Assembly: GCF_037975245.1 (NCBI RefSeq)
Contig: NC_092580.1
Span: 32,451,001-32,515,000, forward strand
Reading direction: 5' to 3'
Source: Apostichopus japonicus
Lineage: Eukaryota > Echinodermata > Holothuroidea > Aspidochirotida > Stichopodidae
Length of the DNA: 64,000 bases
The notes beneath the pieces were generated by a model that was not told the DNA's origin, ran no database searches, and saw only the letters and a program-made list of their open reading frames with translations. The translations under genes were made by a program, and so were the position numbers. This document shows positions 1 to 64,000 of this stretch, piece after piece; the stretch's first letter is position 1; each line of letters starts with the position of its first letter.

Positions 1-714
1 GTGGTAACTTGCTAAAATGGTTCAAGTGATTCCATGTCATTGAGAATTGTTGAATTAGGAAACAGATGTCTCAATTTGGGGAAATGAACTTGAGAGTGGT
101 TGTAGTTCATAGTGACAAATAGCTGACTTTGTAGCATATTAGATGACAATACTGATGACATATAGGCTATAAGGCCAGTTTTAGAGGTGTTCAATATGAA
201 GAGAAAATTTGGCAACGGTGGTCTCCCCCCTCTCTCACCCCCTCTCTCTCTGCCCTGAAAACAATTGTGTGCATATGCTCATGGATTCGTCTTAATAAAC
301 GCCTCAGTTTAAAACCTGTTTTCATATGGAAGAAGGGTCCTCTAAATGTCTAACAGATGAATGGATGAATGTACCTTGACTCATCATAGGGTCAATGTCC
401 TCGTTTTATCAATTCGATACATCCAAAGATAATTAATTCGACCATACCTTAGTAACTACTGAATTGGGCCTACTACATTGTCCTCTGAAATAAATATAGG
501 CGTGCCGCTATTTTGTCTGCAAGTGGTGTGCGCCTCTACGTGCATTGTAGATTTACTTTTCCTTTAATTATTATAAAGTTAGGTCAAGAGCGCATTGGTA
601 GTAATAGAAGGGGATGAAGCCGCACTAATTCGTGAGAGAACAAATACAAGAAAAAACAAAAATCAAGAAACGACATAATTTTTATTCATTTATTTATAGC
701 AGACTGATACCAAA
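1..714. other. Flank downstream of the HAP2-like gene
   Basis: No credible gene is visible here. The only minus-strand open frame (about 12-215) is short and has no recognisable domain. Two AATAAA-type signals read on the minus strand near 680-700 could be polyadenylation signals for the HAP2-like gene whose stop codon is at 904. Confidence 0.4.
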
Positions 715-842
715 AAATGTTGGTTCATAAATTTTTGGTTCATAAATTTTTGGTAAATAAATTTTTGGTAAATAAAGTTTTGGTAAATAAATTTTTGGTA
801 AATAAATTTTTGGTAAATAAATTTTTGGTAAATAAATTTTAC
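715..842. repeat. AT-rich tandem repeat, ~15-bp unit
   Basis: About eight head-to-tail copies of a unit close to TTTTTGGTAAATAAA are seen directly. The block lies between the stop codon of the HAP2-like gene and its likely polyadenylation signals, so it may be part of the 3' untranslated region. Confidence 0.85.
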
Positions 843-903
843 AGAAAAAAATTAATTAATAAGTTTTAGGTTTTGGAAAAAAATAAAAAATGTAACATGA
901 CAC

Positions 904-1417
904 TCAATTAAAAAAATTATTTTTAAACAATGTAAGAGAAAGGAAAAGCAATGTTTCTTCGAGGTTCGGGTAGAAGAGACCGTTTGGAAGATTTCCGGTA
1001 CCAGTTAGTTGTTCGGTTATCTCGATGTGAAGATCGCAATGATTCAATGGCATGTTGATGTTGACGGTTTCGGCGATGTCGTCGCCAATTTCAGCGAAAC
1101 ATTCAGAGACGGCAGGAGTGGGCTCGTCCAGTTGGATGTTAGCGGCGTCACCATTGGCCAGTGTTGCCTCAGTGATGGCGACGGCAGACTGAGGCAAGCT
1201 GATGGAGGAAGCAGTGGATGAGGATGTAAGGCTGACGGAGGAGGCTGAAGAGGACGAGAGACTGTGAGATGAGAAGTCGGCTGATGTAAGAGAACTGTCA
1301 TAATCGTCTGATAGGTAAGTCAATAGTGTCTCATTGCTGCTCATCTCCGATCCAGAGGCACTGCTGACGTCACCGTCATGGAGTAGAGATGTTATGTAGC
1401 TCGCACTTATGGTGGAT
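904..1417 (-). CDS. HAP2: HAP2-like exon 10, Ser-rich C-terminus and stop
   Basis: The acceptor TTGTATACAG completes the phase 2 codon of exon 9 and the frame runs to a stop at 904-906. The 172-residue tail is very Ser-rich (SSSSASSVSLTSSSTASS) with acidic stretches. The plus-strand and second minus-strand frames over this exon are shadows. Confidence 0.68.
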
Positions 1418-4400
1418 CTGTATACAAGGAAAAGTACAAACATTTGTAAAAAAAAAAAGTATATTTTGTTAGGCGCAGAATCAATTAAGAAAACACGTTC
1501 AGTGGCATCTGATACACAGAAGGAGGAAAAACGAGGAATGAGGGATTATTTCCAACACGAAATGCTTTTATTTCAACACTTTTCCTGCTCACTAACTACT
1601 GCAACATGCACAATTACAGAAATTAGGTGACAAACAACCCCTTCCTTACCCCCCCCCCAACCCCAACCCACACAAGAGCAAACTTCAGGCTTCCCAAGTT
1701 AAAACTATAATGGGTCTTGACGAATATCGACAGCTTGGTCCCGACTGTCGATTTATAGGGGTTTTTATGAGACTTCTTTATACGAGCAGTGTGTCGTCGG
1801 CTTTAGTGTGGTTGGTATCTTGAATATATAATATATTAATTTAGTGAGCCAATGATTTGATGTGACTCTATACCTATTTAGGAACCTTTGGGTTTAACCC
1901 TCCCCACCCTGTTTGCATCCCTTCATCGTGCCGTCACATTTCTATATTACCTCGGTGTCTTCTTGCCATACTCGCTGAGAGTGACGTCACGTTCCGACAG
2001 ACATCTGACCAACATATCATCACTGTCTTTCGATTTCATCAGGTGACTGAGCCAACCCTCAGAAGCAGACTTTTTGAGAAAGACCTTCATCCTGCATGTA
2101 AAGTCTACACCAGTTGACGAAGATGAATTTCGCAGTGTAAGCAGGGGAGTGACAAATATCTCGGTTTCTTCGGTGTCGGTGTCGCCGGTTATGTCGGTGT
2201 CTACCAAATTTAAAATAAAAATTGTTTCCATTTTATAACTGCAAAACGGCATGTGGAAACTAGGATGGACTATAAGTAGTAAAAGTAATTCAGAAACTAT
2301 CAAAAGTTCTATCGCGGTATCAGTACTATCAGCCTTATTTATTAACTTTTGACATTATATCACGCCATCTCATTATTTAACTTCATGAATGAGCTCATTT
2401 ACATAAAATCAACAAGCAAATTCTCGCAGTTAGGTTGACCTATGTGGAAGGTCGTAACCACTTTATTTAGTAGGCTCACCATAATTCCAGGGGTGGATCC
2501 AATATTTTGAAATGGAGTGGTTGTGGCACTGAGGTCGTTGAAGCCGACTGCCATGCATGGGGTGGTGTGTGGCCTTCCCAAGATAAAATATCGTTGAAGA
2601 CGAGAAATATAAATGTACTATAAATTAGGTCAACATGCCTACCTAGGGTTCTAATAACTACTCTAAATTATTTGTGTGGGTCGATGGGTCCATGGATCCG
2701 CGCCTGAATTATTCCTGTTAGTTTAATGTTGTTAATAATCTTACCAAAGTCAACGGAGGCAGTGTTGTTAGTTGCAGAAACGACCACATCATTGCAAGAA
2801 ACTCGTCCAGATGGTTGAGAGCAGTCCCTGGTTGCAATTAGTTTGAAGCAGAGTAGCAGGCTTATGATGGGCATTAAACCTGAAGAAAGACGAAAGAAGT
2901 ATTTCAATGTCAGCATGGCCATCTTCCTTAGAGGCTATAAACACGTGACGATGGAGACTTGGCCAATTTCCTATGAATGAACGATGACCAGCTCCTTCTC
3001 CACGTATCATTAGGTTAATTTCACTCCATCTCTAAACCGAGATGGAATAATACCAAACCATGTACTCACGTCATATAAAGTGTCTTCCTTCTTTCACCAA
3101 TAACAGGATGCCCCCACCCCCTCCCCGACCTCTCCTTCAATAAAAAGAAACCTCTTTGTATCTGAATGTAAGAAATAAACCTACCAATGACAGTGTTGGC
3201 GAGAGCAGACAGTAGGATGGTTCTGTTGATGTTATAGAGGGCGTCCTTCAGTTGATAAGTCTCCATGTCAGGTTCAATACTAGTAACTGTTGACAAAGTC
3301 GTATTCCATCGATGATAAATTGATTTCTCGATTGGAATCCGGTCGAAATAACAGAAGCTATGAACGAAAGCCGACAACTCATCGACATGAATGGTAATCA
3401 TATCAACAAAGGATAACCACAAGTCTACCCATGGTGCCAATATGTGAGCGATGTATTTGATGGTAGATACATATAGGTCAAAGGCATAAATGACGTAACA
3501 GAGACGATCCTTCAAGGTGTAATAACCATCGACGATAGCTGACCACTTCGTTTTGTGTAACTCGAGATTCGCCAGTAAACGTTGGACTTGGAGATCAACT
3601 TCTCGACTGATTGTAGCGATGCAGCCGCCTATGACGTGCATGAGATTGTCTAACATGTAGTTGACAGATGCCCCCATCGTATTGCGAATCAACACAGCCA
3701 GAATCTTGGTCTGTTCCCGAATCTCATTTGGTAACTCAGCTAGCGGGATCTTGTTTCCACTTCCAAATTCGATGGATATTGAAAGGAAGATCGACTCTTG
3801 GGAGTTGAATGCAACAGCTTTTCGGTCACGTGGGATGGACTCTGGGTCGTTCAGTGTTCCTTGAGAAGAGCTTAGAGTGCACTGCGTCGACTGATTCCGT
3901 GATTGTGCAAACTGTTAAGTAGAGAGAGGTTTTAAAATGTTTTTTTGAGAAGCTGTTGATTATAAAGCATAATATTATTATATATAGTGCTTATTAAACT
4001 TGCTTTATCTGAATATGTATGTCAAGTAATATGGTGAGCTTATTAGGCTATACAAAGCAACGACATGCATGGTTGTTTCGGATACGGGAGCTGGCCGACA
4101 TCAATATAGCACTGAGATTTCTCGTCAAAGTAATTCGGGTCGTCAGGGATATCGTTGGTCGGTGACTGGGTGAGAACCAAGTACTCCTTTGAGTCAGCCT
4201 GAATAGCGATTACTAAAAATCTAGCGTAGAGAACCCTCCCATTAATCAATTCCAAGATATGTTAGGCCTATACTGACAAATGTACTCATATTGTCTCTTC
4301 TTTCAGAAAGATCTTGCGAACTTCGGCAATCCTACCCTCCCAAACCCACCCCGCCCCTATTCCCGACATGTCCCATGTCCGTATTGTAGACTATAGTCAT

Positions 4401-7400
4401 AAGGGAGTGAAAGAGTTATTTCAAAACAACTAATTGTACCATTGTACGGTATCTTAATCCAATAGATACAGGGAAGATATCAGCGCCATGTTACCAGTAA
4501 GAAGTTAACCGGTTCACTGTTTTCACTTAATAATTTGAAGTCCACAGGTCTTCGCTTCAACTTAACTCTCCGGTTCCGATTGAGCTGTTTCAACATATCA
4601 CCTGCTGTCCCCCGCCCCCCTCCCCTCCCCATCATCCCCTCGTACCAGATATTCTTACCTCTTTTGTCAGTAGTCTATTAAAATGAAATGTAAAGAAAAG
4701 GAAAAGAAAAGAACATGTAGTACAATTTGCAGGTCTGAGTATTAAATATTATAACATATTTCCACTCTCACTGTTATTTGTCTATATTCGTTGTCATCAA
4801 CAGCCATCTCTGGAATTAGGAGAAACTGATTGGTCCTGAAGAAGTCTTCACCAAGTGGTGGCCGTGGACGCATTCGCACCGAAGTAAGTATCTAAAAATG
4901 GATATTGTTATAGAAGAAATGTCACGAGAAAAGCACTATTGAGCCATATCAAGCCTGACCATCCTAAATCATGAATTTGGTCATGTGACTATCACGTGTG
5001 TAATGGCCATAGTGCAGTACATCTTCTTTTTTTTAGTAGGTATGTATGTATAGGAACTGTACAGATATTTACAAATAAAAGGGATATAACATATTAGCAG
5101 TAAATACATAAAGTGTATTATACTTCAATTTGATCGATATTTAGAATCATTTCTGTGGAAATTTTAGGAGTTTATGAATAAAATAAAACAGAATTAGAAC
5201 AAAAGAAAATTAAGAATTTCATCAAATAACAAATAACAGTTCTTTTTACTGGTATATGAAACTATTTTGACTGACCTCACCATTCGTTGTTATGGGATAT
5301 TACCTTCAATTTGTATCGGGTCGCACAACCCAAACCTACCTCAGCTTGTTTTACAGTCCTAAATTTGTGTTTCAAATCTAGTTGAGCAAAAACGTCCAGA
5401 GCACCAGCGTCGGGTAGGTCAATGGTCAAGCGGAGGTCAAAGGATTGATTCAGGAATGGCTGTTCAAACTCATAAAGAGAATACCTGATGGAAAACAAAG
5501 AGAAAGAATTAAAGCAAGAAATTGAATAACAGAAACGAAAATGAAGAATATGACAGACTGGCAAAAATTTCTATTTTTCTAAAATAAAAATATAAGCTGA
5601 TAAATTGATATTTTTTTGGTAAGGGCCGGCATATGATGTATCGAACATAGCGATATGTCTTTTCTTGAAATGATGGCCTATCCATTGCGAATTCATGCCA
5701 GTAAATACAGTAAGGGTTCCGGGTCAGTGTTGAGGAATGAAGGAGAGTTTCTTGGATAGAATCGTAATCGACAGGTAAGAACATTGCCAAGACTACATTT
5801 AAATAATAAAATTTGTATAAAATCTATTTTAAGTGCAAGAGCAGTTCATTTGTTATTGTAGATAATTTTAAAAATGTTAGCCCAAATTCGATATCAATCT
5901 TAAACGGCTCTTATAGTGTTCGTGATTGAAGGGGTATGAAGAGGCGGGGTGGGTGGGGGGGGTGGGATGGGCAAAGCAAACCACAGTAATGTCTCAGGTG
6001 TACTGCAACTATTGCACTATAAGCACATACTCATACTCTTAACTTTATACGTACCACAGATCATGCCGGAAATCAAAATCCGAATTTATTCTGTTGTTGA
6101 CCGCCATCTACCAAAATACAATGAATCATATACGCTATTTGTCACGAATATCAAGGATGATAACCACATTTACTAAGTCCCAGCCCCATCCCCTTACCGA
6201 AATGTTAAGAAATATACGAACTGTTGGTTACAATCTTAGGATTTGGTGAAGTGGACTGGCGAGAGGTCGACCTCTCGAGGGAAGTTGAATAAGGGGGAAA
6301 GAAAGATGAAGGGACCAACAATGTAATACGAGCAACAACAAAAAAGTCACAGTGCTAATAATGACCAAGAAATTGAGTGATTGAACATAACATAAAGTCC
6401 ATTAAGCAACACCCCCCGCCCCTTCACACCCGCGCTCTACCAGAGCGCGCTAGCTCACCCTCCATCCAGAAATTTCTTAAGGAACTATAATTTTTTGCAT
6501 TTATATATAAATCCTAAAATAGCGCAGTGCTGCTAAAATATAATACATATGAAAAGCATAGAGATTATATATATTACAAGGGAGATAGACTTTTGTAAAG
6601 TTATATAGATGTATAACAGTTTGGCTTCATAGAGACGATTGAAAGAGTATCAGATAAAGACCTACCGATGTTGGTCTGGTGGGATACTCAACAAGAGATA
6701 GAACATTGTCAAAGGAGAGAGCCAGAGGTCGAGGAGGGGAACATGTCTTACGAGGATCGTTGCAACATCTCACATTCGTAAGGTCCAAGGCCTGATGTCA
6801 GAAAATTAATGACTTAGTAAGTGAGTAAAAGAATGAAGTGAATAGAACAATGGATGCATATATGGATGAATCAAAGGAAGGAAGGAAGGATGGATGTACC
6901 TATCAATGAACGGGAAATGAACACAAAAACCGATGAATGGACGAAGGAAGTAATGCAATGAAGTAATGGCCTGGAATCAGAAAATGAATAAATGAGTGAG
7001 GGAATGAGTGAAAGAATTAAGTGAATAAAACAATGGATGTATATATGGATGAATCGAAGGAAGGAAGGAAGGATGGATGTACCTATCAATGAACGGGAAA
7101 TGAACACACAAACCGATGAATGAACGAAGGAAGTAATGCAATAAAGTATAATGGCCTGGTATCAGAAAATGAATGAATGAGCGAGGGAATGAGTGAAAGA
7201 ATGAAGTGAATAAAACAATGGATGTATATATGGATGAATCGAAGGAAGGAAGGATGGATGTACCTATCAATGAACGGGAAATGAACACACAAACCGATGA
7301 ATGAACGAAGGAAGTAATGCAATAAAGTAATGGCCTGGTATCAGAAAATGAATGAATGAGTGAGGGAATGAGTGAAAGAATTAAGTGAATAAAACAATGG

Positions 7401-9208
7401 ATGTATATATGGATGAATCGAAGGAAGGATGGATGTATGTATCTATAAATGAACGCACAAACCGATGAATCAACGAGGTAAGCAATGAAAAATATAAAGT
7501 AATGGCCTCAGTGGTGTCAGAAAATGAATGAATGAGTGAGTAAGTGAATGAATGAATGAATGAGTCTGTAAGTCAGTGAGTAAAGAAGTGAGGGAGTGAA
7601 TGAATGAATGAATGAATGAAAGAAAGAATGAATAAAGATATATGGATGAAGAGAAGAAGGATGGATGAATAAATGAACAGACAAACGAACGAACGAACGT
7701 TATTAACCTTAAAGTGAGTATATACACAAGAATAAAATCAAGCTATATCCCCTCCTCATCCTCCTTCTACGCCCGCCCGCCCGCCCCCCTTCCCCTCCCC
7801 TTTCACCACACAGTCACAACGGATGGCGCCAATGAACCAAGTTGGACTTTTTACTTAAAATGGCATATAGGCGTTTTGCACGGTTACCCACTGATTCAAG
7901 ATACGATATTCAAGAGAAACATATTTAAGTTGATAGCCATAATACAAACACGTGGTACCATTTGCACTCATAGATGGCCTTATCATTCGTTCCCATCTAT
8001 ACTCTTAAAGAACCCCAACCCACATTACCTCTCCCCTCCCCAAACCAACACACGCTCATCTTCATGCAATATACAAACAACTGTTGCAAACGTATTCAAA
8101 AATGTTGATAAAATTTAAGAAAATAATTATGGATGACTTACTCATTGTATACAATTACTTCCATGCTTGTTTGTGTAACATTATCAATCGATAGTTCATC
8201 AACTTTCCTTAAATTGTTTGCATATTCTTGAACTAAATGTATAAGCGTAGAACGTAATATATAAAAGTATGGCCTCAAAATGATATCGTGTTAAAAGTCT
8301 TCTAAAGCTTTCAAAAGATACTTTTTTTGGAAGGGAGTGGGGGTGGGGTGGGGTGGGGCCGGGGGTAGGGTTCTGACCTTCAAAATTACTCCCAGAAATC
8401 AAAATAGCATTTCAGACTTAATTGTTTCATTAAGTTGACGGGACATGTTATAATAGTAAATGCAAAATGCTTTCTTGAACAGTTAAAGTTTGTACCTTAT
8501 TGACTATATCTTGACCATCTAGCATATTTGGGGGAAATACTGATAACATAATGAGTTCGAAATAAGTTGTGTATATCTAACTATATATCTCTAAGGCTCT
8601 ATCTTTAGTAAGGCACAGGAGGAGTCACTCATGTTTGGAACGCCAAAAGAATAAAAAAAGGCAATCATGATTATGATATTTATAAATCCAGGATTATAGT
8701 ATATACAAATACAACGATAACATAACAGTATACATGATACTTATATGATAATGTTTATTGCGAACAGTAAATAAAGAGATTATGCAAATGAACAACATCA
8801 AATGTATCAATATTCAGGGCACTGCCTGACTTACCTTATGTTACCTACTTAGGCTAAAATACGGGTGAAAAGGACCTTAACTTATACAAACAACATGAAT
8901 AACATGCACTTCAACATGTGTAAGCTGAAAACAATTGTAAATTTATCTTGCAGAGCAGGCGCCTCCCGTCCCCTCCCAACAGGAGCTAACCTTCTGTGCA
9001 TGCAAACATTGACCGGAAGTTGAATTACTCTCACCTTGTGGAGGTTACTGGTTGCGTTCAACGATGGTTTCAACTCGAGACGAATCCTAATCCCATCCGG
9101 AGTGACACGTAAACACACGTCAGGGACAGTTATGGCAGCAGAACCTCGCGGTCCCACCGCCAATAACAGGAGGAAGATCGCTCCAAGGATTGAAGTGAAG
9201 CGAATCAT
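904..9208 (-). CDS. HAP2: HAP2/GCS1-like gamete fusogen, multi-exon gene
   Basis: Exons joined on the minus strand give a type I membrane protein of roughly 800 residues: a signal peptide (MIRFTSILGAIFLLLL), a Cys-containing ectodomain, one membrane segment (around LMPIISLLLCFKL) and a long Ser-rich cytoplasmic tail. Phases agree for exons 1-2, 4-5 and 7-10. Several patches resemble HAP2: YSLYEFEQP followed by FDLRLTI, KLK followed by FLLIPE, a Cys-x-x-Asp/Ile-type patch before FAQSRNQSTQC, and LAVLIRNTMGASVNY followed by a Gly-Gly-Cys. HAP2 inserts into the partner gamete membrane through a class II fusion fold. Exons between 5485 and 6665 are unresolved and the donor at 4100 is weak. The identity is inferred from remembered family patterns, so it is moderate. 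An unrelated type I membrane protein remains possible. Confidence 0.58.
1951..2200 (-). CDS. HAP2: HAP2-like exon 9, cytoplasmic tail
   Basis: The exon has acceptor TTTGGTAG and donor CCGAG|GTAATA and changes phase from 1 to 2. It encodes an Asp/Thr/Glu-rich start (DTDITGDTDTEETE) followed by a basic stretch (RMKVFLKKSASEGW), as expected of a cytoplasmic tail. Confidence 0.68.
2745..2879 (-). CDS. HAP2: HAP2-like exon 8, membrane segment
   Basis: The exon has acceptor TTTCTTCAG and donor CTTTG|GTAAGA, phase 1 in and out. It begins GLMPIISLLLCFKLIATRDC, which completes the predicted transmembrane helix started in exon 7. Confidence 0.7.
3185..3911 (-). CDS. HAP2: HAP2-like exon 7, large ectodomain exon
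   Basis: This exon is 727 nt with no stop, from acceptor CTTAACAG to donor CATTG|GTAGGT, phase 0 to phase 1. It encodes about 242 residues: FAQSRNQSTQC at the start, a strand-like patch (LAVLIRNTMGASVNYM, then GGC) resembling HAP2 domain III, a Trp/Tyr-rich region, and N-glycosylation motifs (NTT, NRT). It ends in the first half of the hydrophobic membrane segment. Confidence 0.7.
4100..4198 (-). CDS. HAP2: HAP2-like exon 6, 3' end uncertain
   Basis: The acceptor CGCTATTCAG is clear and the peptide begins ADSKEYLVLTQSPTNDIPDD. The frame stays open to 4043. The only donor that keeps phase 0 with the next exon is GAT|GTCGGC, which is weak. The end given here is therefore a best guess. Confidence 0.5.
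4772..4891 (-). CDS. HAP2: HAP2-like exon 5 (FLLIPE segment)
   Basis: The exon is 40 codons in phase 0 throughout, with acceptor CATTTTTAG and donor ATAACA|GTGAGA. The peptide ends near FRTNQFLLIPEMAVDDNEYR. The FLLIP patch matches the hydrophobic 'LxIP' strand that follows a KLxV strand in HAP2. Confidence 0.68.
5304..5484 (-). CDS. HAP2: HAP2-like exon 4 (YSLYEFEQP segment)
   Basis: The acceptor TTTTCCATCAG and donor TTGAAG|GTAATA are both good. The exon enters in phase 2 and leaves in phase 0. The YSLYEFEQP start followed by FDLRLTIDLP resembles the tyrosine-rich 'WYxVYExGxP' beta-strand patch of HAP2. The exon that should precede it was not found with confidence; the numbering as exon 4 assumes one missing exon. 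Confidence 0.68.
6666..6791 (-). CDS. HAP2: HAP2-like exon 2
   Basis: The exon has 42 codons, phase 0 at both ends. The acceptor follows TTTTCTGACATCAG and the donor is ATCG|GTAGGT. The peptide starts ALDLTNVRCCNDPRKTC and is Cys- and Pro-rich. The exon's 5' edge lies inside the first unit of the intron 1 minisatellite. Confidence 0.65.
6781..7545. repeat. ~180-bp minisatellite in HAP2-like intron 1
   Basis: Five units start at the landmark GGCCT at 6789, 6968, 7153, 7332 and 7504. The spacing is 172-185 bp. The units share ATGGATGTATATATGGATGA and CCTATCAATGAACGGGAAAT stretches. The unit nearest the exon contains the true splice acceptor of exon 2, so later units carry acceptor-like copies on the minus strand. 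Confidence 0.9.
7517..7702. repeat. GAAT/GAAC-rich simple repeat
   Basis: The block has runs of GAATGAATGAATGAAT and related tetramers, ending with ACGAACGAACGAACG. It looks like a simple-sequence extension of the adjacent minisatellite. Confidence 0.85.
9035..9208 (-). CDS. HAP2: HAP2-like exon 1, signal peptide
   Basis: The exon has 58 codons starting at an ATG. A hydrophobic core (ILGAIFLLLLAV) ends near GSAA, which is a likely signal peptidase site. The donor CACAAG|GTGAGA is strong and leaves phase 0. The mature start ITVPDVCLRV contains the first Cys, and there is one N-glycosylation motif (NATS). Confidence 0.75.
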
Positions 9209-9714
9209 TCAAGGAATTGATCCAATAGAAGTAAGCTTTAGTAGCGTAGATTGCAATGCGATGCGTATTAATGCTGAACTAGTCAACTAATGATATAGCG
9301 GTTGCTGTGTTATCGAGGAATAATGTATCCAGGTACAACATATTTCGTCACACAGCCCAGTTGACCAATCAAATTGCATATTAAACAAACTTGCGTGATA
9401 TGCGCGTTAAATGTTTTGTGTAAGTCGCTAAGTTACCAGGACATATGACGCAAAAAGCTCACGTGTTATACGAACTAGCATTAACCAGAATTTATTTCGT
9501 CTTCCCTAGTAATATACAAGGCGTTACATTATATGTCGAGCGCGTGCATTATATAGCAATGACCTGCGCACCGGCAACTCTTTACGCGTATACGTCCCTT
9601 TCACTGTTATATACTGCACACAATACTTGTGCATATGGTTACCGCATGCAGATATCGGCGCTATGAGAGAAGTTTAAGTCTGTACAACTAGCTCGGTGCT
9701 CTAAAGTATTATGT
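9209..9714. other. Upstream flank of the HAP2-like gene
   Basis: This stretch should hold the promoter and 5' untranslated region of the minus-strand gene. I see no clear TATA box, CpG island or RNA gene. A plus-strand open frame at 9445-9666 has no recognisable domain and is probably chance. Confidence 0.35.
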
Positions 9715-9933
9715 TGGCTTAACGAAACCAACCAAACACCTTGGTCATCGATAGTCGCACATAGAAGATTGAGATTTTTCGGTCATGTAGCAAGACTCCA
9801 AGAGGACGCTCCAGCAAAGGCTGCTCTAAGAGAAGCACTGAGACATACTGCTAAACCAGTTGGAAGGCCCGTGACTACCTTGCTTGGAAAAATAAAGTCG
9901 CAATTCAAGGACATTAATATTAACAGCTTCGAG
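9715..9933 (+). mobile_element. Non-LTR retrotransposon ORF2 tail, 5' part
   Basis: The translated frame reads RRLRFFGHVARLQEDAPAKA and then GRPVTTLLGKI, the C-terminal tail typical of many non-LTR reverse transcriptases (R-FGHVAR...GRP). It is interrupted at 9933 by a hAT-type insertion and continues at 12591-12690. The 5' part of the element is missing. Confidence 0.8.
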
Positions 9934-12027
9934 CAGTGGCGTAGCTACGGGGGGGCCTGGGGGGGGGGGGCCGAGCCCCCCCATGAAATCGGCTGGCCCC
10001 CCCACTGGCCCCCCCCCCACTGGGAATGGGGTAAAAAAAAAACACTCATCAGTGCGATTCGCTAATATTTTTTGTTCAATAATTTGGGAAATAGAGTTAC
10101 ACAATTTTCTCGTCTGCATCTGGCAGAATAAGAATAATACAATATCTGTAGTGATCATGAGAATGGTCACACAGCATGGCATTGCAATGGTCGATGCGAC
10201 GATTGCGACCATACACCACGAACCTTGTTGTGCTGCGTGATAGCGATATCTGCTGAAAATATGTTCAGTGCTTCCACCTAGCGCAACAATCTATCAAAAG
10301 ATTGGCTCCGTTTGTTCTGAGCCGAGGTATCAGGTATTCATGGGTGGCGATCATGGGGGGGGGGACGGGGGGGACATGTCCCCCCAATATTTTAGGTGGG
10401 GGATATAGTATCTTATATTCCCCCCCAATATTTGGTGGCATAGTTTTTTTTAAGCATATGTTTTGTATTTTTTATGATATCGCTAGTAATTTCAAAATAG
10501 AAAATGCTTAGATGCAACTTACAAGGCCTGGGAAGTGCCATTTCCAGCGATCTGGGAGGCATTTTCGGCCAAAATTTTCTTTTGCGCTTCGCGCCAACTC
10601 ATGGTGGCGCTACACTTAGAAAGTCTGGGTACAAGCTTTGCCCCTCCCTTGGCAAATTCCTCGCAAAGCGCCTGTCTAACCGTGTCACAATTTGTTACTA
10701 TATATGACCGAAAGTAGTTTTTACTTTTTTTCTCTCGAAATGAATAGCTAGACGGACCGCATCCGTAATGAAATTTGGTTTGCATCTTGTGTATGAGTGT
10801 AAGTACGTACAATCATACATAGGATCCACATCGATATGGGTTCACTGGGTTTCCATTTGGCCTGTTTCCTACAAGATTTCTAACCGCAGGTGCGTAGCCA
10901 AGGGAGGGGGGGGGGTGAAGGGGTGGAGACCGCCCCCCCTCGAGCATATTTTTTTGGTATTTTCTATGATATCGAAGTTTTATAGTAGCCGTTATAAGAG
11001 GTTTTAATATTTGTACACCAATAATTTAACTGTGTCTGAAATTTCGAAAATTCCTTGACCAACATTCTTCATCATAGTATACTTCCCCCTACACTCGTAC
11101 AATTTTGACCGGTCTGTTAGTGGTTGAGGGGGGGGGGGTTTCTATATTGGTTGTCCATAGATGAAATTTAGTGCAACATTATGGGTATGTTTTGAAGTGA
11201 ATTTATTATTCAAATTCTGAACAAATAATGGGCTTAAAACCTTGACAAGTGGGGCTGACGGGTATTGTGGGGCGTTACGTAGAATTACCTACAAATGCAA
11301 TGAGGTCGAACATGATGTGTGACTGGTGACAATCTTAACAAAAGGTTATGAATGAAAAAAAAAAAACTATTAGGAAAAACTTGGTTCTCAGGCAAAAGTG
11401 TACATCTGGTTGGTCATTTTCAAGCCCGAGAAGTGCCATTTCCGGTCATCTGGGGGGCTATCAAAACCAGAAATTTTCTTGTACGCTGCGCGCCAACCAA
11501 TGGTGGCGCTCCGCTTTGACAGTAATTCGCCTGCATCCAAGCAGATGTCCCCCCCCCTTAATATTTGAAACAGATCGCCGCCCATGCAGGTATTCATATA
11601 TTGCCTCGAGTCAAATGAATATATGTCATTGAATATTCAACAAATTTTTTATGCCCACGAAACTGTCGAAACAGGATTTTCCACTACTGGTAGAGATATA
11701 AAATATTGGGAATTCTGAAATTCCTGCAAATGATGCCAACTTCCCTCAAGTTAAAAGTCTGGTTGAGTTGGCAAGGCCAGTCAGCATGAAAGAGAAAAAA
11801 CTTTTTTTGCATTTCTGTCACCAAAGTTGCACATCTTTTTTGGTTGCTATTTTGCCTCACAGGTGCCATCTCCTGCGATCTGGGGGGTGCTGAAAATCTC
11901 AAATTTTCTCTGTACGCTCCGCGCCAACCATGGTGGCGCTCCGCTTAGATAGTAACCTCCGGCCCCCCCACTAGAAAGAACAGCCCCCCATGGCCCCCCC
12001 ACTCAAAAAATCCTAGCTACGCCACTG
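9934..12027. mobile_element. Non-autonomous hAT-type element with 8-bp TSD
   Basis: The left end CAGTGGCGTAGCTACG and right end CCTAGCTACGCCACTG are inverted repeats. They are flanked by the direct 8-bp duplication GCTTCGAG (9926-9933 and 12028-12035). An 8-bp duplication and CAG-type ends fit the hAT superfamily. No transposase is readable. The interior has G/C runs and several copies of a module with AAGTGCCATTTCC and CGCGCCAAC...TGGTGGCGCT, and may be a nest of related elements. Confidence 0.82.
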
Positions 12028-12086
12028 GCTTCGAGGAAGCAATAAACCTTGCGCAAGATCGTAAAACGTGGCGGAGGTTAATCACA

Positions 12087-12648
12087 GCATCCAAGCAGAT
12101 GTCCCCCCCCCCTTAATATTTGAAACAGATCGCCGCCCATGCAGGTATTCATATATTGCCTCGAGTCAAATGAATATATGTCATTGAATATTCCACAAAA
12201 CAAATTTTTTATGGCCACGAAACTGTCGAAACAGGATTTTCCACTACTGGTAGAGATATAAAATATTGGGAATTCTGAAATTCCTGCAAATGATGCCAAC
12301 TTCCCTCAAGTTAAAAGTCTGGTTGAGTTGGCAAGGCCAGTCAGCATGAAAGAGAAAAAACTTTTTTTGCATTTCTGTCACCAAAGTTGCACATCTTTTT
12401 TGGTTGCTATTTTGCCTCACAGGTGCCATCTCCTGCGATCTGGGGGGTGCTGAAAATCTCAAATTTTCTCTGTACGCTTCGCGCCAACCATGGTGGCGCT
12501 CCGCTTAGATAGTAACCTCCGGCCCCCCCACTAGAAAGAACAGCCCCCCCATGGCCCCCCCCCACTCAAAAAATCCTAGCTACGCCACTGGCTTCGAGGA
12601 AGCAATAAACCTTGCGCAAGATCGTAAAACGTGGCGGAGGTTAATCAC
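12087..12648. repeat. Tandem duplication of the hAT right end and its flank
   Basis: Sequence from GCATCCAAGCAGATGTCC at 11533 to about 12086 is repeated almost exactly from 12087. The copy includes the hAT terminal repeat, the GCTTCGAG duplication and about 50 bp of host retrotransposon. The unit is about 554 bp. It is either a recent duplication or an assembly effect. Confidence 0.9.
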
Positions 12649-12690
12649 TGAGCATGTCGAATAGACGAGACTCAACTTACTACTACTACT
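12591..12690 (+). mobile_element. Non-LTR retrotransposon ORF2 tail, 3' part
   Basis: The frame left at 9933 continues as EAINLAQDRKTWRRLITEHV and then a stop near 12663, followed by a short 3' end with a TACTACTACT tail. With the hAT element removed, the two parts are in one frame. Confidence 0.8.
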
Positions 12691-13097
12691 AAGGCCCGGT
12701 CACACTATACCGATTTTTTATCGGAATACTATCCGATTTTCCCGGAGGAATCGAAACAGCCTGTTTTTCGTTCGGGTCTTCTAGCCACAGTGATAAAGGA
12801 CCTGATTTGCTATCTGTTGAGCCATTCCGATGTGGAATAGCCTTCTCCTAACTTTTGATATTGACTCCGTTTCCTTTTATCGGATAGCTTTCCGATTTCT
12901 CTTCCGATTTTTATCGTTTTTTGATGTGACGTCACTTCAGAATGTAGTCCGTTCCAGAACCCCTCAGATTTGGAGTAGGTATTCGAATATTCCACTACAT
13001 TCATTACATTCACTACCACAAACCTCACTCTTCGGCCTAAAATCGGAAATATCGGACCGTATTCCGATAAAATATCGCTGTAGTGTGACCGGGCCTT
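12691..13097. mobile_element. MITE with terminal inverted repeats
   Basis: The ends AGGCCCGGTCACACTA and TAGTGTGACCGGGCCT are perfect inverted repeats about 400 bp apart. Inner TCGGAA/CCGAT words also recur in both orientations. Possible 3-bp flanks (CTA/TTA) would suit a PIF/Harbinger-type element, but the duplication is imperfect, so the superfamily is left open. Confidence 0.8.
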
Positions 13098-14120
13098 TAC
13101 ACATGCATCGTTACGTCATTAGGTCATGCATATGCATGATAGGGCCTAATTACTATATACGTAGGGTGGATGTGGGAGGGGAGAATATCATAAGTAGTTC
13201 TAAACTCTATACAAAGTCAATCTCAAAATCGGAAACGAAATCAGTGTGGTTTATGACACCCATTGACTAGTGGACGTAAGAAGGATAGAGGAAGAATAAT
13301 GACAACAAAAACACTTCTAAACCGGTGACCCTCCATTTTGTTTTACACTGGACGGTCGTATATCAGTTTAGAATGAAGTAAAATCCTTGCCCAAAGTATT
13401 TTATCCGGGGATGTCATAAACTATTTTCTTCATTAGACTTCATGTAGAAGAAAACAGGTCCAGTAGTAATATTGAAATAAACCCGTTATAAGTTCCTCCC
13501 CACGTTAAAGTGACCGTGTAGCGCTCTGTCTAAATAATTCCAGTTTAATATCATTTCACGAGGCTTTTCAGAGTACTGCAGAGTGCGGTAGTCTTTTGCT
13601 TTTTGGACATGTACACAATAACTACAAATACGTCCAGCACATTTTTTTCTTCTTCAAAAGTAACAGTGACAATTCTGAATGTTCCTGTCCGTTGTAAATA
13701 CATTTACAACCATACTATAGTCGCAGTCTGGAGTCTGGGTAAAAGTTTCTCGGAGGTAGAAGAAATATTGCCTTCTTTGAATTTTGTTATGAACACTAAA
13801 CTACTCTGCAGCTGAATAGAACTGTCTGACTGGATTTTTAAGTATCGTGATGAACTTAGGAATCCGGACTCATCTTTTTTATATATCCTATTTGGAAAAT
13901 GGTAAGTGGTTGAACAAAAATGTGAAACTCCCTGACCGTCGGGTCTTTTTGGTGAAAGTAACATGGTGGGTCGAACCTTGGTAGCCATGCATGGTTATTC
14001 GTCCTGGTTTTGGTAAAACAAATGATAGGTTTCTCTAATACCCAAATCGTCCAAAGATACTACCAACGGTGGAACTAGCAGTTTTGTGGGTCTTAATTTG
14101 CAAAATACCAAGGACTGGAT
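13098..14120. other. Intergenic, nothing recognised
   Basis: Several short open frames on both strands lack domains or gene-like splice signals. No RNA gene or repeat was recognised. Confidence 0.35.
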
Positions 14121-14345
14121 AGGACCAGGCGCGTATCCAGGGGGGCGTTAGGGGCGCGCGCCCCCCGGGTAAGAAAAAGAGGAGGGAGAAAAAAGAAAAG
14201 AAAAAGGGAAAAAGAGGGGGGGGGGAAGAGGAGGGAGGAGAGGGAGGAAGGGAAAGAAAGGGAGAAAGGGAGAAAAGGAGAAAAGGAGAAAAGGAGGGAG
14301 CAGAAGAAAAACGCCAAGATACCGGGAAGAGAAAAAGGAACAGTG
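14121..14345. repeat. GA-rich low-complexity tract and G-rich transposon remnant
   Basis: A GGCGCGTATCCAGGGGGGCG start, typical of G-rich transposon ends seen elsewhere in the window, leads into about 180 bp of almost pure purine (GGGAGAAAAGGAG units). The minus-strand frames over it are Pro/Ser/Phe-rich artefacts. Confidence 0.7.
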
Positions 14346-14483
14346 ACATAATTACAGCGCTGATTCCTATTATATACGCAGGGTAGCCAGTGACCGATCG
14401 AGGATTTCGGAAGTGGCGTGCGCCTCAGCATACCCCTTACACCGACAACTCCATTTTTGACATTTCCATTTTTCCTCTCTCAC

Positions 14484-14484
14484 T

Positions 14485-14515
<31 letters not shown>

Positions 14516-14552
14516 GAAAATCGTAATGATATATATATATATATATATATAC
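14484..14552. repeat. Two (TA)n microsatellite blocks
   Basis: Alternating TA runs of about 30 and 24 bp are separated by a short AAATGAAAATCG spacer. Confidence 0.95.
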
Positions 14553-15431
14553 TATAATGACGCGTGTGTGTGTATGGACTCCTCAAACAATTGCACAATT
14601 GTGCCATGACACCAACTGTGGCTGGTCTTGAACTAGACCGAGTCGTTGGGGAACATGACGCATATATGCGAACTGCACTAGACGGAGGTCCTTCGATGCA
14701 ACACTGTCATCTAGAGATAAAATGTTATACACCCCGACTTCAATGCTAATTGTTACCCCAAACCTATAGTACCGTAACTCATACAATAAATCTAAAAATT
14801 AAATTCCGCATGCGATTTGAGAATTGAGCACATTTCCTTTGAATATAATGTAGTGGATCCAAGGGCGTATCATTGCCGGGGGGGGGGGGGGGTGGACGCA
14901 CCCATCACTTCTTGAGATTGTTCCCATCTGCATGAAAACGCGCGCCCCACAACTCTACGCCCACCCCTCTAATCGCTTCCCGATGAGTTACGAATCTTAT
15001 TTAATTACCTTCGCCCGTAGTACCCAGACTTTGACAAAATCCGGCAACACACCACTTCATCGATAACAAGTGATCGGGTTGCGTTTTAGTGAAGTGTAGA
15101 GGTCGTGTACTGACCTACATGGAGTGTGACCACTCCCAATTTTGCAATTTCCCAAGATCAGACCCGAAAAATCCCAAAGACACTGAACTGTATGGATATC
15201 TAGCAATATCTAGCGATATCTATAGGGATGAAAATCCAAGATCTTCCATAAACTGAAGGCAAATAGAGAACCGAAGCCTTCAGTGTGTAATGAACTTAAA
15301 ACTGTGAGTCTTTCGAAATGAAAAGATTGTGGGGCATTGCCAAAAAACAGATAAAAGTTATTTATTTCAGTCTCATTTCAATTATTCGAATTTGTAAAGC
15401 AAACAGCAGATATCAAGTTAGTGCTTGTGTA

Positions 15432-15541
15432 ATAGTAAGTTGGCCTGACGTTTCGATCCTAGCAGGATCTTCTAAAGAGGCTAAAAATGTTAGCCTCTGC
15501 AGAAGATCCTGCTAGGATCGAAACGTCAAGTCAACTTACTT
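15432..15541. repeat. Inverted-repeat hairpin, repeat-family end
   Basis: GTAAGTTGGCCTGACGTTTC through AGGATCTTCT is repeated in inverted form as AGAAGATCCTGCTAGGATCG through CAACTTAC, with a short AGAGGCTAAAAATGTTAGCCTCT centre. The result is a near-perfect cruciform of about 100 bp. The same sequence occurs at 63079-63120, so this is a dispersed repeat. Confidence 0.9.
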
Positions 15542-15544
15542 CTA

Positions 15545-17398
15545 CACATTCTCCTACACAGGCTCTCTATAGTGGATAAGCAGTTTGCTAACAGTTTTAT
15601 TTTATTTAAAAGTTAGTGCTTACTAAAGTTTCCATACCTATTCCAGTTTCAATGTAATACAACTGAAAATACGCTCAAGCCTTAATTAATACTACATTAA
15701 GGATGACATAGGCTCCTCAGTGAGGCGGGGAGGGGGCTGGCACTATATGGATTACAAGTAAAATACTTTATTAAGCTGATTTGATTTCTAGTACTTTTTA
15801 TTCTCTTCTGTACAGAAATTACCTGTATTCGAGAGAAACCAATCTGTAGCAATACACTGAATCAGGTCATTAAATTTAATAAAGTTAATTATTAGAGCAT
15901 CGAAGGATTTCTCAGTTCGTTTGGCTTTATTTGCCAAAATAGTGTACAAGTTCACAAAAGTTAAGATACTAATTACACATAAAATGTGAAAAAAGGGAAT
16001 AATTACGATTATCGAATTTTTTATTTTTAAGGTTCAGGCCCACAGCGGCGAGTTTGGAGGAGCACCGACAATATTAGGAACGCCATGATCAATTTAAGGA
16101 GGGTTTCAATATTCATGTCCTGTAACTTGTGAAGATTTTGTACACATGATGATGGCTCAGATGGGGGCGGGGGGCGGGGGTGTGGGGAGGGGCGGGGCGG
16201 GGCGGGGCGGGGTGAGAGGGACAGTAGTCTGTACTGGGCCAGATGAGTATCGTATTTACCCAACCGTGTTAAACAGTCCAATGGAATAAAAAATCTGGCC
16301 AAAACAAAATGTGAAAAGGGAATCTTAGAAACCCTTACAATGACTTATCAGAGTAATTCCCCTCATGTATAGCGAGGTCTGTTTCATTTTCGTACACTAA
16401 AACAGCTCTTTCGTCGCGCCATTTTGTGACAGGTCATGAATTATCTCGCCTCTAAGGACGTCAGACTGATTACGGTGGAATACTGCTTACGTGTTACCCG
16501 AAGATATTATCAAATTTAATGTTGTAATGAGCTTCCGAAAGAATTTTGTTAACAGAAAGTCATATGATACAAAAATCTTCAATTTTCAATTAAGGAAAAT
16601 GTATAGGCTGATATTAATTAACCGTTATTTGAAAGATATCTAAACATATTTACAAATCAGTACATTCAAATACTGTGCAAAGTACCGTAACGATTGAAAT
16701 AATAAATTACAAAACCAGTGCTCGAAATATCGCAGAATTTTAAATTATACGAATAATAAATCTATAACACAAAATATGGCAAGACTTAGTCAAACAGATA
16801 AGAAGACACTACAAGAAAGTCATGCAAATCAATGTATCAAAAATGATAAAATGATATTAAAACCATGCGCAACATTCATACCGGCCTTTTTCCTTTACGA
16901 ACTGATGGCATAGTATATTGCAAATCTCTATTTTTAGCTCGTGTTTTTATTTAATCCATACCTTGCTGTTGGTAAAGGTATTTACTACCTGCAATTTGAC
17001 GCCATGTCTTTCAAATTTGCGACTTTATGGTAGTTAGAGCTGTGTTCATTCATGCTAAACTCATAGAGAATTAAGTGTCGTTATGCTAATATGAGCTCAC
17101 TTTTTTCCAGCTTCATATTTCTTTGCATTGACTCTCATGAACTTGATAATTAAAGGAGGTTATATGTAGACTGGAATGACCTTTTTGCGAATGAATGTAG
17201 CAATAACTTAACATACGAAAGCGCATAAGGGATATTACGTTGGCTAACTTACTTACTTACTTTACTGATTGATGAAAACAAAATTCTACGGTAAGAACGC
17301 GAATGTGAAAGTGTATTTAATAGTTTTTGCCATTATTCCATATATAGCATTTTCTAGTATATATGTTTAGCAACCTGAATGGCTATTGCTGCCGCCCT
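15545..17398. other. Intergenic, nothing recognised
   Basis: No gene is supported. There is a GGGGCGGGGC-rich tract at 16164-16213. A minus-strand frame at 16027-16302 reads through it as Pro-rich sequence and looks artefactual. Confidence 0.35.
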
Positions 17399-17529
17399 TC
17401 ATTCTAATGGAACAATAGTACTATTTTGACATAGTATACTCTCTTTCAGGCGTCTCCCGACAAAATGTGGGATTCTGTCGAATATGTGAAATCCGTCACA
17501 GAAATTAATATTGCCAGTTTCGCTGGACA
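17399..17529 (-). CDS. TIMP-like exon 3 and stop
   Basis: The acceptor CTTCTTCACAG completes the split Leu codon from exon 2. The peptide has [19 protein letters not shown], like the 'xxxCDF' strand of TIMPs, and stops at 17399-17401. An internal GTATAC could act as a donor if a C-terminal domain exists. Confidence 0.72.
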
Positions 17530-20500
17530 CTGTGAAGAAGATAAAGACGATAAGAGAAATTTGTAAAAAGTCACATAATTTAATTTCAAGTGACAAACAT
17601 TTATAATCGAAAAAAAAAAATGATATAGCGCCACCCAAACTAGCATGTATACTGGCTGGCGGTACTTTCACTGTTTACAAAATAAGGTATCAACATATTA
17701 GCATAAGTGTGTCCTTGAAGAGCTAACAACGAATCAAAAAGGGTGCAATTGAATTCTATGTTGGTTTAGGTATGAAAATGTTTAGATCATTATATCGGAG
17801 CCCACCGTTCCAAACTACCCACCTAACCTTCCCACATGGCGGAATGCGAGCCCAAATATTCTTGTCAACTTCACCCAGGTAAAATGCCCACGGGAATCTT
17901 AAGTGGGCATGCTACCAGGAAGGTGGGGGAGGGGATTTATCAATGAGCATTAGCCTTCTGTAAAAAGCAAACCAATGAAAGGACTCAGGTATACTTGATT
18001 TGTAATGACCTGAATACAACAAACAGACTTATGTTTGTGATCATTAATTTACAGGAATAACTTTGAAGTATTTCTTCAATTTATATGCCCAAACATCTAT
18101 ACTACGTCATTAAAGTTGTTCCTATATAAATATATTCCCAACAAAGGATTGTAAATTTGATCAAACGCTGCTGCATGTCATATATATTTATAGTCATCCA
18201 AACGAGCATGATTCTTTACCACCATTCTTCTCAATCTTTTCTCTATAAGATTCACAAACTGGGTGAGAAACTGTTTTCTCATTTCCCCTACTCCAAATAT
18301 TTCTACAGAAACGTACGATCTATTTTGTTTATACCACTTTTTGCACATACTGTAATGGCGAACGTTGCCGATTCAATCAATGTTCATGATATCTGTTACG
18401 ATTCACTCTACAGTACACTAAGCAAAATGTTCATTGTCATCTGTAATCCTTGGTTATGGAATAATAACAGTAAAGCGTACGAGTGTTCAGTTCAATGATT
18501 AATGGGACCATTGAGCTTGATGCTCTTAAACAAGGGCCTTAATTACAAGGATTCAGCTTGGTTAATTTGAGAAATAAATCGCCAAAATGTATTACGTCAA
18601 GGCTACCACATTTCTTGGTTAGAATATCTGTAACAGCGCGCACGCACTCAACTATATAAGAAGAAGGCTATTGCCCCTGCCCCTCTAATACCCCACCCCC
18701 ATTAGAGGGGTCTACATGGACCCCGGTTGAGAAGAAATGCTTTACAAGTTAATTTGGGATAAAGGATCGCCCTCTTTTACCGAACTCGTTCTCTTTTATT
18801 CTTCTTTTTTATGTTTGTTTCTTTGTTTGTTTGGTTGTAACATTAAAAGACGTTCTGTTGAGATGCTTACTAGAAGGAACACCTTTATGGGAAATTTCAA
18901 GTCAGCCACAAGTGCTTACGGTTTTTATTCTCATCGATATTTTCCTTAATTACAACACACATCTGTTTCTACCAAGGCCTATGAGAGCATCTCAATAAGA
19001 CTTGCTGATAGTAAGCAGTGTAACACAAGGCTTATGTTATATAGGTATGGAAATCACGCTGAGTTTTGGACGGACCATTGTTAACCGATTTATCATGGGT
19101 CTATGTTTCTTATGGCTTCTGGCAGCAATATACAAATGCCTTTATCTACTGGCAAAACTTCGAAATCCACTGTCATACAGCTAGTAAATAACCCGAATTT
19201 CTAAACAGTGAGTGTTGAACCGTGAAATAAATCTGAACACGCATATACGGCATGTTCCAATTGAGCACGGTCCCGAACATAACCCTAATTCAGACTTTTG
19301 ACATGTATTCGAATGGTGATATGCGAAACGTATATCAGATCTCTTGTCGACCCTTTGGACAGGCACCATCGTACAAAGAAAACGACCGACCAACTCCCAA
19401 ATCTCCTCCAAATCCCCTCCGCCGTACCTCTTTTAACCTGAACCGGCAATATGCTTTTTTTCTTCCCGTTACAACACGAGATGCTTTACTCACGTTCTAA
19501 TAGATATGTCTCATCTTCAATAAGGTCAGGCTCTCCGCAATATTCTGGACTCTTGTTTGTTATCAGATTAATTTTCTCCAGTTTCTTGAGTATTTTGTTC
19601 TTGTCTTTGAAGATATGTTCCACTTTCACCGAGTAGTGGACCTCAAAATCACTCGGATTTGGCGGTGGGGTCAAAATTTTCATGTCCGGCAAATTCTTAT
19701 TATTTAATAATAGTTGTACAACCAAACGATTGTCAACGAGTGGAACCTCCTCTCTGGAAATGATCTTACCCTTAAACGCTAAATAAAAAAAATAAAATAA
19801 AAAAATGAAATATATAAGTAGCATATAACAATCAACAGACCTAGCACACAGAAATAACGTAAACTTTAATGGAAGAATTAAGTAGAGGCGCTATTCTGAA
19901 ATGAAAAGAAAAACATGATTTTATTTCATTCATTTTGTACGTAGCAAATAGAAAATGCAAGTTTAAAAGGAGTCAACGGATGGGAACATTCCCGTACCAT
20001 AATAAATAATCTCTTTGTGAACATGATATCCCTTTGATTATTTCAGGGCGGCAGATTGTACTTAGCCGATCATATTTCAGGAATCAGTTATTTCTTAGTT
20101 TTACATATATTCATAGTCATAATTTGACACAAACTATACGACCCATTTACAGGTTTCAAATTGTCGTTAGTGAGTGAACGATATACAATCGAAATTGAGT
20201 TCTTATATCTGATGATTCTGTTTTGAACCATTAAAACTAACGAGAAACTAGAAAGAGAACAGAGTGATGAAAATGCCACAGTAAATAGATTTGAGATTGG
20301 GTGAGCCAGTGAGTTCACCTTTCAGTACAAGAGAAAGACAAAAGGCGTCTGACTCAAGGAAATTTCCATATCCGAACATTCAGCCGGTAATCTGGGGTTT
20401 CTGATCTTCAAATGAAGGCGTGGGTTCGAATCCCACTTTTGACAATCTTTGTTTTATTAATATTTAATGCCATTTGTCGAAACAAACTTATCAATTTGCC

Positions 20501-23500
20501 ATTTATAAACGAGTGATACAAAAGCTAAATGAATAGTTTATCACGTTGTCAGGATGGCCGAGTGGTCTAAGGCGTCAGACTCAAGGTAAATTCCTTAGCT
20601 GTACATTCAGTCGGTAATCTGGGGTTTCTGATCTTCGAATGAAGGCGTGGGTTCGAATCCCACTTCTGACAAGTTCTTTTATTTAACATTTTATTGCCAT
20701 TTGTCGAAACGAACTTTACAATTTGCCATTTATAAACGAGTGATACAAATGCCAGAGGAATACTTTATCACGTTGTCAGGATGGCTGAGTGGTCTAAGGC
20801 GTCAGACTCAAGGTAAATTCCTTAGCTGTACATTCAGTCGGTAATCTGGGGTTTCTGATCTTCCAATGAAGGCGTGGGTTCGAATCCCACTTCTGACAAG
20901 TTCTTTTCTTTTACATTTTATTGCCATTTGTCGAAACGAACTTTACAATTTGCCATTTATAAACGAGTGATACAAATGCCAGAGGAATACTTTATCACGT
21001 TGTCAGGATGGCTGAGTGGTCTAAGGCGTCAGACTCAAGGTAAATTCCTTAGCTGTACATTCAGTCGGTAATCTGGGGTTTCTGATCTTCAAATGAAGGC
21101 GTGGGTTCGAATCCCACTTCTGACAAGTTCTTTTCTTTTACATTTTATTGCCATTTGTCGAAACGAATTTATCAATTTGCCATTTATAAACGAGTGATAC
21201 AAATGCTAGAGGAATAGTTTATCACATTGTCAGGATGGCCGAGTGGTCTAAGGCGTCAGACTCAAGGTAAATTCCTTAGCTGTACATTCAGTCGGTAATC
21301 TGGGGTTTCTGATCTTCGAATGAAGGCGTGGGTTCGAATCCCACTTCTGACAAGTTCTTTTATTTTACATTTTATTGCCATTTGTCGAAACGAACTTTTC
21401 AATTTGCCATTTATAAACGAGTGATACAAATGCCAGAGGAATAGTTTATCACATTGTCAGGATGGCCGAGTGGTCTAAGGCGTCAGACTCAAGGTAAATT
21501 CCTTAGCTGTACATTCAGTCGGTAATCTGGGGTTTCTGATCTTCCAATGAAGGCGTGGGTTCGAATCCCACTTCTGACAAGTCCTTTTATTTTCATTTTA
21601 TTGCCATTTGTCGAAACGAACTTTTCAATTTGCCATTTATAAACAAGTGATACAAATGCAAGAGGAATAGTTTATCACGTTGTCAGAATGGCCGAGTGGT
21701 CTAAGGCGTCAGACTCAAGGTAAATTCCTTAGCTGTACATTCAGTCGGTAATCTGGGGTTTCTGATCTTCGAATGAAGGCGTGGGTTCGAATCCCACTTC
21801 TGACAAGTTCTTTTATTTTACATTTTATTGCCATTTGTCGAAACGAATTTATCAATTTGCCATTTATAAACGAGTGATACAAATGCTAGAGGAATAGTTT
21901 ATCACGTTGTCTGGATGGCCGAGTGGTCTAAGGCGTCAGACTCAAGGTAAATTCCTTAGCTGTACATTCAGTCGGTAATCTGGGGTTTCTGATCTTCGAA
22001 TGAAGGCGTGGGTTCGAATCCCACTTCTGACAAGTTCTTTTATTTTACATTTTATTGCCATTTGTCGAAACGAATTTATCAATTTGCCATTTATAAACGA
22101 GTGATACAAATGCTAGAGGAATACTTTATCACATTGTCGGGATGGCCGAGTGGTCTAAGGCGTCAGACTCAAGGTAAATTCCTTAACTGTACATTCAGTC
22201 GGTAATCTGGGGTTTCTGATCTTCGAATGAAGGCGTGGGTTCGAATCCCACTTTTGACAAGTTCTTTTATTTTACATTATATTGCCATTTGTCGAAACGA
22301 ACTTTTCAATTTGCCATTTATAAACGAGTGATACAAATGCTAGAGGAATAGTTTATCACATTGTCAGAATGGCCGAGTGGTCTAAGGCGTCAGACTCAAG
22401 GTAAATTCCTTAGCTGTACATTCAGTCGGTAATCTGGGGTTTCTGATCTTCGAATGAAGGCGTGGGTTCGAATCCCACTTCTGACAATCTTTTTTTTATT
22501 ACATTTTATTGCCATTTGTCGAAACGAATTTATCAATTTGCCATTTATAAACGAGTGATACAAATGCCAGAGGAATAGTTTATCACATTGTCAGGATGGC
22601 CGAGTGGTCTAAGGCGTCAGACTCAAGGTAAATTCCTTAGCTGTACATTCAGTCGGTAATCTGGGGTTTCTGATCTTCGAATGAAGGCGTGGGTTCGAAT
22701 CCCACTTCTGACAAGTCCTTTCATGTTACATTTTATTGCCATTTGTCGAAAGGAACTTTTCAATTTGCCATTTATAAACGAGTGATACAAATGCTAGAGG
22801 AATAGTTTATCACATTGTCAGGATGGCCGAGTGGTCTAAGGCGTCAGACTCAAGGTAAATTCCTTAGCTGTACATTCAGTCGGTAATCTGGGGTTTCTGA
22901 TCTTCGAATGAAGGCGTGGGTTTGAATCCCACTTCTGACAAGTTCTTTTATTTTACATTTTATTGCCATTTGTCGAAACGAATTTATCAATTTGCCATTT
23001 ATAAACGAGTGATACAAATGCTAGAGGAATACTTTATCACATTGTCAGGATGGCCGAGTGGTCTAAGGCGTCAGACTCAAGGTAAATTCCTTAGCTGTAC
23101 ATTCAGTCGGTAATCTGGGGTTTCTGATCTTCGAATGAAGGCGTGGGTTCGAATCCCACTTCTGACAAGTTCTTTTATTTTACATTTTATTGCCATTTGT
23201 CGAAACGAATTTATCAATTTGCCATTTATAAACGAGTGATACAAATGCTAGAGGAATAGTTTATCACATTGTCTGGATGGCCGAGTGGTCTAAGGCGTCA
23301 GACTCAAGGTAAATTCCTTAGCTGTACATTCAGTCGGTAATCTGGAGTTTCTGATCTTCGAATGAAGGCGTGGGTTCGAATCCCACTTCTGACAAGTTCT
23401 TTTATTTTACATTTTGTTGCCATTTGTCGAAACGAACTTTTCAAATTGCCATTTATAAACGAGTGATACAAATGCTAGAGGAATAGTTTATCACGTTGTC

Positions 23501-26500
23501 TGGATGGCCGAGTGGTCTAAGGCGTCAGACTAAGGCGATGGCCTGACTGTACAATTCTTCAAAGTATTTTGGCGAAAATTCACTGACACTTTCGCAAAAC
23601 TTGTTATCGAAATTTTTCAGAATAATGAACTTTGTTCTTCTATGAGAACTGGAGTTTTAACTTTAATTCCTAAGAAAAATTATCTTAGTTGCCTTAATAA
23701 TAAGAGACCGATTTGTTTATTAAATACTGACTATAAAATCATTAGCAAGTCATTAGCAAATAGAGTTTAGAAAGTCATCTATAATATAGTTTCAAATGAT
23801 CAAACTTGTTGCATTCCAGGTCGTGATATTGCTGAGAATGTTTTAATTATGCAGAATATTATTAGCTATGTGAATGAAATAATTTAAATGGCTTGGCGCT
23901 CAAAATCGACCAATATAAAGCATTTGATAGGGTTGATCACACCTTTATTGATGACGTTCTGAAAAAATGGGTTTCGGCCCTAATTTTCGTATCTGGGTAA
24001 AGATTTTATATTACAACATTTATAGTTGCATTAAGCACAATTGCTTCATTTCTAAAGATTTTCCTATTCAGAGAGGAGTCCGTCAGGGTTGCCCATTATC
24101 AGCAATCCTATACGTTCTAAGCGCCGAGCCATTACATGCAAGAGATTACCAATTGTCCACTTATTTCAGGTATAAAATTTAGTGACATTGAGGTGAAATT
24201 GTTTCAGCATGCCGTTGACACAATTTTCTTTGTGTCCAGCATTACCAGTATTTATTCTATTTTTAAAGTGCTTCGACTCTATCAGGGGCGGGATTTGAGT
24301 TGTGAAAGTGGGGGGGGGGGCAAACCTGCCAGCAAGACTATCTGAGCGGAGCGCCACCATCGGTTGGCGCGGAGCGAAACAAGAAATTTTTTGGCTTTAC
24401 AAACCCTCCAGATGGCCGAAAACAGCACTTCCCGAGTGCTCTAAGCTGCATGTACCCATCCTTGAAATATGGATTTCATGTCTGCAATTGTATCTAGATT
24501 ATTTATCGTTTCAAAATTTGAAGAGGATTGATAGTAGAACATATGGTCAGATGGTGATGTACAACTTTTGTTATACGTCACTATCTAAGCGGAGAGCCAT
24601 CATCGGTTGGCAAGGAGCGTCGAAATTTTCGATGAAAGGTACCCTTACAATGGTAAAATTAACACCCATATAGGCTTTAAATTGCATCTAAACAATTAAT
24701 GAACTTGTGTAAATTTAGGGAGGACGTATAGAAGAACTTATATGGTGATGTACAACTGAAGCTTATACGTCACTATTTAGGCGGTGCACCACCATCAGTC
24801 GAAATTTAAGCAAAAAGGAAATCCTAGATCAGCAAAAATGACACCTCTGGTAACAATAAATCGCATCTAGACAGTTCTTTCCCCCTAAAATTATTAGTAT
24901 ATTGTGCATTGGACCGATCAAGAATATGTTCAGCACCCACTTCGAAATTCTCCCCGCGGTCGCCACTTCTTGGAGCACTTGGCAAATATTGGGGGCTGAA
25001 CATAACTTTACCCCCCCCCCCACTTTTATCATGGGGGATAAGCCCCTCAAGTCCACCGGTTCCGTCGCCACTGAAGTCGAGGCGGGTGACTTTTTGGATT
25101 TTACAATGCGACTAGGTGCAACATGGAGCAATATTTACAGGTCATTTCATAGTACTGGCTGAGATTTTGAAAATGAAATTATTACCTGGCAGTACCAGAA
25201 TTATGTTTGAACTATTGCCAGATTATCAGGCAACATAGAAATGCATAATAAATAGTTGAATCAACATACGTCAGTTTTTCAGGAAAGAAATCGTGTGCAA
25301 GAAATTACCTTTTATGCAAAACCAAACGTACGTGTTTCATTCATCATCGAGAATAGATCCGAAAACGGAACTCAAAGCCACACATTATTTTATCGGCCCT
25401 ACCGAAACTGCCGAGTGCTGTATACCTAACAATGGATTTAATGTGTTAGTGTTATTGCCAATTTGTAATTTACATTATTCGATTTGCATGCATCATTCCA
25501 GGATTTCGAGCAGTAGGAGAAATTATATCGGCATTGCCATTGCATATTGTTGAATGACACGGGGGGGGGGGGGTGTCATGTGTCAGTGTATTGAATTTAA
25601 TTATTGATATACCCAATATGCAAATCTGGCTTTCGTAAATCGTTTCTCTGGATTTAGTTATTCAACGCATTCAGTAGAGCAGCAACGTTGAAAATCAATT
25701 CCTGAAGCTAGCACTGTAGCACATGCAGCGGATTCATCACATGCAGAATTGAATCGCTAGTGTGTTAGCTCCAGGATTCGTAACCTGTGCTGCGAACCAT
25801 GTGCTAGCTCCAGCTCCAGTTATTCTGCATGCTACCTGTTACGATGTTAAACACAAATTTCGACTTAGATTCAGAAACAAATAGGCCTATTTGATAGAGC
25901 TGTTGTGGGGGAATAATTTCGATTAGGGTTGTGCACATTTGTCTGCAAAAACGACAAAAAAGTGAACTAAGGTCTGGGAAAAAGTGGGGGGGGGGGGCAA
26001 ATGCCCCCTCTTGCCCCCGTAATCCCGCCCATGGACTCTATCAATATGCATCTGGTTCCAAGTGCAACCTGGACAAAACCGAGCTTTAATCTTTGGGAAT
26101 TCCCAAATTAATTGTCATGAGTACAACAGAGTGTTGACAGAAACTGTTAATTGGAAAGATAAAGTGAATAAGTGCAGTTTATTACTACGTCGCTGGAAGG
26201 GCCGTGACTTATCCTTCAGAGGTAAATCGATTATCGTTATTTCTAGACTTGTTTATCTCATCACTGTTCTTCCAACCCCTGACTGGGTTATTACGACTAT
26301 GCGTGAAAGTATTTTAGATTTTATTTGGCGCAGCAAGAAGAGCCCCATCAAATATTCCACCCTATTGTTACCGCATGAGAAAGGAGGTCTTAATTTAAGA
26401 GATATAGAAATTGTTCGTGATGCTATTAGAATTAAATTCATAAGTAAAATGTTAAATGGTACATTAAATATTAATCTTAAGAAACTAATGTTATACTGTT

Positions 26501-29500
26501 TGAATCACTACGAAAACATGAACCTTGATGTGAGTATTTTCCAGATCATTCCTAATAGCAAATCACTTTCATCCATTCAGCCTTTTTATCGCGAAATGTT
26601 GTTCGCCTGGAATAAAATTACCAACGGCCACTTCTGTGACCCTTTAACTAGAGAGGATATTTTATTCCAACCCTTGTTCCATAATCCCCTCAAGTTCGTG
26701 ACGCTAATGGCACAACTCTTTTTAATCGTTGCTTTATTGAAGGTGGGATCAGTAGAGTAAGCGATCTGAGATTATCCCGGCTCAATTACCGGCTGCAGCA
26801 GTGCATGAGTGCATCACTTTAACTAACCCCGATAATCCGATTTCTTTGAACGACGTCGAGGGTTACATCAGGGAGTTGTTATGGAATAACAACTCCCTGG
26901 TTACATCAACACTATTATTTATGCCTTACCTGAAGAGTGGCTAGTCGATATTTATTATTCAGACAAAGTTGTGTCCTCACACCCGGAAGTTGCGTGTATT
27001 ATTACTTTTGTTAACGGCGCCGACACTATCAATGCGTGTGATATTTCCTGCAAACAAGCCACTTTTCTACTTCGCACTAAGCTTGACTGCACACCAACCG
27101 GTGAATTACATTGGAGCAAGGTGTATGGTGACATTTGTTTAAATAGTAGATGGAAAAATATTTACAAACCTCCAAAAAGCTTTTATGATGCCGACATTGA
27201 CTTCAAGATAATGCACAATATTTTGTATACCAATGTTAGTTTATTCAAATTTAATATATTAGATTCGCCTTTATGCACATTTTTGTAAAGCTACCAATGA
27301 AACTATGACTCACCTATTTATCGACTGTTGTAAAGTCAACCCTCTCTGGAGTCACTTATTCAATAAATTGAATAAAATTATGCATATAATTAATTTGTAT
27401 AGTAATCTTGACAAGAATAGTACCTGTGTCGGGGTTTTCCTGGACCTCTCAAAGGTCTTTGACACAATGGACCACACAATTCTGCTTAATAAATTACACC
27501 GTTACGGCATAAGAGGAACCCCCCTAAATTGGATCGACAGTTACTTAGCAAACCGCTACCATACATCCTACAAAAATGCTCATTCCCAACCGGAGAGAAT
27601 TCAGTGTGATGTGCCACAAGGCTCTATACTTGGTCCATTGCTTTTTATCCTATATGTCAATGACATAACCAATGTTTCTGATAAAGTTAAAGTTGTTTTG
27701 TTTGCTGACGACACAAATATTTTCTTCGTATCACAATCGAGAACTTTATTTCATATTGAAGTATCAACTGAATTAGACAAGTTCAGCGACTGGTTCGCTG
27801 GCAACAAATTATCATTGAATATTGATAAAACATATAGTTTTTAAAACTTCTAAAAATTTTACATGGAATGCTGATATTACTATTGGTGGTAAACGGCTAC
27901 AAGTCAATAGTACTAGATTTTTAGGCGTATATATAGATCATGAACTTAAATGGTGTGACCACATTACAACTGTCTGTAAAAAAAGTTGCAAAAAACACCG
28001 GTGTTTTAGCTAAGCTTAAGCATTATCTGCCACAGCACATTTTAAAGATTCTCTATCAGACATTAGTCCAGCCACATATTAGTAATGTTGTAACATATGG
28101 TCTGGTACTAGATATACCAATCTGAATCCCATTTGTATTACACAGAAGAGAGCAGTCCGCCATATAACACATGCCAAACCACGGGACCACACAAATCCTC
28201 TTTTTAAGCGCTCTAAGTTGTTAAAAACTGATGACATTATTAGGGTTAACCTTGCTACATTTGCTTATAAGGCATGGAAAGGACTGTTACCAAATGCTTT
28301 TAATGACTACTTAATATGTAACAGTGATATTCATCATTACAATACCAGATTTTCAGGCAATGCAAATTATAACAGGTATAATTCTACAATGGGGATGTTA
28401 TCACTGAGGGCACGTACAATCAAAACATGGAATTCTTTATCAGACGATATTACAAATAAACCTTCTGCAAAAACATTCAGAAGAAACTTTATTCTAAAAA
28501 TTGTTGCATCTTATTAATTGAACATGTTCATATTTTCTTATATATTTAGTTTACTTTTTCCTTTTCTTTACAGGGAGTCCTCTACTTTGTTAAGCCATCT
28601 GAAGGTTTTTTAGAGGACTTCCTATCACATTGTATATATTCACGAGATAAAACAAATAAATCAATTAATCAATTTGTCGAAACGAACTTTTCAGTTTGCC
28701 ATTTATAAACGAGTAATACAAATGCTAGAGGAATAGTTTATCACGTTGTCAGGATGGCCGAGTGGTCTAAGGCGTCAGACTCAAGGTAAATTCCTTAGCT
28801 GTACATTCAGTCGGTAATCTGGGGTTTCTGATCTTCGAATGAAGGCGTGGGTTCGAATCCCACTTCTGACAATCTTTTTTTTATTACATTTTATTGCCAT
28901 TTGTCGAAACGAACTTTTCAATTTGCCATTTATAAATGAGTGATACAAATGCTAGATGAATAGTTTATCACATTGTCAGGATGGCCGAGTGGTCTAAGGC
29001 GTCAGACTCAAGGTAAATTCCTTAGCTGTACATTCAGTCGGTAATCTGGGGTTTCTGATCTTCGAATGAAGGCGTGGGTTCGAATCCCACTTTTGACAAG
29101 TTCTTTTATTTTACATTATATTGCCATTTGTCGAAACGAACTTTTCAATTTGCCATTTATAAACGAGTGATACAAATGCTAGAGGAATAGTTTATCACAT
29201 TGTCAGGATGGCCGAGTGGTCTAAGGCGTCAGACTCAAGGTAAATTCCTTAGCTGTACATTCAGTCGGTAATCTGGGGTTTCTGATCTTCGAATGAAGGC
29301 GTGGGTTCGAATCCCACTTCTGACAAGTTCTTTTATTTTACATTATATTGCCATTTGTCGAAACGAACTTTTCAAATTGCCATTTATAAACGAGTGATAC
29401 AAATGCCAGAGGAATAGTTTATCACATTGTCAGGATGGCCGAGTGGTCTAAGGCGTCAGACTCAAGGTAAATTCCTTAGCTGTACATTCAGTCGGTAATC

Positions 29501-32500
29501 TGGGGTTTCTGATCTTCGAATGAAGGCGTGGGTTCGAATCCCACTTCTGACAAGTTCTTTTATTTTACATTATATTGCCATTTGTCGAAACGAACTTTTC
29601 AATTTGCCATTTATAAACGAGTGATACAAATGCTAGAGGAATAGTTTATCACATTGTCAGGATGGCCGAGTGGTCTAAGGCGTCAGACTCAAGGTAAATT
29701 CCTTAGCTGTACATTCAGTCGGTAATCTGGGGTTTCTGATCTTCGAATGAAGGCGTGGGTTCGAATCCCACTTCTGACAAGTTCTTTTTTATTACATCTT
29801 ATTGCCATTTGTCGAAACGAAGTTTTCCATTTGTCATTTATAAACGAGTGATACAAATGCCAGAGGAATACTTTATCACGTTGTCAGGATGGCCGAGTGG
29901 TCTAAGGCGTCAGACTCAAGGTAAATTCCTTAGCTGTACATTCAGTCGGTAATCTGGGGTTTCTGATCTTCGAATGAAGGCGTGGGTTCGAATCCCACTT
30001 CTGACAAGTTCTTTTATTTTACATTATATTGCCATTTGTCGAAAGGAACTTTTCAATTTGCCATTTATAAACGAGTGATACAAATGCTAGAGGAATAGTT
30101 TATCACATTGTCAGGATGGCCGAGTGGTCTAAGGCGTTAGACTCAAGGTAAATTCCTTAGCTGTACATTCAGTCGGTAATCTGAGGTTTCTGATCTTCGA
30201 ATGAAGGCGTGGGTTCGAATCCCACTTCTGACAAGTTCTTTTATTTTACATTATATTGCCATTTGTCGAAACGAACTTTTCAATTTGCCATTTATAAACG
30301 AGTAATACAAATGCTAGAGGAATAGTTTATCACGTTGTCAGGATGGCCGAGTGGTCTAAGGCGTCAGACTCAAGGTAAATTCCTTAGCTGTACATTCAGT
30401 CGGTAATCTGGGGTTTCTGATCTTCGAATGAAGGCGTGGGTTCGAATCCCACTTCTGACAATCTTTTTTTTATTACATTTTATTGCCATTTGTCGAAACG
30501 AACTTTTCAAATTGCCATTTATAAACGAGTGATACAAATGATAGAGGAATAGTTTATCACATTGTCAGGATGGCCGAGTGGTCTAAGGCGTCAGACTCAA
30601 GGTAAATTCCTTAGCTGTACATTCAGTCGGTAATCTGGGGTTTCTGATCTTCGATTGAAGGCGTGGGTTCGAATCCCACTTCTGACAAGTTCTTTTATTT
30701 TACATTTTATTGCCATTTGTCGAAACGAACTTTTCAATTTGCCATTTATAAATGAGTGATACAAATGCTAGATGAATAGTTTATCACATTGTCAGGATGG
30801 CCGAGTGGTCTAAGGCGTCAGACTCAAGGTAAATTCCTTAGCTGTACATTCAGTCGGTAATCTGGGGTTTCTGATCTTCGAATGAAGGCGTGGGTTCGAA
30901 TCCCACTTCTGACAAGTTCTTTTATTTTACATTATATTGCCATTTGTCGAAAGGAACTTTTCAATTTGCCATTTATAAACGAGTGATACAAATGCTAGAG
31001 GAATAGTTTATCACATTGTCAGGATGGCCGAGTGGTCTAAGGCGTCAGACTCAAGGTAAATTCCTTAGCTGTACATTCAGTCGGTAATCTGGGGTTTCTG
31101 ATCTTCGAATGAAGGCGTGGGTTCGAATCCCACTTCTGACAAGTTCTTTTTTATAACATCTTATTGCCATTTGTCGAAACGAAGTTTTCCATTTGTCATT
31201 TATAAACGAGTGATACAAATGCCAGAGGAATAGTTTATCACGTTGTCAGGATGGCCGAGTGGTCTAAGGCGTCAGACTCAAGGTAAATTCCTTAGCTGTA
31301 CATTCAGTCGGTAATCTGGGGTTTCTGATCTTCGAATGAAGGCGTGGGTTCGAATCCCACTTCTGACAAGTTCTTTTATTTTACATTATATTGCCATTTG
31401 TCGAAAGGAACTTTTCAATTTGCCATTTATAAACGAGTGATACAAATGCCAGAGGAATAGTTTATCAAATTGTCAGGATGGCCGAGTGGTCTAAGGCGTC
31501 AGACTCAAGGTAAATTCCTTAGCTGTACATTCAGTCGGTAATCTGGAGTTTCTGATCTTCGAATGAAGGCGTGGGTTCGAATCCCACTTCTGACAAGTTC
31601 TTTTATTTTACATTATATTGCCATTTGTCGAAACGAACTTTTCAATTTGCCATTTATAAACGAGTGATACAAATGCTAGAGGAATTGTTTATCACATTGT
31701 CAGGATGGCCGAGTGGTCTAAGGCGTTACACTCAAGGTAAATTCCTTAGCTGTACATTCAGTCGGTAATCTGGGGTTTCTGATCTTCGAATGAAGGCGTG
31801 GGTTCGAATCCCACTTCTGACAATCTTTTTTTTATTACATTTTATTGCCATTTGTCGAAACGAACTTTTCAATTTGCCATTTATAAACGAGTGATACAAA
31901 TGCTAGAGGAATTGTTTATCACATTGTCAGGATGGCCGAGTGGTCTAAGGCGTCAGACTCAAGGTAAATTCCTTAGCTGTACATTCAGTCGGTAATCTGG
32001 GGTTTCTGATCTTCGAATGAAGGCGTGGGTTCGAATCCCACTTCTGACAAGTTCTTTTTTATTACATCTTATTGCCATTTGTCGAAACGAAGTTTTCCAT
32101 TTGTCATTTATAAACGAGTGATACAAATGCCAGAGGAATAGTTTATCACGTTGTCAGGATGGCCGAGTGGTCTAAGGCGTCAGACTCAAGGTAAATTCCT
32201 TAGCTGTACATTCAGTCGGTAATCTGGGGTTTCTGATCTTCGAATGAAGGCGTGGGTTCGAATCCCACTTCTGACAAGTTCTTTTATTTTACATTATATT
32301 GCCATTTGTCGAAACGAACTTTTCAATTTGCCATTTATAAACGAGTGATACAAATGCCAGAGGAATAGTTTATCACATTGTCAGGATGGCCGAGTGGTCT
32401 AAGGCGTTAGACTCAAGGTAAATTCCTTAGCTGTACATTCAGTCGGTAATCTGGGGTTTCTGATCTTCGAATGAAGGCGTGGGTTCGAATCCCACTTCTG

Positions 32501-35500
32501 ACAAGTTCTTTTATTTTACATTATATTGCCATTTGTCGAAAGGAACTTTTCAATTTGCCATTTATAAACGAGTAATACAAATGCTAGAGGAATAGTTTAT
32601 CACGTTGTCAGGATGGCCGAGTGGTCTAAGGCGTCAGACTCAAGGTAAATTCCTTAGCTGTACATTCAGTCGGTAATCTGGGGTTTCTGATCTTCGAATG
32701 AAGGCGTGGGTTCGAATCCCACTTCTGACAATCTTTTTTTTATTACATTTTATTGCCATTTGTCGAAACGAACTTTTCAAATTGCCATTATAAACGAGTG
32801 ATACAAATGATAGAGGAATAGTTTATCACATTGTCAGGATGGCCGAGTGGTCTAAGGCGTCAGACTCAAGGTAAATTCCTTAGCTGTACATTCAGTCGGT
32901 AATCTGGGGTTTCTGATCTTCGATTGAAGGCGTGGGTTCGAATCTCACTTCTGACAAGTTCTTTTATTTTACATTTTATTGCCATTTGTCGAAACGAACT
33001 TTTCAATTTGCCATTTATAAATGAGTGATACAAATGCTAGATGAATAGTTTATCACATTGTCAGGATGGCCGAGTGGTCTAAGGCGTCAGACTCAAGGTA
33101 AATTCCTTAGCTGTACATTCAGTCGGTAATCTGGGGTTTCTGATCTTCGAATGAAGGCGTGGGTTCGAATCCCACTTCTGACAAGTTCTTTTATTTTACA
33201 TTATATTGCCATTTGTCGAAACGAACTTTTCAATTTGCCATTTATAAACGAGTGATACAAATGTTAGAGGAATAGTTTATCACATTGTCAGGATGGCCGA
33301 GTGGTCTAAGGCGTCAGACTCAAGGTAAATTCCTTAGCTGTACATTCAGTCGGTAATCTGGGGTTTCTGATCTTCGAATGAAGGCGTGGGTTCGAATCCC
33401 ACTTCTGACAAGTTCTTTTTTATTACATCTTATTGCCATTTGTCGAAACGAAGTTTTCCATTTGTCATTTATAAACGAGTGATACAAATGCCAGAGGAAT
33501 AGTTTATCACGTTGTCAGGATGGCCGAGTGGTCTAAGGCGTCAGACTCAAGGTAAATTCCTTAGCTGTACATTCAGTCGGTAATCTGGGGTTTCTGATCT
33601 TCGAATGAAGGCGTGGGTTCGAATCCCACTTCTGACAATCTTTTTTTTATTACATTTTATTGCCATTTGTCGAAACGAACTTTTCAAATTGCCATTATAA
33701 ACGAGTGATACAAATGATAGAGGAATAGTTTATCACATTGTCAGGATGGCCGAGTGGTCTAAGGCGTCAGACTCAAGGTAAATTCCTTAGCTGTACATTC
33801 AGTCGGTAATCTGGGGTTTCTGATCTTCGATTGAAGGCGTGGGTTCGAATCTCACTTCTGACAAGTTCTTTTATTTTACATTTTATTGCCATTTGTCGAA
33901 ACGAACTTTTCAATTTGCCATTTATAAATGAGTGATACAAATGCTAGATGAATAGTTTATCACATTGTCAGGATGGCCGAGTGGTCTAAGGCGTCAGACT
34001 CAAGGTAAATTCCTTAGCTGTACATTCAGTCGGTAATCTGGGGTTTCTGATCTTCGAATGAAGGCGTGGGTTCGAATCCCACTTCTGACAAGTTCTTTTA
34101 TTTTACATTATATTGCCATTTGTCGAAACGAACTTTTCAATTTGCCATTTATAAACGAGTGATACAAATGTTAGAGGAATAGTTTATCACATTGTCAGGA
34201 TGGCCGAGTGGTCTAAGGCGTCAGACTCAAGGTAAATTCCTTAGCTGTACATTCAGTCGGTAATCTGGGGTTTCTGATCTTCGAATGAAGGCGTGGGTTC
34301 GAATCCCACTTCTGACAAGTTCTTTTTTATTACATCTTATTGCCATTTGTCGAAACGAAGTTTTCCATTTGTCATTTATAAACGAGTGATACAAATGCCA
34401 GAGGAATAGTTTATCACGTTGTCAGGATGGCCGAGTGGTCTAAGGCGTCAGACTCAAGGTAAATTCCTTAGCTGTACATTCAGTCGGTAATCTGGGGTTT
34501 CTGATCTTCGAATGAAGGCGTGGGTTCGAATCCCACTTCTGACAAGTTCTTTTATTTTACATTATATTGCCATTTGTCGAAAGGAACTTTTCAATTTGCC
34601 ATTTATAAACGAGTCATACAAATGCAAGAGGAATAGTTTATCACATTGTCAGGATGTCCGAGTGGTCTAAGGCGTCAGACTCAAGGTAAATTCCTTAGCT
34701 GTACATTCAGTCGGTAATCTGGAGTTTCTGATCTTCGAATGAAGGCGTGGGTTCGAATCCCACTTCTGACAAGTTCTTTTATTTTACATTATATTGCCAT
34801 TTGTCGAAACGAAGTTTTCCATTTGTCATTTATAAACGAGTGATACAAATGCTAGAGGAATAGTTTATCACATTGTCAGGATGGCCGAGTGGTCTAAGGC
34901 GTCAGACTCAAGGTAAATTCCTTAGCTGTACATTCAGTCGGTAATCTGGGGTTTCTGATCTTCGAATGAAGGCGTGGGTTCGAATCCCACTTCTGACAAG
35001 TTCTTTTATTTTACATTTTATTGCCATTTGTCGAAACGAACTTTTCAATTTGCCATTTATAAACGAGTGATACAATTGCAGGAATAGTTTATCACGTTGT
35101 CAGGATAGCCGAGTGGTCTAAGGCGTCAGACTCAAGGTAAATTCCTTAGCTGTACATTCAGTCGGTAATCTGGAGTTTCTGATCTTCGAATGAAGGCGTG
35201 GGTTCGAATCCCACTTCTGACAATCTTTTTTTTTTACATCTTTTTGCCATTTATCGAAACGAACTTTTCAATTTGTCATTTATAAACGAGTGATACAAAT
35301 TCTAGAGGAATGGTTTTTCACGTTGTCAGGATGGCCGAGTGGTCTAAGGCGTCAGACTCAAGGTAAATTCTTTAACTGTACATTCAGTCGGTAATCTGGG
35401 GTTTCTGATCTTCGAATGAAGGCGTGGGTTCGAATCCCACTTCTGACAAGTTCTTTTTTATTACATCTTATTGCCATTTGTCGAAACGAAGTTTTCAATA

Positions 35501-36841
35501 TGCCATTTATAAACGAGTGATACAAACGCTAGAGGAATAGTTTATCACATTGTCAGGATGGCCGAGTGGTCTAAGGCGTCAGACTCAAGGTAAATTCCTT
35601 AGCTGTACATTCAGTATCTGGAGTTTCTGATCTTCGAATGAAGGCGTGGGTTCGAATCCCACTTCTGACAAGTTCTTTTTTATTACATCTTATTGCCATT
35701 TGTCGAAACGAAGTTTTCCATTTGTCATTTATAAACGAGTGATACAAAAGCTAAATGAATAGTTTATCACGTTGTCAGGATGGCCGAGTGGTCTAAGGCG
35801 TCAGACTCAAGGTAAATTCCTTAGCTGTACATTCAGTCGGTAATCTGGGGTTTCTGATCTTCGAATGAAGGCGTGGGTTCGAATCCCACTTCTGACAAGT
35901 TCTTTAATTTGACATTATATTGCCATTTGTCGAAACGAACTTTTCAATTTGCCATTTATAAACGAGTTATACAAATGTTAGAGGAATAGTTTATCACGTT
36001 GTCAGGATGGCCGAGTGGTCTAAGGCGTCAGACTCAAGGTAAATTCCTTAGCTGTACATTCGGTCGGTAATCTGGGGTTTCTGATCTTCGAATGAAGGCG
36101 TGGGTTCGAATCCCACTTCTGGCAATTTTTTTTTTATTACATCTTATTGCCATTTGTCGAAACGAACTTTTCAATTGTCATTTATAAACGAGTTATACAA
36201 ATGCCAGATGAATATGTTATCACATTGTCAGGATGGCCGAGTGGTCTAAGGCGTCAGACTCAAGGTAAATTCCTTAACTGTACATTCAGTCGGTAATCTG
36301 GGGTTTCTGATCTTCAAATGAAGGCGTGGGTTCGAATCCCACTTCTGACAATTTTTTTTTTTATAACATTTTATTGCCATTTGACATAACGAAGTAATCA
36401 AATTGTAAATAGTTTGAAAGAAAGATTGAGTTGCTTATGGTTTAACACAGTTGTGTGTAGTGTCTATTTAGTAACATAACGTTAAATATGCTTTATTTTT
36501 CATTTCCTAATATTCCATATTGCTTTTATATGTTATGTGCCTTGTCTTCTTGTAACCTTACCATCCGAAGGAGTCCACCACTGGCCTAAGATTTTTAAAT
36601 AGTTTTGTCTATTATCTTATGTAGGCTCAAGACTCTTATTTCTAATGATAATTATATCTTGTGAACTATCAATATCAGTTATTAGTTATCAATATGGGAA
36701 ATCGAATGACTCACCTAAATGGCAATTGCAGAATTTTTCAACCAAAGAATCCTCTTTTCCGATGCATTGACAGGCTGCAGAGAGGTGCAGAGACACCGCG
36801 ACCATTGTTACAGAAAAGAACCAAATAGATGACGCCATCAT
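17399..36841 (-). CDS. TIMP/tensilin-like secreted inhibitor, three exons
   Basis: Spliced on the minus strand, three exons give about 168 residues with matching phases (1 and 1). A signal peptide ([18 protein letters not shown]...SAA) is followed directly by mature CQC, and then by KFCNC. The N-terminal Cys-x-Cys is the metal-chelating hallmark of tissue inhibitors of metalloproteinases. The rest follows the netrin-like fold of the family: [11 protein letters not shown], a [10 protein letters not shown] strand, YCGEPD, YLLE, then [11 protein letters not shown]. Sea cucumbers have TIMP-like tensilins that stiffen collagenous tissue, so that role is possible. The protein stops after the N-terminal domain, shorter than two-domain TIMPs (about 200 residues or more). 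A further exon after a possible GAGA|GTATAC donor in exon 3 cannot be excluded. Intron 1 is about 16.9 kb and contains the tRNA-Leu array. Confidence 0.8.
17530..19493. other. TIMP-like intron 2
   Basis: No second gene is supported in this 2-kb intron. The plus-strand frame at 18157-18498 (113 codons) has no recognised domain. Confidence 0.5.
19494..19778 (-). CDS. TIMP-like exon 2, netrin-like core
   Basis: The exon has acceptor TTTATTTAG and donor GAAC|GTGAGT, phase 1 to phase 1. It encodes [48 protein letters not shown], matching the order of TIMP strands and the conserved CG pair. Confidence 0.85.
20341..20444 (+). pseudogene. 5'-degenerate tRNA-Leu repeat, array edge
   Basis: From AAGGCGTCTGACTCAAGG the sequence follows the array tRNA and its intron to TCCCACTTTTGACA. 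The acceptor stem 5' strand and most of the D arm are not recognisable, and the intron has several changes. It marks the left edge of the array. Confidence 0.8.
20548..20671 (+). tRNA. tRNA-Leu(CAA), copy 1
   Basis: The acceptor arm GTCAGGA pairs with TTCTGAC. The D arm is GGCCGAGTGGTCTAAGGC, the anticodon stem TCAGA/TCTGA encloses CTCAAG, and a 40-nt intron (GTAAATTCC...CTGGGGT) follows position 37. The long variable arm (TCTTCGAATGAAGG) is that of a type II tRNA-Leu, and the T arm is GTGGGTTCGAATCCCAC. The 5' exon closely matches animal intron-containing tRNA-Leu(CAA). Copies below share this structure unless noted. Confidence 0.96.
20775..20898 (+). tRNA. tRNA-Leu(CAA), copy 2
   Basis: D arm variant GGCTGAG; variable loop TTCCAATGAA. 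Confidence 0.94.
21002..21125 (+). tRNA. tRNA-Leu(CAA), copy 3
   Basis: D arm variant GGCTGAG; variable loop TTCAAATGAA. Confidence 0.94.
21229..21352 (+). tRNA. tRNA-Leu(CAA), copy 4
   Basis: Consensus copy. Confidence 0.96.
21456..21579 (+). tRNA. tRNA-Leu(CAA), copy 5
   Basis: Variable loop TTCCAATGAA; otherwise consensus. Confidence 0.95.
21682..21805 (+). tRNA. tRNA-Leu(CAA), copy 6
   Basis: Acceptor start GTCAGAA turns a G-U pair into A-U. Confidence 0.95.
21909..22032 (+). tRNA. tRNA-Leu(CAA), copy 7
   Basis: Acceptor start GTCTGGA gives one stem mismatch at pair 4-69. Confidence 0.9.
22136..22259 (+). tRNA. tRNA-Leu(CAA), copy 8
   Basis: Acceptor start GTCGGGA with 3' strand TTTTGAC; two wobble-type acceptor pairs. 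The intron reads CCTTAACTG. Confidence 0.9.
22363..22486 (+). tRNA. tRNA-Leu(CAA), copy 9
   Basis: Acceptor start GTCAGAA as in copy 6; long T-run terminator directly downstream. Confidence 0.95.
22590..22713 (+). tRNA. tRNA-Leu(CAA), copy 10
   Basis: Consensus copy. Confidence 0.96.
22817..22940 (+). tRNA. tRNA-Leu(CAA), copy 11
   Basis: T loop reads GGTTTGAATCC, changing the invariant C of the B box, so transcription may be weaker. Confidence 0.88.
23044..23167 (+). tRNA. tRNA-Leu(CAA), copy 12
   Basis: Consensus copy. Confidence 0.96.
23271..23394 (+). tRNA. tRNA-Leu(CAA), copy 13
   Basis: Acceptor start GTCTGGA; intron end CTGGAGT. Confidence 0.9.
23498..23531 (+). pseudogene. tRNA-Leu(CAA) copy 14, cut by retrotransposon
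   Basis: The tRNA runs from GTCTGGATGG to GCGTCAGACT and then joins Tx1/L1-type ORF2 sequence just before the anticodon. The 3' half of this unit is missing. Confidence 0.9.
23532..24282 (+). mobile_element. Tx1/L1-type retrotransposon ORF2 fragment, 5' part
   Basis: Broken frames read [60 protein letters not shown] and [14 protein letters not shown], the reverse transcriptase blocks of L1-group elements. There is an internal stop after LANRV and a frameshift near 23885, so it is dead. It starts at the PG-x-DG region and so lacks the endonuclease. The segment is joined directly to a truncated tRNA-Leu and is interrupted at 24282 by a hAT element. Confidence 0.88.
24283..26033. mobile_element. 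Non-autonomous hAT-type element with 8-bp TSD
   Basis: The left end CAGGGGCGGGATT and right end AATCCCGCCCATG are inverted repeats. They are flanked by GACTCTAT at 24275-24282 and 26034-26041. Removing the element restores the ORF2 reading frame on both sides ([18 protein letters not shown]). The interior carries TGGCGCGGAGCG modules like those of the 9.9-12.0 kb element, in the opposite orientation. No transposase is seen. Confidence 0.87.
26042..27418 (+). mobile_element. Tx1/L1-type retrotransposon ORF2 fragment, 3' part
   Basis: The reading continues after the hAT element with [11 protein letters not shown], then [38 protein letters not shown] and [20 protein letters not shown], the post-RT region of L1-group ORF2. 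Near the end [19 protein letters not shown] is the Cys/His region. There are frameshifts near 26760 and 27290. The fragment is cut at about 27418 by a second retrotransposon. Confidence 0.88.
27419..28671 (+). mobile_element. CR1/L2-type (Jockey-superfamily) retrotransposon, 5'-truncated
   Basis: The reverse transcriptase starts mid-domain: [20 protein letters not shown], then [18 protein letters not shown], then FADDTNIF (the catalytic ADD) and [10 protein letters not shown]. After a frameshift near 27840 the tail continues in two further frames ([34 protein letters not shown]). The 3' end is an AACAAATAAATCAATTAATC tail that abuts the tRNA array spacer. It is 5'-truncated and non-coding overall. 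Confidence 0.87.
28748..28871 (+). tRNA. tRNA-Leu(CAA), copy 15
   Basis: Consensus copy, first after the insertion; T8 terminator. Confidence 0.96.
28975..29098 (+). tRNA. tRNA-Leu(CAA), copy 16
   Basis: Acceptor 3' strand TTTTGAC gives one extra G-U pair. Confidence 0.94.
29202..29325 (+). tRNA. tRNA-Leu(CAA), copy 17
   Basis: Consensus copy. Confidence 0.96.
29429..29552 (+). tRNA. tRNA-Leu(CAA), copy 18
   Basis: Consensus copy. Confidence 0.96.
29656..29779 (+). tRNA. tRNA-Leu(CAA), copy 19
   Basis: Consensus copy. Confidence 0.96.
29883..30006 (+). tRNA. tRNA-Leu(CAA), copy 20
   Basis: Consensus copy. Confidence 0.96.
30110..30233 (+). tRNA. tRNA-Leu(CAA), copy 21
   Basis: Anticodon stem 5' strand TTAGA (one G-U pair with TCTGA becomes U-G); intron end CTGAGGT. 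Confidence 0.92.
30337..30460 (+). tRNA. tRNA-Leu(CAA), copy 22
   Basis: Consensus copy with T8 terminator. Confidence 0.96.
30564..30687 (+). tRNA. tRNA-Leu(CAA), copy 23
   Basis: Variable loop TTCGATTGAA. Confidence 0.95.
30791..30914 (+). tRNA. tRNA-Leu(CAA), copy 24
   Basis: Consensus copy. Confidence 0.96.
31018..31141 (+). tRNA. tRNA-Leu(CAA), copy 25
   Basis: Consensus copy. Confidence 0.96.
31245..31368 (+). tRNA. tRNA-Leu(CAA), copy 26
   Basis: Consensus copy. Confidence 0.96.
31472..31595 (+). tRNA. tRNA-Leu(CAA), copy 27
   Basis: Intron end CTGGAGT; otherwise consensus. Confidence 0.95.
31699..31822 (+). tRNA. tRNA-Leu(CAA), copy 28, weakened anticodon stem
   Basis: The 5' exon reads GCGTTACACTCAAG, so the anticodon stem TTACA no longer pairs fully with TCTGA. 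Likely impaired or a pseudogene. Confidence 0.75.
31926..32049 (+). tRNA. tRNA-Leu(CAA), copy 29
   Basis: Consensus copy. Confidence 0.96.
32153..32276 (+). tRNA. tRNA-Leu(CAA), copy 30
   Basis: Consensus copy. Confidence 0.96.
32380..32503 (+). tRNA. tRNA-Leu(CAA), copy 31
   Basis: Anticodon stem TTAGA as in copy 21. Confidence 0.93.
32607..32730 (+). tRNA. tRNA-Leu(CAA), copy 32
   Basis: Consensus copy with T8 terminator. Confidence 0.96.
32833..32956 (+). tRNA. tRNA-Leu(CAA), copy 33
   Basis: Variable loop TTCGATTGAA; T stem 3' strand CTCAC gives one G-U type pair. Confidence 0.93.
33060..33183 (+). tRNA. tRNA-Leu(CAA), copy 34
   Basis: Consensus copy. Confidence 0.96.
33287..33410 (+). 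tRNA. tRNA-Leu(CAA), copy 35
   Basis: Consensus copy. Confidence 0.96.
33514..33637 (+). tRNA. tRNA-Leu(CAA), copy 36
   Basis: Consensus copy. Confidence 0.96.
33740..33863 (+). tRNA. tRNA-Leu(CAA), copy 37
   Basis: Same two variants as copy 33 (TTCGATTGAA, CTCAC). Confidence 0.93.
33967..34090 (+). tRNA. tRNA-Leu(CAA), copy 38
   Basis: Consensus copy. Confidence 0.96.
34194..34317 (+). tRNA. tRNA-Leu(CAA), copy 39
   Basis: Consensus copy. Confidence 0.96.
34421..34544 (+). tRNA. tRNA-Leu(CAA), copy 40
   Basis: Consensus copy. Confidence 0.96.
34648..34771 (+). tRNA. tRNA-Leu(CAA), copy 41
   Basis: D arm reads GGATGTCCGAG, a change in the A box; intron end CTGGAGT. Confidence 0.9.
34875..34998 (+). 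tRNA. tRNA-Leu(CAA), copy 42
   Basis: Consensus copy. Confidence 0.96.
35099..35222 (+). tRNA. tRNA-Leu(CAA), copy 43
   Basis: D arm reads GGATAGCCGAG; intron end CTGGAGT; the preceding spacer is 3 bp shorter. Confidence 0.9.
35325..35448 (+). tRNA. tRNA-Leu(CAA), copy 44
   Basis: Intron variants only (ATTCTTTAACTG). Confidence 0.95.
35552..35670 (+). tRNA. tRNA-Leu(CAA), copy 45, short intron
   Basis: The intron lacks five bases (ATTCAGTATCTGGAGT), giving 35 nt; exons are consensus. Confidence 0.92.
35774..35897 (+). tRNA. tRNA-Leu(CAA), copy 46
   Basis: Consensus copy. Confidence 0.96.
36001..36124 (+). tRNA. tRNA-Leu(CAA), copy 47
   Basis: Acceptor 3' strand TTCTGGC gives a U-G pair at position 2-71. 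Confidence 0.92.
36227..36350 (+). tRNA. tRNA-Leu(CAA), copy 48, last copy
   Basis: Intron reads CCTTAACTG and variable loop TTCAAATGAA; a T-rich terminator follows. The spacer decays shortly downstream, marking the right edge of the array. Confidence 0.95.
36715..36841 (-). CDS. TIMP-like exon 1, signal peptide and CxC
   Basis: The exon starts at the tandem ATGs (MMASSIWFF); an upstream in-frame ATG at 36910 would bury the signal peptide. Cleavage before CQC leaves the reactive Cys at the N-terminus. The donor ATTTAG|GTGAGT is strong and leaves phase 1. Confidence 0.82.
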
Positions 36842-39800
36842 AACAGCTTCTGAGAGTTTCAGCAAAAAGTAATGATTACAAATAAGCTTAATCAAGTCTC
36901 TTTTGTTCAAAGCTTAAACAATTATAAATATGAGGTGTATAAAGATTTCGAATAAACTCAGGTTTATAGGCTTACTTGATGAAATTTTATTATGTTTTAA
37001 TGTGCTTGCTACAATTTACATCAACTTACAGCATAGAATTTCTCATGTTTTCTTTTCCCTTTCTCTCTTCCGGTCTCTCACGGAAGAGTTACTTGGTGTA
37101 TTTGACATTACGTTCTTTTACATTGTCTTTGAAACAATGGATGCTATTTATAACAATTAAAGGAACAAAGGATGGTTATGTGAACAGTCAGCATAAAATT
37201 TTATGAAACGATTAATGGTCTTTGGAATACTATAATTAAGGAGCACTGTACGTATTTGTAACAATATTATGAATGGACACCGTTGGTTTTTGAAGCAAAA
37301 AAATGAATGGTTTTAGGAACAATAAATGGATTTCACCTAAACAATGAGAGAAGCAATGCATGGCGGGGGTGTTTGGAGCTATCATTGGACCAATAACGGT
37401 CTCTTAAATTGGTCTTGAACCAAAATATACTGTTAAAAAGTGTCGTAATTGAAGTGGATATGTATAAAGGTGGGTATGAGGGGGGTTACAGATAAAGAGA
37501 TACACCCTCGGGGCAATATATAAAGCCAGCTCCATTTTTATGCTAAAATTTGACGAGTGTACGCTTAGGTATTGCTAAGATGAATTAAAAGCTGATATAT
37601 AGCCTATACAGAAAGAGTTACTATATTTAGGCTTACTTAATTAAAGCAACTCTCTATATACATCTTTAGCCCCTAGAATAGATGTAGGCGCTGCATCCGT
37701 GCATGGGTACATTTTGTATAACACTGGTGCGATAGATATATAAATACATACATATTACAAGAGTGAACTTTCCTAGGGAGGCTATACGAAATATCACTTC
37801 CAGCCTGAGTATTCCTCAGTCACTACCAAATCCACAATATAGCCAGAATCTATAAAGCCAATACCGTATATATACAGTCTTTATTAAAACTCCAAATTAA
37901 TTCGTCTCTTATAGCTGTATGTAGTAACGGTCGTCGAGCAGTCACTGCTGTAGAATGATCCACCTGCACATTGTGTAAAGAACACCTAATGCCTCAGCAT
38001 TTAATAGTTATGGTAGTGTAACGTCACAGTGGTAAACGAAAATTGTGAACCTTGAAATTTGTTTAGGAGATAAAAAAAATAATAATCATAAAGCACAACA
38101 TTAATTGCACCTACCTTAAAATCCCAATCAAACTAAAGCTTCCTCTTTGCACTGAGTCTCTTCAGATTAATGTTTGTCCACGCATGCAAGATTTTCTTTT
38201 GACGTTGGTACACAATGGCATATCCTATTGGGGATCACTGTCACTTTAGACAGTCATGCTGGTACCTCTTCTATCACGATGATTGTAATATCTAGAGCGT
38301 AACAAAATATGTAATAAGTTTTCATAATTCTCCATTACAAAACTTCAGCCTGTATTACAAGTATCAATGTACTAGATATCCCCTTTTCCAAGCAAGTTGT
38401 ACCGAGATGACAAAGTCTTTGGTTAGAAAATACACTTGCAGGTTCCATTTTTCAAGTGACCAATTAGGGCAGAGGGCTTCTCTACGTTTTACAAGGATTG
38501 TGATTGGTCGTAATAATTTGTGATTTTGGAAATGAAATATCTTCGGTTGTTTTTCTCTTAGCGATAGGTTCGACTTGTATTTGCATCTTAGAGCATATCA
38601 GTTTGCTTACGTTTGTTAAATTGGTGATTGGTATAGGCTATACAGAGATAATATGTGTTCTAGTTTAGCTGCCTAATTGAATGAGTTATGTGTTTATTTC
38701 CGCTATAATGGATATGCTATAACCATGTATCACGGTGATCGCCGTCAAATTATCAAAGGTACACCACTGGAATGTTCCTGTAGGCTATATGTGCAGAGTG
38801 TATTTGTATACAATGCATACACAACGCCCAGCAGGGGTGGGGTGGGTGGGGGAGGGGTTGGGGAATGGAGCTGCTATAGCACATGCTTCGATCATGACAA
38901 AGAGGTCATGCAATGTATGGTCGAGGACTCCCGATGGTGCAACCGTCCTCCTGTCTCATCATGATCTCTTTCTCTTTTCATAGTTTCTTGTGTGTTTGCC
39001 TTTGATTTTTATTTAATAGAGGGTAGCATAGGTTAATAAATAACAGAGCCGTATATATACGGCTCTGATAAATAAATTCCATAGCCGTATATAGAGATAG
39101 GTTTGAAAAGGCGGCGTGTCCAACAAGGGGGGGGGGGGGGGGTATGGAAGGCTCGTTAGGGATTCGCGGATCCAGTGGGATGAGGATGGGATTATTCGAC
39201 CCGTTTTTACACACACATTCAGAAGCATTTGTGCAAGTAACCACAACCTGCCGATTAGATCTAATTATAAACCTACTTTATAGTCTACATTATGCCTCAG
39301 AATACACCGTTTGAGGACTAATGTTGCATTTTAGTGGGGGTACCCCCATAATTCCTATATGGGAATCGGCAACGACCAGGCTCCCCTACGCTAAAATTTT
39401 GTAGCTGGCCCTTGCTACTAGCAAAGATTTATATCCACACCAAAGTCAGTCAATGTGAATGAGAATTTTCGTTCCCTCCTCCATGAATACTTTTGTAAGT
39501 GTAAGAGCACTGAGGATACGAAGAAAGTGATCAGTTGACATGGTGACGTAGATATTTGTTCTGTTCTGGGTGTTTCTCTAGAATAAACTTTTCTGAAGAA
39601 AAACAAACAAATCAACAAAAACTGTCATCCAGTTGGACTGTCATCCAGTTGTCTGCAAAAATTTAATAATAAAATAACGCAGGTGGTTTATTCATGCAAA
39701 CCAAAGATAGACCAGAGCGCAACATCCAACCATAGTAACATGCTCAGGCTGTTTTCAAGTTCCCCTTTGCTACATTCTCAGCTAGCCCCACCACTTCCAC

Positions 39801-39969
39801 AACCAACGCAAATATAGCAATTTGCGTGTAGCACTACGTACTGTAACTTATTGGTCAGACAATTTCGTATGTTCGCGAATGTCGAACGAGGAACGCGGAA
39901 TAAGTAACTAACTTCACACCGGTGATGTGTCAGCTGCATAGAAAGCCGTAATCAAGAGAATTATGTCTG
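36842..39969. other. Intergenic between TIMP-like gene and TBC1D30
   Basis: The two genes are divergent across about 3.1 kb, which must hold both promoters. I see no clear TATA box or CpG island. Small frames at 36930-37206, 38677-38983 and 38978-39246 look like chance. There is a perfect 24-bp palindrome at 39046-39069 and a G-run at 39127-39142. Confidence 0.4.
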
Positions 39970-40588
39970 ATGCCCACACAGGTCATCAAGATGGAGAATG
40001 ACCTAACAGATGGGTTCGCAGACGTATCCCAAGACGAAAACTCTGACATAGAAGATACTATTTCCTTAACATCTTCAACGAAGGGAGAGGGTGAAGTCAG
40101 TGGAACTTGTGAAAGCGGGAATGTTTCCGAAAATGGTTCAGAAGAAACAGAAATCAGTTTGGACTCTGAGTCTACATCCAATATTGGTGACAACACTGTT
40201 GACAATGTGAGCTTAGGTTTACAATCTGTTACTAACGATAATTCCCTAGGACTAAGCCTTACAAATAATAACAGTACGAACAATAGAACTAACGTCACAG
40301 TAAATAAACAGTCTAGCCCTGGACAACATAAACATCGCACCAAGAAAGCAGGTATTCGAATTCAGTTGTCCAAGAAAGATGGGCTGGACTCGACTTCCAC
40401 TTTGGATGGATTACTTTGCGAAATTTATGATAGGTGTCATCCAGTTGGCATTTCTCGACTTAGTGGTAGTGCAGACAGTGATGGCTTCACCGAATATTCC
40501 AGCAACTCAGAGGGAACATACCTTAGTAGCAAAGGAGATAGTTTCCAAGAAAAGACAAGAATACCGAGGGCAATTCTCCAAGCTAAAG
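39970..40588 (+). CDS. TBC1D30: TBC1D30 exon 1
   Basis: The start is either ATG 39970 or ATG 39991. The second (AAGATGG) has the better Kozak context and would drop seven residues. An out-of-frame ATG at 39963 overlaps. The exon ends AAAG|GTATTT in phase 1. LDSTSTLDGLLCEIYDRC resembles the conserved N-terminal LLNELY patch of the human protein. Confidence 0.85.
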
Positions 40589-43500
40589 GTATTTTAGTAT
40601 TTACTTTTGCTTCCGTTTTTTATGCATGGCTTTGCGAACAGCTTATCGTAAAGTCCTTGTTGTTGTACACAAGTGGGAAAAATATCATGGTTGATTTATT
40701 CTTTGAATGAAGGACTAGATGTTTACATGTGTTCACGTAAAGGCAGAATGATTGCTTTATCACAAAATTTATCTATTTATATGCTGGTTGGCTAATATCA
40801 TGGGACAAACTAAAACGAATGACAGCGAATGACCGAATGACAATTGACTTTGTACAGGGTTAATTATCATTTGCGAATGACAGCGAATGACAGCGAATGA
40901 CAGCGAATGACAACGAATGACAACGAAGGACAGTGTTGAGTGGAGATAGAATGATTAACGGAGTGGAGTAAATGCGGTTATTGGTTTTCTGCGCAAAAAT
41001 GATTTGAGGAAAATCGCATGTTACGGACGTGGTTGCAGGGTTTTGGTGTAATTTACGGATAGAAACCACAGGGAAAGTTTTTGTGTGAGAATGCGCTTGA
41101 GTGCTGTGCTTTTTACCTCTGTAGATTTATATAGAAAGATAACTGAAGCCGTTTCAAGATTATAGTATTGTTAGTTTCTAACAATTAATATCGGAAAAAT
41201 GACGTTAAATTGCTTTTTAAAATCAGACTTACAATTTCGCTTACTATATAAGGTGCGTTTTTATCTTGTCCGTACTTTACTAGATCTAGATACCCACGAA
41301 GTCTGAACTGTGATATCCGGTTGAAGCAAATGTCTGTGCTGTCATTACTGTCATTCGTTTTAGTCAACGCAATTTTTTAGTGTGTACAACATATTGTCAT
41401 TCGTTATGTGTAACGCAATTGTCATTCGTTTTAGTAACACCCAATATCATGTGTAGAATGTGTTTTAATATGGTGTATGTACAGTAACTTAGGATGGCCC
41501 AATAAATTTGCATACTGTGTTACTGTATACATACTGTACATATGTAGTTGAACTGATAGACACTGTAGTTGCCATGGTGATAAGTGAAATTGTAACCACT
41601 TTTTCCATAGCAATTTTAATCAACAAAGCAACAATGGAAATGGCCAATTTGCCAAAATGAAAACAGAAAAAAATCATTTCTTATTTTGCGACACTTTCGT
41701 GGATTATTCCACCCTTTTAGCTATTTATACTATAAACTTCAAATTCATGCTCCAAGTGAGGGCAGGTTTCCCTGCTTTTTAAGTAGTTTGACTCCCAACC
41801 TTTCCAAGTAGTTTTTCTATTTATGGTGGAATCTGGTCAAACGATTGGGGGAATCACATAACTGAAGGGTAGAAACTAAACCTCTGAGCAAAATCATCGT
41901 CACTACTTTCTTTTGAAAGAACATTAATGCCCTATATAGCACAAATTTACCTAAATACCATTATATATACAGAATACACAGTAGATTGCTCACCAACCAT
42001 CAACAGAGATCATGTTTTCAGTAATCTCCCTTTCGAAGGGAATGATGATACCTCACTTGACGATATACCATCCCGTCACATGGTTACAGGTTCCATGTAA
42101 AGGAATGGGGTTGATAGTAGACCAAGTTGTTTGACTTCATGCCAAGGCTGCATAGCTCAGCAGAATTACCATTGAGTTCTGTAAATTGAAAAACTGTCCA
42201 AATCGAGGGTGCACTCTTAGGGGCATGTTGCTGTTTGATTTATTTCCACATAATATAAATACAATGGTGCTACTGTAGTTGTTACAGAAAAGTTAGCAAC
42301 TTAAGACATACCTCTTTAACAAACAATTCTGTAAAGATGTGCAGAAGGTATGAAAACATTAAGAACCATGCTCTTTGTTAATGCCCTAAAAATATGGAAA
42401 GATTGCTTAACGAATTATGCAAATCAATTGATCAATAAAACAAAACATCACAAAATTATTATTTGTTGATAACTTTTTCTCCCGAGTTTATAAAGCTGAA
42501 GGACCTTGCGGATGCTGATTGGATATCTGTTACCTTATAGTGGCATTTTCATATCAGATATTGGACCAAATGGCAGCCCACTTCCTCTACCCCCTCTGCC
42601 CCACCCTCCCCACCCCCATCCCCACCCCGCATTGACTAGTCATCCTCCATGATGGAATACAATCATATTTTTTAACTGATTAAGACAGCTCTATGTATGT
42701 ATCATAGACATGGCTGTACAACACAGGATAAAATGAGGATTTGCTTTGCTTATAATCCCATTCTACATCGCATTATAAACACAAACTAATTGGTACTTAA
42801 TTGAAAGGCTTTAGCAACACATGACACAAGCCATGACATCAGAAGTGAGCCGTACTTGAATGGATTGCAGACGTAGAATGTGTTTTCTTCTGTGTACACT
42901 CTATGTTGATCCAGCTTCCAAACCATGTTGAAACAAGATAATTTGCACTTCCACTTAAAGCTATATCTACATTAAATAGTCCTACATCTATGTATTCTGT
43001 AGGTAAGTGTGAAATTTAAGCCAATGCTACATTATATATAGAATAGGTCTATTGCTTCGAGGAGACAGCTAGATACAAATGCATAGGTCAAACCAGTAGT
43101 AGCTTTGAGATGACTTTTGGTCTCTTGGATGAGTGTTTCTACTATAAGTATCATCTTGGAATTTTGGGTGCAAAACAAGGAGCTCTGTTGAACCAGGTAA
43201 CTTATCGTTAGAAAGAAAGTTTGAATAACTCTCCAATGCTTTGGGTTATGCAGCAACCCGAGCAATTAACTGAAGATGTTAGCGGCTGTTGCTAACAACT
43301 CACCATCTGAAAGGCATGTTTGTTACATTGCAACCACCTCACCTGATCTATATTCTATGACTTCCAGAGTCTGGGATTGGTAATAACTCTAGACATTTAG
43401 CTGAGGGTTGTCACACAGAGTTGGACCTGCTTGTTAAGCCCTGATGTCTTCTGAGTATCTTGGACCACATCTTTCATGAGTATCTTTTATATCTTGCGGG

Positions 43501-46500
43501 GAATCCTGTTCTTGAGGAACCAGTGTTGAATCTGCGGAGCTGGTTGTAACAAGATCCATATCCGAACCAGAGAGGTTCTTTTGGGTTAAAGAGATTTTCG
43601 TTAAAGCAACCTGTTTAATGGTGATATATCTTTTAAGCATTTGAAGCAGAAGCAAAGAAAATTTGACTTTGGTTTCAAGATCTTCTATCGAACACTTCCA
43701 AACAAATACATGACCTTCTCTCTTCGTTCTGTTTGACTATGATAATATCTGTTGACTCTGTTTAGTTGATAGTCGACTTCCCTTTCTAGTAATACCAATT
43801 TTCTCCCCTTTCAGTTCGTTTGTTTCGGTTTGGTTTTCTTTCAATTACGATTTCTTCCAAGGAGGCTCTCAAGCATTTCAAAAGAGGGGGACTGTAATAT
43901 CGGTTCTAATCTGCATGAAAGCACTCAGAGGCTGCGTACACGCCAGGTGAGCTTGTATACAGACAAGCTGGGTCATTAGACTAGTTAGTTCATGGATCCA
44001 CTTTTAAGGTGTAGTTTTGCCGAACAAAAATTATGCTGTAGAGAACAGATGTTAAGCTGCTCAAAACAGTTAGCATGACTTGAAACTTTGCAAATATATC
44101 TCAAAAGAGAATAATTTTCCAATCAAATTCAGCTACCCAGTGATCAACTGATGGTACCCAATCGATCACAGTCACAGACTGAGGCTTGTCAAGTTTCGTG
44201 GAACCAGACAGTGCCCGCTGGTGATTTTGGGCACGGCTAGAGAGCCCCATTGCCTAAGTTCAGTGGTCGGATTCCAGATACTGTACTACTCCAATTCCAG
44301 TGTATGTGCTTTGCTTCCATTATTCACACTAGATCCGATTCCCCGTAGAGCGACAAAATTTGTGAGCACCAAGGTATTCCCTGTACTGTAGTCATTTGTA
44401 CTTGAAGTATATTTCCTAAAGGGGATGAAAGGTTGGAGGATTCCTTGGTTAGCTGTTGAATATAAATTATAGTACATGGTGGGCCATTTACTCATTTTGA
44501 AATGGTGCCTGATTTTTAGCTCGATTTGATGCAATTTCTGCTGTCCTTTGAAAATTGTAAATTTTCCAAACTGCACGATTGAAGATTATAAATGTTCCAC
44601 GGATCGTCTGTAAATTAAACTAATAGAAATGTTTTCCAATATTAGAAATGTGAGCTCACTCGAACTGCCTGAGCTCATTACTTTAACCTCCAAACTGGAG
44701 AAAACTCACCCATGACCTTTAAATTAAGGCATTTAGTTATGTATATATACTAAATTGGTGGCTGTATGAGTGCTTGTACTTATTACATGTCAAGCGTTGC
44801 CTTTATATATTAAGCCTATTCTGGGATCCGAGGAAACCAATTGTTTACATCCTTGAAGAAAGTACACACCAGTTGTTGATATAGAAATTAATGAACTATA
44901 CTTTACTAAGCGATGTGTGTAATTACTGAAACATTTGAGGGTGATTTTCATCGTAACTTACATTTCTCTATGTATACTGTGGTGATAACTTTACATTCCA
45001 GATTTGTAAGGTATGGATGTGTTCACTTTACTAGAACTGTACAACTGCACACTATTAATAGATAGCTCCAGGGATGTATTCTCTCTGAATTTCACCTTTT
45101 GATTTGTGCTAACAAGTTTGAGTTCAGATTGTTAATGACTGACAGTAGTATTCTGTGTACAACACTGTACATGCATTAATTTGTATAGTAAATTACTTAG
45201 CCTGATAAAATTCAGTGCATTTATGGGTTTGTGGTTGATATTTTAGTAAACTTAGTTTGCTGTACATGCATTCCCAGCAGGTTTATGAAGGATAATAGTA
45301 GATAGTACTTGACTTGAAATATCCAGGGATCCACTCCATAGTCGGCTTGGCAGTCTTCTAATGTTGACTCCGAAGCATGTTATATTTACTGGTAGGGACA
45401 CTTGCATGGTGAATTACAACTGTGTATAGAGTACCTGTACCTCTAGGTACATTACATTCAGTGTGTGGTACATGCTGTAACTTTAATACCAGCGGTACTA
45501 GTAAATCTTAAATATTACTGAAAGGTGAACACACAGAGGAGCAATGATAGCAACTGCATCATTGATGACCTACTTCGCCTCCTCGCTTACCTGTCTCTCA
45601 AATAGAACATTAAGCACTCTCACTCTGCCACATGTGTCTAGAGTGAGATTTGTATGTAATTCCATCAAGTGTCAATCGTTCAAAAATTTGGTAGGTCAAG
45701 TACAGTAGTTCCGCTTGGAGAAGTGTCGTTTTTCCTTCCCTTTCATACAGTAGGTGAAACCGAAGAAATAATCGCCACGAATTGTTAAAGCAATTTAGCA
45801 TTTTGAGGAATGGAAGGTTAGAGGGTACTGTACAGTACTGTTGGTGACATGTGAGGGACAACAGTCTATGGATTGGTGGGTTGTTATTCCTGGGTTAGAA
45901 GATACAGGGGAATTTTATATATAATTGAAATACTGTACTTTGTGATTCTCTTCAGTACTAGTGTATTGTACCTGTCTTCACACAATAATATTGTTTATCC
46001 TTTCCCACGTACAGCACAGTCCTAACCTAAAAGATCAATTTTGTGATGTGTTGATACAGGTGTATATACTGTACCTTAAATCAAGTATTTGTGACAAGTA
46101 ACATATACACCCACACTGTACAATAGATCTGAAGTTACTTTGTGGCTTTATTGTAGATTGATATACTCTACTCTACACAATAATGTAATCCTGCTATGGA
46201 AACTCCCAGAAATATGCTGGAGAATGTTAAACTCTGGATCCAAATTTAATTGTGGAGATGCAAATGCTGTACAATATTACTGTAGATAATTTTACAGTGG
46301 GACTGAACAGTAGCATCATAAATACAGTGCAATCTTTACAATATCTCTGGCTCTGTGCTGGCTTTTAGAAGGTTACCATTCTTATATAGCAATGTCTTTT
46401 TACTTTCCTAAATAATATTCCTAAATTCCTAAACAATCAAATCACAGATTAGCAATACTGAATTAGATAACTTGGACAATATTGACACTGAGCTTTAGTC

Positions 46501-49500
46501 ACACAGAACTTTAAACTATCCGTCTACAGTATCTGCATATATATACTGTACTGTAGATAATAAACTAACCGGCATTACATGAGCACTTGTACACAGCAAC
46601 CGCTCTGTTTGCTTAATTTGAGAACTTAGCAGAAAATTGGGAAAAAAATTCAATCTGATATTCAGTAGCAAAATGTCTTTCAAGTAAACAGATTTGTTGT
46701 GCAAATGAAAACTTGAAAATTCAAAGATTAGACAACCCTTTTTTTTAGTATTGCCAGAATTTTTATAGCACTTCTGTAACACTACCACTTCTACACCACT
46801 TCTACACCACTTCTGTAACACTTCTATAACACTTCTATAACACTTTATAAGACTGAAAATTGATATATATTTGCAATGTGGAAAATTGCAAAGGGTGACT
46901 AGATAATAAACTAGCCTGCACTACATGAGCACTTGTACACAGCATTCGCTCAGTTTGCTTTTTGAGAACTTAGCAGAAAATTGGGAAGTTAAATATGATA
47001 TTCAGTAGCAAAATTTCCTTCAAGTAACCAGATTTGTTGTGAAAATGAAAACTTGAAAATTAAAAGATTAACACTGACAACACTTTTTTTTAGTATAAAT
47101 CCAGAATTTTTATAGCACTTCTATAACACTTCTTTACCACTTCTATACTGGTCACTTCTACATCACTTCTATAACACTTAGAACTATAACACTTCATGAG
47201 ACAGCAAAGAGTAACTAAAATACTGTATATATTTCTTTGTTTTAAGTGTCTCAAGATTGCAATTTTATCTTTATCTGATATATCAATAGGCAATACAGAA
47301 CTTGTTGAGATGATCAAGGACCTTCGGCATGGAGTGTCTGTGTACTCAGGGAGGCTGGTGAAGCAGTTAAAACGACGGGACCACAACCGGGCTCGTCTGC
47401 AGAAGAACCAAGACGTCCTCACTGCCATCCTACAGGCAGTCTCGCAGAAAAGGAGTAAGTGTCTAATTCTTACAAGTAATGAGCTCTTCTCTAAAACTCC
47501 TTGGAATGCATTCATTTCTCACAGGGGTCGTGTTTATTCACAGACGCTTGACGTTGTATGCTTTTCCTTCGAAAGTATATAAAGAGTTATAAAATGTGCA
47601 GTATTTCAATTCAGACTAATATACAGTAAATTATTATAGTTCTCTGTCAGTTTCAATGAGCTTTTTGTCCACCTTTTTTTGAAGCAACACTAATTGTAAC
47701 TAATTACCGTAATCATTAACTCGTGAAAATGACAAGTCTTTGTTTGATAACCTTGAAAAATTGGCAAATTGTGTGTAGCTACTGATCTAACTCGTTCAGC
47801 GTGACATCACTAGATGGTGAAAATCGTCAATTTGTTTTACAGGTTTTTCGTTGTACGTCAATTGACAGGTTAAGATCTATTGGTATGGAGAAAAGTCTGT
47901 AATTCTATTCGACACTAATCACAGCTGACTGCCGTTCACACGCTCGCCAATCAATACCCTACCTTGAAATAGTACGTCAAATCTAACAGTGGAGATTTAG
48001 CTACTTTTATAGTCTCTCAAGCTGAATCAGGGACCAATAGTAAAACCTTATTGTAAGAATTTTCTATTATTTGTTACTTTGATACAGCAATTAATCTTAA
48101 AAAAAATTAAGCGTAAATCCAGACCAAACAAGTAAAACTAGTTGAAAGTTTTTTAACTTAGTAGAAGGTGTGGACGAAATTTTACATCAGTTTTTTTTCA
48201 TAAATTGCAGAATCAATTGTTTTTACTAGGACGAGAGATCAATAAGTATATTGTTGATAATGACGTAGTATAATGCTTACTGCTGAGTCACTGCGAGTAG
48301 TTCTGTTCAGATTTTACGGTATTATTTCCGAAATCCAAAGTGTCAATTATAGGTCAAATTTTTTCCTCTGGGGTCTGAAGTTTAATCTGAATTCAAAATT
48401 GACAGTGGAAATAAAAAAAAAATTCTATTTTTTTACAGTGGAAGATCATGTAGAGTGGTAGGATGGGTTTAGGAGAATTAACTGTAGTTTTCACCTGTAG
48501 GCTTTAAATTGTAACTGTACTGTTTTCGCTACTTTTGGATGTTGGGGGTGTGAGAGATTTGGGAAGGGAAGGTATAGGGGAGAATCTTTGGAAATGGTTC
48601 AGTTGTGATTTGCTTAGTTTTGTGTACAAAGGAAAAAGTCCCTGAACTAGGTGGAGCTAGTGATATAGCAAATAACATACATGTGTGAAATGTGTACAGT
48701 ACTGCTCAACAACAAGCACTGTACTGTAGATCTAAAATTTTTGTTGCACGGTTGATTCTGGTAACAAAAGATAAAATCACAAAAAAAAAATTCAGTTCCA
48801 CCCAGCCCATTAACCATCAAATACATTTGAAATGTCTAGAGATTAATTATTGGGAAGATAAAGTATTATTGCCTTCAGGTAATCTGTTTTCTCCTGTTTA
48901 TGACATATTGTATCTAGAGATCTAGATACAACTTTGAAACCCAGTACTTGGGCTTCATATATACTGTAGCTGTACAGTATAGTGGAGCCAGATGACGGTT
49001 TATATATGCTCCATTAGTCAATTGATGCATAGACAGATTAAAAAAATAAATCAACAATTAGATGAGAAAAAGCTAAGAAGCATTTTCCTCATTCAGTCTC
49101 AGTATCTCTTTGTACTGGTTAGACATTATACTTAAAGTACAGTAGATAAAACTATCAGTCATTGGTTAACTTGGTCTCGAAACATTGAGAATGACTTACG
49201 TAGTGTAAAGCAAGATATAAATAGTGATCAACAGACACATTATGAAAATATTTCATTAAAGGTGGTTGAGAAACCCAAACGTTGCTTTAAATTAGATCTT
49301 TATAATTGTTGAGATGGTGAAAGATTTATATGTAGCCCTTATGAAACTACTACTGTAGTTCCCTCCGTAATGTTCGTCTCATATCTACATATCCATGAAT
49401 CCAATTTGCCTTGCTGTACAAAAATTTGTAACATTTTTAAGACTTTTACACTGGGTACCTGACGACAGACCCACTTAATGATAACTGTTATAGTTATGGT

Positions 49501-52500
49501 GTCTTACTATGTGTATAATTCCTAAGATTTTATCTACTCTAAAGGAAATGCAAACTCTCATCCCTGTGATCATGTTCTTTACAGAGATTGCTTTAATTAT
49601 TCTATATAAAGCAGACAGTGTCCTGTAGGGCATTTCCAGCCTACACTTTCAGTCAACAGTAGTCATCTTAAAACGTAAATGTATAGTATGCAACGTCCCG
49701 TGTGATGTAATTTGTCAAATGAAGCAAATATTTCAGAACTTTTCTAAATGTAAGTCATGATTCCTTGAAATGGAAGCAACTTGATAGGGATGTTCTTGTT
49801 TTATCAGTGGTCAATTCCATGATAAGGTCAACATCATACCAAAAAATTTAAAATCATTGTACATTAAAATTGTATAAGTTTCCAATAAATAGAATACTTG
49901 TAGTTACTAAAAATAATTTTTTCACCCCCGCAACATCATTTGTTTGATTATGGGGTCAGTTATAACAAATGGTTCCCGTTGTAACTAAATTATGAAAAAT
50001 ACAGTGAAATTTCATTTTGTGCAGATTTGTACATAGTAATCATAGATATCATCAGTTTTTTGGACTAATTATATTTGCTATAGCATAGTGCTCACTTAAT
50101 AGCTTCAATTTTTTTTCGACATCAAGGCATTAGACAATAGTGGTGAATTGAAAACACCCTCCATTTACTGTCACGCGAGTCACAAAATTTACTGTTTTTG
50201 TTTTTTTTCTCCTTGCCTGCACAATAGTTTTACACCAAATAATGAATATCAAGTCTTCACATAGATACCAAAAGGATTACTGAATTTTCCTTTCCAGAAG
50301 ATATTCAAATTTTGCGGAAAATCACCCTTTATGAATGTCACGCGAGTCACGTCACGCGAGTCACGTCAAATCAAGATAGTGTTTCTACCTATTTACTGTG
50401 TGTTGGACTAATTATATTTGCTATAGCAAAGTGCTCACTTAATAGCTTCAATTTTATTTTGATATCAAGGCATTAGACAACAGTGGTAAATAGAAAACAG
50501 TAAACACCCTCAATTTACTGTCACGGAGTCACAAAATTGACTGTTTTTGCTTTTTTTCTCCTTGCCTGAACAATAGTTTTATTCCAAAATAATGAATATC
50601 AAGTCTTCACATAGATACCAAAAGGATTACTGAAATTTCCTTTTCAGAAGATATTCAAATTTTGCAGAAAATCACCCTTTACGAATGTCACGCGAGTCAC
50701 GTCACGCGAGTCACGTCAAATCAAGATAGTGTTTCTACCTATTTACTGTGTGAAAATTACAGGGTGTTATCTAGTTTGATGAATGAATCACTGATTAAAG
50801 ATATCAAGACATTCCCCTTTAATTAGGCAACTTGAATAATATGGGCACACATAATGCAACTAATTATCATAATTTCATTTGAAATATCAGAATTTAAAAT
50901 CATGAATATTTATTCGCAATATAATGCCTATTTTATCAACACATTTGGAAAGTTAGCACATGTCATTGATTTTTTAGGATTATACTAAAACATAATCTAC
51001 ATTTGTATCTGGCAATGCCATGTGCTATGACTTGACAACCTTAAGGTCTTAACTGCTCAATCATTCCCAAAATCTATGAGCAAATGTATCTTCTCAAATA
51101 TTACACTTTTGGTTTATTCAAATATGACAAATGAGAATGGTAATTTGAATCACATTTTGATAGATCTGTTTCTTCTATAACTTTCAAATGAGTGACTTCA
51201 ACAGACTAAATATTGTTATAAATATTAATTGACAAAACATATTGCCTGAACAACTGTACTACCCGTACAGTATATTACCTACTGTCTGCAGTCATGAAGG
51301 TAACTCGGGGACATTAATATCATCTGGACATTCCCAAGGGAAGTACCTTTTGGACACTTTCTAGACCAATGAATGTTATATTTCACTATGCAAGATCTGT
51401 ACCCTCAATTCACTACTGCATTTGGTCTAGAACTATCCGAAAAGTGAACTTGTCACGCGAGTCACGTTTTCTTGTCACGCGAGTCACAATACATCTTCAT
51501 CGTTATTTTCATGCGTTACAACTTTTTTTCAAAGTTGCATAGCAATTGAGGTAGAGGTATTTTTCAACTTCGGTATGATTATAAAAAGTGATTGGAAAAA
51601 TTTTAATAAGACATAAGAAATCGAACATGTGTGTGTGCATTCTGATTTTTGCTAATAGTAACTGTCACGCGAGTCACGTTTAGTTTTTCGGCAATTTCAC
51701 CCCCAATACTTGAGGTATAAATATTTTTTCTCTACTGTTGTAAGCATTAAGGCGTACATTCACTGCTACATTAATCCTTTTCTCCCAGGTAATTTCTTTA
51801 TTTGTTAAATGATATCAAATAGAGAGGAATTTGAGTAAAAATGTCACGCGAGTCACCATGGAATTGACCAGTAACCCAGTGAGAATAAAAGTAAGAAATT
51901 AAAAAATTCCAACTCACTATTCTATTACTGTACTGTACAAGTTTCAGAAAGTTTAGAAAACCTTAAAATGGACTTAACAGAAGGGAAGCTAAATGGTACC
52001 TAAATGGTGATGAATATCATTGACATAAATGTTCAAAATTGTATGACATTCATGCTCAAAGTGTGTTGTAACATTTATAGTGCTCCCCACTTACCTGTCC
52101 CCTCATAACAACTGCACACTCACTTTATAGAGCATTGCGACTACTTTAGCATTGCTAAGAATTCACGCAGGATTCTGCTTCCGGTATGCACAGTTTTAGC
52201 CAGGGACTCAAAATATTCTAATCACTTGTGTATGGTGGACGCAAACTTCTTTTCTAGAGAAAAATCCCTAAGGGCACTCACAACTAGGCCTATGCAAAAC
52301 CATAACAGAACACATTTTTGAATGGACATTTTGCTTTCTCTTAAAAAAAAAACTTCTTTCAAAAGAACCAAAATATGTTCCAGTCCCACAGATGATTAAA
52401 TTTGTTTAAAAACAAATAAATCATAACAATCAACCACAAGCTGTGATGCTTGGTACAGAGCTTACAACATTTTCATTACAGAAATTTTCATGCTAACAAT

Positions 52501-55500
52501 AGTCAATGATGCTTTTCCAAACTTCCCGTGATCTGATTGGCTAATAGTCCCTTACCCATTGTCTGGAAACATTCTTGCATCTGTAGTTCTCAATGAACTT
52601 ATGTTGTTCAACTGCAACAACTTCTAACCTTCCTTCATCCTGTGTAGAGATAGCAAAGTTTCTGCTATACTGTAGGCTGTCATATGTGTGCACTCAAATA
52701 TCATAATTTGGGCCTCGTTGACACACGTTTCGACAACAAGCGCTCATGGTACTAAGTTGTAGTTGAATTGTTTCTAATAATATCACCCATGATATATGAA
52801 TCATTGTTTTAAAACTTTCGATCACAAAAGGTTATGAGTTGAGACAACCTATGGATTTTGTGGGAAGCAAACACCTCTGATACTGAAAAGGATTTTTCAT
52901 CTAACAGTATGTTTGTTCTCTCTGCATTGAGAGTTGCTATAAAATCTGCATTCATTCCACAGTAATCTCCATTGCAAACTTGCAAAGTTTTTGCAGTCCC
53001 TTTGACTATGTGCTTTGAACAGTTTAATTTTTTATTGTGCAACAAACTTCTTCATACAGTACATCATCAAGTAGCCACTGAACTGAAGCTTGAGTATTTT
53101 AATTGACATTGGGTAACAATTTCATACTGTAATGAGAAAGGGCCAGGGTTGGGTCGACTTGTCTATAGTGGTTAGGAAAAGGAAAATTTGTTCAACTTTG
53201 GATAAAAATTCCATTGGGTAACTGATAATGGTAACTTACGACAGGGGCTCATAAACGTTGTGAGCAAGTACTAGGCATTTTAGGGGAGTGTTGTTGTCGC
53301 ATCAAGATCTATACATAATAATTTTTATATCATTTAAGGGGTTGAATAAAATCAAGTAAAATTGCAGTATTTTTATTCATATTGTTATTCTCCCTAGTAA
53401 CAATACTAGCGTTCAAAAAAATCTAGGAGTTTCAGGTGAATTATATTTCCTACAACTGCTCTCACTCTTTAGCTGTTAAAACGGTATAAATTAGCTTGTC
53501 GTAAATTGTTCACTGCCTGTAACTTAACGATATCATGGAAGCAGCAATAAAAGAGAGACAATAATACTGTCATGTGTATATTTCAAAGTACATATATATT
53601 GCATTGCACAGTACATTTCTCATCTTACAAGTACATTTTGCAATGCTTAATAACGTCATTGTTTGCATTCAGTAGCTTATTGTGCAATAGGCAGTATAAA
53701 CAGATATTAGTCCTTACTATAACTTTATGCATCAGTTGTTATGTAAATAACAATATAATAAATGTACCATTGCAGAATAGATTCCAACTACTGCAAAATA
53801 ATTTTGATATCCGTGATGAATGCAAAGACGTCTCATTGTATTTTGTGTGCTACCGACATTTGTTAATTGGGCAGAGACCAAACATCTGCTGGGAGATGTC
53901 TATGCAGTAGCTTTGTAAAAAATGGACAATATTTGTTTACACAACTGGTGAAATGTAAACATGCGCACCAAAAAAACCTGTCACTTCATTAGCCAGAACA
54001 ATGGGAAACTATTTATTTTCTGAGGTAAATCTGCTCAAAGCAAAACAGAAATGGGACTGTCATCAAACTAATTACAAATTTATGCAGATGAAAGCAGGAA
54101 ATATGTAAATAAATTCATAGCAAAAAATATTAAATGAAATAACACCAAGGTACTCCCGATAGCTGATACTCACAGTGTGCTCTCAAAAGAAAACAAACAT
54201 CATATACTTCGCTCCTTGCTAACCTGTCCACTTACAACCTCAGCACTCTCATTCTACAGTGTCTAGAGTGAACTTGTAACCTTTCACTGTAACACTGTGA
54301 GCCCTCTGTGACTGAAACCCTCTGGTCAATGCCCTCCCTTCTCATTCTACCCCCCAAAGCGTTTAGATGTTCGTTTCGGTGATTCGGTCACTCGTAAATA
54401 ACCACACCCAGTCACTTTTGGAATTTTTGATTGGTGCTTTATAAAGGGCAAGAAAGAACTTATAGCAAAATTATTAATCTCTCTTGTAAGTTTAGTTTTT
54501 TACATCACAGAAATAAAGAATTCTGTTGACAATATTCTGTTCAATAAGCAGTACCAACTCAGTAAAAATCTGTAGCAGGATGAATGAACAAGATAAGATT
54601 TATTCAAGCTTAAAGATGTTTATCGGTATCAAAGCATTTGGTTCATTGAGAAATATTTCAACCTCAAGTTGTTATACAGTAAAGTTGCAAACTACAGGAA
54701 TTTGCAGAATTTTGTGAAGTTGATGCATCACTTGATAGCCTTCTTGCAACTTCTACCACGGAACAGTGCATTCTCATTTTCAATGTTCCAGCATAGTATA
54801 GTATACCCCAACATGGTACCAGACAGTTCTAGTCTGCTGCCTTCCTCCTAAAACTCCCAGCTCAAGTGTCAAGGAACAGTCTGATTGTTGAAAAACAGTT
54901 TCATTAAGTTTACAATTCTCTCATTTTACTACTGTTTTTTCTTCTTATTTTCAGGGGAAGATGCACAGCTTCGGTTCAGCATTGAACCCCATCCTGGCAA
55001 GAAATCTTTCAGACAGGTAATAAATTTTTTGCACATTCTTCTTCTTTATCCCTAGCCAGTCTGCGGTGTGGATCCTATTTTCCTTTTCTCCTTTGGGTAT
55101 AATCATCAGGTAATTCACCCAAATCTCCCTCTAATGCCCGGTAATTCACCTCTCAGATAACATGTAAAGCATTTAAACTGAACTGTCGATGGATATCTGT
55201 GAATTTCTTATGACTATTTCTGCTTTTGACCTTTGTCAGTGGTACGATGCCCTTCGATCCATGGCGCGACTACCATTTGGGATCCCACCAGAATTCAGAA
55301 GGAAAATGTGGTTGAGTCTGGCAGATTGGCACATTAAACGTCTCAAAGTGGATTGGCAGAAGACGGTTCGGACCGCATTCAATGACCGTACCAATCCAGA
55401 TGATGATAAGCTCGGCTCCCAGATCGTAAAGGTACGGTACAATATAATCATCCTTTATCCGCACAGATAGTTAAAGGGTGTGAAGACTCGCGCAAAAAGA

Positions 55501-58500
55501 AATGTCTCATGCCGGTAATCTGACCTAGTTTTGAATGAGGTGTAACAGAAGTGTTAGACACCACCATCGATCCCAGAAAATACACACACAGCTTGCTACC
55601 GTCGGTAATTAGACACTAGTGTACAGTCAGTACATACAGCTGCGGTCAATATATACCCACAGCACAGTATACAAACGATACAGCGATGGACATCTCAGGT
55701 CCAGCTAAAGATTACAAGGTATCATGTTTCATTACTGTACTGTCTGCTTTTTGTAGTGACACGAACAAAATGTCACTTGCAAGCAACAGAAAGTTAACTT
55801 TTTCAGATGGCCGCACGCTGTTTGGGGCGAGTCTTCAATGCCTTTAAGGTACAGTACAGTATAATCAACCTTCTTCTGTACCCTATGGACTGATGGAAAA
55901 CGTGTCACCCTTGCACAGTATTCAGATGGAAATGAAATTATATAGCTACCTCATTTATACTAAGAATTAATTGCATCTGTATTTTTGTTTCAGTTTTGGC
56001 AAGATTGAGTAATGAACTACTGTAGCATTGTATCAATGTGACTCATACACTACTGTCATGGCAAACCCATCGCCTGCACGTCTGGTATTTGAATTATATA
56101 TCGCATCACTTGATGTCTTGTCATCATTTCATGAGTCACATACCCCACGCCATGCTTGCGGGATATGAACATGTAAACCACAAATTGTCTTCTAATTACA
56201 AAATCTAATCAAAATGAAAGTAAAATAATCCTGTAATAGAGCTGTCTTGTGAGTGTAATGACAAAGGGGAAAATGTTGGCAGTTCATATCGAGATGGAAA
56301 CTTTTCTAGAAAATTTAAATTTGGAATCAGCTTAGCCCCTGGATTATGAGCCTATCTGAAACTTACCATTAATTCAAATAATGCAACTCTCCTACCTCTT
56401 TTCAATAAAAGAAAGCAACTTTTTTTGTGTGGAAAATCATCAAAATGTTGGGTTCTACAATATAGTGAATAATTTAATATCAGACATACAGAAAGATTCA
56501 TCTTACCAGGTTTTTCCACAATATGTTTGCAGACTCTGTAATTTTGTGTATTGGCATGTGTTGCATAGTTTATCGAATGACACAGTTTATCTGTTATGTT
56601 GATGTAATTAGGCATGGTAGCTCTGTCCCTTTATGACTCAAGAGAATTAAAAAAAAAAATGGTTAACAGGTTGGGTGACACTGTTATTAAACTCACTCAT
56701 CTGTAAAATATTTCAAACATTGTGATGTGATCAGTTTCCAGGATCAATTCTGGTACGAATAATTTCTACACTTTGCTTAAAGGTCTTCAGTATTGCCTTC
56801 AGCTTCTTGTGCACGTTAAAACTTGCTAGAAGTTTTCAACAGTTCTTTCCCCGAAGGCTCCCCGTCTGCAAACTTTCGGCTAAACATTAAGACAGCAATT
56901 AAGTTACATAAGTAAATTTATCAGTGTTTAAAATGACTTCCTCGAGGGTGGCGTCAAAATATCTTCTTTGAACATGAGTGACCATAATTTGACATTCTAG
57001 CATATTTTAGTGGTAGTACTTCAGTATGAACTTTCACCTTTTTCAATTTTGAATATTTGTAAGTTTTATTCTTCGTTGGTCATTGTCTCCTTTTCGATAG
57101 GACTTACACAGAACGGGATGCAGTGCATTTTGTGGTCTGGGTGCAGAGGACGACCGAGTTGTCTTGAAGAGAGTCCTTTTGGCCTACGCTAGGTGGAATA
57201 AATCTGTCGGATACTGCCAAGGTTTCAACGTGATCGCTGCCCTCATTCTGCAAGTCATGGACAGAATCGAAGACGATGCCTTTAAGGTACAGACACAATA
57301 GATGTACTTACTCTAAGACTGCCATTTCTGATTTTGTTTATTGTAACTTACAGGTGTATGGTGGGCAGTAATGTACTGTAGGCATGCTTTGTAGTTACCT
57401 GGTAAGGTACAAATTTTGTTTATTGTAAGTTACAGGTGTATTGGGCTGTGCTTTACTGTAAGCACGCTTTGTAGTTACTTTGTAAGGTACAGATTTTGTT
57501 TATTGTAACTTACATGTGTATGGTAGGCGGTAATGTATAGGCTTGCACGGTAAACCGGTTTTAGTACCGAAACCAGTATTTGCCGACGGAATTTCGGTAC
57601 TATTTTTTTACTTTAAGGAAACCCAAAAAACATAAAAAAACGAAATGTGAATTGCAAATACTGGAAAAACAAAGTTAAAGCTTCCATCCATCATGTAGTG
57701 TAGTTGCCTGGTAAGGTACAGATTTTGTTTATTTGTAACTTACTGTACTGGTATGTATGGTGGACTGTAATGAACTTTTGGCATGCCCTGTAGTTGCCTT
57801 GTTAGGTGCAGATTGCAATACGTGGAATACTTTAAGTTTGCCTTGATTGATTTTGTTTACTGTAACTTATACTGGTATGGTGTGCCTTGTTTGCTGTTGT
57901 ACACTGTAAGCATGCTTTGTACTCGTATTCGTGATTCATGTCTGGTTGAAGTGCATTTGTAAGAACAAAGATCTCCGTGAGGAAAATTTATAGGGAAGAA
58001 AGAGACAGACGAGTATATCGATGAAGAGATTACCAACTGCATACAATACTTGTGAAAAATAATTTATACTCCCATCTTTGCTCATCAATTATTTTGAAGT
58101 TTCAATTCAATTCTTTTTCTTTTGTGTTAAGGGTTTCATGTTTACATATCTGCTTGCCTGTTGTGAGACATCTAATTTCAGATCGTAGCTGAAGTAGGTT
58201 TGGCTTAACTTGTAGGGCAAGTAGTGTTTAGTGAATATCATAAGTTGCAATATAATGTAGCAGATGAACCATGCCTTGCTCTATGCGATGTAGGTTTGAG
58301 TCAAGAAAAGTGATGTTATTGTACTCTTTAAATCTAACTCTTTTCTCTCTCTTTTTTTGTTGTTGTTGCTGCCATTTTCAGGTTATGATATTCTTGATAG
58401 ACCATGTCCTTCCTGACAATTACTTCTCCAACAACCTCCGAGCGCTCTCCGTTGATATGGCTGTCTTCAGGGAACTACTTCATTTCAAAATGCCATTATT

Positions 58501-61500
58501 AGCGGATCACTTGGATAAACTGCAGAAAGCAGCAAATGACAGCGAATCAGGTTTGTCCCGAAAAAGGTTGTTCGTTGCTGCTCAATAAGTAATGAAACGA
58601 AAGAACCAACCTCTTTTGTTTCCATTCATACCACGATGTGTCTAGTCAGAATGCTGCCTTTGGAAAAAAAATCTTTGTTCCAAAAGCTCTCACCTCCTAA
58701 TTACTTCATTATTCACTGATATTTACATCTATCGCCACAGTGGAGGAATTGCAAAACTAGGTTCGAGAAGTTTTATGGAAATGACAACATTAGCAATGTT
58801 TTTGAGGTTTTATAATGGTTGACAAAGGGTGAACCAATTATCTCCTTGGTGTAATCTTTAGATTTGGAAGGAAGAGGTCTGTGTCCTAGAGAGGGTCTTG
58901 GGGGGGAGGGGGGAGGGGTGTAGTATAAGAATGTTGTCAAGGGTTGTTGGATAGGTAGATTGGAGTGGGTATAGGATACGGGCAAGTGTCGTCATTCGTA
59001 AATACCCACCAGAATTTTTTTTTTTCCTTTAATGGTAGATAAGCAGGGAACCAATGCATCCTTTGTCTTGTATTGTGCGTCTTTTGTAATCCGTAACAAA
59101 GCCCAGATATGCGTATTGCTTTATCATCATTCTTTTTCAGGGAGCTATGAACCTCCTCTTACCAATGTTTTCACTATGCAGTGGTTCCTAACTCTGTTTG
59201 CCACCTGCCTCCCAAACAGTCTGGTTCTCCGAGTTTGGGATACCCTCTTCCTGGAAGGATCAGAAATCTTGCTTCGTACAGCTCTCGCAATTTGGTTGAA
59301 ATTGGAAAAGTAAGTATTGGCTGATATTCAAAGTAACCGTTTGCACTTTCTGTTTCCTACATTTTCTTTACTTAAATCATTCATTTCTTCGCTTTCCATT
59401 TTATGTGAAGGATGTGGAAAACTCAGAAAGAAGAGAGAGCTATAAGACATGAAAATAAGAAGACTATCACCTTCGGGTTGGCATGAATTATTCAGAAAGA
59501 CGTGTTTGTGAAAACAATGTTTACAGGCATTGATCATTCGTGTAGACATTGCCTTGCTTTGAAATAACCTTGCAAGATCTCAGAAATCCTGGCTGGTGTT
59601 GAACTAACATTAACACTAACCCACTAAAAATGATTTTGTGAGGGAGAATTTCTTCTTTACTTCATTAAAACATTTCGTTGAATGACACCCCCCTAAATGG
59701 GTTTGCTGTTCCTTCTTCTTGGTTTGCACACATAGTGTTTCATAGTCTCATACTTTCATAATTTACTCCTCTTACCTGTCTGGACTCTACTATTACACCT
59801 ATTACCTAGTGTGAATTAAGTTAACATTGTTAGGGCTCCTTTAAAGTAGTATTCAGGGTTTCATTTATCAATAGTACCACTAAGATGTATGTTTCCCGTC
59901 GCTAGTGTGAAACCAGTTAACATTGTTAGGGCTCCTTTAAAGTAGTATTCAGGGTTTCATTTATCAATAGTACCACTAAGATGTATGTTTCCCGTCGCTA
60001 GTGTGAATTAAGTTAACATTGTTAGGGCTCCTTTAAAGTAGTATTCAGGGTTTCATTTATCAATAGTACCACTAAGATGTATGTTTCCCGTCGCTAGTGT
60101 GAAACAAGTTAAGGATGTAAGGGCTCCTTTAAAGTAGTATTCAGGTTTCATTTAGTTTCAATAGTCACACTAAGATGTATGTTTCACATCACTAGTATGA
60201 AACAAGTTAACATTGTTAGGGCTCCTTTAAAGTAGTATTCAGGGTTTCATTTATCAATAGTACCACTAAGATGTATGTTTCCCGCCGCTAGTGTGAAACA
60301 AGTTAAGGATGTAAGGGCTCCTTTAAAGTAGTATTCAGGGTTTCATTTAGTTTCAATAGTCACACTAAGATGTATGTTTCCCGTCGCTAGTGTGAATTAA
60401 GTTAACATTGTTAGGGCTCCTTTAAAGTAGTATTCAGGGTTTCATTTATCAATAGTACCACTAAGATGTATGTTTCCCGCCGCTAGTGTGAAACAAGTTA
60501 AGGATGTAAGGGCTCCTTTAAAGTAGTATTCAGGTTTCATTTAGTTTCAATAGTCACACTAAGATGTATGTTTCCCGTCGCTAGTGTGAATTAAGTTAAC
60601 ATTGTTAGGGCTCCTTTAAAGTAGTATTCAGGTTTTCATTTAGTTTCAATAGTCACACTAAGATGTATGTTTCCCGTCGCTAGTGTGAATTAAGTTAACA
60701 TTGTTAGGGCTCCTTTAAAGTAGTATTCAGGTTTTCATTTAGTTTCAATAGTCACACTAAGATGTATGTTTCCCGTCGCTAGTGTGAAACAAGTTAACAT
60801 TGTTAGGGCTCCTTTAAAGTAGTATTCAGGTTTCATTTAGTTTCAATAGTCACACTAAGATGTATGTTTCCCGTCGCTAGTGTGAAACCAGTTAACATTG
60901 TTAGGGCTCCTTTAAAGTAGTATTCAGGTTTTCATTTAGTTTCAATAGTCACACTAAGATGTATGTTTCACATCACTAGTGTGAAACAAGTTAACATTGT
61001 TAGGGCTCATTTAAAGTAGTATTCACAGGTTCATTTTAATAGCTTCAGTATAATGCATCAAAGATGCAGAATCAAAAATGACATTATCCAACAAGTAGTA
61101 GAAAGTCAAAATAGAAGAATTTAATATTTGAAAATCTTGTCATTGAAAAAACTGCTCTTGTTGAAGTTTGCCCTAGTTTTAATTTATTCTTTCAAGTTGT
61201 ACAGGTATGGGCAGATAATTGCTATCAACTCTACTTGAGATTGGTATCGGTTTCCAGAAATCTTCATCTGACGTTACAATTAATACTGACTCATTGGTCA
61301 GCGTATGTCCAGCTGTCCATTCTTAAACCAGCTTATCTGTTGAGTGAGCCTACTGAAAGGAGCGCTTGACCTTGTAGAATAGTTGATTGATAGTTTTAAT
61401 TTACCCCTCAGCGTAATAAATTTGCAGGAAGATGCACACACTAAAGAGAATTTTTAGTCGTAACTTTTGTGTTGACAAAGTCAAAAAAACATATTCATTC

Positions 61501-63936
61501 AGGAAGGCATATGAAGGCATATGTATGTTTATGTATGTACATATGCAAGCGTGAATGTATGTATGCATGTATATATACATTACACAGTCTGTAACTCAAA
61601 CAGTACATCGTGGGTTAACTTCAGATATGTTACAGTACGTAGTAGTGGGTACTGTTTTGTGGGTGTGGGAAGCCATTTCTCTATACCAGGCAAGTTCTTG
61701 CCCTTCATCCTAAAGATTTATAGTTGAAATTGATGTCTAAACACAGAATTACATACCTTGTATACCTGCAGAAGTTGATGCTAGTGGTGTACAGATTATG
61801 TCAAATTGCAAATTACTTGGAAAACTACCCAGTTGAAGCAATTTAGTAAACATACTTTCTCAAATCTTGAGAATATTTCTTCAGCCTGTGCCTCCTAATG
61901 AGAATATTTCATGATTTAATCGGCACACCTGCTCGACATTTTGCCTGAAGAGGTCAGGTGGAAGAAATGCTAGCACATTGCATTGGAATACTTCGGATAG
62001 GAAACTGAAGGGTTCTTTTTCACGTTTCTAGTTGGTGGTGGATTTTTCTGATTTTATTTCATAAGTAAAATTAAGAAATATTGACTCTGAAAGTTCATGA
62101 ATTATAGTGAACACTGGAATTAACTGGGGTACAGTAGGTAGGGATATGTATGCCTAAATGTTGTGATGAACAGAGAAAAACCTGACCGAAGTAGTGTTGG
62201 AAAACTGAATTAAAACTTGCTATTTATTCATATTGAAAACTTGTATACATAACCATTTTTTCCATTAAAACTGTTTAGCAATAACATTAAACTTTAAATT
62301 GTTCTACGGATAACCTTTATGAGCCCCAAGGACAATCAGCAACCATGGGTTTACAAATATCAGCTGGGCTGATAAACAGGAAAAAAAATCGTTCCTATCT
62401 TGCTAATTAGTTCCTTCCTACGTAACATAAAGGGATGTTAAACATCAATGGAGTCATGTTTATATTCCAGTCTGCCTTTGCCGTCATGCCAGATTAATGA
62501 AAAAAAACCCACAGCCTAATGAATAATCCAAACCCAAATAAAATGTGCTGCTTTTTTCGTGATGCACAGTACAAATTTAGTTCCCAAATGTACTCCTGTA
62601 TGTGATTGAGTAGAAGGTGTTTCATGTCGCATCGATGGTATTAAAACAGAAGTGTGATTGCAAAGGTTTGATTCGCAGCTGTGGCACATTTCGGATAGCC
62701 CTGTCAATATTTGACATCAAACAACATAATTTAGTGATTTGACATTTACATTACCCATTGATATTGATCTGAATCGATTTACTCTCTATTGTCTGAGCAC
62801 ACCTGTCATCTAGAGGGTGAGGCTAACACAATAGGTTTCATTGTTAATTGAGTGGCTTAGGCTGGCTGGGCTTTGTAAATCAAGAAATTCATTTATTTAT
62901 TGTGTTTGTAAATATTTGCTTTTTTTCATTGTACATAAATGAAACCCCATCTTTTAACATCTTTAATAACTTGTATTAATAGTAGAAGTATAGTTGGTAT
63001 TGTCCTCTGTGGTAGGTAGGTTTATGCTACATTTAAGTAGAACAGAAAATGTTACCATTTAGAAACATGTGTGCAAAAGTAAGTGGGCCTGACGTTTCGA
63101 TCCTAGTAGGATCTTCTTCAAAGGCTAAATGACAAGTAAGAGTAACAGAAGGGACAAAAACAAGCACAGAATACAGACAGGTTAATGAGCATGGTGAACA
63201 CAAAGAGATAGATGGAAGGGGATTAGTAGACACGGGATGGAGAGAAGAAACCAACAGGGCAAGAGGAGAGGTAGGAGATAAACATTTAGAAACCTGACGT
63301 AGAAGGTATGAAGTGCAGCTGCGATATGCAGATGTCACAAATATGAAAAAATAAGATGAAAAGTTTTTCTTTTTACGGTGCCCTTGATTTTGACTTGCTT
63401 TTATAGAAGCTCATGAAAGGTTTTTTAGGTTCAGTGCTTGCAATTTTTTTTTTCTTCCACCAGAAACCAACTGAGAGAAAGTCTTAAAGTTTAATTTTCT
63501 TTATAAACAGCCCTAGAATACTCATTTGTATAAAAGTTGCAGGTACCATTAAATTTTTGATCGGTTTATAATAGAAACAGTCGTAACGTTTCATTGGATA
63601 AGTTTACAACCAACAGCTGCTATGCTGCAGATATACAACATACGGTTGATAGTTGAAATAGTCAGTACAATAAGTAGAGTGTTTCTGTGAAATGATCACG
63701 TTTCCATGCTTGACTCTAACCGCTCTAATACGCAGTCAGACTGCCGCTAACGCTTGTTGCCACAGTAACTGTCACTAACGCTTGTTGCCATAGTAACCAG
63801 CATTCCCATTTTTCCATCGAACTGATACAGAAGACTGATGCACGTGCAGAGCGCAGATGAGTTTTACAGTCGCATGGGAAACCTAACTAACAAGATGCTG
63901 AGAGGACAGACCCTGGATGAAGATGATTTAATCCAG
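39970..63936 (+). CDS. TBC1D30: TBC1D30, Rab GTPase-activating protein, 5' eight exons
   Basis: Eight exons with consistent phases (1,1,0,0,0,1,2,0) give about 556 residues; the C-terminus lies beyond the window. The N-terminal 206 residues are acidic and Ser/Thr-rich. A basic helical segment (residues about 207-262, ending LQAVSQKRR) follows. The RabGAP-TBC domain begins near residue 283. It contains the arginine-finger motif IVKDLHRTG (Arg about 350) and the glutamine-finger motif GYCQG (Gln about 386), so catalysis is probably intact. LRALSVDMAVFR, PPLTNVFTMQWFLTLFATCL and ADEFYSRMG match vertebrate TBC1D30 closely. In mammals this protein acts on Rab8 and limits primary cilium formation. 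Introns are up to 7.5 kb and repeat-laden. Confidence 0.95.
40802..41442. mobile_element. MITE with 8-bp TSD in TBC1D30 intron 1
   Basis: The ends ACTAAAACGAATGAC and GTCATTCGTTTTAGT are inverted repeats set a few bases inside the boundaries. The direct duplication AATATCAT flanks it (40794-40801 and 41443-41450). The word GAATGAC is repeated many times near the left end and GTCATTC near the right. The 8-bp duplication suggests a hAT-type origin. It has no coding capacity. Confidence 0.87.
46535..47190. repeat. Diverged tandem duplication, ~360 bp, in TBC1D30 intron 1
   Basis: AGATAATAAACTA..GCACTTGTACACAGC at about 46553 recurs at about 46899, and both copies end in CACTTCTATAACA short repeats (46770-46845 and 47115-47185). 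Confidence 0.85.
47290..47454 (+). CDS. TBC1D30: TBC1D30 exon 2
   Basis: The acceptor ATATCAATAG completes a Gly codon; the donor is AGGA|GTAAGT. The peptide GNTELVEMIKDLRHGVSVYS through LQAVSQKR matches the charged helical region before the TBC domain. Confidence 0.93.
49808..51870. mobile_element. ~2.06-kb inverted-repeat-bounded element with GTCACGCGAGTCAC motifs
   Basis: TGGTCAATTCCATG at 49808 and CATGGAATTGACCA ending at 51870 are perfect inverted repeats. Between them the word GTCACGCGAGTCAC occurs nine times exactly (50170, 50337, 50351, 50687, 50701, 51452, 51474, 51664, 51843) and once degenerate (50520). The last copy directly abuts the right end. All are in one orientation. A 343-bp internal tandem duplication (50061/50404) is present. 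No long frame and no clear target duplication are seen, so the class is unknown. Confidence 0.72.
54955..55016 (+). CDS. TBC1D30: TBC1D30 exon 3
   Basis: A 62-nt exon after TTATTTTCAG, with donor ACAG|GTAATA. It encodes REDAQLRFSIEPHPGKKSF, equivalent to the 'KLKFTLEP' stretch of vertebrates. Confidence 0.93.
55240..55431 (+). CDS. TBC1D30: TBC1D30 exon 4, TBC domain start
   Basis: Phase 0 throughout, 64 codons from WYDALRSMARLPFGIPPEFR to LGSQIVK; donor AAAG|GTACGG. Confidence 0.96.
57101..57286 (+). CDS. TBC1D30: TBC1D30 exon 5, both catalytic fingers
   Basis: Phase 0 throughout, 62 codons. DLHRTGC supplies the arginine finger and GYCQGFN the glutamine finger; acceptor TTTTCGATAG, donor TAAG|GTACAG. 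Confidence 0.97.
57330..57880. repeat. Diverged tandem repeat in TBC1D30 intron 5
   Basis: Five or so loose copies of GATTTTGTTTATTGTAACTT followed by GTATGGTG..., GCATGC..TTTGTAGTT and GGTAAGGTAC. One gap holds an unrelated GGTAAACCGG-type insertion near 57550-57680. Confidence 0.75.
58382..58550 (+). CDS. TBC1D30: TBC1D30 exon 6
   Basis: The acceptor is TGCCATTTTCAG. The peptide VMIFLIDHVLPDNYFSNNLR continues the TBC fold; the exon ends TCAG|GTTTGT in phase 1. Confidence 0.96.
59141..59309 (+). CDS. TBC1D30: TBC1D30 exon 7
   Basis: The acceptor is TTCTTTTTCAG. The peptide SYEPPLTNVFTMQWFLTLFA through LRTALAIWLKLEK is highly conserved in the family; the donor AAAA|GTAAGT leaves phase 2. 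Confidence 0.96.
59805..61035. repeat. 96-bp minisatellite in TBC1D30 intron 7
   Basis: About 12-13 head-to-tail units of GTGTGAA..AAGTTAACATTG, GGGCTCCTTTAAAGTAGTAT, TAAGATGTATGTTTCCCGTC. Units come in two alternating types, with either ATTTATCAATAGTACCAC or ATTTAGTTTCAATAGTCACA in the middle, giving small length differences. Confidence 0.93.
63074..63340. repeat. Dispersed repeat sharing the 15.4-kb hairpin sequence
   Basis: AAGTAAGTGGGCCTGACGTT, then TTCGATCCTAGTAGGATCTTC, is the same family as the hairpin at 15432-15541. It continues into AC/AG-rich sequence whose minus-strand frame is Ser/Leu-rich and looks non-coding. It lies in TBC1D30 intron 7. Confidence 0.75.
63831..63936 (+). CDS. 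TBC1D30: TBC1D30 exon 8, last in window
   Basis: The acceptor GATACAG completes a Lys codon. The peptide RLMHVQSADEFYSRMGNLTN then LDEDDLIQ matches the end of the TBC region; donor CCAG|GTATGA, phase 0. Further exons lie outside the window. Confidence 0.93.
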
Positions 63937-64000
63937 GTATGAGGAAGACCTAGCTGGTGTGAACCCAAACCCATGCATGCATGCAATATACCTCGACTGC

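Follow-up and report, generated by a model that had tools for sequence, protein, structure and literature searches.

The 64,000-nucleotide window of the Apostichopus japonicus genome considered here (the whole stretch of DNA that was analysed, G000:C20:32451001-32515000) raises the question of why nearly all the genes found for one animal's UUG-reading tRNA lie at one locus, apparently inside another gene, and whether they are used genes or a passive satellite. Positions 20000-37000 were searched with the Rfam tRNA model, which revealed 47 matches between 20548 and 36350 and no others; all are on the plus strand and score 40.1-52.2 bits, the gathering score being 29. An earlier note on this DNA had described 47 full-length, intron-containing tRNA-Leu(CAA) genes on the plus strand, and its count, isotype and strand were right (47/47 by Rfam). 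The head-to-tail spacing of 227 bp that it gave also held, with 38 of the 45 copy-to-copy distances inside two blocks at exactly 227 bp and the other seven at 222-226 bp. Block 1 contains 13 full-length tRNA-Leu(CAA) genes (20548-23394, plus strand), identified by Rfam, spacing and ARAGORN, and block 2 contains 34 with their spacers (28672-36383, plus strand, genes at 28748-36350). The edge of the array is formed by a 5'-truncated first copy on the same strand (20342-20444) that lacks the first ~21 nt and matches unit positions 22-227 at 88%. The tRNA-array observation is correct and well supported.

The two blocks are divided by a nested retroelement insert of 5.1 kb (~23535-28671, plus strand), which follows copy 13 and splits the array 13 + 34. 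This insert had been missed and the array taken as an unbroken 16 kb; the tRNA units occupy ~11 kb of the 16-kb span, the remainder including the insert. The copy at 23498-23534 (plus strand) was interrupted by it in the anticodon stem. The left part of the insert appears reverse-transcriptase-like by eye only and was matched by no family. The middle (24275-26043) is an element of ~1.75 kb with G-rich and C-rich ends, lying between perfect 10-bp repeats GACTCTATCA at 24275 and 26034. The right part is a LINE piece with an RVT_1 domain at 27263-27841 (Pfam, 6e-24). Pfam gave no match for the insert frames at 26023-26757 and 28086-28514, and the reading frames of the insert are interrupted.

A false expansion or misplacement of the array during assembly is very improbable. 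Tandem repeats are difficult to assemble, and the mean PacBio HiFi read of 14.7 kb (PMC10344927) is shorter than the 16-kb whole, yet it exceeds the length of each block (3.2 and 7.7 kb), and 41 of the 47 units are distinct. The HiFi assembly of this species is reported as 671.60 Mb in 34 scaffolds and 23 chromosomes (PMC10344927); the genome-wide searches made here covered 671,581,487 bases in 35 contigs.

The isotype of the genes was examined using ARAGORN. When run without introns the program found 0 genes in the array, and with introns it found 47, of which one was labelled Leu(CAA) and 46 were labelled Thr(CGT) with a 31-nt intron. The Thr(CGT) label was rejected as a wrong placement of the intron. 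Leu(CAA) was preferred because two solo genes elsewhere in the genome, with the same exon 1 except for one base, were called Leu(caa) by ARAGORN, and because a long variable arm is also present. The array genes form a cloverleaf with this long variable arm, matching the tRNA model. The tRNA-Leu(CAA) class is defined by an intron after position 37 together with a 4-bp pairing between anticodon and intron, and this pairing (AAGG with CCTT) is possible in 46 of the 47 array introns. RNA folding gave weak signals for three precursors (z -1.66 to -1.95), the first of which had a minimum-energy fold other than a cloverleaf.

The individual copies are well preserved. The mature tRNA is 84 nt and is identical in 27 of the 47 copies, the intron is 40 nt in 46 copies and 35 nt in one, and the anticodon region ACTCAAGGT is the same throughout (47/47). 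All 24 checked stem pairs are kept in 43 copies, a pair being broken in units 7, 13, 27 and 40, and the B-box core is altered in one copy (unit 11), leaving 42 of 47 with neither fault. The commonest A box occurs in 43 copies and the commonest B box in 44, with milder box changes in a few more copies. A run of at least four T begins no more than 6 nt past the gene end in 45 copies; in one of the other two it begins at nt 18, and in the other there is none within 30 nt. The earlier statement that stems, boxes and T-run terminators are kept was thus accurate.

A 30-base Leu(CAA) pattern allowing up to 2 mismatches gave 50 matches across the genome: 47 are the array genes, one is the copy interrupted by the insert, and the last two are the solo genes, on contigs C18 and C20. 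The array therefore holds 47 of the 49 intact Leu(CAA) 5' halves. Isotype counts given here are based on 5'-half patterns with 0-3 mismatches, by which genes may be missed, and the whole-genome Rfam tRNA search scored the best 63 of 55,204 candidates and is hence not a full tRNA census. Compared with the commonest array type, the solo genes are changed at 5 and 3 of the 84 positions; both appear intact and carry T-runs. One difference is common to both, as position 16 is T in 47/47 array copies and C in both solo genes. In the variable arm of the C18 solo gene, positions 48 and 55 are changed as a pair. A 4-bp anticodon-intron helix is possible in all three types (AAGG/CCTT, AAGG/CCTT and AAGT/ACTT), the C18 gene being altered on both sides of it (AAGT/ACTT). 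The array intron is about as uniform as the exons, yet much diverged from the introns of the solo genes.

An origin of the array as a tRNA-derived SINE or other mobile unit set in tandem was considered, given that tRNA-like repeat heads are common genome-wide (597 pattern matches). Against this, the gene retains its anticodon, intron and terminator. A SINE would also be expected as scattered copies, each with a tail and a body of non-tRNA sequence; among the 76 unit matches from the best-scored candidates, just one outside the array, a 108-bp fragment on C10, included most of the spacer. On these matches a SINE origin is extremely improbable and was rejected. The C10 fragment (G000:C10:7406918-7407025) comprises a tRNA 3' half plus spacer and matches the array unit at 88%. 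The repeat head occurs in short tandem runs at ~165 bp in G000:C7:21836507-24025411, and among the 100 of its matches that were listed (C1 to C7) most are dispersed.

The distribution of variants within the array bears on whether the genes are used. Per-site diversity was lowest in the exons (0.012-0.014) and the intron (0.016), higher in the spacer (0.057) and highest in the terminator region (0.14). The exons contain 15 variants, all of low frequency (at most 3 of 46 copies) and 0 commoner, while the spacer (unit positions 146-227) contains 35, of which 23 are of low frequency and 12 are commoner, reaching a maximum of 16 copies. This difference in the split of low and common variants between exon and spacer was significant (Fisher p 0.0099). 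Per site, the two regions did not differ significantly in low-frequency variants (p 0.28), evidence against a contrast caused by mutation rate alone. The intron contains four rare variants and one present in 5 copies. When the exon mask was rotated round the unit, 4 of 227 positions, the true one counted among them, were as good, in a test for which p cannot fall under 1/227; the intron mask was unremarkable alone (98/227). The last unit was omitted from the variant-frequency, rotation, insert-differentiation and block-2 lag analyses because its spacer passes into unique sequence, and was kept for the gene half of the diversity analysis. Majority-gap columns were omitted from the variant-frequency, rotation and array-comparison or lag analyses.

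The same comparison was made for two other tRNA arrays of this genome. In the Leu(CAG) array (19 units) the gene contains 3 low-frequency and 0 common variants and the spacer 23 and 26, respectively. In the Lys array (52 units) there are 13 low-frequency and 6 common variants in 73 gene sites and 20 and 31 in 101 spacer sites, and its smaller plus-strand part (13 units) gave 5 and 5 in 73 gene sites and 13 and 20 in 95 spacer sites. The Lys array thus repeats the contrast between gene and spacer more weakly than the Leu(CAG) array, and its common gene variants count against the selection reading. In the Leu arrays exon variants arise yet fail to spread, as expected if many copies matter.

Turnover of the array was also evident. 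Two blocks of four units (units 31-34 and 35-38) at 32607-34420 on the plus strand are identical over 907 bp, a recent segmental duplication that indicates recent turnover by unequal exchange. Higher-order repeats were otherwise scarce: in block 2 identical pairs made up 5 of 29 at lag 4, with one each at lags 6 and 10, and block 1 gave no identical lagged pairs. The insert was considered as a barrier to homogenisation and rejected, as the units flanking it are not differentiated (0.9661 and 0.9577 within the two sides, 0.9579 between them). Other split points, from unit 5 to unit 41, were compared as well, and the last of them, toward the 3' end of the array, separated the units most strongly. 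Undifferentiated units on both sides are hard to square with the interrupted reading frames of the insert.

From these patterns the array tRNAs look to be under selection while the array itself turns over by unequal exchange. The best explanation, given a probability of about 0.68, is that the locus is a functional tandem family, amplified in an intron and kept by selection, which serves as the main genomic source of UUG-reading tRNA-Leu(CAA). A passive satellite, spread by unequal exchange only, with most copies silent and the two solo genes doing the work, is improbable. It would fit the recent exact block duplication and satellite-like turnover, the solo genes with their apparently intact sequence and T-runs, and an intron no less uniform than the exons; it also has a model in the SYY cluster of Arabidopsis, which is silenced in most tissues (PMC12308677). 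Pure turnover would, however, give common variants in exons and spacer alike, whereas such variants are present in the spacer and absent from the exons. The earlier note had left dosage and a passive satellite side by side, and the two are now partly separated, the rarity of gene-body variants beside common spacer variants favouring selected, used genes. Since the exons are hardly more uniform than the intron, homogenisation could be responsible for some of this likeness between copies. In yeast and human, C34 of tRNA-Leu(CAA) is methylated only when the intron is present (PMC11408192), a requirement that would account for constraint on the array intron.

The array apparently lies within a 16.9-kb intron of a minus-strand TIMP/NTR-like gene, as judged from the predicted exons on either side. 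Exon 1 (36715-36841, minus strand) has a signal-peptide-like start, the residues CQC...FCNCHL and a donor G|GTGAGT, and exon 2 (19494-19778, minus strand) has an acceptor TTTAG and a donor GTGAGT. A possible exon 3 with a stop codon (18178-18302, minus strand) is weak and did not raise the TIMP score. Intron 1 (19779-36714, minus strand) would be 16,936 bp, of which the array and insert make up 16,043 bp, leaving 893 bp without them. The N-terminal TIMP motif, which is joined to the inhibitor domain, is CxC...FC. In the putative protein the motif CQC...FCNCHLAFKGKI runs uninterrupted over the exon junction and contains the N-terminal CxC...FC pattern.

The alternative that the exons at 36.7 kb and 19.5 kb belong to different genes or to a pseudogene, which would make the array intergenic, is a separate question from that of function and was judged rather unlikely. 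The donor of exon 1 and the acceptor of exon 2 are both phase 1, the motif is joined without a gap, and either exon matches only one place in the whole genome. Joining the exons also raised the TIMP score by 9 bits, from 11.4 bits for exon 2 alone (exon 1 alone gave no match) to 20.4 bits, or 20.1 bits with exon 3. The scores nevertheless remain under the Pfam cut-offs, at 20.1-20.4 against 23.1 bits for TIMP (PF00965, profile match over residues 23-136 or 23-137) and 20.4-21.1 against 21.9 bits for NTR. Because both are below cut-off the host is called TIMP/NTR-like only; the earlier model of a TIMP-like gene with the array in its intron 1 is upheld at the level of sequence. The doubtful exon 3, and a PDB search in which no credible relative of the host protein was found, also lean toward separate exons. 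Divergent TIMPs are described as abundant in holothurians (PMC4807446). A published A. japonicus census lists 1,032 tRNA genes, 116 of them Leu, and places 49 of the 1,032 loci in introns, calling tRNAs devoid from intronic regions (PMC8580430), a depletion that would also favour an intergenic array. That census used an earlier assembly, and the present array may or may not be among its 49 intronic loci. To the right of the array, window positions 58268-59313 on the plus strand contain exons of a Rab-GAP TBC domain, one above and one below the Pfam cut-off, and positions 59806-61036 contain a 99-bp tandem repeat of 12.6 copies that also has a 389-bp period.

A functional tandem family could have formed in the following way. 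A Leu(CAA) gene would have been present in a small (~0.9 kb) intron of the opposite-strand TIMP/NTR-like gene, and the gene plus its spacer would then have been amplified locally through unequal exchange. The short intron probably contained the tRNA gene before amplification began. Unequal exchange may still be adding and homogenising blocks of units, with selection on the tRNA stopping exon variants from spreading. Most copies would remain transcribable by Pol III via their internal A and B boxes, ending at their own T-run. On this model the copies are presumably transcribed, their dosage would be the advantage, and the host gene would tolerate the array. If the array fires, it could also work against transcription of the TIMP/NTR-like gene by Pol II.

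At least six further arrays of tRNA genes for one amino acid are present in this genome, for Leu(CAG), Lys, Gly, Glu, Ala and Asp. The Leu(CAG) array (C15:25021888-25026930) has 20 genes within a 9-kb stretch, and the Lys(TTT) array (C3:17760905-17776764) has at least 71 genes in two stretches. The Lys(TTT) array switches strand (C3:17763200-17766400), with 14 copies on the plus strand, a gap, then the minus strand and the plus strand again near 17776350. Two Gly(GCC) arrays (C11:12390935-12405061 and 18990043-18992540) account for 39 of 42 pattern matches. The Glu array (C15:23416500-23424000) contains 9 of 9 pattern matches and has 23 genes of two mixed anticodons, TTC and CTC, in one stretch. 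An Ala array with several anticodons (C5:9023993-9040941) contains 87 of 91 matches and an Asp array (C17:32072997-32097927) all 55 of 55 within 25 kb, both judged from 5' halves only. Leu(AAG) and Leu(TAG) genes are single or in small, looser groups, and the one Val pattern gave 2 matches genome-wide and no array. Masked arrays as the cause of the low published Val count (one gene) are therefore unsupported. This genome thus tends to keep tRNA genes in single-type arrays, although not for every isotype examined (Leu, Lys, Gly, Glu, Ala, Asp and Val). With six or more others present the Leu(CAA) array is itself ordinary here, and its intronic antisense site is the unusual feature.

The arrays and solo genes may form a two-tier system, in which arrays, one of them antisense within an intron of a matrix regulator, would provide special isodecoders to the growing egg and early embryo, and the body tissues would rely on isolated genes of other isodecoders. 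This tentative division of labour, which was thought unlikely on present comparisons, would refine the functional tandem family and does not exclude it. It is suggested by T16 in every array copy against C16 in both solo genes, and array and solo isodecoders differ also for Leu(CAG) (one solo gene examined), Lys(TTT) (both of two examined) and, in two of three solo genes, Gly(GCC). The two examined Lys solo types are absent from the array stretches compared, and array-type Leu(CAG) copies occur additionally in two small groups at C15:26.9 Mb. In zebrafish, highly repetitive regions are reported as the source of bona fide maternally deposited tRNAs and isolated copies as that of later ones; Leu-CAA is one of the types that switch (PMC11417395). 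Against the idea, the remaining Gly solo gene is an array type, an isolated Ala match (C5) and a group of three on C17 are the same as the commonest array type across the 33 nt compared, and Asp and Glu have no solo gene at up to 3 mismatches.

The single base at position 16 of mature tRNA-Leu(CAA), T16 or C16, separates the two sources and makes the two-tier idea testable by tRNA sequencing, so that maternal and somatic tRNA sets become testable in an echinoderm via a diagnostic base. The array is also a natural test of how tandem tRNA genes stay functional while remaining uniform, and of whether one intron can accommodate units of both Pol III and Pol II. Its antisense position in an intron merits follow-up, as does the two-tier isodecoder pattern.

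The array belongs to a known kind, the homogeneous tRNA clusters. Bermudez-Santana et al. (2010, PMC2888827) described such tDNA clusters as tRNA genes for the same amino acid less than 1000 nt apart and mostly parallel, which hold 65% of the tRNA genes and pseudogenes of zebrafish and 87% of those of stickleback. The terms "sea urchin" and "Strongylocentrotus" have no occurrence in the main text of that paper, nor "tandem" and "cluster" in that of the A. japonicus census (PMC8580430), and no description of sea cucumber tRNA arrays was found in the titles and abstract openings of the open-licence papers that the literature searches listed. The present genes, 222-227 bp from a neighbour of the same family, fall within the 1000-nt rule, by which the 5.1-kb insert makes the array count as two clusters. 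They share with the published clusters the close, parallel arrangement of same-amino-acid genes, and differ in being a single isodecoder lineage with 47 copies in one place and in their apparent site in an intron of an opposite-strand gene. The tRNA regions of zebrafish chromosome 4 (PMC11417395) are similar in that repetitive genes and isolated isodecoders of the same isotype occur in both animals; maternal use is reported for the zebrafish regions, and the likeness of the sea cucumber is one of genomic arrangement only. The SYY and tRNA-Cys clusters of Arabidopsis (PMC12308677, PMC10701932) are also built of tandem tRNA units, although SYY consists of Ser and Tyr genes and intersects heterochromatin (PMC12308677) and the tRNA-Cys cluster has four genes (PMC10701932). 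The human tRNA VNTR at 1q23.3 is a tandem tRNA repeat too, with 9-43 units per allele, and differs in its 7.3-kb units and its proposed role as a boundary element (PMC4041453).
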